Shown: positions 1-64,000 of the stretch, piece by piece
How positions within the stretch are numbered: position 1 is the stretch's first letter
Layout of the letters: each line of letters opens with the position of its first letter
Source: Candidatus Saccharimonadota bacterium
GTDB lineage: Bacteria; Patescibacteriota; Saccharimonadia; Saccharimonadales; Saccharimonadaceae
Reading direction: 5' to 3'
NCBI GenBank assembly: GCA_017652105.1
Contig: JAGCBP010000012.1
Span: forward strand, 1-64,000
Length of the DNA: 64,000 bases
Notes under the pieces: model-generated
Told to the model about the DNA's origin: nothing
The model's input: only the letters and a program-made list of their open reading frames with translations
Databases searched by the model: none
Made by a program: the position numbers and the translations under genes

Positions 1-77
1 CAAGTATAGATTTTTACTACCTCCCCAGCTGGTTTAAAATTTTCGACTTTGCGAGTTAGAGTGTTATATAATTTCAC
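1..77 (-). CDS. cysS: cysteinyl-tRNA synthetase, N-terminal fragment (cut by window edge)
   Basis: Read on the minus strand from a GTG at 77, the first 25 codons encode a peptide beginning KLYNTLTRK and reaching KIYTC. This is the hallmark start of CysRS, whose first zinc-ligand Cys lies in the K(M/I)YxCGPTVY segment. The GTG overlaps the TGA of the upstream hydrolase gene (shared GTGA at 77-74), and an AAAGGA ribosome site lies in that gene at 85-90. The enzyme would charge tRNA-Cys. The catalytic HIGH and KMSKS motifs lie outside the window. Identity rests on about 25 residues but the match is distinctive. Confidence 0.82.
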   Translation of the reverse strand, partial: MKLYNTLTRKVENFKPAGEVVKIYT

Positions 78-790
78 TGCAAAATCCTTTCTAAAATTTC
101 TACCATTTTGCTATACTTATCATTTCCTACGCTGTGCGTGCCTGGAGTCTCGATTGCGGTAATTTTTGGATTCTTTTTTATTAGCCCAGGGATATTAAAA
201 CTTGCAATGAACTGATCTGCTAGACCATATATTAAAGTAGTCGGTCTAGTCAAACGTTCAAATACCGCATAATTTCGCGGATTGAATACGATATTTTTTA
301 ATTCCGCATGAAATGCCGGATCGTTTTTTAATTCATGATTTCTGGCGACCGCTAATTTTTCAAAATTTTCTTGCCCCGCTTTAAACACTGGATTTTCAAA
401 ATCTTCCGGTCGGTAAATTGGCGGCGAAATCAGAATGAGCTCTTTTACTTTTATTTTATGCTGGTCGGCGTAGCGTGCAGAAATCAAGCAACCCATCGAA
501 TGCCCCACGAGCACTAGAGGAGTTTTTGATTTTAGACTTTCAATCGAATTATCCAGCGCCTCGAGCTGTTCTTTGAAGTCGTATTTTAACTTGTCAGATT
601 TCGAGGATTTGCCTGATCCCAGTAGATCAAACGCCACATAGCGAATATTTTTGAGCGAAGTAGTACCGCTCAGATATTCAATCGCTCGATTGAAAGTTTC
701 AGAACTAGAACCAACTCCATGGATAAAAACCAGCGTTAGTTCCGGGTTTTTAGAGGGACATTCATCATAGGCTTTATGTAGTTTTAACAT
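74..790 (-). CDS. alpha/beta hydrolase
   Basis: 238-residue alpha/beta-hydrolase-fold protein. The oxyanion-hole segment is IHGVG (residues 23-27), the nucleophile elbow GHSMG puts the catalytic serine at 98, and the other triad members are probably Asp192 (GLADQF) and His219 (GTHSVG). There is no signal peptide, so it is cytoplasmic. Substrate is unknown; the family includes esterases, lipases and C-C hydrolases. AAGGAG lies 5 nt before the ATG. It overlaps the end of the upstream DHH phosphoesterase gene by 7 bp and cysS downstream by 3 bp, so the three are probably one transcript. Confidence 0.85.
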   Translation of the reverse strand: MLKLHKAYDECPSKNPELTLVFIHGVGSSSETFNRAIEYLSGTTSLKNIRYVAFDLLGSGKSSKSDKLKYDFKEQLEALDNSIESLKSKTPLVLVGHSMGCLISARYADQHKIKVKELILISPPIYRPEDFENPVFKAGQENFEKLAVARNHELKNDPAFHAELKNIVFNPRNYAVFERLTRPTTLIYGLADQFIASFNIPGLIKKNPKITAIETPGTHSVGNDKYSKMVEILERILQ

Positions 791-1782
791 ACTTTCTCCT
801 TATTGTAATTTTTTATTAATTCTGGTACTAATTTTACTAAATCTTTTACCACGTCTTCGTAAGTCGTGTCGTAAGTTCTAAAGCCAGCCGCAAACGGATG
901 CCCTCCACCACCGAAGTACCCAGCTATTTTATCAGCAATCTCGGCGTCGCCAAAGCATCTGATCTTGCCGGTTACCTTGCCATCGGGATAAGTCTTGATG
1001 GCTACCGCTACTTTGACTCCTTCTACCATTCGGAGTTCCTCTAGGATCAAAACATTTGGGTTGTATTCATCAGAATATTCCTCGATATCCTCCCACGGAA
1101 TTAAAACGGTTACAAGCTCACCATCTAAATAAAATTCCGAACGCTTAATTAATTCTGCTTTGTATTCAAAAATTCTCGGCGATTTTTTCATATATTCACG
1201 ACGTTTTTCCTCCAAAACGCCGATTTCTGCCCCGTACGAAGAAAGTTCCGCCATAACCTCAAAAGTTCGAGCTGTCACACTCATGCTAGTAAGTCCTAAA
1301 GTGTCTGAGGTGATCCCCTGCATCAATGCTTCAGCTGCCGGCTTAGAAATCGGTATGTTATTAGCCTTGGCAATTTCAAAAATCACCTCTGCCGCTGCCG
1401 GTCTGATTTCTATAATGCTTTCGTGCGGAAAATCCAAATCATCCTCCGTCTCGTGATGATCAATTACAAATACTGGCGCCGAATATAAACGATTACGAAT
1501 TGCGGTATCGTCTAATAGTTTCGAGAGTAGCACTGTCGCGGCGGTATCTACAATAATATATCCATCCGCTTTGTAATCAAACTCCGAGCTAACTCTGGAC
1601 CAATCCGAAAAATAATGCAAATATTTTGGAATATCAATTGGACAATACAAAGAAACATCTTTTTCGTCTAACAAATAATCTAGCGCAATTGCCGAACCTA
1701 ATGAGTCTCCGTCTGGGTTTTCCGCCTGAATTACGCATATAGATTTTTTATCCGCTAAAAACTCGGTAAATTTGTTATACAT
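784..1782 (-). CDS. DHH-family phosphoesterase, NrnA-like oligoribonuclease/pAp phosphatase
   Basis: 332 residues with the two-domain DHH/DHHA1 layout of NrnA, which degrades short RNA oligomers and dephosphorylates pAp. Motif I is NPDGD (22-26), motif II centres on Asp79, the DHH motif is residues 108-110 (VIDHHE), and the substrate-binding glycine-rich GGGGH is near residue 290. The first-motif histidine of the family (HxNPDGD) appears to be Ala20 here, so one metal ligand may be lost or supplied elsewhere. The ATG lies 8 nt after a TATAAT with no ribosome site, implying a nearly leaderless mRNA. It is divergent from the HAD gene at 1820. Confidence 0.82.
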   Translation of the reverse strand: MYNKFTEFLADKKSICVIQAENPDGDSLGSAIALDYLLDEKDVSLYCPIDIPKYLHYFSDWSRVSSEFDYKADGYIIVDTAATVLLSKLLDDTAIRNRLYSAPVFVIDHHETEDDLDFPHESIIEIRPAAAEVIFEIAKANNIPISKPAAEALMQGITSDTLGLTSMSVTARTFEVMAELSSYGAEIGVLEEKRREYMKKSPRIFEYKAELIKRSEFYLDGELVTVLIPWEDIEEYSDEYNPNVLILEELRMVEGVKVAVAIKTYPDGKVTGKIRCFGDAEIADKIAGYFGGGGHPFAAGFRTYDTTYEDVVKDLVKLVPELIKNYNKEKVC

Positions 1783-1790
1783 ATAGAATA

Positions 1791-1796
1791 ATTATA
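1791..1796 (-). promoter_or_regulatory. extended -10 promoter of the DHH phosphoesterase gene
   Basis: TGA-TATAAT read on the minus strand, 8 nt from the ATG at 1782. No Shine-Dalgarno is present in the remaining leader. Confidence 0.65.
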
Positions 1797-1807
1797 TCAT
1801 AATATGC

Positions 1808-1813
1808 TAAAAT
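1808..1813 (+). promoter_or_regulatory. -10 promoter of the HAD gene
   Basis: TGC-TAAAAT followed by exactly 6 nt and then the ATG at 1820. The predicted first transcribed base is the A of ATG. Confidence 0.6.
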
Positions 1814-1819
1814 AATAAT

Positions 1820-2251
1820 ATGACCGTTTTTCACGCAGACAAAAAGTTTGAACGCTTTGAGGATGTCACCCCAGAGCTTTTAAAAAAAGAAAAAGTTAAA
1901 TTACTTTTGTGCGATCTTGATAACACTTTGAGGCTTCATTCCGAAAAAGAGCCGGCCGATGAGCTTGCCGACTGGGTATCCGATTTAAAAGCTGCTGGTA
2001 TCAAAGTCATGATTATCTCTAACAATGGTCGCAAAAAAATGATGCAAAAATTCTGCGAACCTCTCGGTATTGATTGTGTTTGGTGGGCCAAAAAGCCGAT
2101 TTCTACTAAACTCACTGCCGCTATGGAGGAACGTAGAATTAAGCCCGAAGAGACCGTAATGCTCGGCGACAAATGGTCTACTGATATCCTTGCTGCCAAA
2201 TTTGCCAAAGTCCGCGCCTGGAAAGTAGAACACAGAAGGGATATTGTATGA
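1820..2251 (+). CDS. YqeG-family HAD IIIA-type phosphatase
   Basis: 143 residues. HAD motif I is DLDNT (about residue 33), motif II is the Ser of IISNN, and the motif III/IV region reads GDKWSTD with a downstream KKP lysine. This matches YqeG, a phosphatase often next to lipid or ribosome genes and related to phosphatidylglycerophosphatase GEP4. The stop overlaps the pgsA start by 4 nt (ATGA at 2248-2251). Because pgsA makes phosphatidylglycerophosphate, this coupled HAD protein is a good candidate for the missing PGP phosphatase. That role is inferred from the gene pair and from GEP4 kinship, not shown. Confidence 0.8.
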   Translation: MTVFHADKKFERFEDVTPELLKKEKVKLLLCDLDNTLRLHSEKEPADELADWVSDLKAAGIKVMIISNNGRKKMMQKFCEPLGIDCVWWAKKPISTKLTAAMEERRIKPEETVMLGDKWSTDILAAKFAKVRAWKVEHRRDIV

Positions 2252-2781
2252 ATTTACCCACAGTGCTGACCGTGTCACGAATTATTTTGGTTGCACCGGT
2301 CATGATTTTGATTTTTATAGATAATTTGCCGGCCCAAATCGCCACTATTATATTATTCACGCTTGCTTCCCTTACCGATAAATTAGACGGTCATTTGGCT
2401 AGAAAAAACCAACAAGTCACCGATCTTGGCGCATTTCTAGATCCGCTTGCCGACAAAATGCTGATTAACCTCACTTTTTTGGCATTAGTAGCCTTAAATC
2501 TCATGCCACTCTGGATGTTCGCCGTGATTTTGATTCGCGATTTTGCCGTAGATGGCATGCGGATGATGGCCGCCAAAAAAGGCACCGTTATCTCTGCATC
2601 TATTTTTGGCAAATTAAAAACTACCATCCAAATGCTCACCGTCATATCTATTTTGCTAAATCGAATTTTAAATTTAGCACCGCTTGGTATTGTAAATATT
2701 ATACTATTATATATAGTAGTATTTTTAACTATTATATCGGGAATTATTTATTTAGCTAAAGGCCGTAAATTATTAAAATAA
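2248..2781 (+). CDS. pgsA: CDP-diacylglycerol--glycerol-3-phosphate 3-phosphatidyltransferase
   Basis: 177-residue multi-pass membrane protein with the complete CDP-alcohol phosphatidyltransferase signature D-x2-DG-x2-AR-x8-G-x3-D-x3-D (from DKLDG to PLADK, residues about 43-69). It condenses CDP-diacylglycerol with glycerol-3-phosphate to give phosphatidylglycerophosphate. Translation is coupled to the HAD gene through ATGA. Its last 26 bp overlap the convergent cdsA, which makes its substrate. Length and order are typical of PgsA; another CDP-alcohol transferase specificity cannot be fully excluded. Confidence 0.88.
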   Translation: MNLPTVLTVSRIILVAPVMILIFIDNLPAQIATIILFTLASLTDKLDGHLARKNQQVTDLGAFLDPLADKMLINLTFLALVALNLMPLWMFAVILIRDFAVDGMRMMAAKKGTVISASIFGKLKTTIQMLTVISILLNRILNLAPLGIVNIILLYIVVFLTIISGIIYLAKGRKLLK

Positions 2782-3451
2782 TTATAAGTAGTATTGTACC
2801 AGTGAAAGCTGTCGAATCTACGCGGTCAAGATAACCGCCGTGTCCTTCGCTTCCACCCACAAAAAGTTCCAAAAATCTAAAGAATTTATTTTTAACAATT
2901 ATTTCATTAGAATCTTTTACTTCAAAACGCCGTTTCAAGAAACTCTCAAACAAATCACCACAGAGCGCAAGTGGTGCGCATAGCAAGAATATCCAATCAG
3001 TTTCAAAACTATTTTGAAGCCCCATCCGAATTGCCACGAACGAGGTCGCAATCAAGAGCCCCAAGAATGTCCCTTCCCAAGTTTTATTCTTGGAAACGTG
3101 CGGGAAAGGTCGTGATTTTTTGAATATTTTTCCTCCACAGAGTTTGCCAGAAAAATAGGCAAAGATATCATATCCGCACACACCAAGAATAATGTACCAA
3201 AAATGGTTTAGATCGATTCTTGCAACAAATATCGTGCCGCCAATCAAAAAGCCGAGTTCAAAAATCGTCAGTATGATATTTAAAAGTGCATGTTTTTTCT
3301 TGAAAAAGCTAAATAACTCAATAGCGCTCATCAATGCAAAATATCCAAATATAATTTTGAACGGAATTGAATCAAAAGTATAAAGCCCGATTAGGGCTAC
3401 AACAAACATCGAGAATCCCACTATCATTCGAACCTTAAAATTCTTGTCCAT
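2756..3451 (-). CDS. cdsA: phosphatidate cytidylyltransferase
   Basis: 231 residues with seven or so membrane segments, converting phosphatidate and CTP to CDP-diacylglycerol. The C-terminal signature is present: a FLKRR segment, KDS, then GHGGYLDRVDS. Between KDS and GHGG about 20 extra residues are present compared with the usual tight spacing. The ATG at 3451 is chosen because TATAAT lies 6 nt upstream; in-frame TTG codons further up fall inside the promoter. The gene is convergent with pgsA and overlaps it by 26 bp. Confidence 0.88.
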   Translation of the reverse strand: MDKNFKVRMIVGFSMFVVALIGLYTFDSIPFKIIFGYFALMSAIELFSFFKKKHALLNIILTIFELGFLIGGTIFVARIDLNHFWYIILGVCGYDIFAYFSGKLCGGKIFKKSRPFPHVSKNKTWEGTFLGLLIATSFVAIRMGLQNSFETDWIFLLCAPLALCGDLFESFLKRRFEVKDSNEIIVKNKFFRFLELFVGGSEGHGGYLDRVDSTAFTGTILLIIILIIYGL

Positions 3452-3457
3452 AACTAT

Positions 3458-3463
3458 ATTATA
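3458..3463 (-). promoter_or_regulatory. -10 promoter of cdsA
   Basis: TATAAT on the minus strand with 6 nt to the cdsA ATG at 3451. It forms a tight divergent pair with the promoter at 3477-3482. Confidence 0.6.
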
Positions 3464-3476
3464 CAACAAAAAGTGA

Positions 3477-3482
3477 TATAAT
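3477..3482 (+). promoter_or_regulatory. extended -10 promoter of the acyl-CoA ligase gene
   Basis: TGA-TATAAT, 10 nt before the ATG at 3493. No ribosome site is visible. Confidence 0.6.
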
Positions 3483-3492
3483 ATACTATAGT

Positions 3493-5244
3493 ATGCTAGA
3501 GTTTCTGTTTAATAAGATTAAAAGCGGCGTGAGAAAGCTAGATATGCGAATCGAGCGTGCCAAATATGGCCACATCGAAAAGCTACCAAGAGAAGTCAAA
3601 TATTTTGAAGGCAGTATGTATGAGGCTATTTTGAAATCTGCTGAAAAATATCCTAACAGTACCGCTCTAGAATATTTTCATATGGAAATTTCCTATAGGG
3701 ATATGATTAAAAAAATCAATCATGTCGCTGCTTCCTTGAAATCCCTTGGCGTTAAAAAAGGTGAATGTGTTACCATTTGTATGCCAAATACACCCGAGTC
3801 GGTCTATGCTTTTTATGCAGTCAACGAAATTGGAGCTGTTGCCAATATGGTACACCCTCTGTCCTCTGAAAAAGAGATTGAGGACTACCTGATCCAGTCC
3901 GAATCTCGCGTAATGCTTTGCGTAGATGTTGCCTACAAAAAGACCGAGAATATTATCAAAAACACCAATGTCGAGCATCTCGTCGTAGTCTCTCCTGCTC
4001 GTTCGATGGATTTTTTGGTGCGTTTCGTATTTAAACTTACCAAAGGGCGTAAAAACCATATCAAAAAGACTCAAGAGGTTACTACTTGGGATAGATTTCT
4101 GTTGAAGGGTATGAGCTATTCAGGAATCCTTCATGTACATACTGACCCGCACGATCCGGCAGTGATTTTGTATTCTGGCGGTACTACAGGCAAGCCTAAA
4201 GGTGTAATTTTGACCAGCTATAATTTTAACGCTCAGGCTCTCGGGGCCAAGTATCTTGTGTCGGAGCTTTTGAAACCGCGTTATTCAATGCTTAGCTTCT
4301 TACCAAACTTTCACGCTTTTGGCCTCGGGGTTTGCATTCATATACCTTTGTATTGTGGTATGCGTGTGGTGTTGATTCCACAGTTTAATGCCAAAAAATT
4401 CAAAAGTTACATCAAAAAATATCGCATTAATATCATCGTTGGTGTCCCAACCGCTTTCGAATATCTAACTAAGCTTAAATTCGGTCCACGCGATCTCAGG
4501 AAGGTCAAAGGCGCCGTCTCTGGCGGTGACGTCATTTCTGACGCTATGAAAGAGAAAATCAATAATTTCTTTAAAGAACATGGCTCCAAGGCTATCATCC
4601 AAAATGGATATGGTCTGACCGAAGCCGCCGGCGGGATGATTTTCTCGGAACGGAGTATCGCCGGTCTTTCTGGCACCATTGGTTATCCGCTACCCGATAG
4701 CGAAGCTCTAATTGTTAATCCTAAGACCATGAAACCAGTAAAAACCGGTCAAGATGGCGAAATTCTCGTTCGTGGCCTTACTACCATGAAAGGTTACCTA
4801 AATAAACCAGAAGAGACCAAAAAAGCCTTTGTCAAGGTCGGTGCCAAAAAATATCTGAGGACCGGAGACATTGGTTATGTCAACGAAAGTGGCGCAGTGT
4901 TTTTTAAATCTCGCTTAAAACGCCTAATTATTTCCAAAGGCTATAATGTTTATCCAACCAAAATTGAAGAAGTCACTCTAAAATGCGAAGCTGTGGAAGC
5001 TTGTGCTTGTGTTGGTGTTTCAGATGAAATCCGAGGTGAAAAAATCTGCATATTTATTGTCAAAAAGCCAGATACTCACGAACGTATAATTAAAAAAGAG
5101 TTAAATAAATTGTACAAAAAATATCTTGCCAAATACGAGATCCCTCAAGAAATTAGGTTTATTGATGAGTTGCCTAAAACTAAGCTTGCCAAAGTAGACT
5201 TCGTGGCTCTCAAAGCGTTTGCCGATTCTCCAAGGCCGCGCTAA
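3493..5244 (+). CDS. AMP-forming acyl-CoA ligase / long-chain fatty acid ligase
   Basis: 583-residue ANL-superfamily adenylating enzyme. The ATP-binding loop is YSGGTTGKPKG (about 227-237), the adenine motif is NGYGLTE, and the hinge/ribose motif is TGDIGY followed by the KGYNVYP segment. The C-terminal catalytic Lys is probably in TKLAK. It should activate a carboxylic acid with ATP, most likely a fatty acid, handing it to CoA or another thiol. Position beside cdsA and pgsA suggests that scavenged fatty acids are fed into phospholipids. The exact substrate and acceptor are inference. The last 35 bp overlap the convergent recR. Confidence 0.85.
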   Translation: MLEFLFNKIKSGVRKLDMRIERAKYGHIEKLPREVKYFEGSMYEAILKSAEKYPNSTALEYFHMEISYRDMIKKINHVAASLKSLGVKKGECVTICMPNTPESVYAFYAVNEIGAVANMVHPLSSEKEIEDYLIQSESRVMLCVDVAYKKTENIIKNTNVEHLVVVSPARSMDFLVRFVFKLTKGRKNHIKKTQEVTTWDRFLLKGMSYSGILHVHTDPHDPAVILYSGGTTGKPKGVILTSYNFNAQALGAKYLVSELLKPRYSMLSFLPNFHAFGLGVCIHIPLYCGMRVVLIPQFNAKKFKSYIKKYRINIIVGVPTAFEYLTKLKFGPRDLRKVKGAVSGGDVISDAMKEKINNFFKEHGSKAIIQNGYGLTEAAGGMIFSERSIAGLSGTIGYPLPDSEALIVNPKTMKPVKTGQDGEILVRGLTTMKGYLNKPEETKKAFVKVGAKKYLRTGDIGYVNESGAVFFKSRLKRLIISKGYNVYPTKIEEVTLKCEAVEACACVGVSDEIRGEKICIFIVKKPDTHERIIKKELNKLYKKYLAKYEIPQEIRFIDELPKTKLAKVDFVALKAFADSPRPR

Positions 5245-5815
5245 GCGTAATTTGATCAGCGTAAGACAAATCCACTCCTAGTGGCAATCCGCGAGCTAAC
5301 CGGGTTAATTTGAGATTGGGATTTTGCTCATGCAACATCTTTTCGAGTAGTAGCGCCGTGGACTCGCCTTCCACCGAAGGGTTAGTAGCGATAATTACTT
5401 CTTTGACGTTGTCATCATTCACTCGCTTGATTAATTCCCCAATGTGGAGTTGCTCTGGTGTAATTCCATCAATCGGCGAAATCGCTCCACCGAGTACATG
5501 ATAAGTTCCCTTGTAAGATTTAGTTTGCTCAATCGCATAAATATCTAATGGTTCCTCTACTACGAGTATAGTAGTTTTATCCCGCGTATCATCAGCGTAA
5601 AGTGGCGATACTTCCTCGTCGGCATTAATCAAAGCAAAAGTCACTGGACAAGACTTTACATCTGTATGTAGTGAGTTCAGTGTTTCAGCAATATTTTCCG
5701 AAATTTTGTCGCTAGACTTAAAAAGATAGTAAGCATACCGCTCTGCAGTTTTTGGTCCGACTCCGGGGAGCATTCCCAAGGCTTCGATCGCCTCCTCTAA
5801 AGCGCGTGGCAACAT
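5210..5815 (-). CDS. recR: recombination mediator protein RecR
   Basis: 201 residues, normal RecR length. The helix-hairpin-helix GVGPKTAERYAYYL (about 18-31) binds DNA, and the Toprim domain carries VVEEP and HVLGG. RecR with RecO/RecF loads RecA at gaps. The usual four-cysteine zinc finger between these domains is eroded: only one Cys remains (KSCPVTF) and the second CxxC is replaced by SPLYADD. It starts 1 bp after the ybaB stop, as in the classic dnaX-ybaB-recR order. The minus-strand stop lies inside the convergent ligase gene. Confidence 0.92.
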   Translation of the reverse strand: MLPRALEEAIEALGMLPGVGPKTAERYAYYLFKSSDKISENIAETLNSLHTDVKSCPVTFALINADEEVSPLYADDTRDKTTILVVEEPLDIYAIEQTKSYKGTYHVLGGAISPIDGITPEQLHIGELIKRVNDDNVKEVIIATNPSVEGESTALLLEKMLHEQNPNLKLTRLARGLPLGVDLSYADQITLSAALENRQTL

Positions 5816-5816
5816 T

Positions 5817-6113
5817 TTATAAGCCTAGACCAGATAAACCACCCATTAAAGGCTTCATTTTGTCGGTAGCAATTTCTTGGGCTTTGGCAAAACCATCTCT
5901 CATACAATTTTCAATCCAGCGCTCAAGCTCATGGATATCATCAAGATCGATTTTTTCTGGATCAATTGTAACTTTTTTAACTTTAAGCTCACCGGTAATC
6001 TGTACTACTACTGCGCCATCACCGGCTTCTACTTCTACAATCTCATTTTTTAGCTCTTTCTGAGCTTTTCTGAGCTGATTAATCATTTTCATTTGATCAA
6101 TAGTCTGTCCCAT
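5817..6113 (-). CDS. YbaB/EbfC nucleoid-associated protein
   Basis: 98 residues, standard for the family. A charged N-terminal helix (IDQMKMINQLRKAQKEL) is followed by a beta sheet of which VVVQITGELKVKKVTID is diagnostic. YbaB/EbfC forms dimeric tweezers that bind DNA and it almost always precedes recR, as here. It follows the membrane glycosyltransferase gene by 1 bp and should share its transcript. Confidence 0.92.
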   Translation of the reverse strand: MGQTIDQMKMINQLRKAQKELKNEIVEVEAGDGAVVVQITGELKVKKVTIDPEKIDLDDIHELERWIENCMRDGFAKAQEIATDKMKPLMGGLSGLGL

Positions 6114-6114
6114 T

Positions 6115-7563
6115 TTATTCTCCCTTTACAGTATATAAATATATTATATCACTATTTTCTTTCATTGGCGAGGTAATAATCTGGTTTAATGCATACTTTT
6201 CAGCATACTCAGGATTTTTTATCTGCCCTCTTAGGACTGCTACTTTTTCAGCCTGAACCTCGGAAATATCATTTACTACCACAAGCCCACTCTTGTCTTC
6301 TAGAATTTTATAAAAATCGTAATTTTTCTCTGCTACAATAGTTTCATCTTTGATAGTATGATGTATAATATCTAGGCTATAATCAAACCGCGAGGCTGTA
6401 TTTGAATTGTAATGGTACCCATATACGTATTGCAAAAGCCCCGGGATGATAATTAGCCCAAATAAAATCGTTAGTGGGAAAAGTGCCGTAATCCTGGCAT
6501 ACGGATTTTCCGGAAAGAGTCCGTACCATTTTTCTAGTAAATATTTAAGCCCGTGCGCGATTAAGATCGACAACGGTAAAATCAAAAATATTGCCGACTC
6601 CGGTCTGAGCCCAGTAATAATCAGTGCAAAAATAATCAAAACTGTAGCAATTGAATTCCTTGAAGCAAAGAAGCCTTTGGTAGTGGATAAAAGCCCTACT
6701 AGTGCTAAGGATAATGTGGGGAGTCCAATCAGAGGCGATAGGAAAATACTATTAGTCTCGCCAAACCATTGAAATACCGGCACTATGCCTTTTGCAATAT
6801 TTGGTATAAAATCGGTTATTTGGTAGTCTTTTGTGGCAATTAGTTCCATAATTACTGATGGTTGATTAATTATATTGATTACCAAAAATGCAACTCCGCC
6901 TAGTATGATTAACCCAGTAATCGTGAGCGGCAATTTTGGCAAGCTTCTTAATACAAATCTAAGATGCGGTTGGGCTAACACAAACAAAACACAGAATATT
7001 GCAAAATATATCATAAATGGCGTAAATAGCGCTAAAGCCATACAAATTGCAAACAAGAAAGAATACATCGGCTTAGGCCGCCTTTCGCCTTGGATTTTCG
7101 AGCCTAACCAAAGTAGCAGAGTTGGCCAAAATACAAGCATGATTAGTGGCGTACCCGAACCTGTCAAGAACAAAAATGGCGTCGAAAGCACCACTAAACA
7201 TGAAGCTAAAATTGATACATTGTTTTTAAACCATCGATTTAATAGCAATATGAGCAGCACACCTAATACTAATCCGATAACAATACTCGGTAGTTTAATG
7301 GAGTAGGCGTTCAAGCCGAAAATCATAATTGAAAATTTTTGCAAAAGTCGATAAGGTAAATTAGTCAAATCTCCATGTATTGTCGCATCTGAAGATAAAT
7401 GGTAGGAGTTCGTAGCCGATTCCATCTCTGCTTCAGAAAGACCATCCTGAGCGATCAATGGCAAAGTAAAGAGTAGCGCCACAAAAGCCAAGATTAAAAT
7501 CGCATAACCAATCACGAACCTATGTCGGTATAGAAAAAGCTTAGAAATTACTATTTTCTTCAC
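6115..7563 (-). CDS. multi-pass membrane glycosyltransferase, ArnT/PMT-like
   Basis: 482 residues with about 11-12 hydrophobic segments and a C-terminal soluble stretch after about 400. The first extracellular loop has acidic residues (GLSEAEMESA) where PMT/ArnT-type lipid-dependent glycosyltransferases keep their catalytic Asp/Glu. It probably transfers a sugar from a polyprenyl-phosphate carrier to an exported glycan or protein; donor and acceptor are unknown. It begins at GTG with TATAAT 6 nt upstream, so its mRNA would be leaderless with a GTG first codon. It lies inside an otherwise replication/repair gene run. Confidence 0.7.
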   Translation of the reverse strand: MKKIVISKLFLYRHRFVIGYAILILAFVALLFTLPLIAQDGLSEAEMESATNSYHLSSDATIHGDLTNLPYRLLQKFSIMIFGLNAYSIKLPSIVIGLVLGVLLILLLNRWFKNNVSILASCLVVLSTPFLFLTGSGTPLIMLVFWPTLLLWLGSKIQGERRPKPMYSFLFAICMALALFTPFMIYFAIFCVLFVLAQPHLRFVLRSLPKLPLTITGLIILGGVAFLVINIINQPSVIMELIATKDYQITDFIPNIAKGIVPVFQWFGETNSIFLSPLIGLPTLSLALVGLLSTTKGFFASRNSIATVLIIFALIITGLRPESAIFLILPLSILIAHGLKYLLEKWYGLFPENPYARITALFPLTILFGLIIIPGLLQYVYGYHYNSNTASRFDYSLDIIHHTIKDETIVAEKNYDFYKILEDKSGLVVVNDISEVQAEKVAVLRGQIKNPEYAEKYALNQIITSPMKENSDIIYLYTVKGE

Positions 7564-7569
7564 TATTTT

Positions 7570-7575
7570 ATTATA
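7570..7575 (-). promoter_or_regulatory. -10 promoter of the glycosyltransferase gene
   Basis: TATAAT on the minus strand, 6 nt before the GTG at 7563. It lies directly beside the dnaB stop, so it can drive glycosyltransferase-ybaB-recR separately from dnaX-dnaB. Confidence 0.55.
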
Positions 7576-8940
7576 CTATTGTTCTCGTGTTTTATCAAGC
7601 GACATAAAACGTAGTAATTCTGGGTGGAAGTAAAGATCTACTCTGCCAGTTTCGCCGTGGCGGTGCTTACCAATAATCAATTCTGTAATATGTGTTTCTT
7701 CGTAATTATCATCATTTTGTTTATAATAATCTGGACGGTGCAAGAACATTACCAAGTCAGCGTCCTGCTCAATCGAACCCGAATCTCTAAGGTCAGAAAG
7801 AATAGGGCGCGGATTGTCTCGGCCGGTTACATTACGAGAAAGTTGCGCCAAGGCTACTACCGGCAAATTAAGTTCCCTTGCGAGAATCTTTAATCCACGC
7901 GAAATCTCGGAGACTTCTTGTACGCGCTGACCTTTATATTTATCCGAACCGTCTAGTAGCTGCAAATAATCGATAATTATCAACCCGATATCGTGATCGT
8001 GTACTGCGCGTCTAGCTTTATTTCTTAGTTCCATAATTGTCATCGAGCTAGTATCGTCAATATAGATTGGAATTTCGGCCATCTCTGCCATCGCATCGCC
8101 AATTTTGCTAAATTCCTCATCAGACAAATTACCGGTCCTGATTCCCCAGTTCCCCACTCCAGAAACATCTGAGATCATCCGTTCGATAATTTCATTAGAA
8201 GCCATCTCCATCGAGAAAAAGAGCACACCTTTTTTATTGATATTAGCTACATTGTAAGCCAAATTTTGCGCAAAAGTAGTCTTACCCATTGCTGGCCTTG
8301 CGCCTACAATAATCAAATCGCCTTTTTGGAGCCCAGCAGTCATCTTATCGACATCTCGAAAACCGGTTTTTAGTCCTCTGAGGGAGCCTTTATTATTGTG
8401 TAAGTTTTCAATTCTATCAAAAGCATCATCTAGAAGCTCGCTCATCGCCTGATAATCGCTTTTAACAATTTTGTCAGAAACCTCAAAAAGTTCTTGTTCG
8501 GCCTTTCCTACTAAATCATCCACTTCGGCATCGTCACCATAGGCCTTGTTAGCAATCTCGGTTCCAGCCTTAATGAGGCGCCTCCTAGTTGCGGTATTTT
8601 CAACTATTTCAGCGTAAGCCTTAGCATGGGAAGCTGCCGGCACAAAATTAGATAGCTCTGTGAGATAGGCTGCCCCACCAATTTCCTTCAATTTCTTGAG
8701 AGATTTTAATTCATTTGTTAAAGTCAAAAGATCAATTGGCTTATGCGCATCGTAAAGATTTGCCATCGCCTCGAAAATCGTCCGATGTTTTTCTTCATAA
8801 AAATCTGCCGCTCGAACCAAAGTCATAACTTCTGGCAAAATATTTTCGTCAATCATAATCGCGCCAAGCAAAGACTTCTCGGCTACAACATCTTGCGGTG
8901 GCACACGGCCATCATTTTTAGAACGGACTACCTCCTCCAT
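7576..8940 (-). CDS. dnaB: replicative DNA helicase DnaB
   Basis: 454 residues, full length. The N-terminal helical domain (AEKSLLGAIMID) binds primase, a linker follows, and the RecA-like ATPase has Walker A GARPAMGKTT and Walker B LIIIDYLQLL. It unwinds DNA at the replication fork. The ATG at 8940 is preferred; AGGAGGTGAG at 8951-8960 is its ribosome site, with long spacing. A GTG at 8955 is in frame but lies within the ribosome site itself. It overlaps the dnaX 3' end by 23 bp, placing clamp-loader and helicase in one operon. Confidence 0.95.
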   Translation of the reverse strand: MEEVVRSKNDGRVPPQDVVAEKSLLGAIMIDENILPEVMTLVRAADFYEEKHRTIFEAMANLYDAHKPIDLLTLTNELKSLKKLKEIGGAAYLTELSNFVPAASHAKAYAEIVENTATRRRLIKAGTEIANKAYGDDAEVDDLVGKAEQELFEVSDKIVKSDYQAMSELLDDAFDRIENLHNNKGSLRGLKTGFRDVDKMTAGLQKGDLIIVGARPAMGKTTFAQNLAYNVANINKKGVLFFSMEMASNEIIERMISDVSGVGNWGIRTGNLSDEEFSKIGDAMAEMAEIPIYIDDTSSMTIMELRNKARRAVHDHDIGLIIIDYLQLLDGSDKYKGQRVQEVSEISRGLKILARELNLPVVALAQLSRNVTGRDNPRPILSDLRDSGSIEQDADLVMFLHRPDYYKQNDDNYEETHITELIIGKHRHGETGRVDLYFHPELLRFMSLDKTREQ

Positions 8941-9928
8941 ATTCTTGTACCTCACCTCCTATTATAGCAGATAATTTTGATTCTAGGCTGGGTTTTTGAC
9001 TAATTTTTTCATTAATTAACGCTGTGATTAATCTTGCCTCAGCAAAAGGTTCTTTTATCTCTGGTAGCTTGGTAAGCAGTGGCAATAATTCTGGCTTTGG
9101 ATCATCGATAATTGCGGCAATTAATTCTCCGGCTATTATTTCTGCCCTTACTCCAGCCGCAAACAAATCTTTGATTGTATCAGTGGTGCTTTTAATGTCA
9201 GCTTTTTGATAATAACCTAAAAGCTCGATAATTTTAGCGTCTTCTGGTAATCCCATTGCTTTTTCTACCATCTCATGGGTAATTTTACCATCAGATAAGG
9301 TCGAAACTTGGTCTAAAAGCGATAGGGTATCCCGAAAAGACCCGCCGCCCCGACGCACAAGAATTCCTAGCGCCTCGGTTTCTATATCGATCCCCTCTTT
9401 TTTACAAATATTTTCGATGTGTTTCAAGATGGAATCCTTGTCTGCTAGCTTAAAATTATAAACTTGAGATCTTGATAGAATTGTTGGCGGCACTTTATGA
9501 ATATCTGTGGTGGCCATAATAAAAATTACGTGTTTTGGCGGCTCTTCCAGGGTCTTGAGGAGCGCATTAAAAGCCTCTTTGGTTAGCATGTGTACTTCAT
9601 CAATGATATATACTTTGTACTTACCAAGGGTAGGTTTAATTGCCGCTTTTTCGCGTATTTCCCTAATATCATCGATTCCTCGATTGGATGCCCCATCAAT
9701 TTCGATGATGTCTACATAGCTGTCCTCAAGTTTATATTCAAAGTCATTTACCGCATGGGCAAAAATCCTAGCTACACTGGTCTTTCCCGTCCCTCTTGGT
9801 CCGGTAAAAAGATAAGCATGTGAAATCTTGCCATTTTTTAAAGCATTTTCCAATGGAATAGTGATCTTTTCTTGTGAAACAACATCAGAAAGGTGTAAAG
9901 GCCGGTATTTTCTATACAAACTCTTCAT
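8918..9928 (-). CDS. dnaX: DNA polymerase III gamma/tau subunit, short zinc-less form
   Basis: 336 residues, much shorter than a typical 500-650-residue DnaX, so it corresponds to gamma-type domains I-III without tau domains. The AAA+ core shows Walker A GPRGTGKTS (about 43-51), Walker B IIDEVHML, and the SRC-like motif SRSQ. The four-cysteine zinc module normally inserted after Walker A is absent: the sequence runs FAHAVNDFEY to EIDGASNRGID with no Cys. It loads the sliding clamp with delta and delta'. It starts 1 bp after the stop of the unknown gene upstream. No A6G-type slippery site was noticed. Confidence 0.93.
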   Translation of the reverse strand: MKSLYRKYRPLHLSDVVSQEKITIPLENALKNGKISHAYLFTGPRGTGKTSVARIFAHAVNDFEYKLEDSYVDIIEIDGASNRGIDDIREIREKAAIKPTLGKYKVYIIDEVHMLTKEAFNALLKTLEEPPKHVIFIMATTDIHKVPPTILSRSQVYNFKLADKDSILKHIENICKKEGIDIETEALGILVRRGGGSFRDTLSLLDQVSTLSDGKITHEMVEKAMGLPEDAKIIELLGYYQKADIKSTTDTIKDLFAAGVRAEIIAGELIAAIIDDPKPELLPLLTKLPEIKEPFAEARLITALINEKISQKPSLESKLSAIIGGEVQEYGGGSPF

Positions 9929-10447
9929 CTATAGAGCTGCCTCTACGGCTGCCCAAGCTGCATCATCATTTTGCGCTGGTATCACTACTGATACCTGTGA
10001 ACCATTTCTGAGATGGAAATATGTTACTGAGGCATACAGAATCTGGTATTCTCTACCAGCGACCTCTACGAAATATTTATCATCATGAGAAACCAAAGTC
10101 CCGATCACGGTCTTTCTCTCTACTGGACCAATCTGTTTATAAAGGAATTTGCCATCGTCAGTGATTGTAAGCTTCAGTATATCACCCTCTACAAGCTTAG
10201 ACTTAGAAGCATAGTTGGCTGGCACCGGATAATTTTTGCCATCTGGACCAATCATGATTTGTCCGTCAAAAATTCCCTCAATAATCTTGCCTTCTGGGCT
10301 CGATACAATCGAATCTCGTGGCGCACTAATAGTCTCCCCGTCACCAAGAACGGATATCAAGAGCTCTTTAGCAGCTGACAAATTAGTCTCGGCCTCTGTA
10401 AGCAAAGTCCGGAGTCTTTTTATTTGTTTTTCTGGTATTTCAGACAT
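9929..10447 (-). CDS. conserved hypothetical protein upstream of dnaX
   Basis: 172 residues. An N-terminal helical, coiled-coil-like segment (about 1-35) is followed by a beta-rich domain with repeated short strands (EGIFDGQIMIG, GDILKLTI, GTLVSH, FVEVAGREYQI, QVSVVIPA). No signal peptide or membrane segment. I do not recognise the family; the beta half resembles small OB/TRAM-like nucleic-acid-binding folds only in general style. It directly precedes dnaX (adjacent codons), so a replication-related role is possible but unproven. ATG 10447 is favoured over the GTG immediately before it because of the AGGATGCGAGG ribosome site. Confidence 0.7.
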   Translation of the reverse strand: MSEIPEKQIKRLRTLLTEAETNLSAAKELLISVLGDGETISAPRDSIVSSPEGKIIEGIFDGQIMIGPDGKNYPVPANYASKSKLVEGDILKLTITDDGKFLYKQIGPVERKTVIGTLVSHDDKYFVEVAGREYQILYASVTYFHLRNGSQVSVVIPAQNDDAAWAAVEAAL

Positions 10448-10481
10448 CACCTCGCATCCTGTCTATACAATATTTAATACC

Positions 10482-10510
10482 ATGATACCTCTAATTAAGA
10501 CTAAAGTCAA
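10482..10510 (-). promoter_or_regulatory. sigma-70-type promoter of the dnaX-dnaB operon
   Basis: On the minus strand TTGACT (10510-10505), a 17-nt spacer, and TATCAT (10487-10482). It lies 35 nt before the first gene of the operon. The rest of 10451-10592 shows nothing else that I can name. Confidence 0.55.
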
Positions 10511-10592
10511 GTTAAAATACCAAAAAAGTAAAAAAGTTTTCCACTGCAAAATCAGAGATAACCAAGAAAATGTTGTTAAAATTACATGAGGC

Positions 10593-11642
10593 TTATGCCT
10601 TCCACAAACCGGTGTGGCGTTTGCCATCATAAAGTGTGGTTGGAATACCTTTGATTCTTAGTTCATTTTCTATGATATTGCGATTCTCGGACATTTTATT
10701 AGCAGTTTCTGGATAATTTGTAATTTTTCTAATCTCCTCTATGCCACTATCATCAATTTGAAATTCTTTCAACCAACTCTCGAGTTTTGCTGCTGCCTCC
10801 TCACGAGAGTAATAATCATTAAACATATTCTGGTAGTATATGCCATCATGATTTTTGGTTGTAAATATTTTATCGATAATCTGTATCGCAAGACCAGATC
10901 TAATCTGCTCGGCGGCTAACATATATTTTACGATAATTTCCGAGTTTTTAAACTTGTAATTATTGTCCGCATCTTGAATTGCAAAAGGCACTAAATGCAC
11001 ATCATAATTATCAAAGAATCCAGCTTCTTTTTGGTTGCGATATGACACCATGCAGACCGAACAACCCGGATCAAATATATCTACGGCAGTCGGCTTGTCT
11101 GCACCTACACTAGGATTGGCCGAGACATAATTAAAGTTGTAACTTGCCGCATCATAAGTTCTGAATTTGTCTGGAATTGCCTCAAAGATCTCGCCCCATT
11201 CGGTAAACCAACGCCCAAACGCTTCAATCGGAGTTTGTGGCTCAGACTCATCAATCGAGCAAACTTCCGCGCCCATTGAACAAGCCGATGGCTTAGTCAC
11301 ATTACAGCTTCCTAGCGCCCAAAGCGCCAGCAATGATTTAACGGCTGTCAGTAGAGCCCAAACGGCTATCACCACGATTACTACCGACAAAATTTCGATT
11401 ATTACCGACAAAGGTCTTACCCATTTTGGATGTTTTACGATTACGCGCGAGAGCAAAGTGTTTTTGACATCGTCTTTGAAGCCGGTTTCGCATTTTTGTA
11501 AGCGCACCTTTTTCCAAAGGCATCCCCAAGCTTTTTTAAACATTTTGAGGTAGCTTTTGCCCACTTTTGGTTTAAATATTGAAATAATCGCGACAAATAT
11601 ACCAATTATCGCTAAAATTATAAACGCAGCTATACACACCAT
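10593..11642 (-). CDS. membrane-anchored DsbA-like thioredoxin-fold protein
   Basis: 349 residues. Hydrophobic segments at about 1-23 and 82-112 bracket a basic cytoplasmic loop, leaving a C-terminal domain outside. That domain has a redox motif DPGCSVCM (CxxC) and a cis-proline loop GIPTTLYDG, the hallmarks of DsbA/DsbG-like thiol oxidoreductases. Three extra cysteines (SCNV, SACSM, EVCSID) follow the second membrane helix and could form structural disulfides. It probably introduces or isomerises disulfides in exported proteins. The start ATG follows TATAAT by 9 nt. Confidence 0.72.
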   Translation of the reverse strand: MVCIAAFIILAIIGIFVAIISIFKPKVGKSYLKMFKKAWGCLWKKVRLQKCETGFKDDVKNTLLSRVIVKHPKWVRPLSVIIEILSVVIVVIAVWALLTAVKSLLALWALGSCNVTKPSACSMGAEVCSIDESEPQTPIEAFGRWFTEWGEIFEAIPDKFRTYDAASYNFNYVSANPSVGADKPTAVDIFDPGCSVCMVSYRNQKEAGFFDNYDVHLVPFAIQDADNNYKFKNSEIIVKYMLAAEQIRSGLAIQIIDKIFTTKNHDGIYYQNMFNDYYSREEAAAKLESWLKEFQIDDSGIEEIRKITNYPETANKMSENRNIIENELRIKGIPTTLYDGKRHTGLWKA

Positions 11643-11651
11643 AATATATAT

Positions 11652-11657
11652 ATTATA
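11652..11657 (-). promoter_or_regulatory. extended -10 promoter of the DsbA-like gene
   Basis: TGA-TATAAT on the minus strand, 9 nt to the ATG at 11642. It overlaps the last codons and stop region of the aminotransferase gene. Confidence 0.55.
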
Positions 11658-12813
11658 TCACGTTTTTCATAACCTTTTTGATTTTTTCAATATCTTCTGG
11701 GCGGTTATGTAGGCCCAGCGAAAATCTCACAAGCGGTGGTAAATGCAAAACATGATCTAGATAGTAATGTGCGCAAAAATATCCAGTTCTTGCCATGATT
11801 TTTTCGCGAGAGAGCGCTTCCCCAAGCAAATGCGAATCTAGCCCTTCAATATAAAAAGCCATTGTCGGATTTGGCTCTTGGTTAATCAAATGCACTTTAG
11901 ATGAACTATTCAAAAATTCAAAAACTTCCCGAGTATTATTCTCAAGATTTTGCCAATCTTTTTTAGGCAAATGCTCATGCCAATCAATCGCCGCTCCCAG
12001 TGCGATTATCTCGCCCCAAGCCTGAAGCCCAGACTCAAATCTGGTGTAGCGATGTTCTTTGTTTTCTGCTGATAATTTATAACTATCGGCCTCTACATCA
12101 TCTACCATCCCGCCACCTAACCAAAGCGGCTTTAGAACCTTGTCTAGATCATCGCGCCAAACAATTCCGCCAAGCGATGGTGCATACATCTTGTGCGCCG
12201 AGAAACAAATTGCATCTACTTCCACACCTTTCAGAATATCTGCCGAGTGAGCCATGGCTTGCGCCGCATCAATAATCAAAATCCCGCCAGCTTTGTGTAC
12301 GGCTTTTTCAAGTTCCTTGATATTGAGTAGTTTTCTGCCATCAAAGTTGGAAGCGGAATTTACTACTACAATCGCTCGGTCAAAATCATAATCAGAAATG
12401 GTGATCGAACCATCATCGTTTCGCTTTATCAATTCGCGTGGTAAACCAGTTTTTTCCGAAAAAGCTAGAGTCGCTAAAAACGGCGAATTGTGCTCGATTT
12501 CCGAAGTCATGATTTTCTTGAAATGTTTTGGATCGATTTGCGACAAAATTAAATTCAGTCCATAAGTGGTGTTCAGAGTAAAAGAAGTTGTATATTTGCG
12601 CGGGCTAAGTTTCAAAAATTTCAAAACTTTTTCGCGAGTTTCCTCCACTAGCTCATCAGTTTTTATGCCCCATTTATATTTCACTCTTTCACCGCAAGAA
12701 TTATGCTCGGTGTAATATTTGTTTAATGCTTCAATGACTGGTCGAGGCCGGAGGCTCTGACAAGCCGCATCGAGGTATACCTCATCTTCACTCAAATAAT
12801 CAAAATCGTTCAT
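11653..12813 (-). CDS. class V aminotransferase, SufS-like cysteine desulfurase family
   Basis: 386-residue PLP enzyme of the CsdA/SufS type. N-terminal YLDAACQSLRP, the pyridine-stacking/aspartate region IIDAAQAMAHS, the Schiff-base lysine in FSAHKMYAPS, and a late FCAHYYL segment holding the Cys expected of a cysteine desulfurase (RTGYFCAH). It would release sulfur from cysteine for Fe-S clusters or tRNA thiolation; no scaffold gene is adjacent, so the partner is unknown. ATG 12813 is chosen because TATAAT lies 6 nt upstream. Confidence 0.8.
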   Translation of the reverse strand: MNDFDYLSEDEVYLDAACQSLRPRPVIEALNKYYTEHNSCGERVKYKWGIKTDELVEETREKVLKFLKLSPRKYTTSFTLNTTYGLNLILSQIDPKHFKKIMTSEIEHNSPFLATLAFSEKTGLPRELIKRNDDGSITISDYDFDRAIVVVNSASNFDGRKLLNIKELEKAVHKAGGILIIDAAQAMAHSADILKGVEVDAICFSAHKMYAPSLGGIVWRDDLDKVLKPLWLGGGMVDDVEADSYKLSAENKEHRYTRFESGLQAWGEIIALGAAIDWHEHLPKKDWQNLENNTREVFEFLNSSSKVHLINQEPNPTMAFYIEGLDSHLLGEALSREKIMARTGYFCAHYYLDHVLHLPPLVRFSLGLHNRPEDIEKIKKVMKNVI

Positions 12814-12819
12814 ATAATA

Positions 12820-12825
12820 ATTATA
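12820..12825 (-). promoter_or_regulatory. extended -10 promoter of the SufS-like gene
   Basis: TGG-TATAAT on the minus strand with 6 nt to the ATG at 12813; leaderless by position. Confidence 0.62.
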
Positions 12826-12832
12826 CCACACG

Positions 12833-12858
12833 AAAAATCACCCGCTGGGGTGATTTTT
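12833..12858 (-). terminator. intrinsic terminator after rplL
   Basis: Hairpin AATCACCCC-AGC-GGGTGATT followed by a T run on the minus strand, 24 nt after the rplL stop. It is nearly symmetric but only minus-strand genes need it here. Confidence 0.8.
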
Positions 12859-12881
12859 CAAAACTAGTTAGCGTTTTTTAG

Positions 12882-13265
12882 TTAAGCGAGTTCGACAGTC
12901 GCACCAGCTTCTTCGAGAGCTTTCTTCATTGCTTCTGCATCATCTTTTGCAACTTTTTCTTTGACAGTTGCAGGAGCACCGTCTACGATAGCCTTAGCTT
13001 CGCCAAGACCAAGACCGGTAGCTTCCTTGACAGCCTTGATTACTGCAATCTTTTGTGCGCCAGCATCTTTGAGCACTACATCGTACTCAGATTTGCCTTC
13101 ATCAGCAGCAGCTTCGGCGCCAGCAGCAGGACCAGCGGCAACTGCAACAGCAGCGGCAGCCGGCTCAATGCCGTATTCATCTTTTAGAGTATTTTTGAGT
13201 TCGTTTACTTCGAGAACGGTAAGATTTACCAATTCCTCGGCTAATTTCTTGATATCTGTAGCCAT
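12882..13265 (-). CDS. rplL: 50S ribosomal protein bL12 (L7/L12)
   Basis: 127 residues, normal length. N-terminal dimerisation helices, an Ala-rich hinge (about 35-55, many AAAVAV-type runs), and the C-terminal factor-binding domain with [20 protein letters not shown]. It forms the ribosomal stalk with L10 and recruits GTPase factors. AAAGGA precedes the ATG. It lies 39 nt after rplJ, as in nearly all bacteria, and shares the L10-leader-controlled transcript. Confidence 0.97.
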
Positions 13266-13304
13266 TTTAAATCCTTTCTATAAATATATATTATATATGG
13301 TCGC

Positions 13305-13826
13305 TTATTTTGCGTGAGCTTCTAGACCAGACACAATTCCAGAGAGTCCGCCCGAAAGGCCGGAAACTGAATCGGTAACTGGTGAAAGAAGTTGTGCCAC
13401 CACTTGAGCGATAAGCTCGTTTTTGCTTGGCATCGAGGCGAGTGCTTTAATCTCATCTTGAGACAAGCTCTTACCTTCACCGCTAAAACCACCAGCAAGC
13501 GAAAGTGCATCGTGCTTTTTGGCAAACTCGGCCAAAACTTTAGCCGGTGCTACTTCATCGCTAGATGAAACCGCATAAAGCAGCTGACCGGTAAGACCAG
13601 TAGTATCGGTATCTTTGTAAACCGCAATCTGGCCCATTGCTACCCGGACCAAACGGTTTTTAACTACTTTGATTTTTACGCCAGCTTCTCTAGCAGCTTT
13701 GCGAAGTTCTTGAAGCTCTGCTACGGTTAAACCCTGATATTTGGCATAAACAGTAGTTTTTGCACCCTCAAGAAGCTCAGTCAAATCAGCAACCAATGTG
13801 TTCTTTTTTTGCTTAGTAATTGCCAT
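13305..13826 (-). CDS. rplJ: 50S ribosomal protein uL10
   Basis: 173 residues. The RNA-binding N-terminal domain (KKNTLVADLTELL, YQGLTVAELQELRKAAR, KVVKNRL) and a C-terminal helix that carries L12 dimers are clear. It is the stalk base protein. AAAGGAA is the ribosome site. A typical L10 leader lies upstream, so the gene is probably autoregulated by free L10-L12 complex. Confidence 0.97.
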   Translation of the reverse strand: MAITKQKKNTLVADLTELLEGAKTTVYAKYQGLTVAELQELRKAAREAGVKIKVVKNRLVRVAMGQIAVYKDTDTTGLTGQLLYAVSSSDEVAPAKVLAEFAKKHDALSLAGGFSGEGKSLSQDEIKALASMPSKNELIAQVVAQLLSPVTDSVSGLSGGLSGIVSGLEAHAK

Positions 13827-13967
13827 AAAAAGTTCCTTTGGTTAAAAATTTGTATTAAAACGCTAACTAGTTGTTAAACTCCGTCACCAAAACTATCATA
13901 AGAATAATTCCTCGGTGGCATGATTAAGCATATATCAGATATAACGCCGCCACTGTCTTTGGTAACT
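13827..13967 (-). promoter_or_regulatory. ribosomal protein L10 leader RNA
   Basis: The minus-strand 5' UTR of rplJ holds the conserved elements of the L10 leader family: a 5' segment ACCAAAGACAGTGG, and after a hairpin arm GCCACCGAGG. These pair across the L10-binding kink-turn region. A later segment (GGTGACGGAG) can form an additional arm. The known family binds the L10(L12)4 complex and represses rplJL when stalk protein is in excess. Ends are approximate: TSS is inferred from the promoter, and the 3' end is set at the rplJ start. Confidence 0.82.
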
Positions 13968-13973
13968 TACTCT

Positions 13974-13979
13974 ATTATA
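13974..13979 (-). promoter_or_regulatory. extended -10 promoter of rplJ-rplL
   Basis: TGC-TATAAT on the minus strand, about 7 nt before the L10 leader start and 8 nt downstream of the stop of the preceding membrane protein gene. Confidence 0.7.
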
Positions 13980-13986
13980 GCACACT

Positions 13987-14580
13987 TTATGAATCGTGTC
14001 TAGTGGTAAGAAATTGGACAAAACTACCTAGCGCCGAAAAACCGAGAATCATCGGCCAAAATAACATTTCCTTGTCTAAATCGGGCGCCAAGGCCAAAAT
14101 TGCCAAAGTCAAAGCATACCCACCTGCTACCGAAGTAGCGATAATTGTGGCCGGTTTCAGCATCATTACGGCAAAACCAGCCAACACTACGCCAACTACT
14201 CCACCGATCGCCATGGTCTGAATCTCTGTGCCAAAATATTGCGCAGTCATCATTAAGGCTAATCCAAACACTGCACCACCGATGCAGACTTTTTCAACCA
14301 TGAAGCCCATCAAAGCTAGCAATAACCCGCCCGCAATTGGTAGTAAATTTTGCCACAAATCACTATTGGCAATTTCTGCCACGGCACCATTGATAATCGG
14401 CATTAAATAACCAGTTAAAATGTAGCCTAGGAGGAACCACACGATGAAAAAGGCGATTTTCTTAATTTTGTAGCCCAAAAAGAGCAGTAACAAACCGGCT
14501 CCCCCCACCGCCCACATTTGCCACTGCTCATAATGTGATAAATCTAAATCAACTTTTTTAATTTCATTCATAATATCCAT
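13987..14580 (-). CDS. multi-pass membrane protein, DUF4203/TMEM198-like
   Basis: 197 residues with about seven hydrophobic segments, many glycine-rich (AVGGAGLLLLFLGYK, AIGGVVGVVLAGFAVM, SVAGGYALTLAILAL), the style of the TMEM198/DUF4203 family. Function unknown. It interrupts the usual rplA-rplJ neighbourhood. The ATG at 14580 has TATAAT 6 nt upstream. A second ATG at 14571 is possible. Confidence 0.65.
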   Translation of the reverse strand: MDIMNEIKKVDLDLSHYEQWQMWAVGGAGLLLLFLGYKIKKIAFFIVWFLLGYILTGYLMPIINGAVAEIANSDLWQNLLPIAGGLLLALMGFMVEKVCIGGAVFGLALMMTAQYFGTEIQTMAIGGVVGVVLAGFAVMMLKPATIIATSVAGGYALTLAILALAPDLDKEMLFWPMILGFSALGSFVQFLTTRHDS

Positions 14581-14586
14581 AAGGAT

Positions 14587-14592
14587 ATTATA
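14587..14592 (-). promoter_or_regulatory. extended -10 promoter of the DUF4203-like gene
   Basis: TGC-TATAAT on the minus strand, 6 nt before ATG 14580. It overlaps the gap after rplA, so the gene need not depend on rplA transcription. Confidence 0.6.
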
Positions 14593-14595
14593 GCA

Positions 14596-15510
14596 CTAAT
14601 TGTAAAGATTTTCGATTTGGATTGATGGCCCCATGGTAGTGGTGATGTAAACGGATTTTACGAAACTACCTTTCACCGAGGCTGGTTTCTGGCTCTTGAG
14701 AGAGCTAAAGAAAGCTTCGGCATTCTCAAGTAACTTGTCTGCGCCAAACGAAACTTTACCAAGCCCAATGTGGACAATAGCTTGCTTATCTACCCGGTAT
14801 TCTACTTTACCGGCCTTAGCTTCTTTTACGGCTTTTTCTACATCAACAGTCACAGTGCCAGCCTTTGGATTTGGCATCAAGCCTTTAGGACCTAAGAGTC
14901 TAGCATATTTACCTAGCTTCGGCATGTATTGTGGGGTAGAAATCAGCACATCAAATTCAATTTCGCCCTTGTCGAGTCTTTTTAAGAACTCTTCATCCTC
15001 TGCGATGTCGGCACCAGCAGCTTTAGCAGCTTTAGCGACATCAAGTGGCGCAAATACAGCCACCCGAACAGCCTTACCATTACCGTTTGGTAGCACTAGA
15101 GTTGTACGAATATTTTGATCGGCTTGGCGAGGATCCACCCCGAGTCTCACGTGGGCTTCCACAGAAGCATCAAATTTTACTGGGCTAGTTTTGATGGCCA
15201 GTTCGACCGCCTCTTTCAAAGTATAGATTTTGCCCTTTTCGATCAGCTTAGAGGCTTCTTGATATTTTTTACCTCTACGTTCAATTAGCGGGCGAGTAAC
15301 CGGTTTAGCACCCTTTGGTTTTGCCGCAGCCTCTGCGTCAGAAGCAGCACGCTCTTTCTTGCGTTCTTGGCGCTCTTCCTCGGCTTTTACCTCTTCGATA
15401 TGTTTTTTGGACTTTTTACCAGATTTAGCAAAAGTCTCTTTTTCCTCAGTAGGTTCTACCACTTCGGTAGTTTCTACTTCATCAAGTTTTTTGGCCTCTT
15501 CTTCAGCCAT
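14596..15510 (-). CDS. rplA: 50S ribosomal protein uL1 with acidic/basic N-terminal extension
   Basis: 304 residues, about 75 longer than usual. From about residue 80 it is standard L1 (KYQEASKLIEKGKIYTLKEAVEL; GLMPNPKAGTV near 215). The extra N-terminus is highly charged (EEAKKLDEVE, KSGKKSKKH, EERQERKKER) and probably disordered. ATG 15510 with AAAGGA upstream is chosen; a longer in-frame reading to 15648 would be a hydrophobic, promoter-overlapping artefact. L1 binds the 23S stalk near the E site. It is divergent from rplK, its normal co-directional partner. Confidence 0.95.
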   Translation of the reverse strand: MAEEEAKKLDEVETTEVVEPTEEKETFAKSGKKSKKHIEEVKAEEERQERKKERAASDAEAAAKPKGAKPVTRPLIERRGKKYQEASKLIEKGKIYTLKEAVELAIKTSPVKFDASVEAHVRLGVDPRQADQNIRTTLVLPNGNGKAVRVAVFAPLDVAKAAKAAGADIAEDEEFLKRLDKGEIEFDVLISTPQYMPKLGKYARLLGPKGLMPNPKAGTVTVDVEKAVKEAKAGKVEYRVDKQAIVHIGLGKVSFGADKLLENAEAFFSSLKSQKPASVKGSFVKSVYITTTMGPSIQIENLYN

Positions 15511-15523
15511 AATTATCCTTTCT

Positions 15524-15551
15524 GTGGTCCTAGCGGGTATAACCCTCCCAC
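15524..15551 (-). promoter_or_regulatory. hairpin in the rplA leader
   Basis: In the minus-strand rplA 5' UTR, GTGG and CCAC close a structure containing GGGTTATACCC, 14 nt before the ATG. The GTGGGAGGG face resembles the G/A-rich internal loops L1 recognises, so an L1 autoregulatory site is possible. This is inference from the drawing only. Confidence 0.4.
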
Positions 15552-15571
15552 ATATTAATTGATATACTAAT

Positions 15572-15577
15572 ATTATA
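15572..15577 (-). promoter_or_regulatory. extended -10 promoter of rplA
   Basis: TGA-TATAAT on the minus strand, giving an rplA leader of about 55 nt. It is back to back with the rplK promoter at 15605-15633. Confidence 0.65.
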
Positions 15578-15604
15578 TCATAAAAAATTAAAAAAATAAA
15601 GCAA

Positions 15605-15633
15605 TTGACAATATTAAAAGACAGAGGTATAAT
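15605..15633 (+). promoter_or_regulatory. consensus sigma-70 promoter of rplK
   Basis: Perfect TTGACA (15605-15610), 17-nt spacer, perfect TATAAT (15628-15633). The strongest-looking promoter in the window, serving a single gene. Confidence 0.85.
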
Positions 15634-15639
15634 AATAAT

Positions 15640-15765
15640 GTTACGCACTGAAACTTAATTATAATCAATTTCAAAAATCAGGACATGCGCCTGTTTTTGA
15701 AATAATAATCAATGGAGAGCTTGGGAGAGGAAATATGTTCCTCTTCTACTCCGAAGGAGAATATT
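15640..15765 (+). promoter_or_regulatory. structured 5' leader of rplK
   Basis: About 125 nt of untranslated RNA between the promoter and the ATG. It holds a long hairpin (ATTTCAAAAA-CAGG paired with CCTG-TTTTTGAAAT, 15669-15702) and a second hairpin AGAGGAA-atatg-TTCCTCT (15726-15745) just before the ribosome site GAAGGAG. This could be an autoregulatory leader for L11 or L1. No known family was matched by eye. Confidence 0.5.
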
Positions 15766-16197
15766 ATGGCAGATGCCAAAAAAGTAATCGGAAATCTTAA
15801 ACTTCGCATTCCTGGCGGTAAGGCTACAGCTGGCCCTCCGGTAGGTAGCACCCTCGGTCAGTGGGGGCTCAATATGATGGATTTTATCAACCCATTTAAT
15901 GAAGCCACCAAAGATTTTATGGGTAAAAATGTGATTGTTCATATCAAAGTTTATGATGATCGTTCATTTGATTGGGTATGTCTCGGTCAGCCAGTAGATG
16001 ATCTCATTCGTGAGGCTATCAAGATTCAGAAGGGCTCAGGCAAACCAAACGTCGACAAAGTTGGCAAAATCACCCGTGCTCAGCTCGAGGAAATCGCCAA
16101 TAAGAAAATGGATCAATTAAACGCCGTAGACTTAGACGGTGCCGTCAAAATCGTCGCTGGCACTGCTCGCAGCATGGGCGTAGAAGTAGCAGACTAA
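15766..16197 (+). CDS. rplK: 50S ribosomal protein uL11
   Basis: 143 residues. N-terminal KLRIPGGKATAGPPVG with the conserved Pro-Pro thiostrepton region, and a C-terminal domain VDKVGKITRAQLEEIA that binds 23S GTPase-centre RNA. ATG 15766 with GAAGGAG is chosen; an in-frame ATG at 15712 would fall in the leader hairpins. It is monocistronic and inverted relative to secE, nusG and rplA, which is unusual because these normally form one co-directional run. Confidence 0.96.
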   Translation: MADAKKVIGNLKLRIPGGKATAGPPVGSTLGQWGLNMMDFINPFNEATKDFMGKNVIVHIKVYDDRSFDWVCLGQPVDDLIREAIKIQKGSGKPNVDKVGKITRAQLEEIANKKMDQLNAVDLDGAVKIVAGTARSMGVEVAD

Positions 16198-16236
16198 CCA
16201 TCAAAAAACCACCTTTCGGGGTGGTTTTTTTGATGG
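16198..16236. terminator. bidirectional terminator between rplK and nusG
   Basis: Near-perfect palindrome with GC core CCACC-tttcg-GGGTGG flanked by A and T runs on both sides. It directly abuts the stop codons of rplK (16197) and nusG (16237). Confidence 0.88.
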
Positions 16237-16788
16237 TTAGTTGTTTAGTTGTTTTACTTGGAGCGCGTCAAGTTCCACTGGCGTTTCCCGCCCAAACATC
16301 GACACCATCACCTTGAGTTTACCCTTAGCGGCATCAATCTCAGAAATCGTGCCGTCAAAGCCTTTAAACGGTCCATCGGTAATCGATACCACTTCACCGA
16401 TCTCGTATTTAACAGAGAACTTCGGATCTTCCACGCCCATCCGCTTTTTGATCTTGGCAATCTCTTTTTCAGAGACAGGAGTTGGCTGGGTACCAGTGCC
16501 AATAAAGCCAGTTACGCCAGGAGTATTCCGGATAATATACCAAGTCCCATCGGATAGTTTCATATTTACCAACACATATCCTTGTAAAATTTTCCGATCT
16601 ACTACCTTGCGAGTACCATTTTTGATCTCGATTTGCTTTTCTTTTGGTACAATCGCTTCAAAAATCTTACCTTTCATTTCTACACTATCAATACGTTGAT
16701 TGATAGAATCAGCTACTTTGTCCTCATAGCCGCTGTAGGTAGAGATTGCGTACCATGCTCTCGTACCATCATATCTGTTTACTGCCAT
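16237..16788 (-). CDS. nusG: transcription termination/antitermination protein NusG
   Basis: 183 residues. NGN domain starting RAWYAISTYSGYEDKVA, with ILQGYVLVNM and NTPGVTGFIG, and a C-terminal KOW domain (VVSITDGPFKGFDGTISEID). It binds RNA polymerase and links it to Rho or the ribosome. AAGGAGG lies just before the ATG. It follows secE by 12 nt, the universal pairing, and ends at the shared terminator. Confidence 0.96.
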   Translation of the reverse strand: MAVNRYDGTRAWYAISTYSGYEDKVADSINQRIDSVEMKGKIFEAIVPKEKQIEIKNGTRKVVDRKILQGYVLVNMKLSDGTWYIIRNTPGVTGFIGTGTQPTPVSEKEIAKIKKRMGVEDPKFSVKYEIGEVVSITDGPFKGFDGTISEIDAAKGKLKVMVSMFGRETPVELDALQVKQLNN

Positions 16789-16800
16789 TTTTCCTCCTTA

Positions 16801-17196
16801 TTATTTTATAATTAAACTAAATAACCACGTAAAGAACATATCCAGAAGTGAGATAATAATTACAAAAATTGCTGTATAAACAAACACTGCCAGCACCATT
16901 TTCCAGGTTGCTTTGCGATTTGGCCATCTCACTTGACGAATCTCATGCCAAGCTCCTTTTAGGTATCTTCCAAATGCCACAAATGGCCTAAATAGTATAA
17001 ATACCTTTTTGCTTTCAGCAGCTTTTTTGGCTTTTTCCTTCTTCTTTGTTTCTTTTTTGGCCTTAGCTGCAGCCTTGGTCGTCTTTTTATCTTTTACCGA
17101 TACCTTTTTTCTGGTGATCGGCGGCTCGTCGATATGATCCGCAGGTTTATCCTCTCGCGGCCCATCGCTTGCCTTGATTCTGGTAATTTTTGCCAT
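16801..17196 (-). CDS. secE: preprotein translocase subunit SecE, with basic N-terminal extension
   Basis: 131 residues. The C-terminal 65 are classic SecE: the amphipathic helix with WHEIRQVRWPNRKATWK and one membrane helix (MVLAVFVYTAIFVIIISLL). The first 65 residues are Lys/Ala-rich and low complexity (KKTTKAAAKAKKETKKKEK), resembling the extensions on other ribosome-associated proteins here. It clamps SecY in the translocon. It is first in the secE-nusG pair. Confidence 0.93.
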   Translation of the reverse strand: MAKITRIKASDGPREDKPADHIDEPPITRKKVSVKDKKTTKAAAKAKKETKKKEKAKKAAESKKVFILFRPFVAFGRYLKGAWHEIRQVRWPNRKATWKMVLAVFVYTAIFVIIISLLDMFFTWLFSLIIK

Positions 17197-17210
17197 TCAT
17201 CTCCTTTATT

Positions 17211-17233
17211 AAAAAAAGTCTGATACCAGACTT
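17211..17233 (-). terminator. terminator-like hairpin at the start of the secE-nusG transcript
   Basis: AAGTCTG-gtat-CAGACTT followed by a run of T on the minus strand. It begins where transcription from the promoter at 17240-17268 should start, so the mRNA would begin with this hairpin. It may be an attenuator, a 5' stabiliser, or a second terminator for the upstream gene. Confidence 0.55.
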
Positions 17234-17239
17234 GTCAAT

Positions 17240-17268
17240 ATTATAGCGCATTTCAAGTAAAATTTCAA
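17240..17268 (-). promoter_or_regulatory. sigma-70 promoter of secE-nusG
   Basis: TTGAAA (17268-17263), 17-nt spacer, TATAAT (17245-17240) on the minus strand. Confidence 0.75.
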
Positions 17269-17272
17269 GACT

Positions 17273-17300
17273 AAAAAAGGGCCCTTTCTAGGGCCCTTTG
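17273..17300 (-). terminator. terminator of the unknown gene at 17303
   Basis: GGGCCC-tagaaa-GGGCCC followed by six T on the minus strand, immediately after the stop codon. Confidence 0.85.
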
Positions 17301-17302
17301 TT

Positions 17303-17884
17303 TTACCTCCTGTGCATAGATTGTAAAAAAGAAAATACGGCAGCGATTATCCCATCGCTAATGTCAAAGAAGCTATGTATCGGCAAAATAAAGTAAAAAT
17401 AATTTTTGCCGGTAAGATCGGTAGCTTCAGTCAAGAAACTAGGCTTTAATGCCATCAGCTTCGAGAACACCTCAAGGTTGTCGGACTGCATACGGCAAAG
17501 CAAATCTGTTTTCAGGCTGGAATCCAGGAGTTTGTCAAACCGAAAAATTGCGTACTCGTCATCATCCCGTTTTACTATTGAGCCCGGGAGATATTCTATA
17601 CCATATCCCAAAAAATCGCTTTTGACATCAACTTCCAGCAGCCGAGAAAGATAAGCAAACTCATCATCCAACTTCATGAAGTACGCGTCAAAACTTTTCG
17701 GAAACATCAAGCAATAATTGCTGCGGTCAACTTCGATCGGTACAAACACGCCCAGTTTAGACGGATAAAGCGACTTAAAACCATATACTACATATCCATC
17801 CTCGCCGACTGCTACTTCACAATCTACACCAGAGAAAAGGTACTTTACAACAGCTTCACTTAAAGTGATTTTTTCAATTCCCAT
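17303..17884 (-). CDS. hypothetical protein
   Basis: 193 residues, no signal peptide or membrane helix. Mixed alpha/beta composition with frequent aromatic and acidic residues (VGEDGYVVYGFKSLYPSK, DAYFMKLDDEFAYLSRLLEVD). I do not recognise it. The ATG at 17884 is chosen for its strong GAAGGGGGTG ribosome site; an in-frame start at 17911 would lose it. It has its own promoter-like TATAAT upstream and its own terminator, so it is a single-gene unit. Confidence 0.6.
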   Translation of the reverse strand: MGIEKITLSEAVVKYLFSGVDCEVAVGEDGYVVYGFKSLYPSKLGVFVPIEVDRSNYCLMFPKSFDAYFMKLDDEFAYLSRLLEVDVKSDFLGYGIEYLPGSIVKRDDDEYAIFRFDKLLDSSLKTDLLCRMQSDNLEVFSKLMALKPSFLTEATDLTGKNYFYFILPIHSFFDISDGIIAAVFSFLQSMHRR

Positions 17885-17937
17885 CTCACACCCCCTTCGA
17901 TAAAACCACATTGTAACCAGCTAATTATAGCACGAAA

Positions 17938-19686
17938 TTATTCGGGTAGCAACAAATCAAGATAATCCTTAAGCATTCTAGACCCAGACACGATTGGCAA
18001 AAAATCTGTCAGTTGTCCTACGAGCAAAGTCTCTAAATCAAATTTATTTTGCCAGGCAGCCCCTGCTTCTTCCATTCTAAGGTATAATTCTAGCGCCTCC
18101 TCGTCTTCACTTAGCCCATGCACGTTTAGATAGCTAGAAGTAGAACCATCTGCCACCCCGCCATCATGGGTGGAGATCAAAAGATTTAAATTAGCCACGT
18201 CTTTTTCCCAAGAAGTACCACAAGCTTCCAAGCCTACAATCGGTACATTGATAGCCACATTCGAACCGACAGAGAGAGCAAAGGCTAATTTTTCATCATA
18301 ATCGGCGATATAATGTACGTGAGTCTTAAGATAATCATCAGAGGATACTTTTTCTAAAATATCGTAGAGGACCTTTTCCATTCTAGAGTCACCAGTGTGT
18401 ACTCTCCCAGCCAAAATATAGTGTGCGTTGAGGGGTTCCAAGATGTTCCTAAGCCTCGCGATATCTCTGAACGGAAGCTGCGGTCTCTTGTAGTCGACGA
18501 ATCGACGCTTAAAGTCAAAAATAATCTCGTTGTTTTCAAAACTCAAGATTTCTCCATTTTGGTCTGGCCGAGTAGAAAGTTCGCTATTCAAAACCCCTCG
18601 CCCGATCTCCTTAAATCCAAGGATTGCATCGGAATTGAGCGCCCTTAATCTTTCCGCAAAATTAGGAGTCGGTAAATCATATTCATCCAAAATCCCCTCG
18701 TCATGATAAAATTTCATAGTCTGTGGGAGTACCCATTTTTTCATATCAATACCATTGGTAATAGCCCTAAATTTCACTTTTTGCCCAGCGATGTCGTAAT
18801 AATTCGCTACTCTAGCATGGAGTTTAGAAACTCCCGATCTCAATTCTGCAATCTCAATCGTTACGGCAGAAAGTTTGATTTTGCCATCGACGAACTTATC
18901 CTTTAGCCATTTCTTTACTGGACGAGATTTAAGATTCGGAAAGACAAATCTTTCGAATTGCTCTATCGAAAACTCCGCCTCTGCCGCTTGGACAAGAGTA
19001 TGATTGGTATACAAAGTATGTTTGCGGGTGTAGACCATCGCTTCATAAAAATCCATACCGTTAGAAACCAACTCGTCTAATCTTACCAGAGCCGCAAAAA
19101 AAGTCGCTACTTCGTTTAGTTGCATCGTAGCTGGTTTTAGCCCTAAAAGCTTTAACGCTTGGTAGCCGCCAAAACCCAAAGAAACTTCTTGATAAAGTCG
19201 ATGATCAGAGCCAGAAAGACCCGAGTAAAGTTCACCAAAATTTGGCTCAGTAATCGCAATAATCCTTGTATTTTTGAATTTCTTTTCAATCACCTCTAGT
19301 CTACATAAATCACCAGAACATTTAATAAACACGTCGTCTATTTTTAAAAAGCCGTAATTTTCATAATTTACCGGTATGTGTTGATCGACAATCTGACCAT
19401 CCTCCCAAACCTGGCGAGTTTCTGATGGATAAAACGGCGTAATCAAAACAAAAGGTACGCCTGTCAGCTCAGCGATTCGCCTCGTATCGGCGGCTAAAAC
19501 CCCTAATCCTCCGCCGCCACGAATTCCATTCTCTTGATCATATAATTCCAGAGTCCAATAAGTATAAGGCCTATCATTAGATAATTTTCGATTAAACACT
19601 CTCCTGTCGATCGCAGTCTCAAAAACCTCAGTGTCCTCAATATTCTCTAGAGGATGATAAAAAAACCCATCATTCTCATCGTTCAT
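17938..19686 (-). CDS. glgP: alpha-glucan phosphorylase (GT35)
   Basis: 582 residues, the short bacterial/archaeal form of glycogen phosphorylase. Early GGGGLGVLAADT is the glycine-rich substrate loop of this type. NGIDMKKW corresponds to the conserved NG(I/V)xxxxW segment, FKRRFVDYKR to the RxxxYKR phosphate/PLP site, and EACGTSWEKDVAN carries the lysine expected to bind PLP. It releases glucose-1-phosphate from alpha-1,4-glucan. It pairs logically with the GH97, GT4 and GH57 genes at 32.6-37.2 kb. TATAAT is 7 nt before the ATG. Confidence 0.85.
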   Translation of the reverse strand: MNDENDGFFYHPLENIEDTEVFETAIDRRVFNRKLSNDRPYTYWTLELYDQENGIRGGGGLGVLAADTRRIAELTGVPFVLITPFYPSETRQVWEDGQIVDQHIPVNYENYGFLKIDDVFIKCSGDLCRLEVIEKKFKNTRIIAITEPNFGELYSGLSGSDHRLYQEVSLGFGGYQALKLLGLKPATMQLNEVATFFAALVRLDELVSNGMDFYEAMVYTRKHTLYTNHTLVQAAEAEFSIEQFERFVFPNLKSRPVKKWLKDKFVDGKIKLSAVTIEIAELRSGVSKLHARVANYYDIAGQKVKFRAITNGIDMKKWVLPQTMKFYHDEGILDEYDLPTPNFAERLRALNSDAILGFKEIGRGVLNSELSTRPDQNGEILSFENNEIIFDFKRRFVDYKRPQLPFRDIARLRNILEPLNAHYILAGRVHTGDSRMEKVLYDILEKVSSDDYLKTHVHYIADYDEKLAFALSVGSNVAINVPIVGLEACGTSWEKDVANLNLLISTHDGGVADGSTSSYLNVHGLSEDEEALELYLRMEEAGAAWQNKFDLETLLVGQLTDFLPIVSGSRMLKDYLDLLLPE

Positions 19687-19693
19687 GCTTATG

Positions 19694-19699
19694 ATTATA
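19694..19699 (-). promoter_or_regulatory. extended -10 promoter of glgP
   Basis: TGA-TATAAT on the minus strand, 7 nt to ATG 19686. It sits across the 3' end region of the acyltransferase gene, 1 bp from its stop. Confidence 0.55.
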
Positions 19700-20659
19700 T
19701 CACACCCAGAACTCTTTTGGAAGTTCGTCGGCTATCCGTTGATGGAACTCGTAGTCAAAGCCTTCTAGCTTGTCCGGCGTAGAATCGCCAAAGTATTTAT
19801 CGCGGATGTATTTAGCGGTCATCGGTTTACCCGGAATCAATTTGTATTTTTTACGAATATTTAGGCCTCTCTTGTACCCTTTTGGTGGCAAAACCGCCAT
19901 CGGCAAGAAATCACAGTTCATTTCAGGATCTTTGTACAGTCTCAGGGCCAACAGCGACATAGTCGGAATTATAGGCTCCGTGCCCTCATATACCTCCGGA
20001 GTTTTAAAGACTTTTGCCTGTCTTGTAGCTGACGGCGCTACAAAAATCACGCCACCGTTTTTGATAATTTCATGTGACAAATCGGTGTATATATCTCTAA
20101 ATTCATGTTTAATTCGATTCCCTGCATCATAAAGAAAAGTTCCTTTTTTTAGCTTCATCTTTTCCCAAGTAGCAGGTGTAATTGTCGGGGTGATGATAAT
20201 ACCAAGCATCTTGATCTTATCATAAAACGGCGCCAAAGCTTCGTACCATGGCAAATTTACCGGAAAAAGCATTGTCGAATCTCCCATCACGTCCGCTTTC
20301 ATCAACATAATCCGGCCAATCTCACCAAGAGATGGATGGTTAAAACCTACCACCAGACCATTTTTGGTATCTTTAGGGAAACCCTTATATTCCCCTGGAG
20401 CTATCTTGGATAAGCCCTTTACCATCTTTTTACGCGCATTTCTTGAGTGCTTTTCGTAGTTATTCTTTGGTCCAGTAGAATTAACAAAAAAATCTACTGC
20501 CATTTTGCAAACTTTACCTACCGGCACCATTTCTTTTCTAAGGTCCTCCGCCCCCAGCGTCCTAAGTAGCGAATAATTTTCGTAAATAATCTTTCGGTTG
20601 ATTTCACCGGCCGATAAAGTTTCTAACTGTTCTTTCGTAAATGTTTTTTTCTTAGCCAT
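19700..20659 (-). CDS. PlsC-like acyltransferase family protein
   Basis: 319 residues, soluble or peripheral. The segment GFNHPSLGE resembles the NHxxxxD catalytic motif of glycerophosphate acyltransferases with Glu in place of Asp. FVAPSATRQ matches the position of the FPEGTRS substrate motif. It may acylate glycerol-3-phosphate or lysophosphatidate, which would complete the GpsA-CdsA-PgsA route. The motifs deviate, so a different acyl transfer or loss of activity is possible. The start follows TATAAT by 9 nt. Confidence 0.55.
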   Translation of the reverse strand: MAKKKTFTKEQLETLSAGEINRKIIYENYSLLRTLGAEDLRKEMVPVGKVCKMAVDFFVNSTGPKNNYEKHSRNARKKMVKGLSKIAPGEYKGFPKDTKNGLVVGFNHPSLGEIGRIMLMKADVMGDSTMLFPVNLPWYEALAPFYDKIKMLGIIITPTITPATWEKMKLKKGTFLYDAGNRIKHEFRDIYTDLSHEIIKNGGVIFVAPSATRQAKVFKTPEVYEGTEPIIPTMSLLALRLYKDPEMNCDFLPMAVLPPKGYKRGLNIRKKYKLIPGKPMTAKYIRDKYFGDSTPDKLEGFDYEFHQRIADELPKEFWV

Positions 20660-20668
20660 ACTAAAACC

Positions 20669-20674
20669 ATTATA
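20669..20674 (-). promoter_or_regulatory. extended -10 promoter of the PlsC-like gene
   Basis: TGC-TATAAT on the minus strand, 9 nt before ATG 20659; divergent from tRNA-Gln. Confidence 0.55.
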
Positions 20675-20719
20675 GCATTTTTTAAGAAATTATGGTAAAA
20701 TATATAAAGACCATTATAC

Positions 20720-20794
20720 TGGGGTGTCGCCAAGTGGTAAGGCAACGGGTTCTGGTCCCGTCATTCGTGGGTTCGAGTCCTACCACCCCAGCCA
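20720..20794 (+). tRNA. tRNA-Gln (CTG anticodon)
   Basis: 75 nt with encoded CCA. Acceptor TGGGGTG pairs with CACCCCA; the anticodon loop TTCTGGT gives CTG; T loop is TTCGAGT. The U1-A72 start is normal for bacterial tRNA-Gln. A short T run follows. Confidence 0.96.
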
Positions 20795-20911
20795 TTTTTA
20801 TTGCCCTATTGCTTTTTTTATTAAAATATGATATAATAGAAAGATGGTCGCATTTTTAAAGCGATTAGTACTCTAAAATACGAATTTATTCTCATCAAGG
20901 GGGTGAAAATA

Positions 20912-21973
20912 TTGAGCAAATTCAAAAGGTTTATTCTATATTTTGGTATCGAGCCGGCCAATTACGAACTAGTAAAACCCAAAATCTACTGGGCAAACCT
21001 GTTCATTACGGCTTTTACTGCAATCTGTGCGACTGTGCTAATCACATCCATGTATATTTCCACCTATTTTGTTGAAGGAATAGCAGCAAACCGGCCAGTC
21101 TATCTGATGGGAGCCATCCTGTCTATCGTAGTGGTGATTTTAGCTCTATTCTATGGCAGAAAACATACCTGGATCGTAGTGCCACTTGTGTATTTAGCAG
21201 ATTTTATATACTTTACATATGGAATTTTGCTAGGGGTAGTTACCGATCCGGATCAAAAAACCGTTACATTTATTGTGATGCTAGTTTTCTTACCGGTACT
21301 ATTCATTGATCGGCCGATTCGTTGCGCCATCAATACATTGCTCTATATCATTATATTTATTTATCTCTGCTTCAAAACTAAAACAGGGGCAGTTTTACAA
21401 AATGATGTAATCGATGCGGCAGTATTCGGTACACTCGGTATAGTAAGTGGCATAATTATCAATCGTATGAAGGTCTACGGATATGTAATGGAATACAAAT
21501 TGCAAGAAGTAAGTCGGTATGACCAGCTTACTCAAATAAACAACCGGAATGCTTATGAGTTAACTTTGGCATCAATACCTGATTATGCAATCCATAATTT
21601 GTCTTGCATCTACATAGACGTTAATGGTCTACATGAATTAAATAATGAGGAAGGCCATGCATCTGGTGATGAAATGCTCAAATTTATTGCTGAGCAAATC
21701 AAGATGTATTTTGGCGAAGAATTAAGCTTCAGAATTGGTGGTGATGAATTTGTTACTTTTGTGGTAGATACTAGCAAAACTAAAGTCATTCAAGACTTAG
21801 ACGAGATGGTTGCAAATATCGAACAGGCCGGTTATCATGTGGCTACTGGCCTAGAAACCGTAGATGTTCACCGCCTCTCGATAGAAAATCTAATCAAAAC
21901 CGCCGAGAGTAGAATGTATCAAGACAAGAAACAATTTTACAAAAATCGTGCTAACGATCGTAGGAGAGAATAA
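20912..21973 (+). CDS. membrane diguanylate cyclase (GGDEF)
   Basis: 353 residues. Six membrane helices in the first 180 residues are followed by a GGDEF domain: YDQLTQINNRNAYE start, the IDVNGLHELNNEEGH nucleotide-binding segment, and an intact active site RIGGDEF. The usual RxxD inhibitory site five residues before GGDEF is absent. It should make c-di-GMP from GTP in response to a membrane signal. A TTG at 20912 fits the AAGGGGGTG ribosome site; a GTG at 20903 lies inside that site. It has an HD-GYP counterpart at 58765. Confidence 0.83.
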   Translation: MSKFKRFILYFGIEPANYELVKPKIYWANLFITAFTAICATVLITSMYISTYFVEGIAANRPVYLMGAILSIVVVILALFYGRKHTWIVVPLVYLADFIYFTYGILLGVVTDPDQKTVTFIVMLVFLPVLFIDRPIRCAINTLLYIIIFIYLCFKTKTGAVLQNDVIDAAVFGTLGIVSGIIINRMKVYGYVMEYKLQEVSRYDQLTQINNRNAYELTLASIPDYAIHNLSCIYIDVNGLHELNNEEGHASGDEMLKFIAEQIKMYFGEELSFRIGGDEFVTFVVDTSKTKVIQDLDEMVANIEQAGYHVATGLETVDVHRLSIENLIKTAESRMYQDKKQFYKNRANDRRRE

Positions 21974-21983
21974 ATTCGTATTC

Positions 21984-22012
21984 AAAATGGCTGCCAGAAG
22001 GCGGCCATTTTT
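21984..22012. terminator. bidirectional terminator
   Basis: AAAATGGCTGCC-agaa-GGCGGCCATTTTT between the convergent GGDEF gene and the histidine kinase gene. Confidence 0.85.
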
Positions 22013-22015
22013 CTG

Positions 22016-22945
22016 TCAAAATTCCAGTATAAAAGTGGTTAGTTTGTCGGATTTTACCATGAGCTTAAAATGATTTTTGTCGGCTATAGATTTTGCGATC
22101 GAAAGCCCTAACCCCACACCTTCGCTAGTTTTATCAGCTTGATAAAATCTATCAAAAATATGCGCCAGCTTATCTTTTGAAATCTTGGTGCCATCATTAG
22201 AAACTTCCAATCTGTGCTCACCTAAGGCTACAGAAATTTTTTTGTCAGAGTATTTTACTGCATTATCCATCAATATCGACAAAATCTGTTCAAAATCCGG
22301 CGCATTAATTTTTACATTTTTATCTAGAGTAATCTTTTTGGTTAAAGTTTTTTGTTTTAGTCTAGGTGAGAAACTATCCAATGTTTTTTCTAGTAAGTCA
22401 CCTAGATTGACCTCTGTGATCTGAGTGTCGGTCATCAAGTCCGTCCTTGCAAGAGTTAGTAGTTGGTTATTCAGATTGACTAATTTTTCGGTTTCTAACG
22501 CTACGTTCGATATCCATTTATTATTCGTGATATCCGCAGCCTCCAAATTTGCCGAAATTGCGGCAAGCGGTGTTTTAATCTCGTGTGAAGCATTGGCGAT
22601 AAAAACTTTTTGCGCATTATAAGCATCTTTTACTGGCTTAATGGCTTCCTCGGCCAAAAAATAGGATATCAAAACCACCACAATTTCTATCGCTATGCCA
22701 GAAACTATCAAAATAATCAAAAGTTCCCTTGCTGAGGCCTCTTTCTCTGCCCTAATCGCATCTCGCATGGTGTTCTCCCATTCATCCGAAAAAACCACAT
22801 CAGGTGGAGAATCCAAAAATTTCACCGGTCGGTTTTCTGCAGAACGCGTGGAAATTATATAAATAGTCGCAAAAACCACCACAATCACAAACGAAGTAAT
22901 CCCAAGGTTAATTAAAATCAATTTGTTGCGTAATCTTTTAAACAT
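22016..22945 (-). CDS. sensor histidine kinase
   Basis: 309 residues. Two membrane helices (about 10-32 and 72-96) flank a short extracytoplasmic segment of only about 40 residues. HisKA carries NASHEIKTPL with the phospho-accepting His near 121. The ATPase has N-box LMDNAVKYSD, G1 SNDG, F-box IFDRFY and G2 GVGLGLSIA. It begins directly after the stop of the response regulator gene (TAAATG), whose end supplies the GGAGGAA ribosome site. As the last gene of the VTC/DUF4956/beta-helix operon it probably senses envelope or polyphosphate state; the signal is unknown. Confidence 0.92.
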   Translation of the reverse strand: MFKRLRNKLILINLGITSFVIVVVFATIYIISTRSAENRPVKFLDSPPDVVFSDEWENTMRDAIRAEKEASARELLIILIVSGIAIEIVVVLISYFLAEEAIKPVKDAYNAQKVFIANASHEIKTPLAAISANLEAADITNNKWISNVALETEKLVNLNNQLLTLARTDLMTDTQITEVNLGDLLEKTLDSFSPRLKQKTLTKKITLDKNVKINAPDFEQILSILMDNAVKYSDKKISVALGEHRLEVSNDGTKISKDKLAHIFDRFYQADKTSEGVGLGLSIAKSIADKNHFKLMVKSDKLTTFILEF

Positions 22946-23605
22946 TTATTCCTCCACGAGTTTATAACCCAAACCTCGAATTGTTTTGATATTCACCTTT
23001 GAGCCGAGTTTTTTAAGTTTTTTCCTGAGATAACTCATATAGACTTCGGCGTAATTTTCATCATGCTCGGAATCAGCACCCCAAACGTGCGCCAAAATTT
23101 GTTCTTTGGTCATGGTGAGACCGGGATTTTTCATTAACATCATTAGAATTTCGCTTTCTTTGTCAGTCAGAGGCTCACCATTCAAAGTCCGATTGCAAAC
23201 ATCAAAAACCAAATCCCCAAACTTTAATTTTTCTACTTTAGCCATCGGCGGGCGGCGAGTGATGGCGTTAATCCGAGCAATTAGCTCGGCTGTCTTAAAT
23301 GGTTTGGCAAGATAGTCATCTGCACCGGTTTCTAGGCCTTTTATCTTATCCTCTACTTCATTCAAAGCCGAAAGCATAATTACCGGCGTTTTTATATCGC
23401 GTTTTCTGATAATTTCCAAAATTTCTAGCCCAGAAAGCCCCGGCAGCATAATATCTAGCACAATTGCATCATACCCCGGCTTCAAAGCCAACTTCAAGCC
23501 CTCATCACCATCGGCGGCCCAATCTACCATAATCTTATTGTTTTTGAGAACATGTATCACCGCTTCGGCCAAGAATTTTTCATCCTCTACGTATAGAATT
23601 CTCAT
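22946..23605 (-). CDS. OmpR/PhoB-family response regulator
   Basis: 219 residues. Receiver domain with acidic EDE near the start, phosphorylated Asp in VLDIMLPG (about 51), Thr/Ser switch IMLSA and Lys in LAKPFK. The winged-helix DNA-binding domain ends with VYMSYLRKKL and IRGLGYKL. The ATG overlaps the stop of the beta-helix gene by 4 nt (ATGA). It is the partner of the kinase immediately downstream. Confidence 0.95.
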   Translation of the reverse strand: MRILYVEDEKFLAEAVIHVLKNNKIMVDWAADGDEGLKLALKPGYDAIVLDIMLPGLSGLEILEIIRKRDIKTPVIMLSALNEVEDKIKGLETGADDYLAKPFKTAELIARINAITRRPPMAKVEKLKFGDLVFDVCNRTLNGEPLTDKESEILMMLMKNPGLTMTKEQILAHVWGADSEHDENYAEVYMSYLRKKLKKLGSKVNIKTIRGLGYKLVEE

Positions 23606-25182
23606 CTTTGCTCCCTTGGTCCACCATTCATATTCATATTCTGGAAGTTGCCAGCCCCATTTCCGACGGTGGTGGTGACGCTAGAAATCGTGAAAGTTTC
23701 GTATTTATTGCCATCCACATAGATTGTATAGCTTTCACCATTCTTAAACGCGCTAGTTCCCGCGGCTAAATGATTAAAAGTTTTAGCCGAAGTGTGTGCA
23801 AGAATCGTGTCCCCCGCGGAATTCTTAATTTCAATTTTGGTACCTTTAGCAAGGGTGGAGGTGAAATAAACACTGATATTATATATACTAGATGAAGAAC
23901 CTAAAGTTTCCGCCATTCCGCTAGCTCCCACAGCGATTACCGTGCCGCCATTCATTGTGATTCCGCCGCCAGAATCCAGAGCCCCATTACCATTGTTGGT
24001 TGGGCCATCAACTACTACTGTGCCACCATTGAAATACAGATACCCATTTGAGTCCACTCCATCTCCAGCCGCATTTATGTAGACTTCACCTCCGTTGATC
24101 GAAAGTTCGCAATTTTCATCAGTATCAAATGGGTTAGCGCCTGCTCGATTTTGCGATGAATTATCAGCCCCACCGCCAGTATTGATTCCATCATCATTTG
24201 AAAAAATCGAAATCTTGCCCGCGTTTATTGAAATTCTTTGCGCCTCTAGGCCCTCATATGATTTTGTAATTTCAATCTTCCCGCCGTCAATAATCAGTCG
24301 AGCATCAGCGTGAATTCCATCATCCCCAGATGAAATAGAAAAATCACCATCAACTATGCCAACATAATTATTTGAGTGTATAGCATCATCAGTAGAGTTG
24401 ATCACAAAATTACCACCATATATTAATATATTATTAATCGCTTTTAGTCCTTTTGCTTTGGCTATCAGGTTGAAGCTCCCATTTTCGATCAAAACAAAGC
24501 CTTTTGTAGTATTAGTATCGTTGGTAGATTTAATCGCATCACCGCTGGCGCTAATCATAAAAGAGGCATTCTCTACATGGACTGAATCTTTCCCTCTCAC
24601 TCCATCGTCAGTAGCCGTAATATTATAAGTCCCCTTCCTAAAGGTTAAATCATCCTTTGAGACAACACCATCTTGATAATTAGCCTTAATATCTAGCGTA
24701 CCATCACCAGAAAAGCTAAGGTCTGCTTTTGAATATATCGCACCATCAACATCCTCATCCCAATCAGAACTGTATCTGCTGCCATCTTCCAAATAGCTTT
24801 CGCCTACCAGTTCTATCACCAAATCATCGCCGGAAAGGCAAGCAATAGCTGGGCCGGTAGTATTTTTAATTGAAACATTGTCAAGGATTAGCCTTGCTAC
24901 TCCATCGTTTGCGAGTTTCACAATGATAGCACCATCAGAAATTTTACCGCTCAAATAATAAGTCCCTGATTCGGTAATAGTATAAGTTTCACCGAGCTCC
25001 ACATTATAGGATGAATAGCGTTCCCAATTGATTTTAGTGTCACCGTTGTCAATATCCACCGTACCCTCAATATTACGAGCATTGTCGCCGAGGTGAGAAT
25101 AATTCAAATTCAGTATCACCGCCACAATTAAAAGAACGATTAGAAACGCACCTCCCGCTATCCATCGCCAATTAAATTTCAT
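23602..25182 (-). CDS. exported beta-helix surface protein (DUF4353 / carbohydrate-binding-like)
   Basis: 526 residues. One N-terminal membrane helix (about 8-26), a beta-sandwich lead-in with YYLSGKISDGAIIV, and then about a dozen repeats with turns such as DDGV, DDAIH, DDGIH, DDGIN and GDGVDSNG, typical of a right-handed beta-helix of the DUF4353 family. The C-terminal domain holds TSAFKNGESYTIYVDG. It should be anchored and face outside. The family is known beside VTC and DUF4956 genes, sometimes with CotH kinases, but its ligand is not established. Acidic turns could bind Ca2+. It overlaps DUF4956 by 1 bp. Confidence 0.82.
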   Translation of the reverse strand: MKFNWRWIAGGAFLIVLLIVAVILNLNYSHLGDNARNIEGTVDIDNGDTKINWERYSSYNVELGETYTITESGTYYLSGKISDGAIIVKLANDGVARLILDNVSIKNTTGPAIACLSGDDLVIELVGESYLEDGSRYSSDWDEDVDGAIYSKADLSFSGDGTLDIKANYQDGVVSKDDLTFRKGTYNITATDDGVRGKDSVHVENASFMISASGDAIKSTNDTNTTKGFVLIENGSFNLIAKAKGLKAINNILIYGGNFVINSTDDAIHSNNYVGIVDGDFSISSGDDGIHADARLIIDGGKIEITKSYEGLEAQRISINAGKISIFSNDDGINTGGGADNSSQNRAGANPFDTDENCELSINGGEVYINAAGDGVDSNGYLYFNGGTVVVDGPTNNGNGALDSGGGITMNGGTVIAVGASGMAETLGSSSSIYNISVYFTSTLAKGTKIEIKNSAGDTILAHTSAKTFNHLAAGTSAFKNGESYTIYVDGNKYETFTISSVTTTVGNGAGNFQNMNMNGGPREQR

Positions 25183-25856
25183 TAAAGCTCCTCTTCCATG
25201 ACCGCTTGCGACAAAGAAACTTTGAGGTTGCAGTTCTTAGTCCTAATATCGTCCATCAAATCTTTTTCTTTGACGCCAGATCTTAGCTTTATATTATAAG
25301 TGAGATCATACATACTCCCCATGTTGATAGTTTTGGAAGAAATTAGCTCGGCATAGGCAGTGTATTTTTTGAATGTATCGGAAAAAATATCAGTATAGTC
25401 TAAATCTTCCGGTACGACAATTTTCAGAACGCGCTCTTTTTTGTCTGGTTCAAAGATTGGTAAGAAATTAAAGATCGCCATCGCTACTACACCTATCGCG
25501 GTCATCACTATACCAAACAGTACGTGACCCATACCGCAGGAGAGCCCAATCATCATAGCAAAGAAAATACTCAGAAGGTTCCTTGCGCTACCTCTGATCG
25601 AACGGAATCTAATCAAAGAAAAGGCGCCTAGAATAGCAATCGATGTCCCCAGATTTCCGTTTATCATAATCATTACCGCCATAGTAAGAAGCGGCAAGAC
25701 TACTAAAGTTATCAAAAAACCCTTGGTAGTGCATCTGGTAGTCAATTTATGTGCTATAGCTAGTAAAAGCCCCATACCCAGTGCCGCAGCGGCAGCAATT
25801 AATGCGGTGCTGATTTCAAGCCCAGCGGTTGATGAGTCGAATATACTATTAAACAT
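25182..25856 (-). CDS. DUF4956 membrane protein
   Basis: 224 residues. Four to five membrane helices in the first 140 residues, including the family hallmark GTSIAILGAFSLIRFRS, followed by a cytoplasmic alpha/beta domain (KIVVPEDLDYTDIF onward). DUF4956 is distantly like MgtC and habitually accompanies VTC-domain polymerases; it may help form a channel or membrane partner for the polymer. It overlaps the VTC gene by 8 bp and the beta-helix gene by 1 bp, so all are co-translated. Confidence 0.88.
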   Translation of the reverse strand: MFNSIFDSSTAGLEISTALIAAAAALGMGLLLAIAHKLTTRCTTKGFLITLVVLPLLTMAVMIMINGNLGTSIAILGAFSLIRFRSIRGSARNLLSIFFAMMIGLSCGMGHVLFGIVMTAIGVVAMAIFNFLPIFEPDKKERVLKIVVPEDLDYTDIFSDTFKKYTAYAELISSKTINMGSMYDLTYNIKLRSGVKEKDLMDDIRTKNCNLKVSLSQAVMEEEL

Positions 25857-26556
25857 TTGTCTCCTTTCTTATTTTTTCGTATATTTTACCAATCTTAGAA
25901 AAACGCTCTGGAAAAATTTTATTTTCCGACAAAAGATGGGTTAGCCACAATGGCATCCCCCCGCGCGCTTTAACTTCCATTATAATATTTCTTTTGTCGC
26001 TAAAATAATGTTTATCGTGGATAGTCCGTTTGAAATTTAAATCTTTATTTCTATAGCTCAAATTTTCATCAAAGGTGATCCTTAAATCGTCCTCACCAAC
26101 GTAACTTTTTCTACTATAATAAACTAGGATTTGCGGCTTCAAATCGAAGTAAGAAACCAAATAATCAACTTCTTTAGCAATTTGTCCACCCGCCAATTCC
26201 TCAGCTGTTTTTTCTCGCTTCAAAAACTTTTTAAATTGTTTATGAGTAAGTAGTACTCGCCGTTTATGTCCAATCCTAACATCTCTTTCTTTTTCCTTGG
26301 TTTTTATCTCTAAAAACACTCTATCAAAACCACTATATCCTCTTGCCCGGAATTTTTCTTTAAAATCCGGGTTCTCAATCGATTTAATAATTAAATCAAA
26401 GTTGTCAGTATCAAAATAAATGTTAAAAATTTCCGATTTAAAATATTTATCCTCTTTGGTATTTTTTTCGATTACATTTAGCAACTTTTTTCGAGTTGGC
26501 ACATCTATCAAATACTTCTTTTCGATTCGGTTAAATATTTCTTCGTGCATACTCAT
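25849..26556 (-). CDS. VTC-domain polyphosphate polymerase-like protein
   Basis: 235 residues with the full tunnel motif set of VTC/triphosphate-tunnel enzymes: RIEKKYL, IYFDT, KFRARGY, FLEIKTK, HKRRV, EVDYLV, YSRKSYV, LRITFDEN, IIMEVKA and SKIGK. In yeast VTC4 these basic and acidic residues bind ATP and Mn2+ and extend polyphosphate. Here it probably makes polyphosphate or another phosphate polymer at the inner membrane face. The AGGA upstream suits ATG 26556. It is the first of five overlapping genes ending in a two-component system; the beta-lactamase-like gene lies only 28 nt upstream. Confidence 0.87.
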   Translation of the reverse strand: MSMHEEIFNRIEKKYLIDVPTRKKLLNVIEKNTKEDKYFKSEIFNIYFDTDNFDLIIKSIENPDFKEKFRARGYSGFDRVFLEIKTKEKERDVRIGHKRRVLLTHKQFKKFLKREKTAEELAGGQIAKEVDYLVSYFDLKPQILVYYSRKSYVGEDDLRITFDENLSYRNKDLNFKRTIHDKHYFSDKRNIIMEVKARGGMPLWLTHLLSENKIFPERFSKIGKIYEKIRKETNV

Positions 26557-26584
26557 AATATAATCCTAAAACCTTAAAGAAACA

Positions 26585-27544
26585 TTAAATTTCGTCCTCA
26601 TAAAATTTATCTTCTAGCATTTTACCAAACTGGCGAATATTTTTAAAATCAACTTTATTAGTCATTACTACCACGATAAAATCCCTTGTTTTATCTTGCC
26701 AAGGAAACTTCACAATCGCTGCATCATGATAGATATTCCAGTATTTCCCTTCCGCATTGTAGGCCCAGCCTACCTTATTGTAGACAGATGCTTTTGAGAA
26801 ACCGCTAGGCAGTCCTTGGCGCCATTCATAAGTAGTGTTCGGCTGATTCAAGAACGAATCCCACATCGGATCGAGCAAAGTAGGATCATTAAAATCTGGA
26901 TGTTCATAAAAACGCTTCATTATTAGCATAATATCATTCACATTAGAAGTTAACTTGGAAATGTCCGAATCGGTAATTTTCCAATCTTTCTCAATAGTAT
27001 TATCTAAATTATCGTGTCCTATCATATTCCATAAAGTTTCTGCGCAAGGTGAATGAGACTCTCTAATTGCAAGATCCAAACATTTTGCAATCGTTTTACC
27101 AGTACTGCCCGCCTTGGCATTTGGATCCCATTTTTTATCATAAATTCGCTTATACCCTTCATATACCACAAATAGTTTATACAAAGAAGCAGTGTTGTAT
27201 TCTTCTTTTACATTATAAGAGCCCGCAACTTCATCTAAATCAAGATCGTAAATCAGAATGCTCTCGTTGCCTTTTACGGTTTTTATCCATTCATCAATTA
27301 CTGGTTGAAAATCAATCGGCTGGATAGTCTCTTCTGCAGGAGCAGGTTCTGCGGGGCCGTCTAAAGATTCCTCGGAATTTTCCTCATCAAGATTAGAAGT
27401 AATTGGCGACATATTAGAATTCATAAAGCTACAAACGACCAATGTAATCCCAAAACTAGCAATCCCTATTATAATAAATGTCGCAATTAGGGATACCCAA
27501 AATCTAGATCGCCTAGACACTCTTCTGTTTTTTACCACACCCAT
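26585..27544 (-). CDS. exported class A beta-lactamase-like serine hydrolase
   Basis: 319 residues. A basic start and one membrane helix (about 14-37), a Pro/Glu-rich linker (PAEPAPAEET), then a serine beta-lactamase fold. The SxxK motif is ASLYK, the SDN position reads SPC, and the KTG position reads KVG. With these substitutions it is more likely a peptidoglycan- or peptide-acting hydrolase, or a binding protein, than a resistance enzyme. The ATG at 27544 follows TATAAT by 9 nt. It may be co-transcribed with the VTC operon. Confidence 0.72.
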   Translation of the reverse strand: MGVVKNRRVSRRSRFWVSLIATFIIIGIASFGITLVVCSFMNSNMSPITSNLDEENSEESLDGPAEPAPAEETIQPIDFQPVIDEWIKTVKGNESILIYDLDLDEVAGSYNVKEEYNTASLYKLFVVYEGYKRIYDKKWDPNAKAGSTGKTIAKCLDLAIRESHSPCAETLWNMIGHDNLDNTIEKDWKITDSDISKLTSNVNDIMLIMKRFYEHPDFNDPTLLDPMWDSFLNQPNTTYEWRQGLPSGFSKASVYNKVGWAYNAEGKYWNIYHDAAIVKFPWQDKTRDFIVVVMTNKVDFKNIRQFGKMLEDKFYEDEI

Positions 27545-27553
27545 ATATAATAT

Positions 27554-27559
27554 ATTATA
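27554..27559 (-). promoter_or_regulatory. -10 promoter of the beta-lactamase-like gene
   Basis: TATAAT on the minus strand, 9 nt before ATG 27544. It may also drive the VTC operon, because no terminator lies between. Confidence 0.55.
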
Positions 27560-27570
27560 CACCTAGATCG

Positions 27571-28536
27571 CTAAAAATTAGAAAAATATTGCGACCAATG
27601 AGTGCGATATTTTGTGTTCGGATCGAAATAAAAACCTACTGCCAGTCTAGTGTAGTTAGGGTTTAGAATGTTTTCCCGGTGCTTCTCAGAGTTCATCCAA
27701 GCTGCTACTGCTGTTTCTGGAGATACTGCTGAGTTTCCAGCTACTAAATTTTCTCCCTCCGTGTAGGCTAGGTAGTTGTCGTCAGGTTCCATGCATGCGG
27801 TGTCCCACGAAGTACCATCAGGTCTAGTGTGAGCATAAAGTTGCACGATCTCTTCCGCTCTAACCTCTGCCGCATCAGCACAAGTTTCACCCCAAGTTAG
27901 CTTTGAGAGCCCATTTCTTACCCGCTCTTGATTGACTAAAGATAGTACCTCATATTTCCACTTGTCTGTCGGGACTTCAAGCACTATTACATCAATGCTA
28001 TCCCTCCGAGTACCGTCATAAGTACCAGCCGTAACCGTAGTCTTGCCTACTCCATTGACGACCGGAAACCTACAAGTATCCGACGAATAGCCTAGCCAAG
28101 TCCTAGCCGAAGTATAAAAACCAGAAATTACATCAGTATTGCTAGTTTGCCAATACATTGGCCCTAGATCTCTTAAATCTCCACCTACACAAATATCCAC
28201 ATTGGCCGTTTGGTAAATATAAATCGAATCACCTGCCCAAAGTTCACCATCAGGCACCGGCTCAGAGCTCATTCCCTCATTGGTATGTACAGAAGTGACA
28301 TAATTTTTTTGTGCTTCAGTCAACTCCACGCTAGAATTACTCTCAGCATCAATCAGGTTGGTTTGATCCACTGAGCCATCTATATCGTCAGAACGCTCAC
28401 CCACCACCTTAAAATCTAACCCGCCTTTCAGCCAAATCGCCCCAGCAATCAAAACTCCAGCCACCAAAATTGCCGCCGCATTCACGGACAAGAGAATTGT
28501 CATTTTTGTCTGCTTAAGACTTGCAGCAGCAGCCAT
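27571..28536 (-). CDS. exported CAP-domain (SCP/PR1, YkwD-like) protein
   Basis: 321 residues. One N-terminal membrane helix (about 13-36), an Ig-like/BIg2-style middle with SNTDVISGFY and GKTTVTAGTYDG, and a C-terminal CAP domain: LVNQERVRNGL, the first His in YAHTRPDGTSW, GENLVAG, and SEKHRENIL. CAP proteins bind lipids or act on surfaces; bacterial roles are mostly unknown. GGAGGT lies 10 nt before the ATG. It stands in a cluster of exported envelope proteins. Confidence 0.85.
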   Translation of the reverse strand: MAAAASLKQTKMTILLSVNAAAILVAGVLIAGAIWLKGGLDFKVVGERSDDIDGSVDQTNLIDAESNSSVELTEAQKNYVTSVHTNEGMSSEPVPDGELWAGDSIYIYQTANVDICVGGDLRDLGPMYWQTSNTDVISGFYTSARTWLGYSSDTCRFPVVNGVGKTTVTAGTYDGTRRDSIDVIVLEVPTDKWKYEVLSLVNQERVRNGLSKLTWGETCADAAEVRAEEIVQLYAHTRPDGTSWDTACMEPDDNYLAYTEGENLVAGNSAVSPETAVAAWMNSEKHRENILNPNYTRLAVGFYFDPNTKYRTHWSQYFSNF

Positions 28537-28594
28537 TCGATCTGTTTACCTCCATTTAGATAATTATAACACAACCATTTAAAATCTAAAAGAC

Positions 28595-30088
28595 TTACGG
28601 CTTAACTTTTACCAATCGATCGATCCACCAGGCGAGTGTGTCGGCATCAAGTAGCTTAGTCTGCATATCTTTACCATAAACCGTACCCACTAGCTTAGTT
28701 TGAAGGAGTTTACCATTATAGAAATAGTGGGCCAACACCAGGCTTCTCGTCGTGCCTGGCCAATCGGTTTGATCAAAGAATAGATTTCCGAGACCATAAT
28801 ATATTACACCATCGCCATAGAGTTCAAAAGTTTGCGCTTGGTGGGCGCTAGTACCTACTACTATGTCTGCACCGAGATCGATCAGATGTCTAAAGAATCC
28901 CACTTGATCGCCAGCAGCAGAATTGGCTCTGTCGCAAATTGGATCCTCATAGGTAGAAGCATAGGCATTACATTCATAATATTGAACATCTACGATCACC
29001 AAATCACCACGCGCTTTAGCATCTCTAATCTGCTCAGCAGCTACCGCTTCATAGTATTGATTTGCTCCAGGCGTATTGTCCAATGTCGCACCGCCGGTTG
29101 ATTGGTTAAACGCTAGCATCGTGATGCCAGTGCCTTTTTGTGATATTTCGAGTGGCTTTTTGGCCTCCTCTGCGGTTTTCCCGCCACCTACAATCTTGAT
29201 ACCGTTTTCATTGTAAATATCAATCGTATCTAAAGCGGCTTGGTCTCCACAATCTTGATTGTGGTTGCCGGTTAGTTCTACTACATCTAGCCCGATTGCG
29301 GTCAAGGTATCAATAAATCTAGTGTCTGAGCAGATATTTGCACCCGAAGCATATTTAGTGAAAGAAGACTCGTTGGAAGTATGCGTAATATCAAAAGCCG
29401 ACAAAAACGGACCAATTTCCTCGGCGAAATAAGTTGCATCACCGCCTACTTGGTTTAATCTAGTATTCATCCTCCGAGAAAGTGCCGTCACACCAGTTTG
29501 AGCAAAAGTTAGAACTGTATCTTTAGCTGGAAATTCTTTAATGAAAGCTTTTGCCACTAGCGGTTCTATTTCGTCTTCAAACTTTTCCGAATTAAATTCA
29601 ATCGTCCGAAATACTACGCCTGTATCAAATTCATCTAGATAATACTTTCCGTTGATTGAAAGTAATTTTTTGGAAAAATCCAGTTCCGACAAAGGAATTA
29701 GCTGAAAATCGTTAGCGGCCTTAAAATTCTCGTCGAATAACTCTTCGACTGTATCTACATCGATATTAGTTTTTGAACTATAGAAATCCGTAACCGGTAC
29801 TAAAATTTCATACAAATATTCATTATGTTTTTTGGCTGGTTTTTCCAAAGTATATTTTGCGTCAATTTTTACATCTTTATCCAGATCAACTTCCTTAGTG
29901 AAAATCCCATTCAGCGTCTCCAGTTCGGCCGAATTTAGTGAGTCAGCATAATATACGACCCCCGGAATTCTAAAAATTCCAGTTTTAGTGAAAAATTGCA
30001 CCCCAAAAAATACCCCCACAAAAACTATCGCAAATGCTATAACTATCGCAATAACTTTACCAACTTTTTTCTTCCTCCTACTCTTCAT
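28595..30088 (-). CDS. CapA-family membrane-anchored metallophosphatase-like protein
   Basis: 497 residues. A very basic N-terminus (KSRRKKKVGK) and one membrane helix, then an accessory domain, then the CapA/PGA-synthesis fold: ELTGNHNQDCG, VVDVQYYECN, GADIVVGTSAHQAQ and YYGLGNLFFDQ. CapA helps anchor or export poly-gamma-glutamate in Bacillus; in other bacteria it acts in capsule or wall metabolism. No other cap genes are nearby, so poly-glutamate itself is doubtful. TAAAAT lies 6 nt before the ATG. Confidence 0.82.
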   Translation of the reverse strand: MKSRRKKKVGKVIAIVIAFAIVFVGVFFGVQFFTKTGIFRIPGVVYYADSLNSAELETLNGIFTKEVDLDKDVKIDAKYTLEKPAKKHNEYLYEILVPVTDFYSSKTNIDVDTVEELFDENFKAANDFQLIPLSELDFSKKLLSINGKYYLDEFDTGVVFRTIEFNSEKFEDEIEPLVAKAFIKEFPAKDTVLTFAQTGVTALSRRMNTRLNQVGGDATYFAEEIGPFLSAFDITHTSNESSFTKYASGANICSDTRFIDTLTAIGLDVVELTGNHNQDCGDQAALDTIDIYNENGIKIVGGGKTAEEAKKPLEISQKGTGITMLAFNQSTGGATLDNTPGANQYYEAVAAEQIRDAKARGDLVIVDVQYYECNAYASTYEDPICDRANSAAGDQVGFFRHLIDLGADIVVGTSAHQAQTFELYGDGVIYYGLGNLFFDQTDWPGTTRSLVLAHYFYNGKLLQTKLVGTVYGKDMQTKLLDADTLAWWIDRLVKVKP

Positions 30089-30094
30089 ATTTTT

Positions 30095-30100
30095 ATTTTA
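30095..30100 (-). promoter_or_regulatory. extended -10 promoter of the CapA-like gene
   Basis: TGG-TAAAAT on the minus strand, 6 nt before ATG 30088; back to back with the promoter at 30126. Confidence 0.55.
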
Positions 30101-30125
30101 CCACATTTTAGAATTTCAAAAGTGA

Positions 30126-30131
30126 TATAAT
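30126..30131 (+). promoter_or_regulatory. extended -10 promoter of the deacetylase gene
   Basis: TGA-TATAAT then exactly 6 nt to ATG 30138. Confidence 0.62.
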
Positions 30132-30137
30132 TAAAGT

Positions 30138-31001
30138 ATGAAAAATCGGCGCCGTGAGCGAAGGGTACACATTATTATAGTTTCTGTACTTGCTAGTGTC
30201 CTCGGTGTCCTTTTTATTGCTTTTATCAGTGTTTTAGCGACATCTGGCATTGTCGCAAACGAAGCCAAAAAAGGTATCGAAAATATGGAATGTGATTTTT
30301 GTGAAGAGTTGGTCGCCAAAATTCGGGTCGAAGAAGAGGCTGCGGCTCAAAAAGCCATGGCAGAAAAAATCGCTAATGCTGTCGGTATTGTATACCTCAC
30401 TTTTGACGATGGGCCGGGAGACCATACTGAACGGTTGCTGGATATTTTGGATACTCATAATATCAAAGTTACCTTTTTCGTGACTGGACGAGGTAGTGAT
30501 GAAACTATTAAACGAGAATCCGACGAAGGACACACTGTTGCTATGCATACATGGTCGCATAAATATAATTACGTTTACGCGAGTGTAGCTAATTATTTTG
30601 CCGATTTAGCTCAAATTGCTGATAGAGTAAAAAATGTCACTGGAAAAGAGTCAAACATCATTCGCTTTCCCGGTGGCAGCTCAAATACCGTGAGCGCCCG
30701 TTATGATGGCCGAACCAAAATCATGTCTACTCTAGTAAACGAAGTAACCGCTCGCGGCTACACCTACTTTGATTGGAATGTCGATTCTGATGATGCAGGA
30801 AGGGCCAAAAGCGCTGATGTAGTATATAATAATGTAGTTTCGCATCTAAAACCGGGAGCAAATGTAGTTTTACAACACGATATTTACGATTATTCCGTGG
30901 ATGCGGTGGAAAGAATCATTGAATATGGTGAAGCTAACGGTTATGTTTTTCTCCCGATCAAAGAAGATACCGCACCAGTCCATCACGGTGTCAATAATTA
31001 A
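30138..31001 (+). CDS. membrane-anchored polysaccharide deacetylase (NodB domain)
   Basis: 287 residues. Basic start, one membrane helix (about 10-35), a coiled-coil linker rich in Glu/Ala, and a NodB domain with all motifs: TFDDGP (catalytic Asp and metal Asp), HTWSH (two metal His), RFPGG, DWNVDSDD and the late LQHDIY His. It probably N-deacetylates peptidoglycan or an exported GlcNAc polymer, which would protect the wall from lysozyme. mRNA is leaderless by promoter position. Confidence 0.9.
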   Translation: MKNRRRERRVHIIIVSVLASVLGVLFIAFISVLATSGIVANEAKKGIENMECDFCEELVAKIRVEEEAAAQKAMAEKIANAVGIVYLTFDDGPGDHTERLLDILDTHNIKVTFFVTGRGSDETIKRESDEGHTVAMHTWSHKYNYVYASVANYFADLAQIADRVKNVTGKESNIIRFPGGSSNTVSARYDGRTKIMSTLVNEVTARGYTYFDWNVDSDDAGRAKSADVVYNNVVSHLKPGANVVLQHDIYDYSVDAVERIIEYGEANGYVFLPIKEDTAPVHHGVNN

Positions 31002-31028
31002 AACTTGTAGACAAATTAATTTTTGTGA

Positions 31029-31034
31029 TATAAT
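31029..31034 (+). promoter_or_regulatory. extended -10 promoter of the P-loop kinase gene
   Basis: TGA-TATAAT with 9 nt to ATG 31044. Confidence 0.55.
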
Positions 31035-31043
31035 AAACTTAAT

Positions 31044-31541
31044 ATGGAAGGTAATAAGTCAAAACCAAGAGCTCTACTTGTTTTCGGGGCGCCCTGCAGT
31101 GGGAAGTCTACTTTCAGTGAAAAATTCGCAGCGAAGTTCGACTTGGCCCTCTACGACTTCGATGAGCTAAAAGTCAAATATCGTTTGACTAGAAAAAATA
31201 TTTTATTAATTATTAAATTAATCGCACATACCGGCAAAACTATTATTATAGAAGGTGGGCTCTCTACCGAGAAAGAGCGTGAAGAGATTAGGAATATCCT
31301 AAGAAACGCCGGCTACGATCCGTCACTTATTTGGATTCAAACTGACGTCACTACTATTAGGAATCGTCTCAAAGTTCGCTATAAATCCGTAGAAAAAGCC
31401 AAAGAAGTCTACGAGACCGAAGTAGCTCATTTGGAGGCTCCTAGCGAAATCGAATCGCCAATTATTCTCTCTGGCAAACATACCTTTGAGACTCAGACCA
31501 AGCACGTTTTGGCAGGCCTAGCTGATGTTAATCGAGGATAA
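31044..31541 (+). CDS. small P-loop ATPase/kinase
   Basis: 165 residues. Walker A GAPCSGKST (about 15-23), an acidic DFDEL segment where related nucleoside, shikimate or zeta-type kinases hold their acceptor Asp, IIIEGGLS as the second strand, and a late Arg-containing lid (RNRLKVRYKS). It probably phosphorylates a small molecule or RNA end; the substrate is unknown. It overlaps the YgjP-like peptidase gene by 17 bp. Confidence 0.72.
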   Translation: MEGNKSKPRALLVFGAPCSGKSTFSEKFAAKFDLALYDFDELKVKYRLTRKNILLIIKLIAHTGKTIIIEGGLSTEKEREEIRNILRNAGYDPSLIWIQTDVTTIRNRLKVRYKSVEKAKEVYETEVAHLEAPSEIESPIILSGKHTFETQTKHVLAGLADVNRG

Positions 31542-32070
31542 AGAGTTCGGCGAGGTTATCGTCAGGAAAAATGCTCTTTCAAGAAGTATCAAATTTTCTG
31601 TATCTACTTCTGGACGTCTACAGATGTCTGTTCCTAACCATACGCCAAACTTCCTACTCAAAAAATATTTGAACTTAAATCGCAAAAATATTAAGGCGAA
31701 GTTAAAACTAGCCGATCCTTCCACTCAAAAAACTCGTGACTACCAAAAGAAAGTTTTAATGAAAAAAGCCAAAGCCTACCTTCCCTATCGCTTAGAATAT
31801 TACGCCAAACTTTATGATTATAAATATGCTAAATGTAAATTAACTCATGCCGGCACTAGATGGGGTTCCTGCTCATCCAATAAGACTATCTCGCTCAATA
31901 TCGGCCTAATGAAAATTCCCGAAAAATTGCGAGATTATGTGATTTTACACGAGCTGGCTCATTTAAACCACATGGATCATTCCAAGGCATTTTGGGCAGA
32001 AGTTGGCTCTCATGATAAAAATTACAAAAATCATGATAAAAAATTAAAAATGTTTAGTCCCGGTCTATAA
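31525..32070 (+). CDS. YgjP-like zinc metallopeptidase (M48-related, DUF45)
   Basis: 181 residues. The diagnostic RWGSCSSNKTISLN segment precedes the zinc motif HELAH (about 148-152) and the downstream DHSKAFW. This is the UPF/DUF45 YgjP family, cytoplasmic predicted metalloproteases with unknown targets. Its ATG lies inside the kinase gene, giving translational coupling. Confidence 0.9.
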   Translation: MLIEDKEFGEVIVRKNALSRSIKFSVSTSGRLQMSVPNHTPNFLLKKYLNLNRKNIKAKLKLADPSTQKTRDYQKKVLMKKAKAYLPYRLEYYAKLYDYKYAKCKLTHAGTRWGSCSSNKTISLNIGLMKIPEKLRDYVILHELAHLNHMDHSKAFWAEVGSHDKNYKNHDKKLKMFSPGL

Positions 32071-32134
32071 ATTTCCAAAAAAAACACTACCTTTTTTATT
32101 CCGCTCATGCTACAATAAAATAAAAGGAGGTAGT

Positions 32135-32626
32135 GTGGAGCTACGACGAAGGTGGAATTTTTGTAAGATTTTTAGCCTAATTTATGTGCTAGCTTTTTCT
32201 GTCTATATAATTGTAGGCTTACAGCCAGCCGAAGCTCACGAATATACTATTTCTGGCAATCTAAATATCCCTAGTATTGGTTTAGTTTCGGATGTCACTA
32301 ATCTCACTCTAGAAAATCACAAATTAAATACTCCCGACACTATTGTCGGCAGTTATACTAGACATCTCGGCAAGACATTACTCATCGGCCATTCTACCAC
32401 TGTATTCAAAAATCTAGAAAACATTTCGATCGGTGACACCATTAATTACAATGATCAAAACTACCGGGTGATCAACATAGAGAAAATAGCCAAATCAAAT
32501 ATAGATATGGACAAGATTTTGTCTCGCGAAAAAGAAAACACTCTTATTGTCATGACCTGTGCCGGGACAATTCTTGATAATGGCGATGCTTCGCATCGCT
32601 TCATCGTTACGGCTACCGAGATTTAA
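32135..32626 (+). CDS. sortase
   Basis: 163 residues. One N-terminal membrane helix (about 13-32), then a short sortase barrel: catalytic His in LLIGHSTT, Cys in VMTCAG, and Arg in SHRFIVT. The small size and motifs resemble class D/E housekeeping sortases. It should cleave a C-terminal sorting signal and attach proteins to the wall or to each other. No protein in the window ends with an obvious LPxTG-type signal. The GTG start follows AAAGGAGG. It overlaps the convergent GH97 gene by 14 bp. Confidence 0.85.
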   Translation: MELRRRWNFCKIFSLIYVLAFSVYIIVGLQPAEAHEYTISGNLNIPSIGLVSDVTNLTLENHKLNTPDTIVGSYTRHLGKTLLIGHSTTVFKNLENISIGDTINYNDQNYRVINIEKIAKSNIDMDKILSREKENTLIVMTCAGTILDNGDASHRFIVTATEI

Positions 32627-34574
32627 CCAGTCGAATCGCGAATCCACCTCCTGGCGCCATATATATATCAAAAGCGTCGCTTTTCCCTACATGTTTGACT
32701 GCTATTTCAATTCCGTAAGGGTTGTCACGATAATGTGTATCCGAAGCGTCAGTATATAGGTATGCCGCATAGGCGCCTTCATCCAAAAAATCTAGATTTA
32801 CATGCACAGTTCGACCATTTTCATCAGTTACACCGCCAATATACCAATCATGAGAATCTCGGTCTTTTCTGGCTACTACATAAAAATCCCCGATTTCGCC
32901 AAGCAAAGGCACTGTTTTTTCGAAATTTGTCGGCACCGCTTTGATAAATTCAAACACTTCCGGAAATTTTTCTTCATAGACGGAAGGTCTATCGGCCGCC
33001 ATTGCCATCCCAGAGTATATAGTTACAAAATACGCTATCTGGCGAGCCAAGGTCGTCGAAATCCGCTTAACCGAGTTAGTAATATCAAAAATTCCGTTAG
33101 TATAATCCATTCCACCGGCCAGAAGTCTTGTGAAAGGCAAATAGCAAGCATGCGAAGGTCTGAGAGCCCCGCCTTCATATTCTTGCCCTCTAGCCCCTTC
33201 ACGGGTAAGCAAATTCGGCCAAGTCCGTTCAATTCCAGTCCCCTTAATCGGCTCGTGAATGTCTAGACAAATCTTTTTACGTGCCGCCAATTCTACCGTT
33301 CTTTGATAATGATTTACCCCAGCTTGCGAATGATGAAATTCTTTTTGGCCATTAATGACGATTTTGCTTCCAGCGTAGCCAGTCTTAATGTAATGTATTC
33401 CATTTGCAGCATAATAATTGTAGGCGTCCTCCAGTTGATTTTCATAATTATCTACAAACCCCACCGTTTCATGGTGCCCAACCAGTTCAATATTTTTTGC
33501 TCTCGCATAACTCGCCACATTTACTAAATCAAAATCTGGTGTAGAAGTTGTAAATTTATTGTTTACGCCATTTTCTAGCCAATCACCTTCCCAACCTTCG
33601 TTCCAGCCTTCAATCAGGAGCCCTTTAATGCCCAGGCGTACTGCCGCATCGATGTATTCTCTAGCATGCTCAGTCGTAGCCCCGTGTCTTTCCCCCGGCG
33701 CCCAAGTCCATTCACCCACATACATCGCCCACCAAATCCCGATAAATTTAAGCGTAGAAACCCAGCTAAAATCACCTGCTGGCGGCTCATTCAAGCAATA
33801 CATGATTCGGTTGGTGGTCAGCTCAATCGCTGAGCCAGCAATCATGATTAAACGCCATGGGGTCTGAAACGGTAATTTTATATGCGCTTTGGTCCCATCC
33901 GAGAGAGGTGTAATGTCGGATTTGAGTGCTAAACTCTCATCTAGCTTCAAAGTCATTCCACCGTAATCATAAAGCGCCGCCTCATGAATCGAAAGATAAA
34001 ACCCGTTGGGTGTTTTGATTGTGAGTGGCGTATGCACAGATTCTTCAAGTTCCTGCAGGACTTTGTGCTCGTAATTATATTCATATCTGTCTGGTTGATA
34101 AGCTGGAATTTGCCAAACTGAGGAATTTAAATCTATATTAAATTCACTGATTTCATCCTTAATAGCAATAGCTTCAAATTTTGGTTGTGGTGGAATTTCG
34201 TATCGAAAGGCCACACCAGTATTAAATACTCGAAAACGAATCGTAAACAGGCGATGCTCTTTCCCATCTTCAGCAAGATAAAACACGCCTTCGGTGTAAG
34301 TGTTGTCGATAAATCTATCTTCTCCCCAAAGCATCTCAATTGTCTCTGAATGTTTGAAAAATCTGGTTCGTACCAATTTTAACTTATCATGCAAAGGCTC
34401 TTCGCCAGAAATCTCAAAATCCAACCGAGATTTTTTGATAATTGGCTTGTCATCTCTAGTCACAGTGTAAAAAACTTGACTATTTTTCAAAAAAAGTTGG
34501 ACGTTAGTTCGAGAATCAGGCGACAAAATAGACTTAACTGCATTGTCTTTTTTGTGACGCACCCACCAAGTCAT
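32613..34574 (-). CDS. GH97 family alpha-glucosidase (SusB-like)
   Basis: 653 residues in the GH97 layout: an N-terminal beta-sandwich with FRVFNTGVAFRYEIP, a TIM barrel with LLIEGWNEGWEGDW and GHHETVG, and the hallmark WPNLLTREGARGQEYEG followed by LPFTRLLAGGMDYTNG. It hydrolyses terminal alpha-linked glucose. No signal peptide is present, unlike periplasmic Bacteroides SusB, so it should act inside the cell. ATG 34574 has TATAAT 6 nt upstream. It belongs with the GT4, GH57 and phosphorylase genes. Confidence 0.9.
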   Translation of the reverse strand: MTWWVRHKKDNAVKSILSPDSRTNVQLFLKNSQVFYTVTRDDKPIIKKSRLDFEISGEEPLHDKLKLVRTRFFKHSETIEMLWGEDRFIDNTYTEGVFYLAEDGKEHRLFTIRFRVFNTGVAFRYEIPPQPKFEAIAIKDEISEFNIDLNSSVWQIPAYQPDRYEYNYEHKVLQELEESVHTPLTIKTPNGFYLSIHEAALYDYGGMTLKLDESLALKSDITPLSDGTKAHIKLPFQTPWRLIMIAGSAIELTTNRIMYCLNEPPAGDFSWVSTLKFIGIWWAMYVGEWTWAPGERHGATTEHAREYIDAAVRLGIKGLLIEGWNEGWEGDWLENGVNNKFTTSTPDFDLVNVASYARAKNIELVGHHETVGFVDNYENQLEDAYNYYAANGIHYIKTGYAGSKIVINGQKEFHHSQAGVNHYQRTVELAARKKICLDIHEPIKGTGIERTWPNLLTREGARGQEYEGGALRPSHACYLPFTRLLAGGMDYTNGIFDITNSVKRISTTLARQIAYFVTIYSGMAMAADRPSVYEEKFPEVFEFIKAVPTNFEKTVPLLGEIGDFYVVARKDRDSHDWYIGGVTDENGRTVHVNLDFLDEGAYAAYLYTDASDTHYRDNPYGIEIAVKHVGKSDAFDIYMAPGGGFAIRLVKSR

Positions 34575-34580
34575 GCTTTT

Positions 34581-34586
34581 ATTATA
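34581..34586 (-). promoter_or_regulatory. extended -10 promoter of the GH97 gene
   Basis: TGT-TATAAT on the minus strand, 6 nt before ATG 34574; divergent from tRNA-Trp. Confidence 0.62.
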
Positions 34587-34617
34587 ACACAAATTATGCT
34601 AAAATATAACTACACCT

Positions 34618-34693
34618 AGGGGTGTAGCTCAGTTGGTAGAGCAGCGGTCTCCAAAACCGCGTGTCGTGGGTTCAAGTCCTGCCACCCCTGCCA
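34618..34693 (+). tRNA. tRNA-Trp (CCA anticodon)
   Basis: 76 nt with encoded CCA. Acceptor AGGGGTG/CACCCCT, anticodon loop CTCCAAA giving CCA, T loop TTCAAGT. Only CCA anticodon for Trp is seen, consistent with UGA as stop. Confidence 0.96.
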
Positions 34694-34714
34694 AGCCGGA
34701 AGGCTATTTTTTAT
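34694..34714 (+). terminator. terminator after tRNA-Trp
   Basis: AGCC-ggaa-GGCT then ATTTTTT directly after the CCA end. Confidence 0.7.
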
Positions 34715-34735
34715 GTCAAAAAACCATAAGTGTGA

Positions 34736-34741
34736 TATAAT
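34736..34741 (+). promoter_or_regulatory. extended -10 promoter of the GT4-GH57 pair
   Basis: TGA-TATAAT, 5 nt before a double ATG at 34747/34750. Confidence 0.6.
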
Positions 34742-34746
34742 TATAT

Positions 34747-35967
34747 ATGATGAAAATACTAATGCTTGGTTGGGAGCTGCCTCCCCACAATAGCGGTGGG
34801 CTTGGCGTTGCATGTTTGAATCTCGCTCATGCCTTGTCTGATCAAGGTGCCGACATCGATTTTGTAGTTCCGTATACTGCCGAGCATCCTCATACCGATT
34901 TTATGCACGTAGTTAGCGCTACCGACATCGATCCAATCAATCGTTATGGCGGAGGTTCGTACGAATCGCTCGACATTCACAAAAAAATGATTCCATCCAT
35001 CGATCATCCAGATATGCTGTCAATTCGCGATATTCAAAAAAGTTACCAAAATTTTGTCAGCGACTACTTGATGGAATTTAAGCCTGATGTTGTTCACGCT
35101 CACGATTGGCTTACTTACGAAGCCGGCATCTTGGCCAAAAAGAACTACGGTATTCCGCTAGTGGCCCATGTTCATGCTACCGAATATGATCGTGCAGGCA
35201 ACCACACCGGTAATCTACTCATTCACGAAATTGAACGCGAAGGTTTGATGATGGCCGACAAAATTATCGCCGTTTCTGACCTCACCAAACATATCATTCA
35301 CGATAAATACGGTATCCCACTAGACAAAATCGACGTCATTTACAATTCTCTCGACGAAACATATTACAAAAAAGGCTATGAGTATGATGACAGTATCCAT
35401 CAATATACTACTGATTTAAAAAACAATGGCTATACTATCGTTTCCACAGTAGGTAGATTTACTGTCCAAAAAGGTCTTGAATTTATGATGAACGCCGCGA
35501 GAAAGGCAATTGACATCAACCCTAAGTTATTCTTTATCTTTGCCGGTGATGGTGAAGAGAGGAATCGTTTAATCTCTGATGCTGCGACCCTCGGTATTTC
35601 TAAAAATGTAGTATTTACTGGTTTTATTAGAGGCAAAAAACTTCGCGACATCTATTCTCTTTCCGATATCTTCGTGATGAGTTCAGTCTCGGAACCTTTC
35701 GGTCTCACCGCTCTTGAGGCTGCATATCACAAAAATGCCCTGATCCTCACTAATCAATCTGGTGTGTCCGAAGTTATCTGGTCATGTATGAAGTACGATT
35801 TTTGGGATGAGGACAAACTTGCTGATGAAATTCTCGCTATTGCCGCCAGCCCTGCTCTCAAGACCTCCCTTCAAAAGAATGTTAGCCACGAATATGATCG
35901 CATTTCTTGGGATAAAGTTGCCAAAAAATGCCAGAAAATATATAATAATGTTAAACATAAGGGATAA
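34747..35967 (+). CDS. GT4/GT5-like glycosyltransferase, probable alpha-glucan synthase
   Basis: 406 residues, GT-B fold. N-terminal GWELPPHNSGGLGVACLNLAHAL is the nucleotide-sugar loop seen in starch/glycogen synthases and GT4 enzymes. HAHDWLTYEAG, GRFTVQKGLE, and the C-terminal EPFGLTALEAA donor-binding motif follow. It probably extends alpha-1,4-glucan from ADP- or UDP-glucose. The GH57 gene starts 2 nt after its stop, a pairing often seen for glycogen metabolism without classical GlgA/GlgB. Confidence 0.8.
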   Translation: MMKILMLGWELPPHNSGGLGVACLNLAHALSDQGADIDFVVPYTAEHPHTDFMHVVSATDIDPINRYGGGSYESLDIHKKMIPSIDHPDMLSIRDIQKSYQNFVSDYLMEFKPDVVHAHDWLTYEAGILAKKNYGIPLVAHVHATEYDRAGNHTGNLLIHEIEREGLMMADKIIAVSDLTKHIIHDKYGIPLDKIDVIYNSLDETYYKKGYEYDDSIHQYTTDLKNNGYTIVSTVGRFTVQKGLEFMMNAARKAIDINPKLFFIFAGDGEERNRLISDAATLGISKNVVFTGFIRGKKLRDIYSLSDIFVMSSVSEPFGLTALEAAYHKNALILTNQSGVSEVIWSCMKYDFWDEDKLADEILAIAASPALKTSLQKNVSHEYDRISWDKVAKKCQKIYNNVKHKG

Positions 35968-35969
35968 AA

Positions 35970-37166
35970 ATGCGCGCGATTTGTCTATATCTACATATTC
36001 ACCAACCGATTCGCTATCGCGAATATCCGATTTTTGATGTTGGCAATAATTCAGAATATTTTGATGGCGATTTAAACAGTCGTCAATCCAACGAGCGCAT
36101 CTTTAAAAAAGTCACCGAAAAATCTTATCGCCCGATGTTAGAATTATTAAAGAAACAAATGCAAAGTCACCCAGATTTCAAAGTTTCCTTCAGTATTACC
36201 GGCACTTGGCTAGAGCAAGCCGCCAAATGGGCTCCAAACTTGATCACCGAAATTCGTCAAATGGTGGCCAAGGGCCAAGCCGAGATACTAGCAGAGACCT
36301 ACTATCATTCTTTGGCCTTTTTCTTCGATGAAGCAGAGTTTGAAACTCAGGTAGATTTGCATGCACGAGCGGTTAAGAAGCTACTTGGTGCCACTCCAAA
36401 GGTATTTAGAAATACCGAGCTAGCCTACAACGACAAGCTTGCCCACTGGGCCGATGAAAAAGGTTACACCGGTATCCTTGCTGAAGGCTGGGACAAAGTA
36501 TTAAAAAAGAAAAGCCCAAACTATGTCTACAAACCAGCCGGTTGTGAGAACCTCAAATTATTACTCAAAAACTACCGTTTGTCTGATGACATCGCCTTTC
36601 GTTTCTCCGATCAAAAATGGAAAGAATGGCCATTAACTTCCAAAAAATACCTGAATTGGCTAGACGCAGCCTGCCTAGATGGCAATCTAGTCAATCTCTT
36701 CATGGACTTCGAGACGTTCGGTGAACACCAGTGGGCCGACACGGGCATTTTTGAGTTTATGGGTGAAGTTATTGATAAGTGGCTTCAAGAATCTGGCAAT
36801 AAGTTTGTCACCGTTTCCGAAGCTTGCAATCTTACTGAGCCAAATGGCGAAATTTCTATGCCAGACACCGTAACTTGGGCGGATAGCGAACGCGATCTCT
36901 CTGCTTGGCTTTCAAACGACATGCAAAAAGATGCTATGAAAAAACTATACGACTTATATCCGCGTATCCTAGATACAAAAGATGATAAACTGATTTCCGA
37001 TTGGCGCTATCTCACCACATCAGACCATTCCTATTCTATGTGTACTAAATATTGGAATGATGGCGATGTTCATGCTTATTTCTCTGCCTACGCCTCCCCA
37101 TACGAATCATACATGTACTTCATGAATATCCTTCGCGACATCGAATATCGAACAAAAAAAGCGTGA
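35970..37166 (+). CDS. GH57 glycoside hydrolase (alpha-amylase/branching-type)
   Basis: 398 residues. GH57 motifs: HIHQPIR near the start, AETYYHS, the nucleophile Glu in FRNTELAYN, and the acid Asp in FMDFETFGEH. Family members are alpha-amylases, 4-alpha-glucanotransferases or branching enzymes; the short length favours an amylase-like form. With the adjacent GT4 gene and the glgP gene at 17938 it should remodel cytoplasmic alpha-glucan. Confidence 0.85.
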   Translation: MRAICLYLHIHQPIRYREYPIFDVGNNSEYFDGDLNSRQSNERIFKKVTEKSYRPMLELLKKQMQSHPDFKVSFSITGTWLEQAAKWAPNLITEIRQMVAKGQAEILAETYYHSLAFFFDEAEFETQVDLHARAVKKLLGATPKVFRNTELAYNDKLAHWADEKGYTGILAEGWDKVLKKKSPNYVYKPAGCENLKLLLKNYRLSDDIAFRFSDQKWKEWPLTSKKYLNWLDAACLDGNLVNLFMDFETFGEHQWADTGIFEFMGEVIDKWLQESGNKFVTVSEACNLTEPNGEISMPDTVTWADSERDLSAWLSNDMQKDAMKKLYDLYPRILDTKDDKLISDWRYLTTSDHSYSMCTKYWNDGDVHAYFSAYASPYESYMYFMNILRDIEYRTKKA

Positions 37167-37197
37167 GTTGAGAATTAATCAAAACTGCACGCTTTTT
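37155..37197. terminator. possible bidirectional terminator between GH57 and rpmG
   Basis: AAAAAGCGTG and CACGCTTTTT form a 10-bp stem with a 23-nt loop across the two stop codons. The long loop makes this weaker than the others. Confidence 0.5.
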
Positions 37198-37405
37198 AGC
37201 GCTTCTTTTCTTTAACTTCGTTTCTACCGAGATTTTTCTTGGTCTCAGTAAAGACTACGTGTTTACGTAAAACTGGATCATACTTACGAAGCGAAAGCTT
37301 GTCCGGGGTGTTCATGGTGTTTTTCTTAGTATAATAAGCCCGCACGCCAGACTCTTCGGACACTAATCCAACCAGTTTTCTCTTAGTATTATTCTTCTTT
37401 GCCAT
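37196..37405 (-). CDS. rpmG: 50S ribosomal protein bL33, cysteine-free form
   Basis: 69 residues. [21 protein letters not shown] and the Cys-less middle correspond to the zinc-independent type of L33, here with a C-terminal basic extension ([14 protein letters not shown]). The ATG at 37405 is chosen; a TATAAT-like sequence lies just upstream. It is the only gene between GH57 and the microprotein. Confidence 0.9.
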
Positions 37406-37454
37406 AACTGTGTATAATTTTACCACAAAACCTCCAAGATATCAAGAGTAAAAT

Positions 37455-37481
37455 AAAAAATGGGGCTCTTGAGAGAGCCCC
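37455..37481 (-). terminator. terminator of the zinc-finger microprotein gene
   Basis: GGGGCTCT-CTCA-AGAGCCCC-type hairpin followed by ATTTTTTATTTT on the minus strand, 46 nt after the microprotein stop. Confidence 0.8.
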
Positions 37482-37527
37482 TGCTAGTGGTAAGATTAGA
37501 AAAGATGTAGTATGAAAAACTAAACAG

Positions 37528-37641
37528 TCATGATCCACAAGATAGCATGTGGAGATTTCTCTCCATTTCTGTAGTAAACGGTCTGCCGCACCGTGGGCAG
37601 CTCCAAGTTACGCAATGTATCTTCAGCCAAGCTTTTATCAT
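37528..37641 (-). CDS. 37-residue C2HC zinc-finger microprotein
   Basis: Small gene read on the minus strand from ATG 37641 to TGA 37530. The peptide starts MIKAWLKIHCVTW and contains SCPRCGRPF, with Cys15, Cys18, His31 and Cys35 spaced C-x2-C-x12-H-x3-C, a classic C2HC zinc finger. A strong ribosome site GGAAGGGGGTG precedes the ATG, a TAAAAT lies further upstream in GTAAAATTTGG, and a good terminator follows. Function unknown: a nucleic-acid- or protein-binding role is possible. Expression signals on both sides make it more likely real than chance. Confidence 0.68.
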   Translation of the reverse strand: MIKAWLKIHCVTWSCPRCGRPFTTEMERNLHMLSCGS

Positions 37642-37696
37642 ATCATCACCCCCTTCCAATCTCTTTTAAGGTACTAATCACCAAATTTTACTATCA

Positions 37697-40600
37697 TTAT
37701 TCATTTTTTGCAAGCAAAAGCTCAATAAACTGTTTGATATCTTTCAAATCATAGTTTTTGCTTGCTGGCATCATAATTTCTTTGTCTTTCAAGAATTTAA
37801 GGTCGTAGATTTGATTGTACACCGCTTGAATCAGGTCCAGTAAAGTCTCCTCGTCCTCACTGTTGAATTCGTACTCTTTGTCGTAGACTTCCGCATCTAC
37901 ATCTGGCCGTACAAAGAGAATATGCGCCTTTTCTACTTTATATTTGGCGTAAGTCGGAGAATTATTCAAAAGTAATTTATAAAACCCTAACTGCAGCATA
38001 TATTTATATAATGTCGGCTGAGAATGCCATTTATCCTTGTAGTATTTACCGGTTTTAAAATCATAGATTTCAATTGTTTTGTGCTCCTCATCAATCGCGA
38101 TATGGTCAATTTTGCCTGTTACCGGCACCCCATTGATAGCGATCTTTTCGTATCCCAAATTCACCTCTGCCTTGCCCGAGCGAAGCATCGTAGAAAAGGC
38201 CTTCAGGGCAATTGCCATCTCCGCTGGACCTTTTTCTCTAATTCTATCCTTAATTTCAACCGGCAAATCTCGTTTTTCCAGTTCCTCAAGATAGAACTCC
38301 AAAGCTGCTTCATCCGATATGCCGGTATTGGTCACCTTTTCAAAAGTAGCATGGGCAAGATTTCCTAGCGCCAAGTTTTCATCCTCTGGTTCTTGCTCAG
38401 CTCTCAAAATTGTATTTTTAAAAAAGGCTTCCGGCCCAGCATTGACAATATCAATAAAAGAAGTCAAAGCTGAAGCTGACATCCGCCACCCGCTAATTCT
38501 ATCGAGATAAATCGATTTCATATCTGGCTCACTAGTTATAAATGGCGTGAAATATTTCTTTAGATTTCCCACCGACTTACGCTTCAGAGAAAGGCTATCA
38601 AAAGGTTCATTTTCCACGTCAGTATAGCTGAGAATCACTTGCTTAGTCGGCAAAAACGGCGAAATTACCTCGTATTCGCCTTTCTCGTTTTTCTCTTGGC
38701 ATTCATCAAAATATTCCAGTCTCGCCGGCGATTTCCCAGCAAAATCGTGCAGAGAATTGGTGATATAAAGGTGGCTCCTGGCCCTAGTCAAAGCCACATA
38801 AAGCACCCGAATTCGCTCGCTATCAGTAATTCCGGTGTGTCGAATTTGAATTAAATTAGCAGGAAGCACTAGAAGGTTGTTGTTGCCCTTGCCTTTGCCC
38901 CAACAGCTGTGGTCAGCCGAGAGAATAAATACATATTCAAATTCCATCCCCTTAGCTTTGTGAGCAGACAAAATCTGCACTGCATCATCCGCATCCCGAT
39001 ACGGACTGGTAGTAATTAGAGGCATACTCGCTAGCTCATAATCCGACACCATTTCCATCAAATCTCGCACTCTAAGCGGTTTTTCGCCACAATGTTTGAT
39101 TAATTTAGCTCTCAGCGAGGCTAAATTTTCGTAAAATTTAAACATCTCGTATTCTGGCAAAGTATCGATTCTCATTTTAACGCTCAGAGTATTTAGAATC
39201 ACCTCAAGTGGTTCAGTGAAGGCTTTTTTGACCAGTTCAGAGAAAAACTCCATTGCTGCTTTGATTTTTTCTGATTTAGTATTGTCTAGAATATAGTCAA
39301 AAGCTGACCGATGCGCCTCTCTTGCTTCCGCTACCAGTTTCACTACTTCCATCGCCGGCACATCCATCCAATCATAAGTCAAAACTTCCAGCATCGATAC
39401 CGTCGGCCGAACCTCTCTAGAAACTTCATCAACCAGTCTCAGTACTGCCAGAATCTCGTGGATTTTTTCATCATCAAATAAATTATCTCGCTTCTCGTAA
39501 GCAATTTTGATTTCCGGATGAGCTTTTAGAAATGGCAGCAGCGGCAAAAAATATTTGTGCTTGTTGGACAAAACGGCAATACTGCTCTGTTTTACCCCAG
39601 ATTTGACCAATTCAGCAATTTTGCTCGCCACAAATTCATACTCTTGATCTGATGACAAAAATTCAATTCGATGAATTTGCGAGGTCTTTGGATTTGGCCG
39701 GTGTGCAGTCAAAGGCTTTTCGTTTACAAAGCGATCTGGCGCCTGATCTATCACCTGTTTGGAAAAATCCAAAATCTCTTGCGTGCTACGATAATTCTCA
39801 GTTAAGGCAATCACTTCGGCATCGTAATGTCTTTGAAAATCCAGCAAATTAGTTGAATTTGCCCCCTGAAACTCATAGATTGCCTGGTCATCATCGCCCA
39901 CCGCCATAATCATCGGCTTTTCATAATCTGTCAGAAGTTTTACAATATTCAGTTGGGATGGATTCGTATCTTGGAACTCATCTAGCATGATAAATTGGTA
40001 TTGCTCTTGCATGGTCTCTCTAAAGGCATCATCCTCCTTCAAAATTCGCCCAGTTTCGATAATCATATCATCATAATCGCAAAGCCCGTTTTCGAGCAAA
40101 TAAGCTTGGTATTTTTCCATCACTAGCGCAAAAGAAGCTAGCTTTTTGTTTGCTACCCGGTCAGACAGCCGATATTTGCCTTTACCATCTTTATCAAAAT
40201 AATCATCTTTCCAATCTGTCAGCGGTCCAATTCGTTCCATAGATTCCGCTTCAACAATCGCTGATTTCAGCGCCCTGCTCATTCCCGCAATTGAACGCTC
40301 CACTCCCGGCACAATCGGCTCCAGATCTTCGTATTTTTGCAAAATCTCGTAAATTGGCTGGTAAGCGTTCTCTAGAGAAGGTTTGTACTTTCTCGGGACT
40401 ATGTTACTGAGCAAAGGCGATATTGCTTTTGATAGCACCTCAGAATCTTCCATGTTTTGCTTGGCAATTTTCTTTAAGTCATCCGCCGAAAGCCCCGCCG
40501 ATTTAGCCTCCGAAATTGTATCCAGAATATCTTTTACTTTGTCACCAGTCAAAATATCTTTTGCCGGCAAGGCATCTCTAATCTCTTTTACAATCTTAAA

Positions 40601-40942
40601 CTGAGTAACTTCATCTATAGCCGCATCAATCAACCTCGTATATTCTGGCGAAAAATTCCGGTATTTAGCCAAGATATCTTGCCCGAAAGCGTGATAAGTC
40701 CCGATATTTACCTTCATAGCATCTCTGCCGATGATGGTTTTGAGCCGCTCACGCATATTGAGCGCTCCCGAATCAGTAAAAGTCAAACAAAGGATACTAG
40801 AAGGACTGGTGTCGGTATTTTTGAGAATATAAGCGACTTTTTCGGATAAAAGCTGAGTTTTTCCTGTACCTGGGCCCGCCAAAACCAACAGCGGCCCTGC
40901 CAAGTATTCTACAGCTTTTTTCTGATTTTCATTCAATTCCAT
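37697..40942 (-). CDS. UvrD/PcrA-type helicase with C-terminal PD-(D/E)XK nuclease
   Basis: 1081 residues. SF1A helicase motifs: Walker A AGPGTGKT (about 22-29), LTFTDSGALNMRERL, MLDEFQDTNP, GDDDQAIYEFQGA, TENYRST, AHKAKGMEFEYV and VALTRARSHLYI. A C-terminal RecB/Cas4-like nuclease shows GKIDHI and IEIYDFKTGK. This AddA/AddB-like single-chain arrangement suits double-strand-break end processing. No four-Cys Fe-S cluster is evident at the nuclease end. It overlaps gpsA by 10 bp. Confidence 0.9.
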   Translation of the reverse strand: MELNENQKKAVEYLAGPLLVLAGPGTGKTQLLSEKVAYILKNTDTSPSSILCLTFTDSGALNMRERLKTIIGRDAMKVNIGTYHAFGQDILAKYRNFSPEYTRLIDAAIDEVTQFKIVKEIRDALPAKDILTGDKVKDILDTISEAKSAGLSADDLKKIAKQNMEDSEVLSKAISPLLSNIVPRKYKPSLENAYQPIYEILQKYEDLEPIVPGVERSIAGMSRALKSAIVEAESMERIGPLTDWKDDYFDKDGKGKYRLSDRVANKKLASFALVMEKYQAYLLENGLCDYDDMIIETGRILKEDDAFRETMQEQYQFIMLDEFQDTNPSQLNIVKLLTDYEKPMIMAVGDDDQAIYEFQGANSTNLLDFQRHYDAEVIALTENYRSTQEILDFSKQVIDQAPDRFVNEKPLTAHRPNPKTSQIHRIEFLSSDQEYEFVASKIAELVKSGVKQSSIAVLSNKHKYFLPLLPFLKAHPEIKIAYEKRDNLFDDEKIHEILAVLRLVDEVSREVRPTVSMLEVLTYDWMDVPAMEVVKLVAEAREAHRSAFDYILDNTKSEKIKAAMEFFSELVKKAFTEPLEVILNTLSVKMRIDTLPEYEMFKFYENLASLRAKLIKHCGEKPLRVRDLMEMVSDYELASMPLITTSPYRDADDAVQILSAHKAKGMEFEYVFILSADHSCWGKGKGNNNLLVLPANLIQIRHTGITDSERIRVLYVALTRARSHLYITNSLHDFAGKSPARLEYFDECQEKNEKGEYEVISPFLPTKQVILSYTDVENEPFDSLSLKRKSVGNLKKYFTPFITSEPDMKSIYLDRISGWRMSASALTSFIDIVNAGPEAFFKNTILRAEQEPEDENLALGNLAHATFEKVTNTGISDEAALEFYLEELEKRDLPVEIKDRIREKGPAEMAIALKAFSTMLRSGKAEVNLGYEKIAINGVPVTGKIDHIAIDEEHKTIEIYDFKTGKYYKDKWHSQPTLYKYMLQLGFYKLLLNNSPTYAKYKVEKAHILFVRPDVDAEVYDKEYEFNSEDEETLLDLIQAVYNQIYDLKFLKDKEIMMPASKNYDLKDIKQFIELLLAKNE

Positions 40943-41724
40943 GCATTCCTCCAGTTGTTACTAAGTTTAATTAAATCTTTTAGATGAACCGCTGAGTTTG
41001 GCACCTCAATCTCGCCTCTTTTAATCTTTAAAAGCGCCGTTAAGCCTTCCACGGTATTCTCCGGTTTGGCCTTTGAATTTTTCCTCAAAGCCAAACCAAA
41101 TTGATAATTTCTCGATGGGGTGTCACAAGTTAACCTCAGATCACCGATGCCACAATTAAGCTCTACGGTCTCTGGCTCCGCTCCATTTGCAAATAGAAGC
41201 GCCTCCATTTCTTCCGCTACCTCTGTTAAAAATTGCTCGTGTACTTTCGTCCCTGGTTTCAAGCCTAAAAGCCCCGCCATAATCGCGTAGACATTTTTAA
41301 GCGCTCCACACATCATCACTCCCTTGGTGTCCTGGGTGAAATCAAAATCCAAAAAATCAGTCGAAAACAGCTCTACAACTCTTTCATCAGTGGCTGTAAG
41401 ATGAGTCTCTTTGCCCTCCTTAATATCAGCCGCAAAACCCGGGCCAGACAAAACCATATAATCTTTAAAATCTCTAAAATTGTGGTCATCCAAAAATCCT
41501 TTAGTCGCGATAATCAAAGGCTGCTGCTTTGGTATATGCGGCAAAAGATGCGGCGCTACGTTTGATGGCACAGCAAGCACGATATACTTAGCCTTCCCTA
41601 AAACATCCGCCAGTTTTTCTTTTTCAAATTTTGAATCGTAATAATCGATATCGTAGCCCTTGTCAGCTAAAATTCCTCCGAGCGCTGTACCAAAAGCCCC
41701 CGCACCTAAAATCGCTATTTTCAT
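40933..41724 (-). CDS. gpsA: NAD(P)-dependent glycerol-3-phosphate dehydrogenase, short form
   Basis: 263 residues, about 60 shorter than typical GpsA. Rossmann start AILGAGAFGTALG, VLAVPSN, TKGF, SGPGFAADI (family SGPSFA), the catalytic lysine in ALKNVYAI, and GIGDLRLTC. It makes sn-glycerol-3-phosphate for PgsA and the acyltransferase. ATG 41724 lies 6 nt after TATAAT. Confidence 0.88.
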   Translation of the reverse strand: MKIAILGAGAFGTALGGILADKGYDIDYYDSKFEKEKLADVLGKAKYIVLAVPSNVAPHLLPHIPKQQPLIIATKGFLDDHNFRDFKDYMVLSGPGFAADIKEGKETHLTATDERVVELFSTDFLDFDFTQDTKGVMMCGALKNVYAIMAGLLGLKPGTKVHEQFLTEVAEEMEALLFANGAEPETVELNCGIGDLRLTCDTPSRNYQFGLALRKNSKAKPENTVEGLTALLKIKRGEIEVPNSAVHLKDLIKLSNNWRNAWN

Positions 41725-41730
41725 AATATG

Positions 41731-41736
41731 ATTATA
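41731..41736 (-). promoter_or_regulatory. extended -10 promoter of gpsA
   Basis: TGG-TATAAT on the minus strand, 6 nt before ATG 41724. It lies just downstream of the terminator of the preceding gene. Confidence 0.62.
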
Positions 41737-41744
41737 CCATAAGA

Positions 41745-41771
41745 CCAAAAAAAGCCCACCTTGAAGTGGGC
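41745..41771 (-). terminator. terminator after the secreted beta-sandwich gene
   Basis: GCCCAC-TTCAAG-GTGGGC followed by seven T on the minus strand. Confidence 0.82.
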
Positions 41772-41786
41772 ATTTTATTTGGTGTA

Positions 41787-42398
41787 TTAAGCGTTTGGTA
41801 AAATCGTATATTTCACAGCACCAGTATAGGTACCGCTAGGAAGCGCAGCCGAAGCATGTACTTGGTAATCGGTCCTTATTGCGCCCCACGTAGCCCCAGA
41901 AGTAGTGTTAGCAAAACTTGCGATAGTAGTGACGCTATCAGGAACAGATGCATAAGAAGCATAGCCCGGGGTAATCGAAGCAGAAGTACCAGAACCAGCT
42001 ATGATAGCCTTAAAAGACCAATAAGAATCTCCTGAAGTCCCGGTAGGAATTGAAGCATCGGCCACGGAATTATACAGCGAGGTATTTCCCTCTACCATCT
42101 CACTAGGACTGGTAGAATCCGGTGCTATACCAATTGCCTGGATTGCAAAACCGTTCGAGCTATTACAGTTAACTACTATATTCTTTTGGTAGCCTTCCGA
42201 CTCAGTGTTTGCCGTATTGCCACCACTGACGACTAAATCAGAATCCCAGTTAGCCGAACTGGAAAATGTACAACCAGTAGGTACTGTCACTGAGGCAGGT
42301 GTAGAGCCAGTAGTGTACGCCATTGCCGGCAAAGATATCACGCTAGCAGCAGTTAAAGTTAGTGTTGCGATTGATAGATACTTAGTTTTATTTTTCAT
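41787..42398 (-). CDS. secreted beta-rich protein
   Basis: 203 residues. Clear signal peptide (KNKTKYLSIATLTLTAASV, cleavage near PAMA-YT). The mature part is Ser/Thr/Gly-rich beta sequence with two cysteines (PTGCTFS and VNCNSS) that could form a disulfide, and it ends SGTYTGAVKYTILPNA. It resembles WxL-like or pilin-like surface domains in style, but I cannot name a family. Its neighbour upstream (42442) is a WxL-interacting-like protein. ATG 42398 is preferred to 42410, which begins immediately after the TATAAT. Confidence 0.65.
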   Translation of the reverse strand: MKNKTKYLSIATLTLTAASVISLPAMAYTTGSTPASVTVPTGCTFSSSANWDSDLVVSGGNTANTESEGYQKNIVVNCNSSNGFAIQAIGIAPDSTSPSEMVEGNTSLYNSVADASIPTGTSGDSYWSFKAIIAGSGTSASITPGYASYASVPDSVTTIASFANTTSGATWGAIRTDYQVHASAALPSGTYTGAVKYTILPNA

Positions 42399-42441
42399 AA
42401 TGTTGACCATATTATATATATCTATTTTAGCATTAGCATTT

Positions 42442-43299
42442 CTAAATTGCAATAGTTTTTTTGGCTTTTTTGCGTTTTAAATGAATCCCGTAGCAAACCA
42501 TGCCAATAATCGAAATGATCACACCTAGAACCAATGCCATAAACCAAATTGGACAGATTACCATCGTCACAACTGTGCCCGAGTCTGAATCAAGATAAGA
42601 AACTGATTGTGTTACCTCAAAAATTCCTACCTGAGGCAAATTTTCTAGTTCTCGAGTCACAGTCCTAGTAGTGCCTGGCATAACTATGGTTTCATAGGTA
42701 TTTTCCCCATCGTTAGTTAAGTTATAGTTCTCACCAGTCAGTAGGTTCTTTATCTGAATTTTTGTCTTTGCCGTCTCGTGAACATTACCATCGTTTTTTA
42801 AAGTTATTTGTGTACTTGGAACCCCCGTAGCTACAAAACCAGGAACATAATTCTCCTGCACTAATCCCTCGTGTTTTGTCTCGCCCTCTATTTCTGCAAA
42901 AACCAAACTCCCCATTTCATAAATATTTTTTATTGATGCCGAAGAGGTGCCTGAAATAGTGTCGTCAGAAGATACTGCAAGCATCAGATATTGCCCTCCT
43001 GCTGGTGCATCCTCAGGTACATTAATGGTAAAAGATATTCTGGCCTTATCGTTTGGCTTTAGAGTGCCTTTCGTGGTATCAAGCTCGGTCCATTCTACAA
43101 TTCTCGACCAATCAGACATGTGTTCAAAATCCACCTTATAGTTATCATTACTCACGCTATACGGCGCCAAAGAAACTTTAAAACTAAAATCCTCTGTAGC
43201 ACTCACCGGATTCGATACGGTAATATAACCGTTGTATGTTTCTCCTGCCTTCAAACTAATTTTTTGAATCATCGGAGAAACCGTAAATGAATTTTCCAT
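42442..43299 (-). CDS. DUF916/WxL-interacting-like surface protein without visible signal peptide
   Basis: 285 residues. The N-terminus (FTVSPMIQKISLKAGETYNG) and FTINVPEDAPAGGQY are typical of DUF916-like domains that hold WxL or exported proteins. A C-terminal membrane helix (about 251-273) ends with RKKAKK. There is no N-terminal signal peptide, and an in-frame TAG lies four codons before the ATG, so none is hidden upstream. GAGGT is the ribosome site. It sits 7 nt after nrdG, an odd neighbour. Confidence 0.62.
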   Translation of the reverse strand: MENSFTVSPMIQKISLKAGETYNGYITVSNPVSATEDFSFKVSLAPYSVSNDNYKVDFEHMSDWSRIVEWTELDTTKGTLKPNDKARISFTINVPEDAPAGGQYLMLAVSSDDTISGTSSASIKNIYEMGSLVFAEIEGETKHEGLVQENYVPGFVATGVPSTQITLKNDGNVHETAKTKIQIKNLLTGENYNLTNDGENTYETIVMPGTTRTVTRELENLPQVGIFEVTQSVSYLDSDSGTVVTMVICPIWFMALVLGVIISIIGMVCYGIHLKRKKAKKTIAI

Positions 43300-43306
43300 T
43301 TTTACC

Positions 43307-43867
43307 TCACTCTATTGATATTATTTTACCACTACCAACTTCCAAATGCAAAAGGCGTTGGTTTTTTGATCCTCTGTATTTGAGCGACAAATCTTTTTGA
43401 CTTAGAATGAATGGTCCGTCGATCAGAGCATCAAGTGATTTCAAAAATTCCCAAGCTTCTCCGCCTGCCGCTTTAATTTGCTCATAAGTAAAGCCCGAAA
43501 AACTCCAAATATTCCAACCCAGTTCCTTTCTAGCCCACTCAGCTATCTTCCGGCAAGCCTTTGGTTGCACAAATGGCTCACCGCCGCAAAAGGTCAAACC
43601 CGCTTGTCCGCGGAATTTTGCAAGGCGCTCCATTACCTCATCAATTGAGACCAAAAAGCCCGCCTCAAAATCCCAAGTTTCCGGATTCTGACAGCCCGGG
43701 CAATGATTTGGGCATCCTTGAGTCCAAATTACTGCCCTTAGGCCATCGCCATTTACGATATTATCATGCTCCAACGGGCCAGAGAGGCGAATCATTCCCT
43801 CCGGCACCTTCGGTGCTGATTTTATATTAGCAACTGCAATTTTGTCCCAATCTTTCAAAATTGACAT
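43307..43867 (-). CDS. nrdG: anaerobic ribonucleotide reductase activating protein
   Basis: 186 residues. Radical-SAM motif CPNHCPGC in TQGCPNHCPGCQN, then TFCGGEPF (GGE motif) and a late GPFIL. About 45 residues precede the SAM motif, more than in many NrdG. It would generate the glycyl radical on NrdD using SAM and flavodoxin or ferredoxin. The start lies 41 nt inside nrdD. Confidence 0.92.
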   Translation of the reverse strand: MSILKDWDKIAVANIKSAPKVPEGMIRLSGPLEHDNIVNGDGLRAVIWTQGCPNHCPGCQNPETWDFEAGFLVSIDEVMERLAKFRGQAGLTFCGGEPFVQPKACRKIAEWARKELGWNIWSFSGFTYEQIKAAGGEAWEFLKSLDALIDGPFILSQKDLSLKYRGSKNQRLLHLEVGSGKIISIE

Positions 43868-46019
43868 CTCCTTCTAGACGACCACAATGCGGGCATCTTT
43901 CACCTTTAATTATACCAGAAAAACCGCACACTGGATCTCGATCTACCGGATGGTTCACCGAACCATAACCAATCCCCGCATCATGCATGTGCCGTATCAC
44001 CGCTTCAAAAGCCGGCAAATTCTGTGACGGATCGCCATCAAGCTCGATATAAGTGATATGTCCAGCATTGCAAAGATCGTGATATGGCGCCTCAATATCA
44101 ATTTTTTCAAAAGCCGAAATTGGATAATATACCGGCACGTGGAACGAATTGGTATAAAAATCCCTGTCCGTTACGCCCTTAATTTTGCCAAATTCTTTTC
44201 TGTCAATCTTAGTAAAGCGCCCGGCAATGCCCTCAGCTGGAGTAGCCAGCAGCGAAAAGTTAAGATGATATTTCTTGGAATATTCATCGCATCTTTCTCG
44301 CATGTGGGTGATAATATCGAGCCCTAGTTCTCTTGCATCCTCGTCTTCGCCGTGGTGCTTGCCTAGCATTGCCACTAAAGTCTCCGCAAGACCAATAAAC
44401 CCAATCGACAAGGTCCCGTGCTTAATCACATCTCTAAGAGTATCATTCCAACCTAACTTTTCCGAGCCAAACCAGTTACCTTGGCCCATCAAAAACGGAA
44501 AATTCCGTACATGTTGATTAGCTTGAAACTCAAATCTCTCGAGAAGCTCATCTTTTACTAGGTCCATTTTTTCATCGAGTTCTTTATAAAAACCATCCCA
44601 ATCTGCCTCTTTTCTTTCTCCTAGGCAGATTCCATGTTTGATACCAATACGCACCAGATTGACTGTAGTAAATGAGCAGTTACCCCGCCCAGTCACAATT
44701 CCATCAGACTCCGGAAAGACCGAACCAAACACCCGAGTCCGGCAGCCCATAGTCGCAATCTCCGTTCGATAATCACCCTTTTTGTAATATTTAAGGTTGT
44801 ACGGCGCGTCAATAAAACAGAAATTTGGGAACAGTCTTTTTGCTGATACTTCCATCGATTTCTTAAACAAATCATAGTTTGGATCTTTTGGCTCGTAGTT
44901 TACCCCCGATTTCACCTTAAAAATCGAAATCGGGAAAATCGGCGTTTCACCCTTGCCGAGACCATTCTCAGTAGCCTGCAAAAGGTCGAGCGACACCAAA
45001 CGCCCAGCCGGCGAAGTATCAGTACCAAAATTAATCGAAGTAAACGGTACCTGCGCACCTGCCCGAGAATGCATCGTGTTGAGGTTATGCACAAAACCTT
45101 CCATCGCCTGGAGCGTTTCTCTTTCTACATCTTCGTTTGAAGTCTCAATTACTTCTTTCGGCCACTTAGCCTTCTTTAGTTTATCGTCATCACCGTATTT
45201 AATCGAATCCTTTACCTCTAGCTCCAACTTTTTACCAGAAAACCTATTGTATTTATCCAAATTTCGCTTGAGCGCTTTTCGAAATGACTTATCCACCCCT
45301 GGCGCCATCGCATAATCAAAATTCGGAATCGATTGCCCACCGTGTTGCTCGTTTTGGTTAGCCTGGAGCAAAATCGCCGCTAACGCCGCGTACGAGCCGA
45401 TCGAGTTAGGAGTTCTCAAATGCCCGTGCCCGGTATTAAACCCACCATTTTCAAATAGGACAAACGGATCGGACTGGCAGCAAGTCAGCGTGCCAGTAGC
45501 ATAAAAATCCAGATCGTGAATATGAATATCGCCGTTATCGTGCGCCCTCGCAATATCCGGACGAAGCAGTAAAGTCTTAGCAAAAACCTTGGAGCCTTCT
45601 GCACCAAACTGCAACATCTTACCCATGGCGGAGTTGCCGTCTACATTCGCATTTGAGCGTTTCACATCAGAATCTTCGGAGGCATCTGCGTGAGAAATGG
45701 TTTTATAAATGTTCATCAGGTCAGATTTTGCTTCACGCACCCGTGAGCGTTCTTGGCGGAACTTAATATATTCCCGAGCTGTCCTCTTAAACGAGGATTC
45801 CATCAAAACTTCTTCTACAATATCCTGAATCTGTTCTACCGATGGAGTCCTAGTAGCAATCGTCTCCTCGGCTTTTTTTAGCACCTTTTCGGCCAACGCT
45901 TTAGCCCGATCGGCCTTAAACTCCTCGGTGGCTGTGCCGGCTTTGGCAATTGCATCGGCGATTTTTTCGGGGTTAAAGTTTACGATTTTCCCATCCCGTT
46001 TTTTGATTTTTTTGAACAT
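43827..46019 (-). CDS. nrdD: anaerobic ribonucleoside-triphosphate reductase
   Basis: 730 residues. An ATP-cone (1-90), the 10-strand barrel with active-site cysteines (TLTCCQSDPF and the later GRGNCSFTTV), and a C-terminal zinc site formed by CGFSG and CPHCG. The protein ends soon after (FERLGQNCSC). The usual RxxGY glycyl-radical motif is not visible; RLG may replace it. It reduces NTPs to dNTPs without oxygen. Two NrdR-like boxes lie at its promoter. ATP-cone and NrdG support the class III assignment. Confidence 0.93.
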   Translation of the reverse strand: MFKKIKKRDGKIVNFNPEKIADAIAKAGTATEEFKADRAKALAEKVLKKAEETIATRTPSVEQIQDIVEEVLMESSFKRTAREYIKFRQERSRVREAKSDLMNIYKTISHADASEDSDVKRSNANVDGNSAMGKMLQFGAEGSKVFAKTLLLRPDIARAHDNGDIHIHDLDFYATGTLTCCQSDPFVLFENGGFNTGHGHLRTPNSIGSYAALAAILLQANQNEQHGGQSIPNFDYAMAPGVDKSFRKALKRNLDKYNRFSGKKLELEVKDSIKYGDDDKLKKAKWPKEVIETSNEDVERETLQAMEGFVHNLNTMHSRAGAQVPFTSINFGTDTSPAGRLVSLDLLQATENGLGKGETPIFPISIFKVKSGVNYEPKDPNYDLFKKSMEVSAKRLFPNFCFIDAPYNLKYYKKGDYRTEIATMGCRTRVFGSVFPESDGIVTGRGNCSFTTVNLVRIGIKHGICLGERKEADWDGFYKELDEKMDLVKDELLERFEFQANQHVRNFPFLMGQGNWFGSEKLGWNDTLRDVIKHGTLSIGFIGLAETLVAMLGKHHGEDEDARELGLDIITHMRERCDEYSKKYHLNFSLLATPAEGIAGRFTKIDRKEFGKIKGVTDRDFYTNSFHVPVYYPISAFEKIDIEAPYHDLCNAGHITYIELDGDPSQNLPAFEAVIRHMHDAGIGYGSVNHPVDRDPVCGFSGIIKGERCPHCGRLEGDVNFERLGQNCSC

Positions 46020-46041
46020 TGATACCTCCTAATATCATCTA

Positions 46042-46096
46042 CCCCCATATTTAGTGTCTAATTATTATTCTAGCACACTATATATAGCATTTTCAA
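46042..46096 (-). promoter_or_regulatory. nrdD promoter with two NrdR-like boxes
   Basis: Minus-strand TTGAAA (46096-46091), 18-nt spacer, TAGAAT (46072-46067). A box at 46075-46090 starts ACACTATATATAG, close to the NrdR consensus ACACwATATATwGTGT. A weaker one at 46042-46057 ends ATATTTAGTGT. Centres are 33 bp apart, about three helical turns, and the strong box covers the -35/-10 spacer. NrdR is the usual repressor of nrd genes; its gene is not in the window. Confidence 0.65.
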
Positions 46097-46128
46097 GACT
46101 TTTATGCTAAAAAAGTAAAAATTACAAC

Positions 46129-46158
46129 AAAATAGGGGTCAGTAAATTAACCAACCCC
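46129..46158 (-). terminator. weak terminator after the LiaF-like gene
   Basis: AGGGGTT and ACCCCT arms with an AT-rich loop, followed by ATTTTGTTG on the minus strand. Confidence 0.5.
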
Positions 46159-46169
46159 TGTCGCAGCTA

Positions 46170-46880
46170 CTATTTCTTATGCTTTTCGCCATCATTGATA
46201 CTGATGCCACCAAAACCACCAGCAGCGTCGAGGTAAATTGTGGTCTTAGCTTTGGAAGTGTCTTTTCTCTCGTCGGAAATTCCGCCAAAGAAAAATGCCG
46301 ATTTAGCCTTGATCTCTACATCATCAGGAACTTTGATATCAATTCCACCAAAGAGGGCAAAGGCTTTGATTACGGTATCTTTTTTGAAATTAGCCTTTCT
46401 CAAGTCCAAATCTGCCCCACCAAATACTGCTACGAGGTTAGAACCAGAAAAAGTTTCGCCATTGTAAGTTCTTTCGCTACCAGAGAAAATCGCCATTTGG
46501 GCATCCATATTTTTGTCATTTTCCGCTTCCTTTACTTTTTTGGCGACTTCTTTATCGTTTTTGCTATGAAAAAGTGTTTTAAACAAGATAGATACGCCAA
46601 AGAGTATCAAAGCTACCGCCAAAATTGCCTTCCAAGCCGCATCATAAGAAAAGACATCTTGTGCCGCGAGAAGCAAAATTACCCCGGCCGAAAGGAACGC
46701 TAGTGAAGTCAAACGCTCTTTTTCGGTAATCAAACTGATAGTACTTGGCACGATAATAAACAGCGTCCACCACCCATCAAAAAACACATCAAAATTAAAA
46801 AGTCCGATGGCATTACCACCGAAAATCACACCTAAAGTAATAATTGCTATCCCCCAAATAATTGGTTTTACTTTTTTCAT
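46170..46880 (-). CDS. LiaF-like membrane protein (cell-envelope stress domain)
   Basis: 236 residues. Four membrane helices in the first 105 residues (LiaI/DUF5668-like), then a cytoplasmic linker, then a beta-helix of short repeats with FGGADLDL, FGGIDIKVP and FFFGGISDE, the LiaF C-terminal/toastrack-like signature. In Firmicutes LiaF damps the LiaSR envelope-stress system. No LiaS/LiaR neighbour is here, though a two-component pair lies at 22-23.6 kb. AAGGAG precedes the ATG. Confidence 0.82.
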   Translation of the reverse strand: MKKVKPIIWGIAIITLGVIFGGNAIGLFNFDVFFDGWWTLFIIVPSTISLITEKERLTSLAFLSAGVILLLAAQDVFSYDAAWKAILAVALILFGVSILFKTLFHSKNDKEVAKKVKEAENDKNMDAQMAIFSGSERTYNGETFSGSNLVAVFGGADLDLRKANFKKDTVIKAFALFGGIDIKVPDDVEIKAKSAFFFGGISDERKDTSKAKTTIYLDAAGGFGGISINDGEKHKK

Positions 46881-46976
46881 AGAATCTCCTTAAATCGATT
46901 ATATCACAGCTTTACAAAATACAAAGAAAATAGTATAATAAAGACGGTTATTTGCTCTCAAAGGAGGTGGACATCA

Positions 46977-47678
46977 TTGAGCAGAAAAATTTGTACTTTA
47001 ATAGTTTTATTGTTATCCGAAAGTATCTTAACTGCTTGCACTACCGCACAACATAGCGAAGTGATAAGAAGCAGCATCAAAACGTATGAGTCTGAAGCTG
47101 AGCCAAACCATGAATTGCCCAACGATTCATTCGCAACCGCCATGAACCCTAAACGCAACTATCTTATTTTCATAGGCAAGGGGCACCCATACACATTCAA
47201 TGGCGGTTATGACCGACTGCTTAGAAATGATCTCGTGAGCACTACAAGTGCTATCACCAATGAGCCTATCGAGATCGAAAAAGGTGCTTTGTGCGCTTTC
47301 ACGGAGCTCCAAGAAGACCTACACGAGAAAGGCCTTCGCATTGAACTCTGCGGCGCTTATCAGCCAAAGCATAGAGAAAGCGATCCTGTAGAGTATCCGT
47401 ATTGCTGCGAACACCACACTGGGCTTTTGCTTGACATTACCATAGACGGATCAGACGATCCTGAAGAGGCAAATCAGGTGACCGAAAAAATCCTCCGTGA
47501 AAGTTTAGCAGACCACGGTTTTATTAACCGTTACCCCGCCGGAAAAGAAGGATCTACGGGATTTTCCGCAGACCCTTACAAAATCCGTTTCGTCGGCTCG
47601 AGCGAGATCGCACACCAAATTATGGATAGCAATCTATGTCTGGAAGAATATCTGAAAAATTACGCGACCAGCAAATAA
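46977..47678 (+). CDS. VanY/DacB-like lipoprotein carboxypeptidase homologue, probably catalytically altered
   Basis: 233 residues. Lipobox LTAC at about 18-21 makes it a lipoprotein. The M15B fold follows: CGAYQPKHRES, the zinc/substrate segment HHTGLLLDI (family SxHxxGxAxD), GFINRYP and GFSADPYKIRFVG. In active VanY the last motif is EPWHxRYVG. Here the zinc-binding His is Lys and Glu is Asp, so hydrolysis of D-Ala or L,D peptides is doubtful; it may bind wall peptides. It starts with TTG after AAAGGAGGTG. Confidence 0.75.
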   Translation: MSRKICTLIVLLLSESILTACTTAQHSEVIRSSIKTYESEAEPNHELPNDSFATAMNPKRNYLIFIGKGHPYTFNGGYDRLLRNDLVSTTSAITNEPIEIEKGALCAFTELQEDLHEKGLRIELCGAYQPKHRESDPVEYPYCCEHHTGLLLDITIDGSDDPEEANQVTEKILRESLADHGFINRYPAGKEGSTGFSADPYKIRFVGSSEIAHQIMDSNLCLEEYLKNYATSK

Positions 47679-47684
47679 CCACCC

Positions 47685-47710
47685 GGGCGGAGCCACCCTC
47701 CGCCCTTTTT
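47685..47710 (+). terminator. terminator of the VanY-like gene
   Basis: GGGCGGA-gccaccc-TCCGCCC then TTTTT. Confidence 0.85.
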
Positions 47711-47740
47711 CATGCCACATAAAAAGCCGCGAAGCTGTGA

Positions 47741-47746
47741 TATAAT
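47741..47746 (+). promoter_or_regulatory. extended -10 promoter of the small membrane protein gene
   Basis: TGA-TATAAT with 6 nt to ATG 47753. Confidence 0.6.
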
Positions 47747-47752
47747 AAGGCT

Positions 47753-48037
47753 ATGAACAAGAAAAAAGTATGGACCGTTGTGGGCATAGTGGCTGGCATC
47801 ATCACAATAATTGGCGCTACGGTTGGGGTACTTGCCGCTAATGGTGTTTTTAGCAAAGTCACTATCTGTACAAAAATGGATTACCGAGGAGATATTGGGC
47901 CATGTATAGAAACAAAAACAGTAGAGATAGTAGCCAATCCAGATAATTACACCGATTGTCCTACCGACACCGAGCCAGCCTATGATATCAAAGGCGGTAT
48001 CGTAGGTACAAAGTTTGTTGGTTGCGCCAAAAAATAG
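47753..48037 (+). CDS. small exported or membrane-anchored protein
   Basis: 94 residues: basic NKKK start, one membrane helix (about 7-30), then an outside domain of about 60 residues with four cysteines (VTICTK, GPCIE, TDCPTD, VGCAKK), enough for two disulfides. Unknown function. A DsbA-like protein at 10593 could oxidise it. It ends just before a tRNA-Val-derived hairpin that probably terminates it. Confidence 0.6.
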   Translation: MNKKKVWTVVGIVAGIITIIGATVGVLAANGVFSKVTICTKMDYRGDIGPCIETKTVEIVANPDNYTDCPTDTEPAYDIKGGIVGTKFVGCAKK

Positions 48038-48040
48038 CAA

Positions 48041-48068
48041 CAAAAATGGTGGGGAATACAGGGCTCGA
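48041..48068 (+). repeat. direct repeat copy of the tRNA-Val 3' end
   Basis: 28 bp identical to 48121-48148, exactly 80 bp away. It contains the last 22 nt of tRNA-Val (with CCA) plus 6 nt of its downstream flank, but no body of a tRNA follows. Confidence 0.85.
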
Positions 48069-48104
48069 TCTGAACATCAGCGAAGAACGATGCCCTGCTT
48101 TTTT
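48059..48104 (+). terminator. terminator built on the tRNA-Val fragment
   Basis: CAGGGC from the tRNA copy pairs with GCCCTG, and an inner CTGA/TCAG stem supports it; CTTTTTT follows. It ends transcription of the small gene at 47753. Confidence 0.6.
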
Positions 48105-48126
48105 GTGTTTTTAATTTCATCAAAAA

Positions 48127-48203
48127 TGGTGGGGAATACAGGGCTCGAACCTGTGACCTTACGAATGTGAATCGTACGCTCTAGCCAGCTGAGCTAATTC
48201 CCC
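48127..48203 (-). tRNA. tRNA-Val (CAC anticodon)
   Basis: 77 nt on the minus strand with encoded CCA. Acceptor GGGGAAT/ATTCCCC, anticodon stem TACGA/TCGTA with loop TTCACAT, T loop TTCGAGC. Confidence 0.95.
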
Positions 48204-48213
48204 ACTTTTGTGG

Positions 48214-48219
48214 TATAAT
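48214..48219 (+). promoter_or_regulatory. extended -10 promoter of prfA-prmC
   Basis: TGG-TATAAT with 9 nt to ATG 48229. It lies within 16 bp of the 5' end of the divergent tRNA-Val gene. Confidence 0.6.
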
Positions 48220-48228
48220 AATTATAAC

Positions 48229-49269
48229 ATGGATTTATCAAAAATAAAAGCTGAAGCCAAAGAGATCGAGGAGTTTTTAAGTACTCCCGATGCTTATTCT
48301 CATCCTGATTTTGCGGCCAAAGCTAAGCGCGCCAACACTCTTAAAGAGATTATCGAACTAGACGAAAAAATCAAAAAATCCAAAGAAAACCTCGATGAAG
48401 CCAAATCCCTCATCAACGATCCTGAGCTTGGCGATATCGCGAAAGAAGATATCAAAAATCTTGAGCAAGAAATTGCGGATTCAGAAACCAAGTTACAAGA
48501 ACTTCTCATCCCCAAAGATCCCACCGATGACAAGCCGGCCATTATCGAAATTCGCGCTGGCGCCGGTGGTGATGAGGCTTCCCTCTTTGCCGGCGAATTG
48601 TTCCGAATGTATCAACACTACGCCGAGGCTCACGGCCTCAAAACCGAGCTGATTTCCAAAAACGAAAACGAAGCCGGCGGCATGAAAGAAGTAATTTTCA
48701 AAATCTCTGGCGACAACGCCTACGGTCAGCTCAAGTTTGAAGGCGGCGTCCACCGTGTCCAAAGAGTACCCGTTACTGAGTCACAAGGCCGTATTCACAC
48801 TTCCACCGCCACTGTAGCCGTACTCCCCGAAGCTTCCGAAGCAGACCTCGAGATTAAGCAAGAGGATCTTAGAATCGACATTTATCGCTCTGGTGGTCAC
48901 GGCGGTCAAGGTGTCAACACTACCGACTCGGCCGTGCGTATTACCCACCTGCCTACCGGCATTGTAGTGGCTATGCAGGATGAAAGAAGCCAGCAGCAAA
49001 ACCGTGTCAAAGCCATGAATATCCTCCGTTCTAGACTTCTCGAAAAGAAAAAAGAGGAGGAGTTAAAAAACGCTTCCGAGGCTCGTAAATCCCTCATCGG
49101 CACCGGTGACAGAAGCGAAAAAATCCGCACCTACAACTTCCCTCAAGACCGCATTACCGACCACCGCATTCATTATAACCGCAGCAATATCAACGCCGCT
49201 ATGGATGGCGATATCGATGATATTATTACAGAACTAGTCAAACATGAACGCGAACTCAAAAACGATTAA
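48229..49269 (+). CDS. prfA: peptide chain release factor 1
   Basis: 346 residues. The codon-recognition PxT motif is in [15 protein letters not shown], which identifies RF1 (UAA/UAG) rather than RF2, and the peptidyl-transfer GGQ is in [11 protein letters not shown]1 frees the finished protein. ATG 48229 is chosen over an in-frame start in the promoter. It overlaps prmC, whose product methylates the GGQ glutamine, by 26 bp. Confidence 0.96.
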
Positions 49270-49891
49270 CTTCTACGGTCGCGATTTTTATGTTGACCAA
49301 AATGTTCTCACTCCTCGCCCCGAAACCGAGCAACTGATTGATGAGGTCTTAAAACTCTGTGGCAAACCCATCCTTCCCGGTGTTAAACCTGAAAAGCCCA
49401 AACTAAACCCCAAAAAACTCAAAATCCTTGATGTCGGCACCGGCTCTGGCTGCATCGCGATTACTCTAAAAAAAGAATTGCCAGAAACTGAAATTTACGC
49501 CTCTGACATATCAGAGAAGGCCATCAAAATCGCTCAAAAAAACGCCAAAAACCTCGGCGCCTCTATAAATACCATTATATCATATCTGCTCAAAAATGTC
49601 AATATTACCCCTGATGTTATCGTGGCCAATCTGCCTTATGTCGACAAAAATTGGGATTGGCTCGACCGAGAATCTTTAAAAACAGATCCGAATCTTGCTC
49701 TCTACGCTGAAGATGGCGGTCTAGAGCTTATCAAAGAACTCATCAACACCGCCACCTCCAAATATTTGATATTAGAAGCCGACCCATCTCAGCACCAAGG
49801 AATTATCAACTACGCCAAGAAAAAATATAACCTTGTAAACTCACAAGGTTATATTCTAACTTTTATTTCTCTGAGTAGCCTTCCAGAGTGA
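49244..49891 (+). CDS. prmC: release factor glutamine methyltransferase, truncated N-terminus
   Basis: 215 residues. It begins almost at the conserved VLTPRPETE, so the N-terminal helical domain of about 75 residues found in other PrmC proteins is missing. The SAM site is [10 protein letters not shown]. The substrate motif, normally NPPY, reads NLPY. It should methylate Gln of the RF1 GGQ motif. Lack of the helical domain, which contacts RF1, may alter partner recognition. It overlaps htrA-like gene by 29 bp, convergently. Confidence 0.85.
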
Positions 49892-51050
49892 CATTCACCC
49901 CAATTTCGTTGCCATCCCTAACCACCGTAAGCTGCACTGTGTCACCTGGTTTGTATTCACCAATCAAAGTAGAAAGAGAACCCGCTGTACCAATTTTCAC
50001 CCCATTTACCGCAGTAATAATATCTTTGTCTTTGAGCCCCGCCTTAGCTGCCGGCGAATCTTTTTTAATCGCCGAATAGTTAGCCCCCGAAGCATAGAGA
50101 TAAGCCCCGGCAGTTACTGGCAAATTATAAGTCTTAGCCGAAAGCGGTGTTACTTCCAAAGTATATACGCCAAGATAAGCCCGCTCCGCCGTACCCTTCT
50201 CTTTTAGTTGAGAAAGCATACCCTTAGCCGCAGCGATCGGAATGGCAAAACCCATATTTTCTGCCGAAGAACTCGTAGCGGTATTGACACCAATTACTTG
50301 TCCCGCAGCGTTAATCAAAGGTCCGCCTGAATTCCCTGAATTAATCGCCGCATCAGTCTGAATCATATCTGTAAGATTTTCACTCATCGATCCGGTAGAA
50401 TCGGTCGCCGTAAGCGAACGCCCAGTCCCCGACACCACGCCAGATGTTACACTGTTTTGATATTCACCCAACGCATTGCCAATCGCCACTACCTGCTGCC
50501 CCACCGTAATGGTCTTAGAATCGCCCAAAGTCGCCGGAGTCAAGCCAGAGACATCTTTGATTTTTAGAAAAGCAATATCATTAAGCGAGTCCACCGCCGC
50601 CACCTCTACATCTTTAAAAGTAGTCCCGTCGTCCAGCACTACCGAAATACTAGTCGCTCCTTCAATCACGTGTTTATTGGTGAGAATATAGCCATCTTCA
50701 GTGACAATAATTCCGGTCCCCGCCGCACTAGAACTGTAGCTCTGCCCAAAATAGCTCACACTTTTAACTGAGGTTAAAATCGATACCACGCTTGGAGAAA
50801 GTTTGTCTACCACATCAGCAATCGAGCCCTCTACAAAATTCGCCGAATTACCGTCCGCACCACTATTTAAGAAGGTTAAAGGTTGCATCGACTTTTGAAA
50901 ACTCAGGACTGAGAACACACTCGAAGTTATAGCCGCAGCTAGCGCAACCGAAGCCAAAATTACCGCAGTTTTATTACCACCCCCATGCTTGCAGTTCTTA
51001 CACTTACAATTCTCGCATTTGCATTGTTTTGACTCTTCTTTTTTTGCCAT
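49863..51050 (-). CDS. HtrA/DegP-like serine protease with cysteine-rich N-tail
   Basis: 395 residues. A short tail with seven cysteines (QCKCENCKCKNCKHGG) lies before one membrane helix (about 28-50). The trypsin domain has the triad His in NKHVIE, Asp in NDIAFL and Ser in GNSGGPL. A PDZ domain follows (KDSPAAKAGLKDKDIITAV). It is a surface quality-control protease. The Cys-rich tail faces the cytoplasm and could bind Zn or Cu. AGGAGGT precedes the ATG; the gene follows 51063 by 12 nt. Confidence 0.9.
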   Translation of the reverse strand: MAKKEESKQCKCENCKCKNCKHGGGNKTAVILASVALAAAITSSVFSVLSFQKSMQPLTFLNSGADGNSANFVEGSIADVVDKLSPSVVSILTSVKSVSYFGQSYSSSAAGTGIIVTEDGYILTNKHVIEGATSISVVLDDGTTFKDVEVAAVDSLNDIAFLKIKDVSGLTPATLGDSKTITVGQQVVAIGNALGEYQNSVTSGVVSGTGRSLTATDSTGSMSENLTDMIQTDAAINSGNSGGPLINAAGQVIGVNTATSSSAENMGFAIPIAAAKGMLSQLKEKGTAERAYLGVYTLEVTPLSAKTYNLPVTAGAYLYASGANYSAIKKDSPAAKAGLKDKDIITAVNGVKIGTAGSLSTLIGEYKPGDTVQLTVVRDGNEIGVNVTLEGYSEK

Positions 51051-51062
51051 TTTTACCTCCTA

Positions 51063-51848
51063 TTAATAAATATTAAATGCCGGTTTGCTAAAGAAAAATA
51101 CAATGATTCCAATCAGCACCACGCCAAATATAATTGGCCCCACAATATCTTTAAATCGAAAATCCTCTCGATATCGCACCATCGCTTGCCTGGCGTAACT
51201 ATAAACAAAAGCAAAAATCGTCAAAATTATTGCCGCCTGCGGAATCTTGATTCCAGTATCTCCAAAAGTATAAATAATCCCCCAGGCATGGCACAGCCAC
51301 GCAATTTCCGAAAATACTAACCCGCAAACCAAGGTCGTAAGTGCAAAATTTTCCTCTTCTGTCTGCACTAAAACATGCCGGCTAGCCGCATAGCCAATCA
51401 AAAATGCCAGAAGCACACCCACAATTGGGTCCAATGTCGCTGACATAATCGAAGAAGCGGAAATCCCCAAAAACACCGCAATCAAAGATTGTGCAAGGTT
51501 GGCTCTCTCTGTAGATAGCGGCTTAATAAATAGCAACCATGCAATATATACCGCCATCAAAACAAAATCCACTAATATCAAAGAACTACCGGAATAATAA
51601 GTTAGCATCACGATCGAAAGCCCCACAATAATATCAATCAAGTTTGATTTAATATTAATCAAAAGATAGCGACTTCTCACCGCAAATACTCGCCATTTCG
51701 AAACCAAAACTAGGACGATCCCCAGCGCCGGGTTCGCACTAAACACTGTAATTAGCACCGCACCCATCCCCAAGAGAATATTCAGAAGCACGTGTACAGC
51801 GCTCGATGCAATATTTCTAGACTTTCTTGCTAATACATAGTCTGCCAT
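51063..51848 (-). CDS. multi-pass membrane protein of unknown function
   Basis: 261 residues with about eight membrane helices, no clear motif. Charged loops are short and a Lys/Arg-rich patch (RKSRNIA) starts the protein. TATAAT lies 8 nt before the ATG. Probably co-transcribed with the HtrA-like gene, but their connection is unknown. Confidence 0.65.
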   Translation of the reverse strand: MADYVLARKSRNIASSAVHVLLNILLGMGAVLITVFSANPALGIVLVLVSKWRVFAVRSRYLLINIKSNLIDIIVGLSIVMLTYYSGSSLILVDFVLMAVYIAWLLFIKPLSTERANLAQSLIAVFLGISASSIMSATLDPIVGVLLAFLIGYAASRHVLVQTEEENFALTTLVCGLVFSEIAWLCHAWGIIYTFGDTGIKIPQAAIILTIFAFVYSYARQAMVRYREDFRFKDIVGPIIFGVVLIGIIVFFFSKPAFNIY

Positions 51849-51856
51849 ACTTATAT

Positions 51857-51862
51857 ATTATA
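51857..51862 (-). promoter_or_regulatory. extended -10 promoter of the membrane protein / HtrA pair
   Basis: TGT-TATAAT on the minus strand, 8 nt before ATG 51848. Confidence 0.58.
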
Positions 51863-51902
51863 ACAGAAAAATTAAACAAAGCTTAAAAAATACTTTTTGT
51901 GC

Positions 51903-51908
51903 TATAAT
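51903..51908 (+). promoter_or_regulatory. extended -10 promoter of lepB
   Basis: TGC-TATAAT with 8 nt to ATG 51917. Confidence 0.58.
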
Positions 51909-51916
51909 ATATTAAT

Positions 51917-52585
51917 ATGGAGCCGAAGTTTTTTGAAAAACACCCCATTCTGAAGGATATCTTAAGCCTAGGTGGTTTTGTTGTGGCAATTGTGCTCTGT
52001 ACGATGTTTTTAAACACTTACATTTACCGCTCATACAATGTGGTTGGTTCTAGCATGGAAAATACCCTACAAAACGATGACCGCGTTGTAGTTAATCGCG
52101 CCGCTGTGTCTTGGGCGCATTTCTTAGGCCAAGAATACGTGCCAGAGCGTGGCCAAGTAATTGTTTTTATGAACGAGGATGAGCAAAAAGTCAAAGAATA
52201 CAAAAACCAAGGCGTAGAAAACCCGATGACCTGCAACGCCCCATCCAATATTAGCGATCAATACATCATCAAGCGCGTGATTGCCTTTCCGGGTGAGCGC
52301 GTAGTGGTCAAAGACGGCGTTATGACTATTTATAATGATGAGCATCCTGAAGGAATTGTTTACGACAAAGAATGGCGGGTTTCCTCTACTGATGGACCAA
52401 AAGAATACACCTCGGGGGAAGTGGACACCACTGTACCAGAGGGCGAATTATTTGTTTCCGGCGACAACCGTGAAGGTTCTAATTCTTGGGACTCTAGAAA
52501 TGGCCTCGGCACCATTCCTTATTGCCGCATTATTGGTCCAGTTATTCTCCGCCTCTTCCCGTTCGACAAGATGCGCACATTCTAA
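51917..52585 (+). CDS. lepB: signal peptidase I
   Basis: 222 residues. One N-terminal membrane helix, catalytic Ser in VGSSMENTL, catalytic Lys in YIIKRVIAFPGE, and the SGDNREGSNSWDSR box. It removes signal peptides from the many exported proteins of this window. Leaderless by promoter position. Confidence 0.93.
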   Translation: MEPKFFEKHPILKDILSLGGFVVAIVLCTMFLNTYIYRSYNVVGSSMENTLQNDDRVVVNRAAVSWAHFLGQEYVPERGQVIVFMNEDEQKVKEYKNQGVENPMTCNAPSNISDQYIIKRVIAFPGERVVVKDGVMTIYNDEHPEGIVYDKEWRVSSTDGPKEYTSGEVDTTVPEGELFVSGDNREGSNSWDSRNGLGTIPYCRIIGPVILRLFPFDKMRTF

Positions 52586-52596
52586 AGGAATTAATC

Positions 52597-53721
52597 TTAG
52601 ATTTCGCCAATCATTTTTACCGAATCAGACTCCGGCAATTCTTCTACAGTTTTTAGCTTCCGTTCAATTTGACGAGAAGTAGTTTTAGCCGATTCAATTT
52701 TATTAGCGGATTCTTGAAGTTTCTTTTGTACACCATCAAGTAGGTCTCCAAATTTGCCAAACTGGGCTTTTACCGCACCCAAAATTTGCCACACCTCAGC
52801 TGAGCGTTTCTCGATTGCTACTGTCCTAAAGCCCATCAAAAGCCCAGAAAGCATCACCGGTAAAGTAGAGGGCGAAGCAATCGCGATGTTATATTTTTGC
52901 CTAATTTCATCAGACAAGCCTGGAATCCGAATAATTTCCGCATAGAGAGATTCCGTTGGTACAAACATCATCCCAAAATCCGTAGTCTTAGGCGGATCAA
53001 GATACTTCGTGGAAATCTTTTTGGCCTGCTCTTTTACATCGTTTGAGAGCGCCTTTTGATATTCCGCTATCTCTGTTTTGTTACCATTATCATATGCCGC
53101 CACTAGCCTAGAATAATTCTCCACCGGGAATTTAGAATCAATTGGCAAAAATACATCAGTTTCCTTGCCTGGCATTTTTACTGCAAACTCCACCCGGTCG
53201 TTTGAACCAGCTTTGGTAATGATATTTTCCTCATATTGATTTTTGCTCAAAATATCCTCAATAATTGCGCCTAGCTGCACTTCCCCATAAATTCCTCGGG
53301 TCTTTACGCCTTCCATAACCTTTTTGAGATCGCCCACCTCATTAGCCATTCCTTTCATTTCGCCTAGTCCCTGGTATACTTGTGTCAATTGCGCCGAAAT
53401 CGACTTAAAGCTCTCGTTAAAGCGTTTTTCCACCGAAGCTCTCAGCTTCTCATCCACCGTTTCTCGCATTTCCTCTAGCTTTTTCTCGTTGCCAGTCTGA
53501 AGCCGTTCAAGATTCTCAGCAATTTCTTTACGATTTTCCCGAAAGTTTCGATCAATCTCTGGATTCAGCTTAGCAATTTCCCCTTCCATCCGGATCAATC
53601 GCTCCTCCATTTTTTTGTAGTCCATATTTGCTTCTCCCGGTTTTTTGTTTAATTGCAATACCAGAACCACCAGAAGCAAAACAATTATTATTATCCCCAC
53701 CACACCTAAAAATATTTCCAT
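52597..53721 (-). CDS. rmuC: DNA recombination protein RmuC
   Basis: 374 residues. One N-terminal membrane helix (about 3-22), a long coiled coil (about 35-130), then the RmuC nuclease-like domain with GIYGEVQLGAIIEDIL, FLPIDSKFPVENY and DFGMMFVPTESLYAE. RmuC limits inverted-repeat recombination. TATAAT is 6 nt before the ATG. It ends 12 nt from the convergent lepB. Confidence 0.9.
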   Translation of the reverse strand: MEIFLGVVGIIIIVLLLVVLVLQLNKKPGEANMDYKKMEERLIRMEGEIAKLNPEIDRNFRENRKEIAENLERLQTGNEKKLEEMRETVDEKLRASVEKRFNESFKSISAQLTQVYQGLGEMKGMANEVGDLKKVMEGVKTRGIYGEVQLGAIIEDILSKNQYEENIITKAGSNDRVEFAVKMPGKETDVFLPIDSKFPVENYSRLVAAYDNGNKTEIAEYQKALSNDVKEQAKKISTKYLDPPKTTDFGMMFVPTESLYAEIIRIPGLSDEIRQKYNIAIASPSTLPVMLSGLLMGFRTVAIEKRSAEVWQILGAVKAQFGKFGDLLDGVQKKLQESANKIESAKTTSRQIERKLKTVEELPESDSVKMIGEI

Positions 53722-53727
53722 AAGCCA

Positions 53728-53733
53728 ATTATA
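53728..53733 (-). promoter_or_regulatory. extended -10 promoter of rmuC
   Basis: TGT-TATAAT on the minus strand, 6 nt before ATG 53721. Confidence 0.6.
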
Positions 53734-53779
53734 ACAAAGTTTTCAAAAAACACCAAAGTATGCTATAATTCTAGAAGGC

Positions 53780-53855
53780 GCCGACTTAGCTCAGCTGGCA
53801 GAGCAACGGTTTTGTAAACCGTAGGTCGTCGGTTCGATCCCGACAGTCGGCTCCA
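53780..53855 (+). tRNA. tRNA-Thr (TGT anticodon)
   Basis: 76 nt with CCA. Acceptor GCCGACT/AGTCGGC, anticodon loop TTTGTAA giving TGT, T loop TTCGATC. Its 3' end is part of the tandem repeat that follows. Confidence 0.96.
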
Positions 53856-53866
53856 CGAGAGAATAA

Positions 53867-53889
53867 CAAGCAAAAAAGCTTGCTTTTTT
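53867..53889 (+). terminator. terminator after tRNA-Thr, first copy
   Basis: CAAGC-aaaaaa-GCTTG then CTTTTTT, 12 nt after the CCA end. Confidence 0.72.
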
Positions 53890-53948
53890 GATTGGTATTC
53901 CGAGTGGAGCAGGATGTATTCCATACAGTCGGCTCCACGAGAGAATAA

Positions 53949-53971
53949 CAAGCAAAAAAGCTTGCTTTTTT
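53949..53971 (+). terminator. terminator after tRNA-Thr, duplicated copy
   Basis: Identical to 53867-53889, 82 bp on. Confidence 0.7.
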
Positions 53972-54083
53972 GATTGGTATTCCGAGTGGAGCAGGATGTA
54001 TTCCATACAGTCGGCTCCATTTTTATTGTTGACTTTAGCATAAACGTGATATAATAAAAATAACATAAAGTAGAAAGGGAAAT

Positions 54084-54656
54084 ATGGAATCCGTAACATA
54101 CAATATCAACCTAAATGACCTCGACAATGTGACGTCAACCGCCGCAACTGCAGCTGTTGGTGGCATGCTCGGCTTCATCCTCGCCGCTAGCGCAGCTATT
54201 GCGATTCTTATTATTATCGCAATGTGGAGAATTTTCGAAAAAGCTGGCGAAAAAGGCTGGAAAGCTCTAATTCCTATCTATAACTTCTATATCATTTTCA
54301 AGATTTGTGGCATCAAAGATTGGTTTTGGTGGATCTTTGGCGCAAGTATCTTTGCGGGTATCCTTAGCGGCATCAATCCGCCGATCACTCAAACTGTCAC
54401 TTATAATACTGGCACAATCACCTTCATCGACACCTCAGCCGCCATTGATTGGAGCCAACATGTTCCGTATCTTATCGGTACCATCTTGAGTGCTGGCATT
54501 AGCATTGCCACAGCCATCGTTCTAGCAGTCAAACTCGCCAAGGCTTTCGGCAAAGGCGTAGGATTCACTTTTGGTCTTATCTTCCTATCCGGAATCTTCT
54601 ACATGATTCTCGGATTTGGCAAAGCCAAATACGACAAAAAAGCTGTCAACGCTTAA
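54084..54656 (+). CDS. DUF5684 membrane protein
   Basis: 190 residues. Membrane helices at about 23-50, 70-95, 128-150 and 160-180. The segment MWRIFEKAGEKGWKALIPIYNFY is the DUF5684 signature, seen in small membrane proteins sometimes next to signal peptidase genes (lepB is 1.5 kb away). Function unknown. GAAAGGGAAAT precedes the ATG, and it carries a bidirectional terminator. Confidence 0.8.
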   Translation: MESVTYNINLNDLDNVTSTAATAAVGGMLGFILAASAAIAILIIIAMWRIFEKAGEKGWKALIPIYNFYIIFKICGIKDWFWWIFGASIFAGILSGINPPITQTVTYNTGTITFIDTSAAIDWSQHVPYLIGTILSAGISIATAIVLAVKLAKAFGKGVGFTFGLIFLSGIFYMILGFGKAKYDKKAVNA

Positions 54657-54662
54657 AACCCC

Positions 54663-54696
54663 AAAAAATAACCCCCCGGTAAGGGGGTTATTTTTA
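54663..54696. terminator. bidirectional terminator
   Basis: AAAAATAACCCCC-cggtaa-GGGGGTTATTTTT between the DUF5684 gene and rubrerythrin. Confidence 0.88.
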
Positions 54697-54699
54697 TTC

Positions 54700-55245
54700 T
54701 TAGTAATTTTCTGCTTTAATTTCAAAGTAAGCTTGCGGATGATTGCAAACTGGACAAATGTCTGGTGCTGACTTACCTACCACAACATGACCACAATTTC
54801 GACACACCCAAATCGCGCTGCCATCCTTAGAGAAGACTTTCTTCTCGCGCACGTTAGCAAGTAGCTTCCTATATCTCTCTTCGTGAGTTTTTTCTATCGC
54901 CGCTACTTCTTCAAATTTCTTTGCTAAATCTTCAAAACCTTCCTCACGCGCAGTTTCTGCAAACCCTTTATACATATCCGTCCATTCGTAGTTCTCGCCT
55001 TCCGCCGCCGCCTCCAAATTAGTTTCGGTATCTTCCACTGCACCACCATGAAGCTCCTTATACCACATCTTCGCGTGCTCTTTTTCGTTATCAGCAGTCT
55101 CGGTAAAAATCGCCGCAATCTGTTCGTACCCATCTTTCTTCGCCTTAGAGGCGTAAAAAGTATATTTATTCCGAGCCTCCGATTCCCCCGCCAAAGCTTT
55201 TTTCAAATTCTCTTCAGTTCTAGTTCCGCTGTATATAGTTTTCAT
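54700..55245 (-). CDS. rubrerythrin
   Basis: 181 residues. A four-helix di-iron domain with Glu/His ligands ([29 protein letters not shown]) followed by a C-terminal rubredoxin-type iron site, CRNCG and CPVCNHP. Rubrerythrin reduces hydrogen peroxide to water in anaerobes. It follows the SDR gene by 12 nt and has its own AAAGGAGG. Confidence 0.95.
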
Positions 55246-55257
55246 ATATCCTCCTTT

Positions 55258-56019
55258 CTATATACATGTATATCCACCATCGACAGGCAGAATTACACCG
55301 TTGACATAAGACGCTTCTTCCGAAGCCAAAAACACCACGGCCGCATCAAGTTCACCTGGTTTACCGTAGCGTTGCATCGGTACCATTTTTTTCGCAAAAT
55401 CTTGGAATTTTTCTGTGTCTAGTACCGCCGTTGTCAGTTCCGTATAAAAATAGCCCGGGCAAATCGCGTTACAGGTAATCCCATCAGTTGCGAGCTCTGC
55501 CGCCACTGCACGAGTAAAGTTGACCACTGCGCCCTTTGAAGCGTGATAGGCAATGGTCGGAATTTCAGTGTTCCCCACTAAGCCATACATGGAAGCGATA
55601 TTGATAATCCGGCCATAGTGATTCTTTTTCATAATTTTACCAAACGCCCTGGTCATCTTGAATACGCTAGTCTCATCAGTAGCAATAGTAAAATCCCATT
55701 CCTCATCATTCATATCCAGAACACCTTTGTCTTTAGATGAACCAGCACAGTTCAAAAGAATATCTACATGCCCAAATTTCTTCTCAGCTTCTTTCGCGGC
55801 ATTATTAATATCATCAGTCGAAGTCACATCGCATTTCACCACCAAAACGTCCTCAGCGCCTTCTTTCAGTAGTTTCGGCTTGAATTCCTCCAATCTTTCA
55901 ACCCGCCTAGCCATAATCACTAGCGAAGCTCCTTGCCGCGCCAAGGCCAAAGCCATCTGCTGGCCAAGCCCAGACGATGCCCCAGACACAGCCGCTACCT
56001 TTCCTTTCAAACTAAACAT
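55258..56019 (-). CDS. SDR-family NAD(P)-dependent oxidoreductase (FabG-like)
   Basis: 253 residues, classical short-chain dehydrogenase: GASSGLGQQ near the start, NCAGSS, catalytic Ser in NIASMYG, Tyr/Lys in YHASKG, and the C-terminal VDGGY. Length and motifs fit FabG, gluconate or sugar-alcohol dehydrogenases. No other fatty-acid elongation genes are near, so a role in fatty acid synthesis is unlikely. It is first in an SDR-rubrerythrin pair; AAAGGAG precedes the ATG. Confidence 0.88.
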   Translation of the reverse strand: MFSLKGKVAAVSGASSGLGQQMALALARQGASLVIMARRVERLEEFKPKLLKEGAEDVLVVKCDVTSTDDINNAAKEAEKKFGHVDILLNCAGSSKDKGVLDMNDEEWDFTIATDETSVFKMTRAFGKIMKKNHYGRIINIASMYGLVGNTEIPTIAYHASKGAVVNFTRAVAAELATDGITCNAICPGYFYTELTTAVLDTEKFQDFAKKMVPMQRYGKPGELDAAVVFLASEEASYVNGVILPVDGGYTCI

Positions 56020-56157
56020 TTTACGCTCCTTTCTACTTTTAACCCATTATATCACACTAATCCGCTTATGCTAGATATTTAAAAATTGCTATGCTATAAT
56101 ACGGGTGTAGTCCATGGGAAAATACTTTGGTCTTGCACGTTGAAAGGAGAAAATGTT

Positions 56158-56664
56158 ATGAGTAAGGTCATGATTATTCTTGGTTCGGCTTCAGACCGGA
56201 ACCAGATGGAACCGGCCATCTGGCAACTCACTAATACGGTTGAGACAGAGGTTCATATCATGTCAGCACATCGCACGCCCGAAGGTTTGAGAGAGTTAGT
56301 CATGAACTCTGACGCCGATGTGTTTATCGCTGGAGCCGGCATGGCAGCAGCTTTGCCAGGTAGCATAGCTGCACTTACACCGCGCCCAGTGATCGGAGTA
56401 CCCCTAAGCGGGAGCCCCATGAATGGACTTGATGCTCTTCTGGCTATCGCTCAGATGCCTATGGGAGTTCCTGTCGCCACCGTAGCTATCGATGGAGCCA
56501 GAAATGCCGCCATTTTGGCTTTAGAAATCTTAGGTGTTAAAGATGACAAAGCCGAAGACGCCATCTATAAGTTCAGAGAGGATTTGCGCCGCGACGCTGC
56601 AGAAAAAGATCGCTTATTTATCGAGCATATTAATGGCATAAAGAAAGAACGCACCCGAGACTAA
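56158..56664 (+). CDS. purE: N5-carboxyaminoimidazole ribonucleotide mutase, class I PurE
   Basis: 168 residues. GSASDRNQM corresponds to the substrate loop of PurE (GSxSD), MSAHRTPEG carries the active-site AHRTP, and GAGMAAALPG and QMPMGVPVATVAI complete the family pattern. The known reaction moves CO2 on AIR in purine synthesis. No other pur gene is present in the window. ATG 56158 with AAAGGAG is chosen; a longer reading starts in the promoter. Confidence 0.9.
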   Translation: MSKVMIILGSASDRNQMEPAIWQLTNTVETEVHIMSAHRTPEGLRELVMNSDADVFIAGAGMAAALPGSIAALTPRPVIGVPLSGSPMNGLDALLAIAQMPMGVPVATVAIDGARNAAILALEILGVKDDKAEDAIYKFREDLRRDAAEKDRLFIEHINGIKKERTRD

Positions 56665-56688
56665 GCATCTCCTCATCTACAATTCTCC

Positions 56689-56716
56689 AAAAGCGCTAGA
56701 TTATCTAGCGCTTTTT
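56689..56716 (+). terminator. terminator of purE
   Basis: AAAAGCGCTAGA-tta-TCTAGCGCTTTTT, a strong stem. Confidence 0.88.
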
Positions 56717-56743
56717 CCTTTTCCGTGATATAATCAATATAAT

Positions 56744-56819
56744 GCCTTCTTAGCTCAGTTGGTAGAGCGCATCCATGGTAAGGATGAGGTCACCAGTACA
56801 AGCCTGCTAGAAGGCTCCA
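56744..56819 (+). tRNA. tRNA-Thr (GGT anticodon) with unusual T arm
   Basis: 76 nt with CCA. Acceptor GCCTTCT/AGAAGGC pairs perfectly and anticodon loop ATGGTAA gives GGT. The T arm reads ACCAG-TACAAGC-CTGCT: position 55 is A instead of T and the stem has a C50-C64 mismatch. Confidence 0.85.
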
Positions 56820-56827
56820 GTAAAAGT

Positions 56828-56912
56828 GCTGGAATCGTCTAGTGGCAATGACAAGAGACTGTACATCTCTCGGCTTCGGCCTTCGTAGGTTCGAGTCCTA
56901 CTTCCAGCACCA
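56828..56912 (+). tRNA. tRNA-Tyr (GTA anticodon)
   Basis: 85 nt class II tRNA with CCA. Acceptor GCTGGAA/TTCCAGC, anticodon loop CTGTACA giving GTA, a long variable arm (CGGCTTCGGCC), and T loop TTCGAGT. It lies 8 nt after tRNA-Thr and shares its transcript. Confidence 0.95.
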
Positions 56913-56920
56913 TTTTTTGT

Positions 56921-57838
56921 TCATCTAAATCTGGTTCTAATCACCGGGCACTCGTCCATCTCTAATAGCTCATCCGCAATTTTTACCAATTCATCCGACA
57001 GATACACTCCTTCTCGCCACTCCTCCAAAATTGCCTCATACCCATAATAAGCCCCCGCTAGTTGCCCATAGCAAGCCCCATTAGTATCTGTATCGCCACC
57101 AAATCTCAAAACCGCCAACATTCCGTCTTTGAAATTGTCAAAATTCATCAGCCCAAAGAGCGCAATCGCAAAGGTATCTACAATATAACCACCAAGATTA
57201 TATAATTTATTACCGTCTTTTTCCACTTCCATTTTTGAGTCCACAAAATCCGCAACGGCTTTTTTGTCATCACCTTGACAAATTTTATACAAAACCTCCG
57301 CGAAAATCCTCGTCACCATCTCCGCTGTTTTGGAATTATGAGTTTCTCTAGCCGACAAAACCGCCATCTGCGCCGTAGCATCAATATCAGAAACCCCCAA
57401 ATTTGCAATAATCACTGGCGCAAGACGCATAATCGCTCCATTTCCTGCCGATTCGGTCGTGTCATCGCCGAAAATTACCGGTTCATCTTTAAACTCTCCG
57501 ATTGCCCGCGCTGTCTGTACACCTATATCCATCGGCGATTTTCCGTCATAAGTCCGATAGCCATTATCACACCACGCCACGAACTTCATCATGATATCAT
57601 AAGAATCATATCCCTTTGAGGCCAACAAACTATCAGCGAGGCACAAAGCCATCTCCGTATCGTCTGTCCATACGCCTTTAGGAAGCCGCGAATTTTCATG
57701 AAAATGCGGAATTTCATCATCAATTACCGAAATAGCCGAAGCCGGCAAAAACTCTATCGGCGCACCCAACGCATCCCCCACCGCTAACCCTACCAACATT
57801 CCCCGAGCTTTATCTTGGAGTTTTTCTTTATTCCTCAT
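56921..57838 (-). CDS. ADP-ribosylglycohydrolase family protein
   Basis: 305 residues. DraG-type motifs: GLAVGDALGAPIEF, VWTDDTEMALCL (metal ligands), GNGAIMRLAP, and GGDTDTNGACYGQ (metal ligands). It removes ADP-ribose from proteins, nucleic acids or small molecules. ATG 57838 is preferred because the family usually begins about ten residues before the first motif; 57856 is an alternative. It overlaps the upstream membrane protein gene by 11 bp. Confidence 0.88.
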   Translation of the reverse strand: MRNKEKLQDKARGMLVGLAVGDALGAPIEFLPASAISVIDDEIPHFHENSRLPKGVWTDDTEMALCLADSLLASKGYDSYDIMMKFVAWCDNGYRTYDGKSPMDIGVQTARAIGEFKDEPVIFGDDTTESAGNGAIMRLAPVIIANLGVSDIDATAQMAVLSARETHNSKTAEMVTRIFAEVLYKICQGDDKKAVADFVDSKMEVEKDGNKLYNLGGYIVDTFAIALFGLMNFDNFKDGMLAVLRFGGDTDTNGACYGQLAGAYYGYEAILEEWREGVYLSDELVKIADELLEMDECPVIRTRFR

Positions 57839-58514
57839 CTTCCTCGTCTGGTTCATCTTTCATAATTCTCACTATTTCTTTACTATCTCTCATGGCAGAT
57901 TTAAGAGACTCCGGCGTCAAAGCTGAAATCACTTCAACCGCGCCCGCCACCATCGTGAGAATTGCCATTGTCATAAACCAACCGCTACTAATAGAGTCCG
58001 AAGCAAAGAAATAATACGGCCCCACCACTAGTTCCAAAAGTGTTAGAACTAACTTAAAATACCAACGGTAATCTTTTTCATCTCGCCGCTTGAAGACCTT
58101 AATCGCACCGGTTATACCATTTAAAGTAGTAAAGCCGCCGGCCATCAAATTCAGCACTTTATCTACGAAACCTTGATTAATCAAAAGCAATATTCCTGCC
58201 ACCATTACCGCCAAATACAAAAGGCCTTCTAAAATTTGAAAAATCAGCAATTTCCTCTGGACTCTTTGCTCGCCCCTATCCTCCGCTCGATCCAAATCCG
58301 ATTTTATCCGACCGGCCTGATAGCACGCCCAAAAAGTAAAGACCGCGCCCGCCGCCGTTATCCCCAGTGGCATCCCAACAGTATCGTTACCTCTGCCATT
58401 TAAAGCTCCAATAAACATCATCACCCCCGGAATGAACATCATAAAAGCCGCTGCTAATTTATTTTTTAGAAAAATCTTGTAAGCCGAAAAACCGCGTTTT
58501 ATGAGTTTATTCAT
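57828..58514 (-). CDS. multi-pass membrane protein (DUF308-like)
   Basis: 228 residues with about six membrane helices and a strongly acidic C-terminal tail (DEPDEEDEE). Repeated GITGAIKVFKRRDE-type segments resemble the DUF308/HdeD fold. Unknown function. TATAAT lies 6 nt before the ATG. It overlaps the ADP-ribosylglycohydrolase gene. Confidence 0.6.
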   Translation of the reverse strand: MNKLIKRGFSAYKIFLKNKLAAAFMMFIPGVMMFIGALNGRGNDTVGMPLGITAAGAVFTFWACYQAGRIKSDLDRAEDRGEQRVQRKLLIFQILEGLLYLAVMVAGILLLINQGFVDKVLNLMAGGFTTLNGITGAIKVFKRRDEKDYRWYFKLVLTLLELVVGPYYFFASDSISSGWFMTMAILTMVAGAVEVISALTPESLKSAMRDSKEIVRIMKDEPDEEDEE

Positions 58515-58520
58515 AATTTA

Positions 58521-58526
58521 ATTATA
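58521..58526 (-). promoter_or_regulatory. extended -10 promoter of the DUF308-like gene
   Basis: TGT-TATAAT on the minus strand, 6 nt before ATG 58514. Confidence 0.6.
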
Positions 58527-58676
58527 ACATTTTATTTAACAAAATTATTTATACCGATAATATGGAGTAGTGGTTTTGGTAGTATAATAAGAAGTTTTGT
58601 TCATCCTAAAATATCCTTATTATAAATCATAGTAGCATAAAATTTTTATTTTTTCAATGTGCCAACGCTATTCATC

Positions 58677-58705
58677 TTGACTTTTTAAGATTTTTATGGT
58701 AAAAT
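58677..58705 (+). promoter_or_regulatory. sigma-70 promoter of the HD-GYP gene
   Basis: TTGACT, 17-nt spacer, TAAAAT with an extended TGG, giving a leader of about 55 nt. The rest of 58515-58764 is AT-rich without a gene. Confidence 0.72.
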
Positions 58706-58764
58706 AGTAAGAGTAAGTTTTATCTAGCACTTTTATAAATAGTTTGCATTAAAGGAGGGGGGAA

Positions 58765-60054
58765 ATGATACGAGAATATATTATGTTCACATTGGTCGGG
58801 ATTTGTTTAATCTTGATAGTATTTGCGTTTATCACCAAATCAATGTCGAAAAAACGCAAACTCATACTCATCTTGATGGCATCAACCGCCATAGTGCAAT
58901 TAATATCAGACCGGTTGAGTTACCATTACAACGGTGATATCACTGCACTTGGAGTCATTTTGACTAGAGTTAGTAAATTCCTAGCGTACGCTGCGTATCT
59001 GTTTATCATTTACATATTCAATAAATACGTGAATGATTTGCTGCTTACCGAAGGAGAATTGCCGGAAACGCCAAAGTTACTCAGACTCACTGAGTTAATT
59101 TTGGCAATTGGGACTACGGTATTAATCGTATCCCAATTCACGGGTTTCTATTATTTTTATGATGAAAACAACGTATATACTCGAGCGTCTGGATACTTTG
59201 TTTCCTATTTATTCCCTACGTTCACGATTATAGTTCAGTTGGTCGCCATCATAAAATATCGCAAAAATTTGCGAAAGAAACTCTTTACTCCAATTTTGCT
59301 TTTCACCATTATGCCTCTGGTCGCTTCCGTGTTCCAATTCTTTATCCACGGGGTTTCACTCACCACTATATTTGTGGTTGGGATGATCGCTTTGCTGTAC
59401 TGCTTCTCAGTTTTAGACGCTAATGAGCTAATCGAAACAGCACACCAAAAAGAAGTAGATGCATTAAAAGAAAAGCAAAGAAATGTCGATATTATGATCG
59501 AACAAACCATTTCGGCGTTAGTCGAAGCTATTGATGCCAAAGACAGATACACTAATGGCCATTCCAGAAGAGTCGCAGACTTTTCTAGAATGATAGCAAA
59601 AGAAGCCGAGAAAAGTGAAGCAGAATGCGAAAAGATTCATCGCATTGCTCTACTTCACGATATCGGCAAAATCGGTATACCAGATGCTATCATCAACAAG
59701 CAGGGGAAACTAACCGATGAGGAATATGCAGTTATCAAAACTCACCCCAAAATCGGTCGGGAGATTCTGGAAAAAATCACTATTTCCCCGGAGCTCGCCA
59801 TCGGAGCCAGTTTTCATCACGAACGATACGATGGTAAAGGTTACCCTTTCGGGCTGAAGGGAGAGGAAATTCCCGAAATTGCCCGTATTATTGCGGTGGC
59901 CGACAGTTACGATGCTATGGCATCCAAAAGAAGTTACCGCGATATGCTACCAAAAGAAACCATCCTCGGCGAACTCGAAAAAGGGAGCGGGACTCAATTC
60001 GATCCCGAATTCACCGAAATCATGATGGACCTTGTCGAATCCGATGCAATCTAA
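58765..60054 (+). CDS. 7TM-type membrane HD-GYP phosphodiesterase
   Basis: 429 residues. Seven membrane helices in the first 215 residues, a short coiled coil, then HD-GYP: DAKDRYTNGHSRRV, LLHDIGKIGIP (metal His-Asp), TISPELAIGASFHHERYDGKGYP (GYP motif), EIARIIAVADSYDAM. It hydrolyses c-di-GMP and complements the GGDEF protein at 20912. The ATG follows a strong AAAGGAGGGGGG ribosome site. Confidence 0.9.
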   Translation: MIREYIMFTLVGICLILIVFAFITKSMSKKRKLILILMASTAIVQLISDRLSYHYNGDITALGVILTRVSKFLAYAAYLFIIYIFNKYVNDLLLTEGELPETPKLLRLTELILAIGTTVLIVSQFTGFYYFYDENNVYTRASGYFVSYLFPTFTIIVQLVAIIKYRKNLRKKLFTPILLFTIMPLVASVFQFFIHGVSLTTIFVVGMIALLYCFSVLDANELIETAHQKEVDALKEKQRNVDIMIEQTISALVEAIDAKDRYTNGHSRRVADFSRMIAKEAEKSEAECEKIHRIALLHDIGKIGIPDAIINKQGKLTDEEYAVIKTHPKIGREILEKITISPELAIGASFHHERYDGKGYPFGLKGEEIPEIARIIAVADSYDAMASKRSYRDMLPKETILGELEKGSGTQFDPEFTEIMMDLVESDAI

Positions 60055-60056
60055 CC

Positions 60057-60087
60057 ATAAGGCCGCTAACTCTGCGGCCTTATTTTT
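60057..60087. terminator. bidirectional terminator
   Basis: AAGGCCGC-taactct-GCGGCCTT flanked by T and A runs, between the HD-GYP and TPR genes. Confidence 0.85.
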
Positions 60088-60817
60088 ATTTACTAGTTTT
60101 TGTTGCTACTCGCTGCACGGGCTTTTTGAGATTCTTGGCATTTTTCTTTGCCACCATCTGTTTAGCAGTAGATTTTCGTGCTCGCTTACGTTTAGCAGCA
60201 TTGTCTCTTGCAATTTGCTCTTCGATCCTTGCTGTAGTTACCGCTGCCGCCTCCACATCACCATCGTTCTCATAAATAGTTAAAATCTGACGGAGCGTAG
60301 ATACACTCGGGTCCAGTTCGTAAGCATTCTCTAAAGCTTCAATAGCTTTTTTGGAATTACCAAGTTTTTCTTCAGTCTTAGCCAGCGCCATAAATCTTGC
60401 GGGCACATCGCCTTCAAGTTCAATTGCTTGCCTAAAAGCCATCTCCGCTTTTTCAAAAGCTCCAGTTTCTAGATAAATCAAACCTGCATTATGGATAGAG
60501 GCAGGATTATTATCAAGAGACTGAGCGATTTCAAAACACTCCACTGCCTCATCGTATTTATGGCTTTTAGCATACAAAATCCCCAAACGGTTATAAGCCG
60601 CCGCATTTTTCTCATCAAATTTCAAAATAGTGAGCAAAGCTTTCTCTGCGCGAGAAGGCTTATGTTCCTTCATGGATGTTTGAGCCACTTGCCAAAGTTT
60701 TTTCATTTGAGCTTTGTATTTTGGTGATTTTTCCTCTGCCGGTTTTTCTTTTGGTTCTAGTCTTAAGAAAAAAGCCATAAAAACCGTAAGTGCAATCATA
60801 ATAAGTACTGCTACCAT
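60086..60817 (-). CDS. membrane-anchored TPR protein with basic tail
   Basis: 243 residues. One N-terminal membrane helix, about four tetratricopeptide repeats (AAAYNRLGILYAKSHKYDEAVECFEIA, then ASIHNAGLIYLETGAFEKAEMAFRQAI), and a Lys/Arg-rich tail (AAKRKRARKST, KKNAKNLKKP). It is a protein-interaction scaffold; the basic tail could bind nucleic acid or acidic polymers. The ATG at 60817 is exactly 7 nt after TATAAT. Confidence 0.82.
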   Translation of the reverse strand: MVAVLIMIALTVFMAFFLRLEPKEKPAEEKSPKYKAQMKKLWQVAQTSMKEHKPSRAEKALLTILKFDEKNAAAYNRLGILYAKSHKYDEAVECFEIAQSLDNNPASIHNAGLIYLETGAFEKAEMAFRQAIELEGDVPARFMALAKTEEKLGNSKKAIEALENAYELDPSVSTLRQILTIYENDGDVEAAAVTTARIEEQIARDNAAKRKRARKSTAKQMVAKKNAKNLKKPVQRVATKTSK

Positions 60818-60824
60818 ACGTATC

Positions 60825-60830
60825 ATTATA
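60825..60830 (-). promoter_or_regulatory. -10 promoter of the TPR gene
   Basis: TATAAT on the minus strand, 7 nt before ATG 60817. Confidence 0.58.
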
Positions 60831-60841
60831 CTATAAAACAT

Positions 60842-60874
60842 AAAAAAAATCACCCCGGGTTTTAAACCCGGGGT
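60842..60874 (-). terminator. terminator of the secreted repeat protein gene
   Basis: ACCCCGGGT-ttaa-ACCCGGGGT then a run of eight T on the minus strand. Confidence 0.85.
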
Positions 60875-60892
60875 AATCTAAGAAAGAAGAAT

Positions 60893-62446
60893 TTAGAAAA
60901 CGTAGTCCATCGCCTTTGCGGCTGATAGATCTATCGTTGAATTGCCGGTGAAATTATTCACCCCGTAAACTACAATTTTTCCATCCAGATAACTGGTAGT
61001 ATAAGCTCCAGTCCGAGGGTTCTTGGAACTCTGAGCTGAAACTTTGGTTGTCTTGTCCGCTATCTTGACCGTAGGAGTATCAAACGAAACTTTCACCCCG
61101 TTCGATGTCGTTCTGACCCTAGCCTTTTTGACTTTGAAATTCGCAGTAGAAATGTCTACCGGAACTATCGAAAAGCCAAATTTCTTTGAAGCCATCGCCT
61201 TACGGTCGCTCTTGAACGGAAATTCGTTCTTCAATGTTATCACAAAGAATGGAATCGCTGTTTCCTTGCCATAGCCGTTTACATTTAAATTGTTGTAGTA
61301 TTTCACCGAATAATACGCGTGATCCACAAACTCATTGTTCCTGTAAACCTGTATGTCAAGATCGTTTACCTGCTTTGCCGTATTCTTTGCCCACTTCCCG
61401 ACATGCCTTCTTCCCGTATAGGGAACTTCTTTATTCACTCTCACTTCATAACTAGTTGAATTGATCGTAAACACATATTTTAGCAAATCATTAGAAGAAG
61501 GTGAAGGCTTCGGATTATCCGGGTTGTCAGGATCTTCCTGCTTCGGTCCAGCGTAAACCAGTCTTCCTGCCGAATCCCTTGTAAAAGGAACATTCGTAAG
61601 GGCTCTCCAGTCATACACTAACCCATCGTAAGCCTCCTGGGTTAAAACGGGAATCTTACTCTCGTCTATCCCAGCCGTCTTAGCGTTGTCTGATCTAGAC
61701 TTACCCTTCTGGGCGGGAACATACTTACCATCCTTCAGTTCTGTCTGCGTGAAAAACTCTGTCGCTGCAGTTTCGCCATAGTCATAGAGTAGCCATTCAT
61801 TTCCGTCAGTGACGAAGAAGCATCTTGCAATATATTCACCTTTTGTATCGGTGATATATGCACAAATCGCATCATAACCTTTTGCCTCATTGGGATACCA
61901 AGAAGGCTGGTTGTAATACTGAGGAGTTGTGGCACATATTGCGCTATCTCCCGATGCTTCTGCCATTACCTCAGGCCACTCTGTGATCGGATCGAGATAC
62001 TTCTCAACCGGATCTACTACCGTAGTAGTAGCTTCAACCACGTTTTCCGAAACCACCTCATCAGATGAGACTGCTTCAACGGGCGTTTCTACTACCGGAG
62101 TTTCCACCGGAACTTCCGCTGCAGGTTCTTCCGTTGCCGGAACTTCCTCAACCGGAGTCTCCTCAACCGGAGTTTCCGCTACAGGTTCTTCCGCTACAGG
62201 TTCTTCCGTTACCGGAGTCTCCTCGACCGGAGTTTCTGCTACGGGTTCTTCAGCTACAGGATTTTCCATCGCCGGAACCTCTACTACAGGTTCTTCAGCT
62301 GCCGGAGTTTCCTCTACTACAGGTATTACATCTGAGGAAACCTCATCTGCAAATACACCCGCGATCGGAGTAGCTCCTGCTACCAAAGTTGCACAGATCG
62401 TCACTGCCAAAAGCTTGCCAAAAAAAGTTTTAAAATTATTCCTCAT
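60893..62446 (-). CDS. secreted protein with Pro/Glu-rich repeats
   Basis: 517 residues. Signal peptide (FGKLLAVTICATLVAGA, cleavage near VFA-DE). About 90 residues of PVEETP/PVAEEP repeats make a stalk. The rest contains two beta-rich domains, the second with FSIVPVDISTANFKV and VYGVNNFTGNSTID, a pattern seen in Firmicutes surface proteins. No sorting signal or anchor at the C-terminus, so it may be released or bound to glycan. Long structured leader upstream. Confidence 0.72.
   Translation of the reverse strand: MRNNFKTFFGKLLAVTICATLVAGATPIAGVFADEVSSDVIPVVEETPAAEEPVVEVPAMENPVAEEPVAETPVEETPVTEEPVAEEPVAETPVEETPVEEVPATEEPAAEVPVETPVVETPVEAVSSDEVVSENVVEATTTVVDPVEKYLDPITEWPEVMAEASGDSAICATTPQYYNQPSWYPNEAKGYDAICAYITDTKGEYIARCFFVTDGNEWLLYDYGETAATEFFTQTELKDGKYVPAQKGKSRSDNAKTAGIDESKIPVLTQEAYDGLVYDWRALTNVPFTRDSAGRLVYAGPKQEDPDNPDNPKPSPSSNDLLKYVFTINSTSYEVRVNKEVPYTGRRHVGKWAKNTAKQVNDLDIQVYRNNEFVDHAYYSVKYYNNLNVNGYGKETAIPFFVITLKNEFPFKSDRKAMASKKFGFSIVPVDISTANFKVKKARVRTTSNGVKVSFDTPTVKIADKTTKVSAQSSKNPRTGAYTTSYLDGKIVVYGVNNFTGNSTIDLSAAKAMDYVF
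62056..62329 (-). repeat. coding repeats (PVEETP-type)
   Basis: Imperfect 15- and 18-bp units (CCGGTTGAGGAGACTCC-like) encoding the Pro/Glu stalk of the secreted protein. Confidence 0.8.
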
Positions 62447-62468
62447 AATCTTTTCCTCCTTAGATCAA

Positions 62469-62486
62469 ACCGCCCCCTAGGGCAGT
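62469..62486 (-). promoter_or_regulatory. hairpin in the leader of the secreted protein
   Basis: ACTGCCC-tagg-GGGCGGT just before the TAAGGAGG ribosome site. It could control access to the start codon. Confidence 0.5.
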
Positions 62487-62554
62487 AACTACAGATACAA
62501 ATTCTTCTTTCTTTTTAATTTACAAGAGTAGTCCCAAAACTCACTCTTACCTAC

Positions 62555-62560
62555 ATTATA
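62555..62560 (-). promoter_or_regulatory. extended -10 promoter of the secreted protein
   Basis: TGC-TATAAT on the minus strand, giving a leader of about 100 nt. Confidence 0.6.
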
Positions 62561-62610
62561 GCACAAAACACCAAAAAAGTCAATATATACATAAGCATTC
62601 CGGAGAAAAA

Positions 62611-63273
62611 TCAAATCAAATCCGCTACTAGATGCAGCTTGATATGTCCGTTCCTACTAATATTCTCATAAGCCTCGATTAATCGCGGAATTTTAGAGAG
62701 AAACGCCTTTTTCTCTGTTAAAAAATACGATTTATAAGCCATCTCTATCGCTACCCCTAATACCTCTAGCGCAAATTCTCTCGCGCCCTCTTTTTTTGCG
62801 GCAATTTCCTCCGCCAAACCTACCAAATCATCAGAGGTAGTCGCCAAGATCCGCTTAGCCAGCACCTTCACCTTATCATCCGCCGAAATCTCATCTATGG
62901 GCTTGAGCCCTCCTCGCCAGACATATATCACCGCCCGACTCAGAATCGTTGGCAAAAGTTTAGATAGTCTATCTGTAATCAGCACAAAATGCACATTTTC
63001 TTTTGGCTCCTCTAGACTTTTCAAAATTGCATTTTCGGCTTCCTCTCCCAGTTTATCTGCCGGCCTAATCACCACAAATCTAGGGTTAGTCTGTTTGACT
63101 GTAAGCACAGCAATCATTTCTCTCACCTGATCTATCGTAATTGTAGTTTTAGTCTCCGGTTTTAATAGATAGGCGCCCGGAATTTCCACCTCGGTTTCTC
63201 TTGGCACTACAAAAATCGCGCACCCCACATTCCCAGCAATCTTAGAAATCTCCTCTAAATCATCAAAAAACAT
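62611..63273 (-). CDS. DNA polymerase III delta'-like protein (HolB), reduced
   Basis: 220 residues. Sensor-like VVIRPADKLGEEAENAILKSLEEPKENVHFVLIT and TILSRA correspond to the AAA+ region of delta', but the early P-loop segment is missing and only about half of the protein is there. It would complete the clamp loader with the short DnaX. ATG 63273 with GGAGGAA is chosen; a longer reading overlaps the RluA-like gene further. Confidence 0.78.
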   Translation of the reverse strand: MFFDDLEEISKIAGNVGCAIFVVPRETEVEIPGAYLLKPETKTTITIDQVREMIAVLTVKQTNPRFVVIRPADKLGEEAENAILKSLEEPKENVHFVLITDRLSKLLPTILSRAVIYVWRGGLKPIDEISADDKVKVLAKRILATTSDDLVGLAEEIAAKKEGAREFALEVLGVAIEMAYKSYFLTEKKAFLSKIPRLIEAYENISRNGHIKLHLVADLI

Positions 63274-64000
63274 TCGAAAATTCCTCCGGCAGTGGCGCTT
63301 CAAAAGTTTTTCTCACCCCACCCGGAAGGGTAATCTCAAGAGCACCAGCGTGCAAATACAGCCGCTCCGCTGGCTCTACCCCGTATATCACATCCCCAAT
63401 AATTGGATGCTCCAAATATTTCATATGCACCCTGAGCTGATGAGTCCGCCCAGAGGTCGGCTTCAGTTCTACCAGAGAGTGTTTACCATCAGATTTCAAT
63501 ACTTTATAAAAAGTTTCTGAAGCTTTACCTCTAGGATCCACTCTAAAAGTGGTCGGATGTTTTAAATCTCGCCCGATCGGAAGGTCTAACCGCGCTTCTG
63601 ACAGCTTTGGCACCCCTGTCAACACCGCATAATAAGTCTTGTGAGCCTTCCTATCCTGAAATTGCCTTCTAAGAAATGTCTGGGTCTCGGGATTTTTAGC
63701 CAAAATCACCACCCCAGAAGTATCTCTATCTAGCCGGTGCACCAAAAGCCCAAAATCCTCCAAAGTTTTCTCTGGACAATAACCGTTTTTGGCCATCGAT
63801 AAAAGCCCCACCGGCTTATCTAAAACTAGCACGTTTTCATCCTCATAAATCAGTTTTGGCTCCACATCGGCATTTTTCAAGGCCTTTGGCACCTTCAAAT
63901 CTATTTTTACCCCTTTAGGAAACTTTGCGTTAGGCTTTAAAACCAGCTCGTCATCCACTTCTACAAACCCATTTTTGATAAATTTTTGCAAAGTAGAGCG
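63263..64000 (-). CDS. RluA-family pseudouridine synthase (5' end outside window)
   Basis: At least 246 residues. The open frame continues to the last base (RST before LQKFIKNG), so the N-terminal S4 domain is cut. The catalytic segment is HRLDRDTSGVVILAK with the essential Asp, preceded by LDKPVGLLS and followed by SGRTHQLRVHM. It isomerises uridines in rRNA or tRNA. It overlaps the delta'-like gene by 11 bp. Confidence 0.93.
   Translation of the reverse strand, partial: RSTLQKFIKNGFVEVDDELVLKPNAKFPKGVKIDLKVPKALKNADVEPKLIYEDENVLVLDKPVGLLSMAKNGYCPEKTLEDFGLLVHRLDRDTSGVVILAKNPETQTFLRRQFQDRKAHKTYYAVLTGVPKLSEARLDLPIGRDLKHPTTFRVDPRGKASETFYKVLKSDGKHSLVELKPTSGRTHQLRVHMKYLEHPIIGDVIYGVEPAERLYLHAGALEITLPGGVRKTFEAPLPEEFSNVF

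Follow-up and report, generated by a model that had tools for sequence, protein, structure and literature searches.

A VTC-DUF4956-beta-helix operon of a Saccharibacterium with a putative CiaR-type two-component system of its own

We analysed a window of 64,000 nucleotides from a Saccharibacterium whose genome (668 kb in 21 contigs, 96% complete) has gut and rumen Saccharibacteria as close relatives, and found that five of its genes form an operon which, judging from promoter sequences, is very likely regulated by a CiaR-type system encoded in the operon itself. The wider reading that we favour, and consider probable, is that of a self-regulated envelope-stress operon of the CiaRH family in which the VTC enzyme polymerises phosphate, the DUF4956 protein passes the chain on and a beta-helix protein holds it at the surface. 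The model is built on gene structure, protein families, a predicted fold, conserved tunnel residues, the clade of the regulator and the promoter boxes. No connection between CiaR and VTC-DUF4956 groups was found in the literature searched, although groups of CotH, polymerase and DUF4956 are already known (PMC7112168).

Organization of the operon

All five open reading frames were recovered on the minus strand at the coordinates that the initial annotation had given, and all five products score above the Pfam cut-offs. In order of transcription they encode a VTC or polyphosphate-polymerase-like tunnel enzyme (25849..26556, 235 aa), a DUF4956 membrane protein resembling MgtC and YhiD (25182..25856), an exported right-handed beta-helix protein of the Cthe_2159 family with one N-terminal membrane helix (23602..25182), an OmpR-type response regulator with Response_reg and Trans_reg_C domains (22946..23605) and a histidine kinase with HisKA and HATPase_c domains and two membrane helices (22016..22945). 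From VTC onward the overlaps measure 8, 1 and 4 bp and the junction of regulator and kinase 0 bp, as had been claimed. Since the regulator gene overlaps the gene that precedes it, the VTC promoter must drive the regulator unless an internal promoter exists, and the operon would then be autoregulated. The earlier proposal of a self-regulated surface-polymer or polyphosphate system therefore stands in part: self-regulation is backed by a CiaR-type box at the VTC promoter and by the absence of intergenic room for a separate regulator promoter, and the surface or polymer side by the partner genes.

Downstream of the kinase stop codon a hairpin recognised by eye (21983..22011, minus strand, AAAATGGCCGCC...GGCAGCCATTTT) is a probable terminator, predicted to be common to the kinase gene and the convergent GGDEF gene. 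A Pfam search of the ten ORFs in 19700-30088 identified PGA_cap, CAP, beta-lactamase-like and GGDEF genes at the flanks, and no CotH kinase gene among these ten; at this locus neither Pel families nor contiguity with pelDEADAFG were found among the operon neighbours examined. The beta-lactamase-like gene (PF13354), which ends 28 nt upstream of VTC and had been suggested as a further member, was rejected because it has no box, lies on the opposite strand in most relatives and carries a TATAAT-like sequence at its own start.

The VTC enzyme and its membrane and surface partners

Identification of the first protein as a VTC enzyme is firm at the family level (Pfam VTC E-value 1.2e-32, 113.9 bits against a cut-off of 23), and the profile of the family matches yeast Vtc4 with an E-value of 4.5e-28. 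In structural comparison, the AF2 model (pLDDT 94) has Vtc4 (3g3r) as its best PDB match (Foldseek 3.6e-15, TM 0.76), while other tunnel enzymes reach a TM of about 0.4-0.56. Across 63 sequences the tunnel residues K68, R70, R72, E83, K85, K98, R149, D163, E194 and K196 are invariant. Residues K14, R70, R72, K85, K98, R149 and R159, conserved in the same set, align with tunnel residues of Vtc4, which we take to be K200, R264, R266, K281, K294, R361 and R373. Towards the C-terminus E194 is invariant and K221 nearly so; the residue alignment to Vtc4 ends before E426 and K458, presumably its C-terminal catalytic residues. Conserved tunnel residues of this kind are compatible with other tunnel enzymes too.

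The DUF4956 protein (Pfam E-value 9e-13) is predicted to have five membrane helices and a C-terminal ACT-like domain (AF2 model, pLDDT 84), and its residues 138-222 match ACT-like structures in the PDB; in a barely sampled comparison of the membrane part with the PDB, the match was confined to this C-terminal domain. Against a single-sequence template of E. coli YhiD, hhalign gave an E-value of 7.6e-6 and a probability of 84 over both the membrane motif and the ACT-like domain. On these alignments DUF4956 is MgtC-like: it has in common with MgtC/SapB/YhiD membrane proteins the membrane motif around GAxSxIRFR and the C-terminal ACT-like domain, but Pfam treats it as a family of its own, and in the loci examined it is almost always accompanied by VTC. 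The third protein is assigned to its family with an E-value of 4.4e-73 (PF14262), matches PDB entries 4peu/4phb (3.1e-21) and starts with a hydrophobic stretch; binding of cellulose and acid sugars is described for Cthe_2159 proteins (PMC6712302).

The yeast VTC complex couples polyphosphate synthesis to translocation (PMC9911596). Similarities of the bacterial system with the eukaryotic Vtc4/Vtc3/Vtc1 complex are the fold of the tunnel domain, the conserved N-terminal tunnel residues and the pairing of an enzyme domain with a membrane component; unlike it, the Saccharibacterial VTC, known here from sequence and model, has no SPX domain, and the MgtC-like protein that partners it in the membrane is unrelated to the eukaryotic membrane component. 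A second relative is the group of CotH, polyphosphate polymerase and DUF4956 already described in association with Pel polysaccharide clusters of Gram-positives (PMC7112168). There too a VTC-type enzyme adjoins DUF4956 together with an exported partner, but the window operon has a Cthe_2159 beta-helix protein in place of CotH and, in addition, its own two-component system.

From sequence evidence of this kind we infer the identity of the polymer, and we lean towards a polyphosphate-like product. Export through DUF4956 is a more tentative proposal; by analogy with yeast, the protein might couple synthesis to translocation. The main competitor keeps the regulation as we propose it and regards VTC as some other tunnel-type phosphotransferase or hydrolase that forms no free polyphosphate, for instance an enzyme that attaches phosphate to a surface glycan or to the beta-helix protein, or removes it; DUF4956 would then have a regulatory role and would not be a channel. 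In its favour, the fold is common to CYTH cyclases and triphosphatases, most loci have a CotH-type kinase or a carbohydrate-binding beta-helix protein as partner, and MgtC-family proteins are not known as polymer channels; the group is also linked to Pel clusters in Gram-positives (PMC7112168). However, Vtc4 is by far the closest match in both fold and sequence, and the unvarying association of the enzyme with a single membrane protein is reminiscent of the yeast complex, where synthesis is coupled to translocation (PMC9911596), so that we judge this competitor unlikely. Searching the literature for the VTC domain together with DUF4956 returned no paper, and none of the papers searched reports an assay that combines DUF4956 with a VTC of bacterial origin.

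A regulator of the CiaR clade with a truncated kinase

To classify the regulator, a tree was built from 63 OmpR-type regulators of four Lachnospirales genomes and the Saccharibacterial regulators (throughout, Lachnospirales is the order of the genome carrying locus L044, labelled Lachnospiraceae bacterium). All Saccharibacterial regulators, linked to VTC or not, fall with 13 VTC-linked clostridial ones into one clade with support 100/99, and only one unlinked clostridial regulator, L243, which adjoins transposase and ferredoxin genes, lies inside it. The same 100/99 clade contains the S. infantis regulator (L279), which we take to be CiaR from its sequence and position, since it follows a pepN-like ORF and precedes a kinase of 444 aa, CiaH. 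The recognition helix reads YAEVYMSYLRKKL in the window regulator and VVEVYVSKVRKKL in CiaR (PMC3091779). Within the genus the linked regulators form a single clade of 16 (88/98), so the change from a divergent to a downstream position is a rearrangement inside the clade. Other VTC-linked clostridial regulators sit in other subfamilies of the tree, and regulators have thus been recruited more than once.

The kinase of the window (309 aa) has about 40-45 residues between its two membrane helices predicted from hydropathy, so the very short sensor loop noticed at first sight was confirmed, and no HAMP domain was found in it. Its clostridial relatives are 410-440 aa long, and the alignment gives them an extracytoplasmic domain of 110-140 residues versus about 35-45 in Saccharibacterial kinases, with an N-terminal motif MFKKLRNK common to both; the window kinase is a truncated relative. 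As it has no large extracytoplasmic domain, we classify the pair as a CiaRH-family regulator with a truncated kinase and not as CiaRH proper. The Saccharibacterial kinase may sense within the membrane or via a partner protein, and the loss of its sensor domain illustrates how such systems become reduced.

Overall, the pair resembles CiaRH of streptococci and BAS0540-BAS0541 of Bacillus in regulator clade, recognition helix, direct-repeat box and 10-nt spacing to the -10 element, and streptococcal CiaRH also in its predicted autoregulation and putative htrA control. It differs from CiaRH in being embedded in a VTC-DUF4956-Cthe_2159 operon and in a kinase left with little of its extracytoplasmic domain. 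Our literature search for CiaRH and Saccharibacteria found nothing.

Putative CiaR binding sites

In streptococci CiaR acts through TTTAAG-N5-TTTAAG placed 10 nt before the -10 element (PMC3091779), and the Bacillus homologue binds the same TTTAAG repeat (PMC4938410). Upstream of VTC the window contains such a box, TTTAATGTTTCTTTAAG (26573..26589, minus strand), with 11 of the 12 consensus bases, followed after 10 nt by a predicted -10 element TATATT (26557..26562, minus strand). Because the position of this element puts +1 at 26550, the promoter geometry suggests that VTC starts, leaderless, at its second in-frame ATG at 26550 (233 aa) and not at 26556; the same geometry is seen in most relatives.

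A box matching at least 10 of 12 bases was found upstream of VTC in 17/21 linked Saccharibacterial loci (6% in shuffles) and in 12 of the 14 linked clostridial loci (12% in shuffles), versus 35% and 22% of the respective unlinked loci. If a correctly spaced -10 element is also required, 21/53 VTC promoters and 19/34 regulator promoters qualify against 4/695 other genes; for VTC promoters over other genes the Fisher p-value is 1e-22, and no transporter gene with a box was present among the promoters scored. As the motif had first been noticed in some of the sequences later scored, we added a motif-free repeat test, in which direct repeats of period 11, the sole enriched period, occurred at 60% of VTC promoters versus 32%. 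With at least 9/12 matching bases, the box was present at 16/20 VTC promoters of genomes having a CiaR-like regulator and at 0/5 promoters of near-complete genomes that lack it (p 0.002, not corrected for relatedness). There are exceptions to this pattern: one 83%-complete genome with no detected regulator has a perfect box at its VTC promoter, several linked promoters (L104 and L179, for example) lack a good box, and the VTC promoters of S. infantis match the CiaR box only weakly. When two mismatches are tolerated, the motif by itself occurs no more often across the entire window than in shuffles; the signal in these sequences is carried by promoter position and not by motif frequency. From these patterns we infer both binding of the regulator to the box and the direction of control.

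A second predicted target is the htrA operon, where a box with one mismatch, TTTAAGCTTTGTTTAAT (51871..51887, minus strand), occupies the promoter. On the same strand follow, as predicted regulon members, a 261-aa membrane protein without Pfam family (51063..51848), encoded by the first gene, and an HtrA-like protease (49863..51050) with trypsin and PDZ domains (Trypsin_2 2.1e-33, PDZ_2 2e-15). This box is kept at the orthologous promoter in 6/7 genomes, and among 414 promoters few others score as well. In the window a TATAAT lies only 8 nt after it and a TAATAT at 10, and genome G001 retains the htrA box with no CiaR-like regulator detected. HtrA belongs to the CiaRH regulon of streptococci (PMC4938410).

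Gene order in Saccharibacteria and Lachnospirales

Relatives were surveyed through 40 loci from a DNA scan and stretches of further genomes. The order VTC-DUF4956-Cthe_2159 is not due to chance, as it is kept in nearly all of them, and a DUF4956 homologue is present in 97/147 genomes of the genus. Linkage of the regulator was counted in 66 loci or genomes whose DUF4956 is at least 58% identical: 24 have it linked, of which 19 place it upstream in divergent orientation, 3 (the window among them) downstream and 2 upstream, the latter two arrangements in the direction of the operon; in 20 it is elsewhere in the genome and in 22 it was not found. The diverged VTC clusters L100 and L101 independently show the order VTC-DUF4956-Cthe_2159-regulator-kinase. 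The survey proposed with the initial annotation thus upholds the first three genes as a unit and not the five-gene order, seen in only 3/66, and a regulator pair located elsewhere, named there as evidence against the proposal, is partly what relatives show. Throughout the genus VTC-DUF4956-Cthe_2159 is a constant core, to which the regulator pair may or may not be attached. Beta-lactamase-like, CAP and PGA_cap genes recur in the neighbourhood, in varying orientation.

Farther away in the phylum VTC is patchy (28/380 genomes). It adjoins DUF4956 in most fetched loci, partners examined include CotH or CotH-beta-helix fusions, and no two-component system was found at the fetched VTC loci outside the genus. 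Among Lachnospirales 64/116 genomes have VTC. An OmpR-type regulator lies at most four genes from the module in 24 of the 56 scored loci, whereas the density of regulators in four of these genomes predicts a chance value of about 4% (p about 2e-18), and in 14/56 it resembles the Saccharibacterial one. Counted by position, regulators are most frequent immediately next to the operon, and none is seen farther than four or five genes away. CotH is the partner in 26 of these loci and Cthe_2159 in 18, and L175 has a five-gene order identical to that of the window. The link to a two-component system had been considered special to a reduced genome, and this view does not hold, as it recurs, in every arrangement of the genes, in relatives and in almost half of the Lachnospirales VTC loci, which also excludes that it is unique to the window genome.

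Two other explanations concern the place of the pair. It might mainly serve a neighbouring MacB/FtsX-type ABC transporter in peptide sensing of the Bce type, with the VTC operon as a downstream effector; no other gene is as regular a fourth neighbour as that of this transporter (about 1030 aa), which often follows the kinase immediately, and the very small kinase loop is like that of intramembrane-sensing kinases. We hold this to be improbable, given that the window genome, which retains operon and kinase, lacks the transporter (best partial match 44%), and that transporter genes carry no box. Even less credible is an autonomous, movable CiaRH-like pair that happened to settle next to the VTC operon and owes its adjacency to read-through with no functional link, for although the pair occurs in unrelated contexts in many relatives (the queuosine/tRNA-synthetase region and others) and 20 genomes have the regulator without DUF4956, linkage is repeated in two phyla, nearly all clostridial regulators in the clade are VTC-linked, and the box at the VTC promoter tracks the presence of the regulator even when unlinked.

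Proposed mechanism and implications

In the self-regulated operon that we favour, an envelope signal would be sensed at the membrane by the kinase, which would phosphorylate the CiaR-like regulator. The regulator would bind the box upstream of the VTC -10 element and activate the three structural genes together with its own gene and that of the kinase, the htrA operon being its second target. On the cytoplasmic face VTC would polymerise phosphate from a nucleotide inside its tunnel; the MgtC-like DUF4956 protein would anchor the enzyme and carry the chain across the membrane. The polyanionic product would be kept at the cell surface by the exported beta-helix protein.

Still more tentatively, it is conceivable that CiaR-type regulators across Firmicutes and Saccharibacteria are dedicated switches for a VTC-DUF4956 machine making and exporting polyphosphate or a similar polymer under envelope stress. 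Bacterial VTC-DUF4956 pairs are widespread and have no assigned role in the literature searched; their connection to a regulator of the CiaR type, whose DNA box is known, predicts a context in which they are induced, envelope stress with htrA, and offers a testable promoter and cultivable relatives among Lachnospirales. If the model is true, an epibiont would regulate a polymer on its surface that it uses when in contact with the host. The window genome has three response-regulator matches, and as the open frames of the other two are only 136 and 124 aa, the window regulator is by frame length the only one long enough for a DNA-binding domain: this gut-type Saccharibacterium would devote its sole response regulator of such length to a surface-polymer module.

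Conservation of the CiaR-type box and promoter structure

The htrA operon of the window (49863-51887) comprises a CiaR-type box (the direct repeat TTTAAG-N5-TTTAAG), a gene for a 261-aa membrane protein and one for a trypsin/PDZ protease, and its box is conserved. The htrA gene of a comparison genome that is 100% complete (G001; locus L286, 15098) also retains the box, and no CiaR-like regulator was detected in that genome. In the VTC promoters of the window (26557-26589) and its relatives, a TATAAT-type element (TATATT in the window) is followed after about 6 bases by ATG, so that, judged from sequence, Saccharibacterial promoters look leaderless.

Genes surrounding the VTC module

A set of surface genes, encoding PGA_cap, CAP domain and beta-lactamase-like proteins (26585-30088), is conserved and adjoins the module, in varying orientation; no CiaR-type box was found at these genes. 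Within the genus, an ABC-FtsX fusion transporter of ~1030 aa (L015, 12393-15473, and orthologues) constantly adjoins the module, and it is absent from the window genome.

A GGDEF diguanylate cyclase (20903-21973), convergent with the kinase gene, and an HD_5 (HD-GYP-like) protein (58765-60054) possibly form a cyclic-di-GMP circuit in this 668-kb genome. A GH97 glycosidase (32613-34592) and a glycosyltransferase adjoining a GH57 enzyme (34747-37166) suggest that alpha-glucan metabolism is encoded nearby.

In other genomes of the phylum, a CotH-right-handed beta-helix fusion adjoins VTC-DUF4956 (L128, 5351-7795; L132, 5122-7821). The VTC gene of genome G093 (L072, 7751-8441) is broken into two frames and is apparently decaying.
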